16,834 bases of DNA from Acidobacteriaceae bacterium (GTDB taxonomy: Bacteria; Acidobacteriota; Terriglobia; Terriglobales; Acidobacteriaceae): assembly GCA_030040395.1 (NCBI GenBank), contig JASHTU010000396.1, positions 1 through 16,834 on the forward strand, read 5' to 3'. This document shows positions 1 to 16,834 of this stretch, one piece after another. The notes below the pieces were generated by a model. It saw only the letters and a program-made list of their open reading frames with translations, was not told the origin of the DNA and searched no databases. The first letter of the stretch is position 1, and every line of letters begins with the position of its first letter. The translations under genes were made by a program, and so were the position numbers.

Positions 1-153
1 AAGGAAGGGTGCTCCCTCTTCGGTAACGAAATATCTGCCGTTGTCGGAGACGCGTAACTGGGGAAGCGTCGCGGCCGCGGCCAAATGAATGCTCGCCATG
101 ACCGAGAGCAAAACCACCGTCAGTATCCGAGACGCCCGGCCCAATCCTTTCAT
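1..153 (-). CDS. DUF4038/GH140-type glycosidase paralogue, N-terminal fragment (cut by window edge)
   Basis: Only the first 51 codons lie in the window; the gene continues off the left edge. The start is the ATG at 153-151, preceded on the minus strand by AAAAGGAGAAATTTGCG, a strong ribosome binding site. Residues 1 to about 27 form a signal peptide: basic start MKGLGRASR, a hydrophobic stretch, then small residues around AAAA. The mature part begins LPQLRVSDNGRY, then FVTEEGAPFL. This nearly repeats the start of the mature domain of the next gene downstream (LPQLRISDNGRY...), and the DNA is alike too. It is therefore a tandem paralogue of the DUF4038 (apiosidase-like) protein at 248-1717, secreted and probably co-transcribed with it. 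The catalytic region is not visible, so activity is assigned only by homology to its neighbour. Confidence 0.8.
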   Translation of the reverse strand, partial: MKGLGRASRILTVVLLSVMASIHLAAAATLPQLRVSDNGRYFVTEEGAPFL

Positions 154-247
154 CGCAAATTTCTCCTTTTGGATATTGACGATATCAATGCATCGCCGTC
201 CCAGGTTAGACAGCGCGATCGCTCCGCATCGTGGAACTTCATCCTTT

Positions 248-1717
248 TCAGTGCTGGTGATCAACGCTCGTTCCGGGCGGAGGGTAATTCTTTGATGCGT
301 CGTCGAGCACCAACACCCAGTCGTTGCCAGTTCCGGTCGACGGCGGCGTAAAGTCTCTGAACGCCTCTTTCTTGAATTCGCCAATGTTTTGCGAAGTTCC
401 GTTGCGCGGATCGTACCAAAACGCCCGGATCCGGTCGCCCGACAGTTTATTGAAGAAGGGAAATGCATCGCCATGGTCGATCATCTGGACCCTCAGTTTT
501 CTTCCCGACGCCATGTAGATGAAAGCATAACTCCCATCTTCGGCGCGGGTCGCTTGGATGCGGTCGACAGTGCTTAGTTGATCGTCGGCAATGAGCCATT
601 GGTCCGGAATTCTTTCCACCATAGGCCGCGATTCGAGGAGAGCCCGCAGAAAGCGGAGCTGCGCGCTGCCAGGCAGTTGCAGCGCTTCCGGCCAAGGCGG
701 CGAACTGCCCCATCTTCCGGTTGCTCCGGATGCCTGGGCGGCGCGTGGAGGACGCGGACCGTAATGGTTCCAAACACCTTGCGCCCCATAGGTGTAGCCT
801 GCGGCCCCCGCGAAGAAGGCGCAATAGGCGATCCTGCGCACGTCCGCCGCGTCGATGGTATGCACGACCTCCATGGTATGGTCCGCGATTCCTTCATAAC
901 CGCCTTCGCCCATCACCACCGGCCTCGTGGGCTCGCTATTCCAATCCTGCAAGATAAGATCGTAACTGCGGTTCCAGATGGTGTGGCTGGTCTGTATCAT
1001 CTGAAAATTCAGCCAACGCGCCTGAACCAGCGGAGCGCGAGGCTTCTGGTGGAAGGTCATTAAGTGCGGAATTCCATTTTCGCCCTCCTTGAGACCGGCC
1101 GCCATCGATCGGTACACGTCTTCATAACCGCTATAAAACCAGTCGCCGCCGAGAATCCAGATCACCGGCTTCTGCCGATAACGCTCTCCCAGAAACTTGC
1201 CGTAACTGAACGCCGTCGATGGATCGAGCACGTCGGGATAGGGATCATCGGGAAAACCGTCCAGATGCGCGGGTCTTTCAAAATTATTCGCCCAAAGCGG
1301 AACTAAGGCGACATATAGTCCAAGAGACTCCGCCTCATTCACCACATAATCGAGTTCCTGGAAGTAAGCATCGTTGGGCCGGTTCGGATTCCGATCGACA
1401 AAGATGGTCTGGCCGAATGCGTTTGGAGTCGCAAGGGCGTTGAATCCCGCCGCGCTGATCTGAATCACCGTGAAACCTTTTTTTGCACGGTCCTGCAGGT
1501 ACACGTTCACGTCCGCCCGCGTCCAGTCCAGCATCGTCCAAGCAGTATCGGCAAGATAAAGAAACGGCGACCCATCCGCTTTGACCAGATATCTGCCGTT
1601 ATCGGAAATGCGCAACTGGGGAAGCGATGTGCCCTGCGCCCAGCCGGCGCAGGCGAAAACCGGCAACAGGATGAAGGTTCTCCACCATGACGAGAACACT
1701 CCCGGAAGCTTTCTCAC
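248..1717 (-). CDS. Secreted DUF4038 / GH140-type (apiosidase-like) glycoside hydrolase
   Basis: 489 residues starting at a GTG (1717-1715) with GAGGAGGGCGAACC just before it. Residues 1-28 are a signal peptide ending near GWAQG, so the protein is exported. Residues about 33-360 match the DUF4038 TIM-barrel family: LADTAW (55-60), WILGGDWFY (187-195) with Asp192, and VMGEGGYEG (268-276) with Glu271, the usual positions of the catalytic acidic pair. Residues about 360-480 form the small beta-rich C-terminal domain often named putative collagen-binding domain. Characterised family members (GH140) remove apiose from rhamnogalacturonan II side chains; many DUF4038 proteins remain untested, so the substrate is inference. 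A paralogue follows 94 bases downstream on the same strand, and an IclR regulator is transcribed divergently. A TTGACA box lies about 85 bases upstream of the start. Confidence 0.85.
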   Translation of the reverse strand: MRKLPGVFSSWWRTFILLPVFACAGWAQGTSLPQLRISDNGRYLVKADGSPFLYLADTAWTMLDWTRADVNVYLQDRAKKGFTVIQISAAGFNALATPNAFGQTIFVDRNPNRPNDAYFQELDYVVNEAESLGLYVALVPLWANNFERPAHLDGFPDDPYPDVLDPSTAFSYGKFLGERYRQKPVIWILGGDWFYSGYEDVYRSMAAGLKEGENGIPHLMTFHQKPRAPLVQARWLNFQMIQTSHTIWNRSYDLILQDWNSEPTRPVVMGEGGYEGIADHTMEVVHTIDAADVRRIAYCAFFAGAAGYTYGAQGVWNHYGPRPPRAAQASGATGRWGSSPPWPEALQLPGSAQLRFLRALLESRPMVERIPDQWLIADDQLSTVDRIQATRAEDGSYAFIYMASGRKLRVQMIDHGDAFPFFNKLSGDRIRAFWYDPRNGTSQNIGEFKKEAFRDFTPPSTGTGNDWVLVLDDASKNYPPPGTSVDHQH

Positions 1718-2039
1718 GGTTCGCCCTCCTCGAGACTCACTACATCAGCCCGAACTGCATGCAAACAATCAAATCGCACCTTAACAACGTCAAAAATGAA
1801 ATGTCAATATATTTTCTGAAACAAATGGTTGTGCAAAGACGCTGCTTCCCGTATCATGGACGCGTGCAGGCGAGACTTCGAATGTGCTTACTTGCTTTGA
1901 AGGAATGCGCTTGCGGCTGCTCCGCAGGCGTTTTACGCCAGCTCTGCTTGAGCCAATGCGGAATGACAGGCGGCCGGAAAATGGATATGATGGCGAAGTC
2001 AGCCGCATGAAGTTTGTAGCCGATTGAGGAATCGCAGCC
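1718..2039. other. Divergent intergenic region between DUF4038 gene and IclR gene (322 bases)
   Basis: I see no credible gene here. The half nearest the DUF4038 gene is AT-rich (about 1760-1830) and holds the candidate promoter. It also contains AAAAATGAAAT at 1792-1802, an 11-mer that recurs at 3824-3834 in the other divergent region of this locus. The half nearest the IclR gene has two small adjacent hairpins: TGCGG-CTGCT-CCGCA (1912-1926), then GGCG-TTTTA-CGCC (1927-1939). Self-regulation by the IclR protein from this region would be typical, but I cannot point to a confident operator. Confidence 0.5.
1779..1807 (-). promoter_or_regulatory. Candidate sigma70 promoter for the DUF4038 genes
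   Basis: On the minus strand there is a perfect -35 box TTGACA at 1807-1802. At 17 bases it is followed by TTAAGG, or at 18 by TAAGGT, both poor -10 boxes. A start near 1772 would give a leader of about 55 bases. The -35 box is convincing and the -10 is not. Confidence 0.4.
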
Positions 2040-2966
2040 ATGCCCCCGCGAACGCCGATTTCCGCCAAAAAGCGAGAACGCGCGACCCGGCGCACAGAGG
2101 TCGCCGCGGTGCGCCCCCTTGCCGATGGGATGCGGTCGGAGAGGGCGGCCCGAGCAAAGGGCGGCGAAAACGACAGATATTTTTCGCGCGCGGTAGTCAA
2201 GAGTCTGCGGGTTTTGGAAGTGCTCCAGTCGTCCGGCTGTGCGATGAGCCTGCACGAGATAGCCGGAAGCATCCAACTGTCGAAAACCTCGACTTTTCGC
2301 CTGCTTCGCACTCTGGAGGCGTCGGGATGCGTGGCGGCGAGCGGCGTGGGCAAGTATCAGATTGCTCCCGAAATCCACTCCGTGGTGCCCGCTCTTTGGC
2401 TCGCCCGTTTGCTTCGGGTCGCAGCCGTTCACATGCGGGAAGTCAATCGGAATTTACTGGAAACGGTCAGTTTGGCGGTCCTCTTCGACAACCGGATTGA
2501 AGTCGTCGCCGTGATCGAAAGCCCGCACATCATTCGCATGAGCAATGTGGTCGGGAATATTGTTCCTCCCAATGCGAGTTCGCTCGGCAAGGTAATCACC
2601 GCATTTCAGGATGATGCGCGGCGCGAAAAGCTTCTGCGCAGTTACGGCCTTTGGCAATTTACAGACCGAACCATCACCGATCGGTCGAAACTGGCGGATG
2701 AGTTTCGACGCATCCGCAGTGATGGGTTCGCAACCGATCGCGAGGAGTCTGTTCCCGGCGGAATCTGTTTCGGGGTTCCGGTTTTCAACATCGGCGGCGA
2801 AGTAAACGTTGCTCTCAGCGCGTCCAGCCCCAAGATGCGCGTGCGCGACGCCGACCACGAGGACGCCATCAAGGCCTCTCTGCGCGACGCCTCGGCAAAG
2901 ATCTCCAAAGACTTTCTCGCCTCCCAGGGGACCGACTTCATCAATACGTCGCGCGACCACCGCTAG
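2040..2966 (+). CDS. IclR-family transcriptional regulator
   Basis: 308 residues. An arginine/lysine-rich tail (1-45) precedes a winged helix-turn-helix at about 48-105 (VVKSLRVLEVLQSSG, then LHEIAGSIQLSKTSTFRLL as the recognition region). The IclR effector-binding domain fills about 115-295, with the family-like stretches NASSLGKVITAF and DGFATDREESVPGG (residues 231-244). The start ATG has GAGGA about 10 bases upstream; the Met at residue 31 is a possible alternative that would remove most of the basic tail. IclR proteins are dimeric or tetrameric regulators that usually control divergent or neighbouring catabolic genes and respond to small carboxylates or sugar-acid intermediates. It is divergent from the DUF4038 genes, and its 3' end overlaps the convergent SDR gene by 26 bases. 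The likely role is control of this glycan locus; its effector is unknown. Confidence 0.9.
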   Translation: MPPRTPISAKKRERATRRTEVAAVRPLADGMRSERAARAKGGENDRYFSRAVVKSLRVLEVLQSSGCAMSLHEIAGSIQLSKTSTFRLLRTLEASGCVAASGVGKYQIAPEIHSVVPALWLARLLRVAAVHMREVNRNLLETVSLAVLFDNRIEVVAVIESPHIIRMSNVVGNIVPPNASSLGKVITAFQDDARREKLLRSYGLWQFTDRTITDRSKLADEFRRIRSDGFATDREESVPGGICFGVPVFNIGGEVNVALSASSPKMRVRDADHEDAIKASLRDASAKISKDFLASQGTDFINTSRDHR

Positions 2967-3735
2967 CGTCATAGCATTGCGAGGTTACAAATGAGCATTC
3001 CCTACTGGCGAGAAACTGCACCACGTAAGCGATCTCTTCGGCTTTGCCCGCGCGCCGCATGGGAATGCGGTCCGTCATGTACGTCACTTGCTCGGGCGTA
3101 AGCTGATCCAGAATCTGGGTGTGCACCACGGCCGGGGAAACCGCGTTGACGCAAATTCCTTCCGTGGCCAGTTCCTTTCCCAATGATTTGGTGAAAGCGA
3201 TCACCCCGGCCTTGGTGGCGGAGTAGGGCGCCATCCGCGGATTGCCCTCTTTGCCTGCAATCGACGCCACGTTGACGATGCGCCCATAGCCGCGGCTGCG
3301 CATGCTGGGGGTTACCGCGCGGCAACAGTTGAACACGCCGGTAAGATTGATGGCAATGTTGCGTTGCCAGTCCTCGTCAGTCTGCTCCCATACAAAGGCC
3401 GCGCGGCCCGCGATGCCGGCGTTGTTCACCAGGATGTCGATCTGGCCGGTCCGGCTGAGCACCGCTTCGACTCCTTGCCGCACTGAGGCGGCGTCGGAAA
3501 CGTCCACTTCCACAGCGAAAGAATGATTGGGCAGGGAGTGGGCCACATGCTCCGCGCCGGCGAGGTTCAGGTCGAAGACCGCAACGCCGGCGCCCGCGCT
3601 GGCGAGCCGGACGGCGATGGCTTCTCCGATGCCTGTCGCCGCGCCGGTTACGATGGCCGTTTGGCCTTCGAGGCTGAATGCCTGGCGGGCATGGCGCTGG
3701 TTTGGAACTTCAGACACGTCCTCCATCGGCAACAT
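2941..3735 (-). CDS. SDR-family NAD(P)-dependent oxidoreductase
   Basis: 264 residues when started at the ATG at 3735-3733, which has GGGAG seven bases upstream. The frame is open up to a TTG at 3780, but a good promoter (-35 at 3790-3785, -10 at 3767-3762) lies across that region, so transcription should begin below the TTG and the ATG is preferred. Classical short-chain dehydrogenase signatures are present: the cofactor loop TGAATGIG near the N-terminus, the structural NNAG, the catalytic Ser in VNVAS and YSATK holding Tyr and Lys. The C-terminus SGGRATY is common among SDRs found in sugar-catabolism clusters. The reaction is probably NAD(P)-linked oxidation of a sugar, lactone or sugar-acid alcohol in the cytoplasm, but FabG-like annotation cannot be excluded. 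It is convergent with the IclR gene. Confidence 0.88.
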   Translation of the reverse strand: MLPMEDVSEVPNQRHARQAFSLEGQTAIVTGAATGIGEAIAVRLASAGAGVAVFDLNLAGAEHVAHSLPNHSFAVEVDVSDAASVRQGVEAVLSRTGQIDILVNNAGIAGRAAFVWEQTDEDWQRNIAINLTGVFNCCRAVTPSMRSRGYGRIVNVASIAGKEGNPRMAPYSATKAGVIAFTKSLGKELATEGICVNAVSPAVVHTQILDQLTPEQVTYMTDRIPMRRAGKAEEIAYVVQFLASRECSFVTSQCYDASGGRATY

Positions 3736-3761
3736 GGGGCGGCTCCCGGACTTGCATAGCA

Positions 3762-3790
3762 ACTTTATCGATATGCTCAAGGGAAGTCAA
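3762..3790 (-). promoter_or_regulatory. Sigma70-type promoter for the SDR gene
   Basis: On the minus strand TTGACT (3790-3785), a 17-base spacer and TAAAGT (3767-3762). Transcription would start near 3755, about 20 bases before the ATG at 3735, with GGGAG in between. This placement also argues against the upstream TTG start at 3780. Confidence 0.55.
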
Positions 3791-4098
3791 CACAAAGGTT
3801 GCAGAAAATGCGAAGTACTCGAGAAAAATGAAATATGATTCCCGATTGTTGGTGTATATTCCATATCAGCTTGACTGGCGTGGAGGATTTGGATGCGGAC
3901 GAGCCGGAGACATGAAATGGGCGCATCATCGGCGCGCCGCCCAAATTTGGGCGGCGCGAAAGCAGCAGCAGCCCCTGATCCGGTTTCTTCGAAAACTATG
4001 GCCGCCTGACGAAGAAGACAAGCCTGGAACAGCGCCGCTGGGACGAAAAGGCGCCTGACTCACACTTAGAAGCGTAAAAGAAACATGGAGTTTCAACC
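3791..4098. other. Intergenic region upstream of the five-gene plus-strand run (about 308 bases)
   Basis: It separates the divergent SDR and CBM9-like genes. I see no gene I would support: an open frame from 3678 lacks a ribosome binding site and runs across the SDR start. The region contains an AT-rich patch (about 3824-3870) with AAAAATGAAAT at 3824-3834, also found at 1792-1802, and a perfect 26-base GC-rich palindrome at 3933-3958. No convincing plus-strand -35/-10 pair was found. Confidence 0.5.
3933..3958. promoter_or_regulatory. Perfect 26-base palindrome, candidate operator or leader hairpin
   Basis: The left half CGCGCCGCCCAAA is followed at once by its exact reverse complement, with AAATTT at the centre (3943-3948). 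It has no loop, so a dimeric protein site is as likely as an RNA hairpin. It lies about 140 bases before the CBM9-like gene and about 200 bases before the SDR start, between divergent genes. That fits an operator better than a terminator, since no plus-strand gene ends before it. Confidence 0.5.
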
Positions 4099-5238
4099 GT
4101 GATTCGTTCCGTGGTTGTGCTTTTCATCGGGGTGATTGGGACTTTGCCCGCCTGGGGGCTTGCTCGACCCGAAGTCACCTTCAAAGTTTTCCAGTTTCCT
4201 CCCAACCTGATCCCCCGCATTGACGGGAAAGCCGATGATTGGGCTATGGTTCCCGACAGCTACGCCATCGGCATGGACCAGTTGGAGAACACCGAGGCTC
4301 CGGGAGGACACGGCGTGAACCGCGATCCGAAAGACCTCGACGTGAAGGTGAAAGTAGGCTGGGTCAAGGGACTGAATCGCCTTTATTTTCTCTATGAGGC
4401 CTATAACCGGAAGTGGTGCTGCTCGCGTCCCGACCTCCATAACGACATTTTTGAAGTGGTCGCCGACGGCGATCTTTCCGGCGGGCCGCTGATTGACATT
4501 TACCATCGCGATGTGTGGACACCGGAAGCGGTGGGCGCGCTCAACGTCATCGATCCGCGCCTCAGCCGATGGGACGCCTACCACTCGTTTCAGGGCGTGC
4601 AGGCGCAGAATTACCACATCTTTACGCCGGCCGAAGACAATGACTGGGCCATGGACTGGGGATGCGCGCAGTACACCAAGGATTTTCCCTACGCCAACCA
4701 CGCCTACAACTACAGCTTCAAGCCCGGCGAGGGCGGCAAGCTGATTCTGGAGTTTTACATCACTCTGTTCGACTACGCCGGCTGCGATGGCTCGCAACGG
4801 GCTGTCGAAAGCGTGCTCACCGAAAACAAGCTGATCGGGGTCTCCTGGGCGGCGATCAAGTATCAGAGCGCGGATTCCAACCAACGCGAATTCTGGAACC
4901 TGTCGCACGTACAGACCTTTTTTGGCAACGCGTCCGAGCTGGTCGGGTTTCGGCTGATGCCGCTGGAACCGCAATACCGCAAGCCGATTGCGGCACATTG
5001 GACAGACAAGATCGTCGATGTCGATCGCGGCGTCGTCGCATTTCAGGATCAGTCCGAGGGCGAGATTACATCCTGGAAATGGAGCTTCGGAGACGGCGCT
5101 ACTTCAACCGAGCAAAATCCCATCCACCAATACGCCCCCAAACCGGGTAGATACGGTAACTACACGGTCATTCTGGATGTAAGCGGGCCCGCCGGCGCAT
5201 CGCGGCTGGTCAAAGTTTGGCAGATTCATGTTAAGTAA
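4099..5238 (+). CDS. Secreted CBM9-like domain plus PKD domain protein
   Basis: 379 residues from a GTG start with GGAG ten bases upstream. Residues 1-22 form a signal peptide (hydrophobic VVVLFIGVIGTLPAWGLA). Residues about 35-290 resemble the carbohydrate family 9-like (CBM9/DOMON-type) beta-sandwich: PRIDGKADDWAMVPDSY near its start, LYFLYEAYN, and DIFEVVADGD in the middle. Residues about 303-379 form a PKD domain with WKWSFGDGATSTEQNP and an HQY end. No catalytic motif is evident, so this is probably a secreted or periplasmic glycan-binding protein. It is first in a plus-strand run and ends only 18 bases before the GH106-like gene, so the two are very likely co-transcribed and probably act on the same substrate. 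The substrate is not determinable from sequence. Confidence 0.75.
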   Translation: MIRSVVVLFIGVIGTLPAWGLARPEVTFKVFQFPPNLIPRIDGKADDWAMVPDSYAIGMDQLENTEAPGGHGVNRDPKDLDVKVKVGWVKGLNRLYFLYEAYNRKWCCSRPDLHNDIFEVVADGDLSGGPLIDIYHRDVWTPEAVGALNVIDPRLSRWDAYHSFQGVQAQNYHIFTPAEDNDWAMDWGCAQYTKDFPYANHAYNYSFKPGEGGKLILEFYITLFDYAGCDGSQRAVESVLTENKLIGVSWAAIKYQSADSNQREFWNLSHVQTFFGNASELVGFRLMPLEPQYRKPIAAHWTDKIVDVDRGVVAFQDQSEGEITSWKWSFGDGATSTEQNPIHQYAPKPGRYGNYTVILDVSGPAGASRLVKVWQIHVK

Positions 5239-5256
5239 ACTGTGGGAGCTTGATTG

Positions 5257-7512
5257 ATGAGGAACCACGCGTGGATGGTCATCGCTGCCGGGCTGCTGTG
5301 TTCGGCGCGGGCGCATTGCGCATCGGAATCGTGGCAGACCCTCCAGTCCCCGACGGCTGCGCAAGTGGCTTCGGTTTGGCAATCGCCGCCATCCGAATTT
5401 GGCCCCGAGCCGTATTACGGATTGAACGGCCCGGTCACGCTTGAAACCGTCGAGCGAGATTTGGACACCATCAAGAAACTCGGGTTCCGCACAGTCACTG
5501 TGCAATGGGGCTATAACACGCCGGTCCAATATCTTTCGCCGGAATACTTCGCTTTCTTTCGCCAGTTCGTCGAGCAGGCGAAGCAGCGTGACATGCGGGT
5601 TTGGATTGTGGATGACGCCGGCTATCCCAGCGGCTTTGCGGGCGGACTGTTCACCACCAAAGCGCCCTCCCTGCGCATGCAGGCGCTTGAAGTCACCCAG
5701 GAAATACCGGTAAGGGGCGGCGCCACGCTGCACCGCGATCTGCCTGCGGACACCGTCAGCGCGGTAGCCGTGGATGTGGAAGGAAACGCCGTCTCGCTAC
5801 CGCTGCATAACGGCGCGCTGGACTGGACGGCGCCGCCCGGCATTTGGACCGTGCTCATCGTCGATCACGAATTCCGCACCTCGCCCACACGCTCCGACAC
5901 CAACACCCGCCGCGTAAAGGACACCGAGCAGTCTCTCGAAGACTATTTGAATCCCGCCGCCACCGAGCAGTTTCTCGAATTCACCCATGAGCAATATAAG
6001 AGGTATGTCGGCGATGAGTTTGGGAAGACGATCATGGGCTTTCGCGGCGATGAGCCGGACTATTCCATCGACGGGCTGCCCTGGACGCCGGCGTTTTTCA
6101 CCCGTTTCCGCGAAATCAAGGGCTACGACATCCAGCCGTACACGGCGCTCTTCGCCGAGAGCCCCTCGCGCAAGGACCCCGGCGTTCCCATTCATCTCAC
6201 CGACGAACAGCGGCGGATCAAAGGCGATTACTACGACGTCTTTTCGCGCATGTTCGAGGATGGCTTCTTCAAGCCCCAGGCAGTGTGGTGCGCCGAGAAC
6301 AACCTGGAGTACCAGGTGCACCTCAATCATGAGGAACGGCAAATGGAATTGACGCACAGCGAGGGCTCGTTCTTCCGCGACATGCGCTACGTCCAGGTCC
6401 CCGGAATCGACGCCATCTGGCATCAGATATGGATGGACACCATCTCCGACTATCCGCGCCTGGCCAGCTCCGTCGCGCACCTTTACGGCAAGCCGCGCGC
6501 CTTTACTGAGAGTTTCGCCGCCTACTTTCCCCGGCCCGACGTTGCGCAAGCGCGCTACATCCTCAACGAGCAATTCGTTCGCGGCGTTAACCTGGTGGAG
6601 ATGATGTATTTCCCGGCGACCTCCGCAGGGCCCAAGCCTCCGCCCTCGTATATGGGCGAGCCCGGCTTTCCGGAACTCGCCGCTTATGTCCAACGCATGA
6701 GCTACCTGATGTCGATGGGGAGACCCGACGCAGAGGTCGGCCTTTATCTTCCCTCGAGTTCCATGTGGTTGGGCGATGAAGACGCCAACCGGCAGTTTCT
6801 CTCCGCCGAACGCCTGCTCAGCGAACATCAAATCGATTTCGACATCGTAAGCGAAGATTCGCTGGCCAAAGATCTCATCGCCGGACGCGGCTACTTCCAA
6901 ACCCTCAGCGGCAATCGCTTGCGCGCCATCCTGCTTCCCGACGTGGAGATTCTCTCCGCTACGGCGCTCGAACGCCTGCGCGCATTCGCTGCCGGAGGAG
7001 GGAAAGTCATCTTCCTGGGAGACACGCCGCGCTGGATCGCCGGCCGGACCATGCGCGATGCGCGGGCCGCAACCATCGCGGACTTCGCGTGGGCGAAAAT
7101 CCTCGATGCGCAACTCGAGACCACGCCTGTGCCCGGAATGTCTCCGCCCAGCGCTCCGCCTCAGCCGCTGGTCGTCGATCCGGCCATCATGGCGGCGGTG
7201 CTGGCCGCGGCGCCGCCCACGGTGCGCACCGGCGAGCCGGAGTCGTCTCTGCGCGTTATGTCGCGCCGTTGGAGCGACGCCGACGTCTACCTGCTGTTCA
7301 ACGAGGGCTCCACTGCCATCGACGCGCTGGCAACCGTTCGCTCCCGCGGGAACAAGGCGGAACGCTGGGATCCTCAAATAGCATCCATCGCGCCTATCGC
7401 CGCCACGCGCAATGGAAGTGGCTTGTCGTTTCAGCTTCATTTGGCGCCATACGAATCGATGGTGGTGGTCATACGCTCGGTCCCGAAAGAAGATCGTCAA
7501 GACGGGCCATAG
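5257..7512 (+). CDS. Secreted GH106-like glycoside hydrolase (alpha-L-rhamnosidase candidate)
   Basis: 751 residues from the ATG at 5257, eight bases after GGGAG; a TTG immediately before it is ignored. Residues 1-22 are a signal peptide. The N-terminal part (about 35-160) holds WQSPPSEFGPEPYYG and RVWIVDDAGYPSGFAGG, a TIM-barrel start seen in GH106-like proteins. Core motifs are FRGDEPDYS (262-270, Glu266), PWTPAFFTRFREIKGYD (275-291), YQVHLNHEE (352-360) and PGIDAIWHQI (382-391). Glu266 and Glu359/360 are candidate catalytic or metal-site acids. After residue about 490 comes a Rossmann-like amidotransferase-type module (AILLPDVE; FAAGGGKVIFLG). It is shorter than characterised GH106 enzymes (about 1,000 residues or more), lacking their extra beta domains. 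Rhamnose specificity is inferred from family resemblance. It lies in a probable operon with the CBM9-like gene. Confidence 0.7.
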   Translation: MRNHAWMVIAAGLLCSARAHCASESWQTLQSPTAAQVASVWQSPPSEFGPEPYYGLNGPVTLETVERDLDTIKKLGFRTVTVQWGYNTPVQYLSPEYFAFFRQFVEQAKQRDMRVWIVDDAGYPSGFAGGLFTTKAPSLRMQALEVTQEIPVRGGATLHRDLPADTVSAVAVDVEGNAVSLPLHNGALDWTAPPGIWTVLIVDHEFRTSPTRSDTNTRRVKDTEQSLEDYLNPAATEQFLEFTHEQYKRYVGDEFGKTIMGFRGDEPDYSIDGLPWTPAFFTRFREIKGYDIQPYTALFAESPSRKDPGVPIHLTDEQRRIKGDYYDVFSRMFEDGFFKPQAVWCAENNLEYQVHLNHEERQMELTHSEGSFFRDMRYVQVPGIDAIWHQIWMDTISDYPRLASSVAHLYGKPRAFTESFAAYFPRPDVAQARYILNEQFVRGVNLVEMMYFPATSAGPKPPPSYMGEPGFPELAAYVQRMSYLMSMGRPDAEVGLYLPSSSMWLGDEDANRQFLSAERLLSEHQIDFDIVSEDSLAKDLIAGRGYFQTLSGNRLRAILLPDVEILSATALERLRAFAAGGGKVIFLGDTPRWIAGRTMRDARAATIADFAWAKILDAQLETTPVPGMSPPSAPPQPLVVDPAIMAAVLAAAPPTVRTGEPESSLRVMSRRWSDADVYLLFNEGSTAIDALATVRSRGNKAERWDPQIASIAPIAATRNGSGLSFQLHLAPYESMVVVIRSVPKEDRQDGP

Positions 7513-7613
7513 CAACCTACGCTCGGGGCCTCGAAAAGCGCGCGAAGGTTCGGCATTTCTCTCCATCAAGGAGAAAACGAAATACGGATTCAGGAAAAGG
7601 AGACGATACTCAT

Positions 7614-8705
7614 ATGAGCGCGAATGCCGGCGTGCATCCCTTGGACCGGCGAACCTTTCTGCAGAGTGCGGGAATGCTGGCTTTGAGCGCCGGCCTTGTT
7701 GAGGCCGCGGCGCTCGCGGAGAGTGCCGATGTCCACGGCGTTCGTTTGAAGACCCCGAGCGGTAAGCCGCTCAGCGGCCTCTATCCCATTCTCGAAACGC
7801 CGTTCACCCCGGAGGACAAACTCGACACGGCTGCGCTCGCGGCGGAGGTCGAGTTCATCAACCGGGGCCGGGTGAACGGCATGATTTGGCCGGTGTTCGC
7901 CAGCGGTTGGTCCACACTCTCTGACGCCGAGCGCATTGAAGGCGCAGAAACCATTCTCGCCGCGGGCAAAGGCGGGCGCGCGGCCATCGTCATTGCGGTC
8001 CAAAATGTCAACTGGGATACGGCCACTTCGGTTCGCTACGCCAAGCACGCCGCCGCGCATGGCGCTGACGCCATTGAATCCATGCCACCCAACAACGGCT
8101 GGGATCGGAGCGACGACGTCATCCTCGAGTACTACAAGACCATTGGCGCCGCCACGGATCTGCCTCTGATCGTGCAGACGCGCGGCACGATGAGCGTGGA
8201 TCTCATGGTCCGCATGTTCCAGGAGATCCCCACCATGAAGGCGACCAAGGATGAAGTGGGAAATCCCCTCGAACGCGCTCCGCAACTGATGCAGGGCTCC
8301 GGCAACAAACTGGCGGTCTGGGCAGCCGGCGGTGGAACGGGCAACGAGTTGCTCGAGGAGCTGCCGCTGGGCTTTACCGGTCTCTGCCCCACGCCTCAGT
8401 TCGCTGACCTGCTGCAGCAAGTGATGGACCTCTACTGGGCCGGCAAAAAGCGCGAGGCCTTTGATATGTTCGGGCGCGTGCAGGGTTTCGCAACCATTCC
8501 CGGCGCCACCGAGTACCTGATGATCGCTCGCGGCGTCTTCCCGGAAGATGTCAAGCTTCGCCCTCAGCCCATGGAGCCGGAAGCCCGGCGGAACATGGGT
8601 GGAGGCGGCGGAATGGGTCGCAGGCGCGCGCCTCTCACCGAGGACGAAAAGCAGTTTATTCGCGCCGCTCTCGACCAATATCTCAAGCCATATTTGAAGG
8701 CTTGA
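7614..8705 (+). CDS. Tat-signal dihydrodipicolinate synthase/N-acetylneuraminate lyase superfamily protein with altered active site
   Basis: 363 residues. The frame is open far upstream, but the ATG at 7614 with AAAAGGAG about eleven bases before it is clearly the start. Residues 11-35 form a twin-arginine signal (DRRTFLQSAG, then a mild hydrophobic stretch), predicting folded export. Residues about 53-345 match the DapA/NanA class I aldolase barrel: GLYPILETPFTPEDKLD, a TLSDAER equivalent of the usual LS-x-E-E-R, and the Schiff-base lysine candidate Lys212 in ATKDEVGN. Two things differ from the family: the loop that normally reads GTTGE is FASGW (95-99), and the LYNVP tyrosine position is VQTRG (187-191), so the usual Tyr and Thr are missing. 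A Gly/Met/Arg linker (about 322-333) precedes the C-terminal helix. It could be a periplasmic 2-keto-3-deoxy-sugar aldolase or a binding protein; the activity is open. Confidence 0.75.
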   Translation: MSANAGVHPLDRRTFLQSAGMLALSAGLVEAAALAESADVHGVRLKTPSGKPLSGLYPILETPFTPEDKLDTAALAAEVEFINRGRVNGMIWPVFASGWSTLSDAERIEGAETILAAGKGGRAAIVIAVQNVNWDTATSVRYAKHAAAHGADAIESMPPNNGWDRSDDVILEYYKTIGAATDLPLIVQTRGTMSVDLMVRMFQEIPTMKATKDEVGNPLERAPQLMQGSGNKLAVWAAGGGTGNELLEELPLGFTGLCPTPQFADLLQQVMDLYWAGKKREAFDMFGRVQGFATIPGATEYLMIARGVFPEDVKLRPQPMEPEARRNMGGGGGMGRRRAPLTEDEKQFIRAALDQYLKPYLKA

Positions 8706-8996
8706 CGTGGACAAGCCCGCGCCCTGTTTGACCCGGTTGCCCAAAGAGGTCCCCACGCACGAGTCTAATTGCGATCGCTCCCTCCTAAAACGCTTTACAG
8801 TGATGTCAGCCCTTGCAGATTGCCCTTCAATTCAAGTACACTGCCGCATATTCGCGAAAAACCTGAGGCGCCAGGCAAAGTCGAACTTCCGGAATGGTTT
8901 CGGAAAAGAAATTGCCCGGCCCCGGCACGGCGCGCACTCGGAATTTCACAACGGCTGGGAACCGACCCTGGCCGGGAACCGTGACGGGGAACAAGC
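8706..8996. other. Gap between aldolase-like gene and the 494-residue protein gene (291 bases)
   Basis: I see no convincing gene. A 99-codon open frame (8707-9006) starts at a GTG that overlaps the preceding stop region and has no recognisable protein features. The gap contains a candidate promoter at 8813-8842, suggesting the next two genes may form their own transcription unit. Confidence 0.45.
8813..8842 (+). promoter_or_regulatory. Weak candidate sigma70 promoter
   Basis: TTGCAG (8813-8818), an 18-base spacer and TACACT (8837-8842). It would give a leader of about 145 bases for the gene at 8997. The match is moderate and occurs in a long gap between genes. Confidence 0.3.
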
Positions 8997-10481
8997 ATGG
9001 GTTTGAACGCCAAATGGTCGCCGATGTACTGGCCCTGTGGACCCAAGGAGGTGGCCCGGGTCGGCGCATCGAACAGTGGAAGTTGGGAGTTGAAGAAGGT
9101 CGCGGAAGGTTGGGCTCATCCATCCGCTTTGCAGTTGCTCAAGGGCACACCTGTCAACTGCCTCCTCGTCGAATGGGCCTCCGGGGCAGCTGCTGACAAG
9201 CCGCAGCAACAAGCGCTGCAGCCTCTTCTTGATGCTGGCCGCGCGCTGGGTCTGAGTTTTGTCGGCAAAGTGTCAGCAAAAGCGAATCCGGCGCAGTCCG
9301 CCGCTGCGGGTAGAGCGGCAGGGCTCGAAGCTGTCATGCTGGAGGGCGGCGCGAGCCAGGACCTCGATTTGCCTGCGATTCTCGAGTTCCCGCGGGACAG
9401 CATCGATTGGGATGGCGCCACCGGCATCTACTCGACCACCGGCAACGTCTGGCCCGAAATCAATCTTCCCACCATGAAAGGCGACATCGCGCTCGGCGGA
9501 CCCACTGGCGACCCCTGGGTCAACTCCAATGGCTGGTTCTCCTTGCTTGCCCGCCGGATGGCCCCTGAAAAATCGCTTTGGCTCTCCATCGATCTTCCTG
9601 ACTTCCCCGGCATGTTGCCGGCTGAAAAGTACTGCCTGGCCATCGCCGACAGTCGCGTCTATGGGGCGCGCGGGATTCTTTCCCTCGACGGCCAGATGCG
9701 CACCGCGCTGTTGAACGGCGACGCCCCGGCCCTCGATGCATGGTCGCGCATCTCTGAAACCCTCTCCTTTTTCGATCGTCATGCGGCGTGGGAAAGCTAC
9801 GAGCCGATGGGGGTTTTAGCGGTGGTCTCCGATTTCACCGGGTCGAACGCGTTCATGGCCGGTGAAACGCTCAATCTTCTCAACCGCCATCAGACTCAAT
9901 TTGTGATTTTGGATCGAAGGCGCGCGCTGGCGGATCCCGTAACCAAACTGAAGGCGGTCCTCTGGATGGACGACGACGAGCCAAACCCCGCCCAGGCCCG
10001 CAACTTAATCGCTTTTGTGAGACAGGGTGGCCTGTTCATCGCCCCCAAGTATTGGGGCCCCGCGGGAATCAAGCCGCATCAGGAGGACTGGCTCTTCGGC
10101 TATGAGATTTACAATCTGGGCCAAGGCAGAATCGTGGTTGCTCCCGGCGGCTTTTCCGACCCCTATCAGCTCGCCATCGACGCGCACCTGTTGCTGGGCC
10201 GCGAAAACGATCTGTCGCGGCTGTATAACCCCAACGGCACAAACTGCTACACCAGCATGGGACCTGACGGCCGAGAGTTGGTCCAAATCCTGAATTACTC
10301 CCCGCAAGCAGCCACCTATGTGGCGCTTTGGATCAAGGCAAAGGCTCGGGGAGCGAAGCTTTGGAGCCCGCATGCGCAGGCTTCTACATCCCTGGCGGGT
10401 ATTTCCGCCAGCCAGGGGACGAGTTTCGATCTTCCCACGGTTCTCGTCCATTGCGCTGTGGAGATTGAGAGGACGGTCTGA
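8997..10481 (+). CDS. Unrecognised 494-residue protein, possibly a glycosidase-like barrel plus amidotransferase-like domain
   Basis: I do not recognise this protein by name. The start ATG follows an in-frame TGA by four codons and has GGGGA about six bases upstream, so a longer N-terminus is excluded. There is no signal peptide; it begins MGLNAKWSPMYWPCGPKE. Residues about 50-265 alternate hydrophobic strands and helices (VNCLLVEWA, GLSFVGKVSA, LEAVMLEGG, SLWLSIDLPDFPG, GARGILSLDG) in a way consistent with a TIM barrel. Residues about 275-410 (MGVLAVVSDFTGS, FVILDRRRAL, KAVLWMDDDEP, FVRQGGLFIAPKYWG) look like the Rossmann-type domain that follows the barrel in some glycosidases. The last about 75 residues look like a beta-sandwich. 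It ends two bases before the DUF362 gene, so the two are probably translationally coupled. Its function is unknown. Confidence 0.7.
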   Translation: MGLNAKWSPMYWPCGPKEVARVGASNSGSWELKKVAEGWAHPSALQLLKGTPVNCLLVEWASGAAADKPQQQALQPLLDAGRALGLSFVGKVSAKANPAQSAAAGRAAGLEAVMLEGGASQDLDLPAILEFPRDSIDWDGATGIYSTTGNVWPEINLPTMKGDIALGGPTGDPWVNSNGWFSLLARRMAPEKSLWLSIDLPDFPGMLPAEKYCLAIADSRVYGARGILSLDGQMRTALLNGDAPALDAWSRISETLSFFDRHAAWESYEPMGVLAVVSDFTGSNAFMAGETLNLLNRHQTQFVILDRRRALADPVTKLKAVLWMDDDEPNPAQARNLIAFVRQGGLFIAPKYWGPAGIKPHQEDWLFGYEIYNLGQGRIVVAPGGFSDPYQLAIDAHLLLGRENDLSRLYNPNGTNCYTSMGPDGRELVQILNYSPQAATYVALWIKAKARGAKLWSPHAQASTSLAGISASQGTSFDLPTVLVHCAVEIERTV

Positions 10482-10483
10482 CC

Positions 10484-11656
10484 ATGAACAGAAAAACTTC
10501 CCGTCGCGAGTTTCTCGGCGCCATGACCATGGCTGCCGGGGCGTACATCGCGCGTCCCGCACTGCTACAAGCGCAGCAGGCGCCCGCAGGGCGCGTCGCC
10601 GTTGCAACCTGCCCCGAGTACAACCGCCAGGTTGTCGATGCGCTGTCCACTATGTTCGATCAGCTGGGCGGCTTGGACACGCTGGTGCGCGGAAAGACGG
10701 TGGCCATCAAGCTCAACCTCACCGGCTCGGCCACGGTGCGCCTTCGCTACCTGCCGCCAGAGATCACCACTTGGCCGCATCCGCAGGTGATCTGGGCCCT
10801 GGTTCATCTGCTCGATAGAGCGGGAGCGCAACGCATACGTCTGCTTGAAAGTCCCTGGGCCACCACCGAACCGCTCCAGGAATTCATGGTCTACGCCGGC
10901 TGGCAGCCGAAGGAATTTGAGAACGCGGCCCGGCGGGTGGAATTTGAGAACACCAATTTTCTTGGGAGCGGCAAGACCTATGCGCGCTTCATGGTCCCCG
11001 GCGGCGGCTTGCTGTTCACCGGCTACGATCTGAATCACTCCTATCGGGACTGCGATGTCTTCATCTCTTTGGCCAAGCTCAAAGAGCACCGCACTACCGG
11101 CGTCACGCTGTCCATGAAGAATTGTTTCGGCATCACTCCCTGCACCATCTACAGCGATTTTGCCCCCGAAGACGAACCCCTTTTGGTTCCGCGCGGCGGC
11201 CGCTCCCTGTTCCACTTCGGCAACCGTCAGCCTCCCAAGAGCGCGCCTCCGGCGGTCAATGTCAACTCGCCGAAAGAGGGCGGTTATCGCGTGCCCCGCG
11301 CCGTCGCCGATCTCGTAGCGGCTCGTCCCATTCACCTCGCGGTCATCGACGGCATCTACAGCATGGCCGGCGGCGAAATCCCCAACCAATATGGCGGCTA
11401 CCACATCCCCGTACATCCCGGCCTGCTCATCGCCGGAACCAACTGCGTTTCCACCGATGCCGTCGCCATGGCGCTCATGGGATTTGACCCCATGGCCGAT
11501 CGCGGCGTGCATCCATTCGAGACTTCCGACAATATGCTCCACCTGGCCGAGCATCTGGGCGTTGGCACGCCCGACCTGACCCGGATTGAGGTTGCGGGCG
11601 CGCCCATTGCCAAAGCCCGTTTCGATTTCCGCAAGGTGAAGCTGTCGGCCGCTTGA
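10484..11656 (+). CDS. Tat-signal DUF362 domain protein
   Basis: 390 residues. Residues 6-30 are a twin-arginine signal (SRREFLGAMTMAAGA, then an alanine-rich region ending LLQAQQAPA), so the product is probably exported folded. The remainder matches DUF362: KTVAIKLNLTGSA (about residues 66-78), DCDVFISLAKLKEHRTTG followed by SMKNCFGITP in the middle, and near the end NCVSTDAVAMALMGFDPMAD. The ferredoxin-type CxxCxxC cluster carried by some DUF362 proteins is absent; the few cysteines are scattered. The family has no firmly established reaction, although Tat export and conserved Asp/Lys/Asn residues suggest a cofactor or metal. The start is two bases after the stop of the 494-residue protein, with GAGAGGA upstream inside that gene, so the pair most likely acts together. 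Confidence 0.85.
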   Translation: MNRKTSRREFLGAMTMAAGAYIARPALLQAQQAPAGRVAVATCPEYNRQVVDALSTMFDQLGGLDTLVRGKTVAIKLNLTGSATVRLRYLPPEITTWPHPQVIWALVHLLDRAGAQRIRLLESPWATTEPLQEFMVYAGWQPKEFENAARRVEFENTNFLGSGKTYARFMVPGGGLLFTGYDLNHSYRDCDVFISLAKLKEHRTTGVTLSMKNCFGITPCTIYSDFAPEDEPLLVPRGGRSLFHFGNRQPPKSAPPAVNVNSPKEGGYRVPRAVADLVAARPIHLAVIDGIYSMAGGEIPNQYGGYHIPVHPGLLIAGTNCVSTDAVAMALMGFDPMADRGVHPFETSDNMLHLAEHLGVGTPDLTRIEVAGAPIAKARFDFRKVKLSAA

Positions 11657-11724
11657 GTTGCAGGACAAGCGTGCTGAGACGCAGAATGTTACAAGTTAAG
11701 AATTGAAAAGGGAGGTCTCCGTAG

Positions 11725-12201
11725 ATGAAGGGCAACCCCAAGGTAATCGACGCTCTGAACGAAGCGCTGCATGAAGAGCTAACAGCCATCAACCAGTACT
11801 TTCTGCACGCCGAAATGTGCGAAAACTGGCACTATGACCGTCTCGGCGATTTGATCAAAAAGCAATCCGTCGGCGAGATGAAGCACGCGGAGATGCTCAT
11901 TGAAAGAATCCTCTTTCTGGACGGGACGCCGAATCTGACCAAGCATATCGATCTCGCCATCGGAAAAAACGTGAAAGAGCAGATCGAAAGCGACCTGAAT
12001 CTCGAAATCGGAGCCGTCGCCATGTATAACCGCGCCGCCGAGATGGCTCGTCAAGAGGGAGACAACGCCTCACGCGAATTATTCGAGCGCCTGCTCAAGG
12101 ATGAAGAAGAGCATGTCGATTTTCTTGAGGCTCAGGTCCACCAAATGACCGAGTTGGGTTACGAGCGCTACCTCAGCCAACAAATCGTGGAAAAGGAATA
12201 G
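11725..12201 (+). CDS. bfr: Bacterioferritin
   Basis: 158 residues, the normal length for bacterioferritin, with a strong AGGGAGG site upstream of the ATG. It forms a 24-subunit cytoplasmic shell that oxidises Fe(II) and stores ferric mineral. All ferroxidase ligands are in place: Glu18, Glu51, His54, Glu94, Glu127 and His130. Met52, the axial ligand for the heme between subunits, is also present (GEMKHAE), so this is a true heme bacterioferritin and not a Dps or a plain ferritin. The N-terminus MKGNPKVIDALNEAL is typical. The 68-base gap after the DUF362 gene may hold its own promoter (TTGCAG near 11657 with weak -10 candidates), so it need not belong to the glycan operon. I see no functional link to the neighbours beyond possible iron use. 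It is convergent with the GH115 gene. Confidence 0.96.
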   Translation: MKGNPKVIDALNEALHEELTAINQYFLHAEMCENWHYDRLGDLIKKQSVGEMKHAEMLIERILFLDGTPNLTKHIDLAIGKNVKEQIESDLNLEIGAVAMYNRAAEMARQEGDNASRELFERLLKDEEEHVDFLEAQVHQMTELGYERYLSQQIVEKE

Positions 12202-12349
12202 GCGCTCTCCGGCAAACCGGACACGCGACCCGGACGGATGGTGCGGAAGGTAGAAACCATGAAAACCTCTGCCTTCTTGATGCGAGTTGCGGCGTCTTGC
12301 CGGAGTTGAACCGACCCGGTCGCGCGCACGTAACCCGCTTGGTTCTCCC

Positions 12350-14599
12350 TCATTGCACGTCCGCGGAGCGATCGCCTTCATATTCCATGATGTGAAAGTA
12401 TCCTTCCCATCCCGTCCACGACGCAGGCGCCGGTAATTTGGCGAGCGGATCCTTGAGATGGGCGGCGTAGGCAGCCACCAATTCTCGGGTGCGATATACG
12501 CCGGTCAGCCAATCGCCGCGATACCAGTTCTTCCACTTGCCGTATTCGGCTGTCGACATCGATTGCTCGACCGCATCGAGAGCTTGGAGCGCTTCGGTTG
12601 CTTCAGCTTCCGCCTTCACCGTCTGGCCGGCCTGGTCGTCCTTCATGGCGCGCGCAAGTTCAAGCAGCATCCGGTTGCTCTCGCGATTGATGGCGATCAT
12701 GGTGAGCACTTCGGCCTGATAGTAGTTCCGCCGCGCGGGATCGACGAGGCTCTCCGCGGCCACGGCCACCTTCCACACTGTGTCCCAGCGCGGCTCGGCC
12801 GCTGCGCAGTCTTCAATGTCCGCGTCCAGCGCGGCTTGCCGCATCTGTGTGTCAAAGCTGGGCACAAGGCGCGGCTCAGTCCACTTGGGCGACTGGCTGG
12901 GAATCGCAATCACCTGATGCCCGCTCAATTCATCGAGAATCAGCCTCCTCGCCTCGGTATGGTAATGCTGGTCGCCATCCACGAGCGCAACTTCGCGGGC
13001 CATCGGCGGAGGCGTGTTGCCGGCCGAAGTCAGCTCCGGAAAGCCAAACCGCCGGCGCAGCGCGGGCGCCGCGAAATACGCCTTATAAATTTCTTCAAGG
13101 GCCTTTGCCGAGCGGGGGCCGAACTCCTCCGTCGCCCAGCGCTGGTAATAAGCGCCGTCCGCATCGGCGGGTAGCTCGCTGCCCATCTTTGTTCCCGTGC
13201 TCGCGGCCACGCCGCCCCACGCAGTCTCCATCACCGCACGCGCCGTCATCGCCACCGGGCGTATGTCGCTGGTGTTCAGCAGCAGGTAGGAAGTCGCTCC
13301 CGCCTTGATGTAGCGGCCCAGTTCTGATTGGATGGTTTTCACGGGAACCATCTCCGAAAGCTGGTTGGCGTTCCCGTTCATCATCGCCACGTGGAAGTAC
13401 ATGCCTTCGCCCCGCGCCACTTCGCCGCCGTCCTGCATGTCGCCGTAGCCAGTGTCGGCCCATACCAGCGTCACTTCCGGCGGGATCCGCAGATACCCCT
13501 CCTTCATGAGCCGCGCGCCCTCCGCCCAGAGATCGGACACAAACTGCGCGTTGGGATAGCGGGCGCGCACAATCTTCATCTGCGCGGCGATTGCGTCGCT
13601 GATGCGCTTGCCCAGCAGCGCATCGTTGCCCTGCACGCTGGGGTCAAGCGAGGCGTAGCTTGAGTCCGAAAGGCCGCGCAAACCCACGCTCCACAAAATC
13701 TCCTGGTCCGGCGCGTACTTCGCCACCGCGTCCTTCCACGCGCGCTCCAGAATCTCCGGATGCGTCGAGAAATTGTAGGGAACGTCCTTCGGCCAACGCG
13801 CTACGTTCAAGCCCAGCGGGATGGCGTGATGCTGATTCACAATCAGCCCGCGCGCCGCCGCCGCATGCACTTGCGCGTCGTCGGGAAAAATCCAGGTCCC
13901 CGGAACCACCATGTTGCCTTTGAGGCGCAGGATGGTCTCAAAGACGTTGTCCCACACCTTCAGCGAGATTCCGGTGTGCTCGCCCTTGGCCGCAAGAATC
14001 CATCCGGTGAGCAGGTCTTCGTCGTTGGTGAAAAAACCACGATAGCGGAAAACCGGCTGGGGATAAACGCGGGCGAAATCAGCGGGGAGCGTGATCGAGG
14101 CGCGCTTCTCCGGCTGCTTATCCGTCCACAGATACATAGGGTCAACGCCGAGCACCGTTTGCGAGAATTCATAGATGGCGTAGATCGTGCCGCGTACGTC
14201 CGCGCCCGTAAGGCACACCACGCGCTGCGGTTGACCGTGCGCCCGCGCATTCACGATAGAAAACGCAAAAGCCTCAGTCTCGGTTGTCGTGGCGCAGCCC
14301 ACACCCGCAGGCACATTAGCGCGCTGCGCAATGAGGATCGCGGTCGGCCCCGCATCCTGAAGCTGGTTCACCAGCCTGGGAGCGCGCCCGAAGACCTTCG
14401 CGAGATCGTTGCGCAGGTCTTCTGTTGCGCGGCGCACCGGCTCCGCCTCCTGCGCGCTCTCCACGATGGTCACGCGGCCGCCAATGACGGTGCGCGAGGA
14501 TTGCGCGGAAGCCATAACCGCCGGCGACAACGCCACGCCCAGGGCCGCGGCGCCGGCCATCGCATGAGGGTAAAAACGGGAACGACGAGCGGGCTTCAT
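12350..14599 (-). CDS. Secreted GH115-family alpha-glucuronidase
   Basis: 749 residues from the ATG at 14599-14597, with GAGGAG eight bases upstream on the minus strand. Residues 1-32 are a signal peptide (basic MKPARRSRF, then an alanine-rich core ending MASAQ). Residues about 38-170 form the alpha/beta domain that precedes the GH115 barrel. The barrel runs from about 183, with FRYRGFFTNDEDLLTGW, LRLKGNMVVPGTWIFPDD, LWSVGLRGLSD (302-312) and VTLVWADTGYGDMQDGG. A helical region follows to about residue 730. GH115 enzymes remove glucuronic or 4-O-methylglucuronic acid from xylan side chains. Family members are usually 850-1,000 residues with a C-terminal beta domain; this one stops at 749 and appears to lack it, which could alter dimerisation or substrate range. 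It is convergent with bfr, and its leader contains nested inverted repeats. Confidence 0.9.
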   Translation of the reverse strand: MKPARRSRFYPHAMAGAAALGVALSPAVMASAQSSRTVIGGRVTIVESAQEAEPVRRATEDLRNDLAKVFGRAPRLVNQLQDAGPTAILIAQRANVPAGVGCATTTETEAFAFSIVNARAHGQPQRVVCLTGADVRGTIYAIYEFSQTVLGVDPMYLWTDKQPEKRASITLPADFARVYPQPVFRYRGFFTNDEDLLTGWILAAKGEHTGISLKVWDNVFETILRLKGNMVVPGTWIFPDDAQVHAAAARGLIVNQHHAIPLGLNVARWPKDVPYNFSTHPEILERAWKDAVAKYAPDQEILWSVGLRGLSDSSYASLDPSVQGNDALLGKRISDAIAAQMKIVRARYPNAQFVSDLWAEGARLMKEGYLRIPPEVTLVWADTGYGDMQDGGEVARGEGMYFHVAMMNGNANQLSEMVPVKTIQSELGRYIKAGATSYLLLNTSDIRPVAMTARAVMETAWGGVAASTGTKMGSELPADADGAYYQRWATEEFGPRSAKALEEIYKAYFAAPALRRRFGFPELTSAGNTPPPMAREVALVDGDQHYHTEARRLILDELSGHQVIAIPSQSPKWTEPRLVPSFDTQMRQAALDADIEDCAAAEPRWDTVWKVAVAAESLVDPARRNYYQAEVLTMIAINRESNRMLLELARAMKDDQAGQTVKAEAEATEALQALDAVEQSMSTAEYGKWKNWYRGDWLTGVYRTRELVAAYAAHLKDPLAKLPAPASWTGWEGYFHIMEYEGDRSADVQ

Positions 14600-14624
14600 C
14601 AGACCTTCTCCTCACATTCCGCAG

Positions 14625-14727
14625 GTCTCTGACCGCATCAATTCGTACTTGTGCATTTCGGTTTCCCGGGTCTCAAAATCGAGACCTGGGGCGCCCAGGA
14701 ACGGCGCAAAATCAGACGGTCAGAGAC
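14625..14727 (-). promoter_or_regulatory. Nested inverted repeats in the GH115 leader
   Basis: The outer arms are 14625-14635 and 14717-14727 (11 bases, perfect). The inner arms are 14665-14674 and 14681-14690 (10 bases, one mismatch) around the loop AAAATC. All share a GTCTC/GAGAC core. The outer arm ends about 25 bases from the GH115 start codon, so the structure would sit in its mRNA leader if transcription starts beyond 14727, or it could be a multi-half-site operator. Confidence 0.4.
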
Positions 14728-14905
14728 GCAATCGCAGTGTCAGGCCGATGCCGAAGGCCCCCGAATGCCAATCGGTCTGCGCGGCCTCCTGGGCGGAAAT
14801 TTGATTCGCGTCACGAATTATACACAGAGATCGCAGACCCTCAGGTTTTGCGGCGCTGTCTTAAAAGTGCGTTGATGCGAAAACAACGAGCGCTTGCAAT
14901 CGTAG

Positions 14906-14911
14906 TATCAT
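14906..14911 (+). promoter_or_regulatory. Possible -10 box placing the next gene on a leaderless mRNA
   Basis: TATCAT lies six bases before the ATG at 14918, the same distance as TATTAT before the transposase ATG at 16430. Both are preceded by the shared sequence CGAGCGCTTGC (14887-14897 here). No good -35 box is seen here, so the promoter call rests mainly on this parallel. Confidence 0.35.
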
Positions 14912-14917
14912 CGGGCC

Positions 14918-15190
14918 ATGAGGCCGAGAGGATTAGCGACACTCAAACGCTTGCTCATTCAGCTTGACGATACGCTCTCAATACCGAACAGCACAGCGAG
15001 AGCCAAGGAATTGCTCACCGTGGCGCGTGCTCTGACAGACGATCTCCTGAATCAATCCAAGCTACCCGCGGCCGCCATTCTCGGCGCGAAGGGTGGCTCT
15101 GTGACCGCCCAAAAGGGTTCCGAATACTTCCGCCAGCTTGCGGCGAAGCGCAAGACTAACGCGGGCGGCAGACCACGCAAACAGCCGTAA
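14918..15190 (+). CDS. Small basic protein of unknown function
   Basis: 90 residues. I do not recognise a named family. The first two thirds look helical (LKRLLIQLDDTL, then RAKELLTVARALTDDLLNQ). The tail is strongly basic: GAKGGSVTAQKGSEYFRQL, then AAKRKTNAGGRPRKQP. The tail ends with GGRPRK, an AT-hook-like basic core, so nucleic-acid binding is plausible. No ribosome binding site precedes the ATG; instead a possible -10 box lies six bases upstream, suggesting a leaderless transcript. A terminator-like hairpin lies 29 bases after the stop. Base composition is less GC-rich than the glycosidase genes to the left. Coding status is supported by the promoter/terminator framing and sensible composition, not by a recognised homologue. 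Confidence 0.6.
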   Translation: MRPRGLATLKRLLIQLDDTLSIPNSTARAKELLTVARALTDDLLNQSKLPAAAILGAKGGSVTAQKGSEYFRQLAAKRKTNAGGRPRKQP

Positions 15191-15219
15191 TCCCTTAAAA
15201 TAGGCCCAAGAAACGAAAA

Positions 15220-15239
15220 GCCCGGCGCGAGGCCGGGGC
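15220..15239 (+). terminator. Terminator-like hairpin after the small basic protein gene
   Basis: GCCCGGC (15220-15226) pairs with GCCGGGGC (15232-15239) with one bulged G, around the loop GCGAG. AAAA precedes it and only ATTT follows, so the U-tract is short. Placed 29 bases after the stop codon at 15190, it fits an intrinsic terminator of moderate strength. Confidence 0.5.
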
Positions 15240-15302
15240 ATTTCGATGGTGCGGCTGGTTACCCCCATCGTAACGCCCTATTGCGCCTGGAGCAAGGCTG
15301 CG

Positions 15303-16061
15303 ATGGGAAAGACATTTGAAGTGTCCGACATGCCGCCGCTCACGCTAGAGATGCATGGCAAGTTGCGAGCAATGGAAAAAGATTTGCGATTAGCACTTAG
15401 CAGGTGCTGCAATGACCGTGAACTGATTGACCCGCAAGCAGCGTTTGAATATGCGCGAACCTACGCAACTCGGTTTTACGATTGCTTCTACGATTTCTAT
15501 TCTCAGATTCCAAATCCCGCCTATAGACCGCATTGGCGTCCAGCATCAGAGGCGTTCGCGTTTCAGCGCGTCGTGAAATGCATCCAGAACGATTTTCACA
15601 TTGAGCTGTTCTTCAAGAACAATCCCGACCGCGTGGATCGAATCAAAAGGACAATCACGGACCACTCGAAGCTCGCTAAGGATTCAGAGGTTAACTCCTT
15701 CACTCCAACCGCGCGGCAGATCGCTGAGTACGCTAAGTCTGGAATCGATATTGTTTCCGGCCCGCCCCTCCTTAAAATGGCCGTTGCTGCTTGGGAATCG
15801 TCTGGGAGACGCGCGGTCACAGCGGCTCCCTCAGAAGCCGCGAAGCATAGGTTCTCTGGGCAAATCAAGAGCGAGACTGCGGCGCGAAAGCTGAAAGCGT
15901 TCATGGAGAAACGAGGATTGGGGCAAACGGAATTCGCCATTAAAGCAAACACAAGCGATAAGACCATTCGTAAATTTCTCCGAACGGGGTCAATCAAGAG
16001 GAGCATTCTGACCGAAATAGCAACGGCAATGGGCACCACAAAAGAGGAATTGCTAAGTTAG
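15303..16061 (+). CDS. Protein with C-terminal Cro/C1-type helix-turn-helix and unrecognised N-terminal domain
   Basis: 252 residues from the ATG at 15303, which has GGAGCAAGG just upstream. The frame is also open from an ATG at 15246, but that start directly abuts the terminator-like hairpin and has no proper ribosome binding site. The last about 64 residues form an XRE (Cro/C1) helix-turn-helix: ARKLKAFMEKRGLGQTEFA, then DKTIRKFLRTG, then LTEIATAMGTTKEELL. The N-terminal about 185 residues are helical and charged, with an aromatic stretch (YATRFYDCFYDFYSQIPNP) that I cannot place in a family. A C-terminal rather than N-terminal HTH suggests a sensor or effector domain joined to a DNA-binding tail. 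The setting (terminator before, phased repeats and a tRNA after, transposase beyond) is typical of mobile or accessory DNA. A likely role is regulation of that segment or of itself; this is inference. Confidence 0.65.
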   Translation: MGKTFEVSDMPPLTLEMHGKLRAMEKDLRLALSRCCNDRELIDPQAAFEYARTYATRFYDCFYDFYSQIPNPAYRPHWRPASEAFAFQRVVKCIQNDFHIELFFKNNPDRVDRIKRTITDHSKLAKDSEVNSFTPTARQIAEYAKSGIDIVSGPPLLKMAVAAWESSGRRAVTAAPSEAAKHRFSGQIKSETAARKLKAFMEKRGLGQTEFAIKANTSDKTIRKFLRTGSIKRSILTEIATAMGTTKEELLS

Positions 16062-16087
16062 ATATATCAATAATTTACAACAAAAAC

Positions 16088-16161
16088 TTCCGTTCATCTT
16101 CCGCGTAAGTTCCGCTCATATTCCTATCTTCCGGCATTCTTCCGCGATATTTCTGTCTCAA
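16088..16161 (+). repeat. Phased array of degenerate 11-base TTCCG repeats (iteron-like)
   Basis: TTCCG begins at 16088, 16099, 16110, 16129 and 16140, with TTCCT at 16121 and TTCTG at 16151. Spacing is 11, 11, 11, 8, 11 and 11 bases. Units include TTCCGTTCATC, TTCCGCGTAAG, TTCCGCTCATA and TTCCGGCATTC. One more TTCCG lies at 16174. An AT-rich patch (16062-16087) adjoins the left side. The unit is not a multiple of three, so it is not a coding repeat; the one-helical-turn spacing suggests protein binding along one DNA face. Confidence 0.6.
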
Positions 16162-16244
16162 GGCATTTCACGCTTCCGTGGCAGATCGGCACGATGAGAG
16201 GCATGAACTGGATTCGCGCACCACCAAACCGTGTAGGGACGCGA

Positions 16245-16270
16245 ACGGGGAGCATTTGACTGCTCCCCGT
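16245..16270 (+). other. Perfect 10-base-pair hairpin just upstream of the tRNA
   Basis: ACGGGGAGCA (16245-16254), loop TTTGAC, then the exact reverse complement (16261-16270). It ends five bases before the first tRNA base. There is no T-run after it, so it is not a standard terminator; it might be a processing or recombination element. Confidence 0.6.
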
Positions 16271-16275
16271 ATCCT

Positions 16276-16360
16276 GCGGGCGTGGTGGAACGGTATACAC
16301 AGCGGTTTTCCAAACCGCCGCCTCTGCCGGGGCTTGTGGGTTCGAGTCCCACCGCCCGCA
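16276..16360 (+). tRNA. Class II tRNA with glycine anticodon UCC and leucine-like body
   Basis: 85 bases, CCA not encoded. Acceptor GCGGGCG (16276-16282) pairs perfectly with CGCCCGC (16353-16359); the discriminator is A (16360). The D arm GTG/CAC has loop GAACGGTATA, including A14 and G18-G19. Anticodon stem GCGGT/ACCGC encloses loop TTTCCAA, giving anticodon TCC at 16309-16311 (reads GGA/GGG). The variable arm is 17 bases with a five-pair stem (GCCTC/GGGGC, one G-U) and loop TGCC. T arm GTGGG/CCCAC has the canonical loop TTCGAGT. A long variable arm and this D arm belong to Leu/Ser-type tRNAs, not to glycine tRNAs; A73 excludes the usual serine G73. The acceptor stem GCGGGCG is glycine-like. 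It is either a missense-type or chimeric tRNA, or a mobile-element tRNA that may not be used in normal translation. Confidence 0.85.
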
Positions 16361-16393
16361 TTCCAGATTCTACATCACTCCGAAAATCAACGC

Positions 16394-16423
16394 TTGACAA
16401 ACAGCGAGCGCTTGCTGTATTAT
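16394..16423 (+). promoter_or_regulatory. Strong sigma70 promoter of the IS1-like gene, predicted leaderless
   Basis: TTGACA (16394-16399), 18-base spacer, TATTAT (16418-16423). Only six bases (CTAACC) separate the -10 box from the ATG at 16430, so transcription should begin at or next to the start codon. The spacer contains CGAGCGCTTGC (16405-16415), shared with the promoter region at 14887-14897 and nearly palindromic (GCGAGCGCTTGC). Confidence 0.7.
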
Positions 16424-16429
16424 CTAACC

Positions 16430-16834
16430 ATGATGAGTGAGACACAATCCGCCTCAATGACGTGCCAAGAATGCGGCGCGGACTGCCAGCGGTTCGGCAG
16501 GCACCGCAACAATTTGCGCCGTTTCCGCTGCCCGAAGTGCCACAAGACATACACCGAAGGGCACCAGCGCACTCTTGGCACCATGTACGTCTCGCAGGAT
16601 CGCGCTGTTATGGCGCTGCAGCTTTTGCTTGAGGGAAACTCAATCCGCAGCACAGAACGGATTACCGGCATGGACCGGAATACCATCATGTCGTTGCTGC
16701 TCAAGGCTGGTGAGCGTTGCCAGCATCTCATGGACGAAAAGATTCGTGGGTTAAATGTACAAGATGTGGAAGTGGACGAAATCTGGGGCTACGTTTTCAA
16801 AAAAGAAGCTCACAAGTTTAAGCACGAAGAGGGC
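16430..16834 (+). CDS. IS1-like transposase, N-terminal part (cut by window edge)
   Basis: 135 codons are visible with no stop; the gene runs off the right edge. A second ATG at 16433 is an equal alternative start. Residues 11-40 form a zinc ribbon (CQEC at 12-15, CPKC at 34-37), as in IS1 InsA. Residues about 55-95 form a helix-turn-helix (LEGNSIRSTERITGMDRNTI). VEVDEIWGYV (about 113-122) holds the first catalytic Asp of the IS1 DDE domain. In IS1 itself the two parts are joined by a frameshift; here they lie in one frame, as in single-frame IS1 relatives. No ribosome binding site precedes the start, fitting a leaderless mRNA from the promoter at 16394-16423. Terminal inverted repeats cannot be checked because the right end is outside the window, so it may also be a domesticated or phage-borne relative. 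Confidence 0.85.
   Translation, partial: MMSETQSASMTCQECGADCQRFGRHRNNLRRFRCPKCHKTYTEGHQRTLGTMYVSQDRAVMALQLLLEGNSIRSTERITGMDRNTIMSLLLKAGERCQHLMDEKIRGLNVQDVEVDEIWGYVFKKEAHKFKHEEG

Follow-up and report, generated by a model that had tools for sequence, protein, structure and literature searches.

The nearest known parallels to the tRNA gene described here are the nev-tRNAs of nematodes and the allo-tRNAs of bacteria. The former are class II tRNAs whose anticodons are those of Gly(CCC) and Ile(UAU), and for which the passages of PMC4300185 that deal with them report charging with leucine in vitro and no detectable misincorporation in C. elegans. The allo-tRNAs, known from Acidobacteria, Proteobacteria and Clostridia, have 8/4 or 9/3 structures, are of the Ser or Ala type and cover 35 of the 64 codons (Mukai et al. 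2017, as recounted in the relevant part of PMC7609411). The same part of that account states that SerRS does not use the anticodon and that allo-tRNAs with Leu anticodons inserted serine in E. coli, describes one allo-tRNA(UAU) pseudogene that overlaps a transposon-related gene, and leaves open the role of contradictory-anticodon tRNAs in Acidobacteria. The open-access literature, as covered by titles and the beginnings of abstracts, yielded no description of tRNAs borne by insertion sequences; the subscription literature lies mostly outside this coverage, so priority is not firm.

The gene in question lies in a stretch of 16,834 nucleotides from an Acidobacteriaceae bacterium (hereafter the window; loci, genomes and protein homologues are labelled L, G and P, the window's own genome being G000). 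Positions 16276-16360 of its forward strand hold an intact 7/5 class II tRNA gene with a glycine anticodon and A73. The Rfam model RF00005 matches exactly this interval (57.3 bits against a gathering score of 29, E 2.5e-10), and ARAGORN calls a tRNA at the same site, one base wider at either end, likewise with the anticodon UCC, which occupies 16309-16311. Read directly, the gene has a 7-bp acceptor stem, a 5-bp T stem and a 5-bp anticodon stem, with 20 of 20 stem pairs formed, an anticodon loop UUUCCAA with U33 and A37, a variable region of 17 nucleotides including a 4-bp arm, a D arm reading GUGGUGGAA...GUAUACAC, and a 3' end with A73 in which CCA is not encoded. The two programs and the direct reading agree with the sequence-only reading, which had described a 7/5 cloverleaf with a 17-base variable arm, a Leu-type D arm, A73 and UCC, and had set its acceptor branch apart from those of the 8/4 or 9/3 tRNAs. 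The minimum-energy fold (-42.6 kcal/mol) differs from the cloverleaf (-35.4), which says little because the minimum is likewise a non-cloverleaf in two of three ordinary Leu tRNAs folded from the same genome.

Like the nev-tRNAs, the window gene combines a class II body, a foreign (Gly) anticodon and an intact cloverleaf, a likeness of kind and not of descent; unlike those nuclear genes of nematodes, the family to which it belongs is bacterial, resides inside insertion sequences and includes stop, Pro and Ala anticodons in addition. With the allo-tRNAs it shares the class II form, a non-cognate anticodon and the phylum, and two loci described below, L273 (UAU and UUA, G73) and L194 (UAU, G73), look related to them in kind; however, the allo-tRNAs are 8/4 or 9/3 molecules of Ser or Ala identity, whereas the window gene has a 7/5 branch, A73 and arms of the Leu type. 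Its variable arm, A14, A73 and D arm resemble those of ordinary bacterial tRNA-Leu, but the latter have A35 in all their anticodons, in place of which we find UCC together with a Gly-like acceptor stem. The elements that carry the family are comparable to IS1/IS1595 transposons with passengers in having a transposase, terminal inverted repeats and 8-bp target duplications, the difference being their cargo, a tRNA accompanied by a small regulator.

Judged by sequence comparison, the body of the window tRNA is of mixed type, its class II arm, A14, A73 and D arm pointing toward Leu and its acceptor toward Gly. Of the hallmarks of a tRNA-Leu, the class II variable arm, A14 and A73 are all present, and the anticodon is UCC as against NAG or YAA. 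A tRNA-Gly has a class I body and U73, as against the 17-nucleotide variable region and A73 seen here; T73 occurs in six of six Gly references, one of them from the window's own genome. C35, C36, G1-C72 and C2-G71 are glycine elements. The acceptor stem with base 73 scores 13.0 against the best Gly reference and 7.0 against the best Leu reference, Gly being the highest of the 20 isotypes, which bears out the earlier remark that the first acceptor pairs are Gly-like. The T arm does not discriminate between isotypes in such a comparison by parts, and the D arm scores 12 for Glu, 11 for Leu and 6 for Gly, the window gene being the exception among 18 relatives, 17 of which have a D arm nearest Leu, alone or tied. 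An initial comparison of whole bodies with the anticodon masked gave Leu 50 and Gly 38 for the window gene and Leu as best in 18 of 18; six of the 13 Leu references (L027, L032, L038, L040, L041 and L082), however, had been recruited by similarity to the window tRNA itself, and the odds given to charging with leucine were lowered, and those given to glycine raised, accordingly. Against unbiased references, comprising only genes from RF00005 searches of G000, G008 and G255, the window gene scores Gly 38.0 and Leu 36.0, and Leu is best in 13 of the 18 aligned genes plus one tie, and in 11 of 11 further UGG/UGC genes (24 of 29 plus one tie overall), with the UUA gene of L053 scoring Gly first. 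All 18 aligned relatives have G1-C72 and 15 of them have C2-G71, and Gly-like acceptors are also seen in the UUA genes of L053 and G020. As the Gly-like acceptor is common to UUA relatives, it is no adaptation to the UCC anticodon; from these comparisons, the window gene is a Leu-type class II frame with a Gly-like acceptor helix that it shares with UUA relatives.

The gene very probably lies in a tRNA-bearing transposon, the parts of which, all on the forward strand, follow the same order as in L183/L184, namely small ORF, leader, XRE-type ORF, hairpin, tRNA, promoter and IS1-like transposase. Repeat comparison identified a probable left terminal inverted repeat of this IS1-like element at 14852..14873 (GGCGCTGTCTTAAAAGTGCGTT), which has 3 mismatches in 22 positions to GGTAGTGTCTTAAAAGTGCGTT, all at outer positions, where the outermost bases are degenerate; GGTAGTGTCTTAAAAGTGCGTT recurs letter for letter in L191 (G035), and the repeats of L184 and L185 differ from it at 1-2 positions. 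The right repeat and the target duplication are beyond view because the contig ends inside the transposase. Contig C471 was considered as the other end of the element and rejected, its transposase end (L085) having a different repeat and, by eye, no matching duplication. The called small ORF at 14918..15190, a passenger of the element, encodes 90 amino acids with a C-terminus of the form ...AKGG...AAKRKTNAGGRPRKQP; its 3' part has matches in the DNA of L181, L182 and L183, similar ends are visible by eye in L184 and L194, and no family in Pfam, PADLOC or PHROG scores over threshold. The conserved leader at 15207..15278, with two potential hairpins by eye, precedes the XRE-type ORF and may be a regulatory RNA. 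It is 90% identical over 72 bases in L026, is present in L180, L181 and L183 and partly in L182, and matches 10 of 80 genomes of the genus at E <= 1e-4, the window's own included, with three of these matches spanning only 26-48 bases; in one genome of the genus (G035) it recurs as a close inverted pair (L046, L052).

The ORF that follows the leader (15303..16061) encodes an XRE/Cro-type regulator of 252 amino acids, with an all-helical N-terminal domain and an HTH, and has 41 homologues besides itself (P0002-P0042). Its HTH matches Pfam below cut-off as well as PHROGs; in the AF2 model (pLDDT 87, pTM 0.53) the C-terminal domain resembles 434-repressor-type HTH domains by Foldseek, all at E > 0.05, and the structure search brought up nothing beyond HTH resemblances and long proteins of unrelated kinds, all at E > 0.001. 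Across this regulator family the helical N-terminal half is conserved and the C-terminal HTH differs, the N-terminal domain having no PDB match at E <= 0.001. A GC-rich hairpin lacking a T-run (16245..16270; -20 kcal/mol, z -5.4) ends 5 nucleotides before the tRNA, and hairpins in the same place are discernible by eye in L026, L043, L045, L177, L180, L181 and L183. Downstream of the tRNA, a sigma-70-like promoter, TTGACA-18-TATTAT, was recognized by eye at 16394..16423, with the same layout in L183, ahead of the 5' part of an IS1-like transposase (16430..16834), the contig ending 474 bases from the tRNA. Over residues 13-133 of its counterpart in the complete element L079, this fragment shows 54% identity. 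Its best NCBIfam match, NF033558 (transpos_IS1), reaches 58.4 bits, under the cut-off of 100; the L079 transposase scores 84.3 on the same model and passes Pfam PF03400 (30.3, cut-off 24.1).

Among the loci collected, 13 elements have paired repeats and perfect 8-bp target duplications that enclose such a tRNA, the second UCC gene included, with an inverted-repeat minimum over the 13 of 18/24 or 16/20. Four of these, from 21 sources scanned, are IS1-like: L079 and L080 with UUA, L192 with UCC (G255, from another family) and L194 with UAU on a Ser-type body with G73. The other nine are IS1595-like (L190, L245, L247, L249, L250, L252, L255, L257 and L258); beyond L190, eight of 13 loci had repeats of at least 16/20, a perfect 8-bp duplication and the tRNA inside. 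The scans of L190 and the other IS1595-like loci sought only repeat pairs that enclose both the tRNA and the transposase. As a control, 60 random 1 kb x 1 kb pairings of unrelated stretches yielded no repeat better than 13/20 together with a perfect duplication. In L077 and L079 the inverted repeats enclose the transposase, an ORF, the tRNA and a small ORF, L077 having a 6-base duplication by eye. L184 (UUA) has both repeats and no clean duplication, and L191 a perfect 8-bp duplication round one stretch in which no tRNA was found. IS1-like or IS1595-like transposases adjoin many of these tRNAs. We regard the anatomy of the family as described here as nearly certain.

The transposases were also used as queries, and since these queries came from elements known to bear a tRNA, the sampled rates are not valid for the transposase families at large. 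The IS1-like transposase of L079 has matches in 112 of 399 genomes of the class; in 30 loci fetched through it ARAGORN found a tRNA in nine, comprising three UUA genes already known, the new UCC gene in L111 (= L192) and five class I tRNA-likes, to which Rfam adds the UAU gene of L102 (= L194) and, in L093, a truncated class I gene. In 60 further IS1-type places, mostly more distant, no odd class II tRNA was detected by a custom finder that overlooks genes having C33 or an unusual T loop. L190, an element whose own tRNA was found by similarity and the custom finder, has an IS1595-like transposase with matches in 119 of the 399 genomes, and 13 of 30 loci fetched through this transposase contain a tRNA by ARAGORN or Rfam. 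Class II tRNAs whose anticodon is foreign occur in 12 of the 30 loci, with UGG in seven, UGC in four and a UAU+UUA tandem with G73 in the remaining one. Rfam supports the seven UGG genes (two in permissive mode only) and the tandem; the four UGC genes, called by ARAGORN alone, have no Rfam match even at E <= 1, and their T loop reads UCC instead of UUC, with three of the four lying in complete elements. PADLOC gave a single marginal match (LmuB, 14.9 bits), in the ORF of another element.

Relatives of the window gene in Acidobacteriota bear the anticodons UUA (stop), UGG (Pro), UGC (Ala) and UCC, with UAU and UUA occurring on Ser-type bodies. When 60 relatives were searched, nine genomes gave a match, the window's own included; the single close homologue, in G020 of the same genus, is 86% identical and reads UUA, the rest being weak. 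The two loci share two further stretches, the pre-tRNA hairpin and the 72-base leader about 1 kb upstream, the ORF between them being much more diverged. BLAST of the 399 class genomes gave eight matches at E <= 1e-5: the window, four UUA genes (G257, G185, G419 and G191) and three ordinary Leu genes (UAA, CAA and UAG), a lower bound inasmuch as G255, although part of the sample, has a UCC gene that was not picked up. An anticodon-agnostic pattern, skewed to close kin because it contains the UUA-type anticodon stem, matched 21 loci in 84,980 species genomes; seven hold a Leu-type class II tRNA, all UUA (one in Gemmatimonadota, three in Acidobacteriota on the same contigs as those of G257, G185 and G020, and three in Alphaproteobacteria), and the other 14 fall in ordinary Cys, Trp and Ser genes, while one of three viral pattern loci is UUA. 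Through the leader we recovered tRNAs in G003 and G008 that read UGG and have 31-nucleotide variable regions, both missed by ARAGORN, and further searching added G015 and G031, also UGG. The regulator family yielded four loci beyond the window in 300 family genomes, again a lower bound given that the diverged regulator of G008 went unmatched: L180 with UGG, L181 with a degenerate GCA gene, L183 with UUA, and L182, in which no tRNA was found. Some members look worn, L026 being without GG in the D loop, L036 having C33 and L181 (GCA) being degenerate. In plasmids, two UUA genes had no match (E 1e-6 and 1e-8) and the lone match of the window tRNA is an ordinary Leu(UAA), and matches in phages are annotated as tRNA-Leu.

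UUA (ochre) class II tRNAs outside Acidobacteriota were observed at L060:2064-2147, L064:2052-2136 and L068:1855-1938 on the forward strand and at L053:7497-7580 and L074:1626-1709 on the reverse strand, their hosts being Alphaproteobacteria (L060 and L064, which adjoin IS1595 transposases, belong here), Gemmatimonadota and a viral contig; no paired repeats with a duplication were found around the UUA genes of L053, L060 and L064. Homologues beside IS1-like genes in other acidobacteria, which the sequence-only reading had proposed to look for, were thus found. Its recognition of a class II tRNA with Leu features, a Gly anticodon and a link to mobile DNA stands, though it missed the existence of a family with several anticodons, and its placement of the tRNA merely among accessory genes was too weak, given that the gene sits in an IS-like element.

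An alignment of 18 genes (11 UUA, five UGG and two UCC) was used to assess conservation. Stem cells are paired in 99.2% of 358 cases, as against a mean of 81.2% in shuffles and 34-61% when the partners are offset by 1-3 columns. Both partners have changed at 14 of 20 pairs, and none of 500 shuffles equalled either figure. A14 and A73 are present in 18 of 18, A73 also in 11 further UGG/UGC genes, and in the genes checked the anticodon loop has a purine at 37 throughout and U33 in all but one, nearly all anticodons of the family having U34. In pairwise comparisons of elements, L257 and L258 are 85.9% identical with 100% identical tRNAs, none of 1797 other segments compared being as conserved; L077 and L079 have tRNAs of 89.5% and elements of 57.4% identity, with 0 of 2719 segments as conserved. 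Three other comparisons were less clear or negative, the segments as conserved as the tRNA numbering 133 of 1730 for the window versus L184, 292 of 2056 for L190 versus L245 and 1259 of 2006 for L250 versus L252; in the last pair the tRNA is oriented differently with respect to the transposase, so the alignment is not meaningful. When the anticodons were masked and a tree was built from 37 class II genes, the UCC gene of G255 fell together with the UGG genes and ten ordinary tRNA-Leu genes on one side of a branch with support 97/93, and the window gene joined the UUA genes on the other. Six label changes are required on this tree for the odd genes taken together; its bootstrap had not settled, and tRNA trees are weak in general. 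This arrangement is suggestive of two separate origins of the UCC anticodon.

The codons that the window tRNA would read, GGA and GGG, contribute 53 and 47 of the 302 Gly codons in nine window genes. With these 100 of 302, targeting of rare codons was rejected as an explanation, and as GGA/GGG are not rare, efficient insertion of leucine at them should be harmful. A normal tRNA-Gly(UCC), for which the sequence-only reading had suggested a search, is absent from the other 24 tRNAs of the 77%-complete assembly of G000, and none was seen among 35 of the 39 tRNAs of G255 that were read. In the sister genome G008 such a gene clusters with two Thr genes and a Tyr gene, which are likewise missing from the 25 tRNAs of G000; assembly gaps may therefore explain the missing gene, and the outcome of that search is uninformative. 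Replacement of a missing host tRNA-Gly(UCC) was set aside for the same reason, the two Thr genes and the Tyr gene of the cluster being absent from the tRNAs read in G000 and in G255. Judging from their coding sequences, the elements seem able to express their own genes without the tRNA. Recoding of these was discarded after no cognate codon was found at nine Leu-conserved columns of 32 IS1595-type transposases, 15 of them beside a tRNA, a weak test. In UUA elements the main reading frames contain no in-frame TAA, the L077 transposase being apparently frameshifted; avoidance of UAA as a stop by these elements was rejected, the regulator and small ORF of L184 and the regulator of L065/L081 ending in TAA.

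LeuRS does not use the anticodon. Host LeuRS would, on this basis, charge the window tRNA with leucine, and the features of the gene make charging with Leu rather than Gly the more likely outcome. We picture the tRNA as a passenger of an IS1-like transposon, within an Acidobacteriota family of transposon-borne class II tRNAs that pair Leu-type (in a few cases Ser-type) arms with anticodons of other amino acids or stop codons. Once charged with leucine it would compete with tRNA-Gly at GGA/GGG as a mobile missense suppressor, just as UUA relatives would act as ochre suppressors, with the regulator and the hairpin holding the level of the tRNA low. What the element gains can only be guessed at; a conditional effect on translation by the host or by rival elements might aid its persistence. 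Most of the odd class II tRNAs of these elements have a Leu or Ser frame, the two kinds whose synthetases ignore the anticodon; such frames with a kept loop and U34 are what is expected if the tRNAs must stay chargeable while the codon changes, and we therefore hold a leucine-charged mobile missense tRNA for GGA/GGG, used in translation, to be the most likely reading, with a chance that we place just short of even. Counting against it are the Gly score of the window gene (38.0 versus 36.0 for Leu with the unbiased references), its Gly-like acceptor and the worn members of the family. More tentatively, and at appreciably less than an even chance, small transposons of soil bacteria may bear a standing set of Leu- or Ser-charged tRNAs repeatedly re-tuned to UUA, UGG, UGC, UCC and UAU, regulated by their fellow passengers, that make codons ambiguous in any host; were this true, the genetic code of a host would depend on its insertion sequences.

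Under a different reading, the RNA would serve the transposon outside translation, as a regulatory or processing element or as an aminoacyl donor, its anticodon being free to drift. The tRNA does stand directly before the transposase in the window, L091, L183, L187 and L190. Other IS1-like transposases are preceded by RNAs that resemble class I tRNAs or tmRNA, some of them rule-breaking, and PMC7609411 reports that certain allo-tRNA(UAU) relatives were unusable in E. coli translation and had been proposed as transposon or toxin-antitoxin parts. Drift, however, does not predict so few triplets, nearly all with U34, and the purine at 37 in all genes checked and U33 in all but one also tell against such a role, as does the position of the tRNA far from or divergent to the transposase in L077, L079 and L192; we regard it as unlikely, if deserving of attention. 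Charging with glycine, with normal reading of GGA/GGG on an unusual body, draws on the acceptor score (13.0 versus 7.0 for Leu), the two-point lead of Gly over the whole body with unbiased references and the presence of C35, C36, G1-C72 and C2-G71. It is at odds with A73, where six of six Gly references have T73, with the class II arm and with a D arm far from Gly (6.0), and it would leave the UUA, UGG and UGC relatives unexplained; moreover, the UUA gene of L053 with the same Gly-like acceptor score is also Gly-first, so that the likeness is independent of the anticodon. We consider this reading improbable, though for the window gene it stays a serious competitor.

The patchy spread of these genes, with at least five UUA/UCC genes including that of the window in the BLAST of 399 class genomes, and the worn members L026, L036 and L181 would suit host Leu tRNA genes that were captured as neutral hitch-hikers and whose anticodons then drifted. 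Changes on both sides at 14 of 20 pairs, an identical tRNA in elements that are 14% different, the carriage of such tRNAs by two transposase families and the probable double attainment of UCC make this quite improbable. That faulty sequencing or assembly turned a UUA gene into one with UCC is barely credible: the assembly is indeed fragmented and holds one copy, which lies 474 bases from the end of its contig, but relative to L026 the gene has two anticodon changes and one at position 32 with its stems intact, the D loop and variable arm differ independently, and the second UCC gene sits in a complete element of another family (L192). Returning to the leucine-charged missense tRNA, its wider bearing is that genetic-code ambiguity could spread by transposition if the tRNAs are charged and used; if they are not used, insertion sequences have recruited a translation-shaped RNA. 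In either case the results tie contradictory-anticodon tRNAs to complete transposons of two families, with exact elements, neighbours and anticodons, and the set provides natural candidates for Leu-type suppressor tRNAs.

Several other RNAs were observed beside transposases of these types. L273:907-1090, on the reverse strand, contains the tandem of Ser-type tRNAs, UAU then UUA, next to an IS1595-like transposase; the pair is allo-tRNA-like, and its second member also matches tRNA-Sec (RF01852, 56.6 bits). Class I tRNA-likes precede same-strand IS1-like transposases at L098:2557-2631, L101:2574-2647, L105:2551-2625 (-), L100:1302-1375 (+) and L093:1-71 (+), with a gap to the transposase of about 120-135 bases in L098, L101, L105 and L100. 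Several of them have Ser anticodons (GCU, ACU, CGA) and break common rules (C33 in L098, G56 in L101), and a hairpin of the GTAGC...ACTAC type follows several by eye. Matches to the tmRNA model RF00023 (gathering score 47) occur before IS1-like transposases at L108:2565-2636 (-), with 45.8 bits, and L106:2568-2770 (-), with 14.6 bits. At L107:1170-1380 (+), a match to the group I intron model RF00028 (49.3 bits, gathering score 50) apparently interrupts, as judged by eye, a Leu-type tRNA beside an IS1-like transposase. In the window itself, the host genes to the left of the element (248-14599) include some for carbohydrate use (apiosidase-like, GH106 and GH115) and others for an IclR regulator, a ferritin-like protein and a short-chain dehydrogenase.
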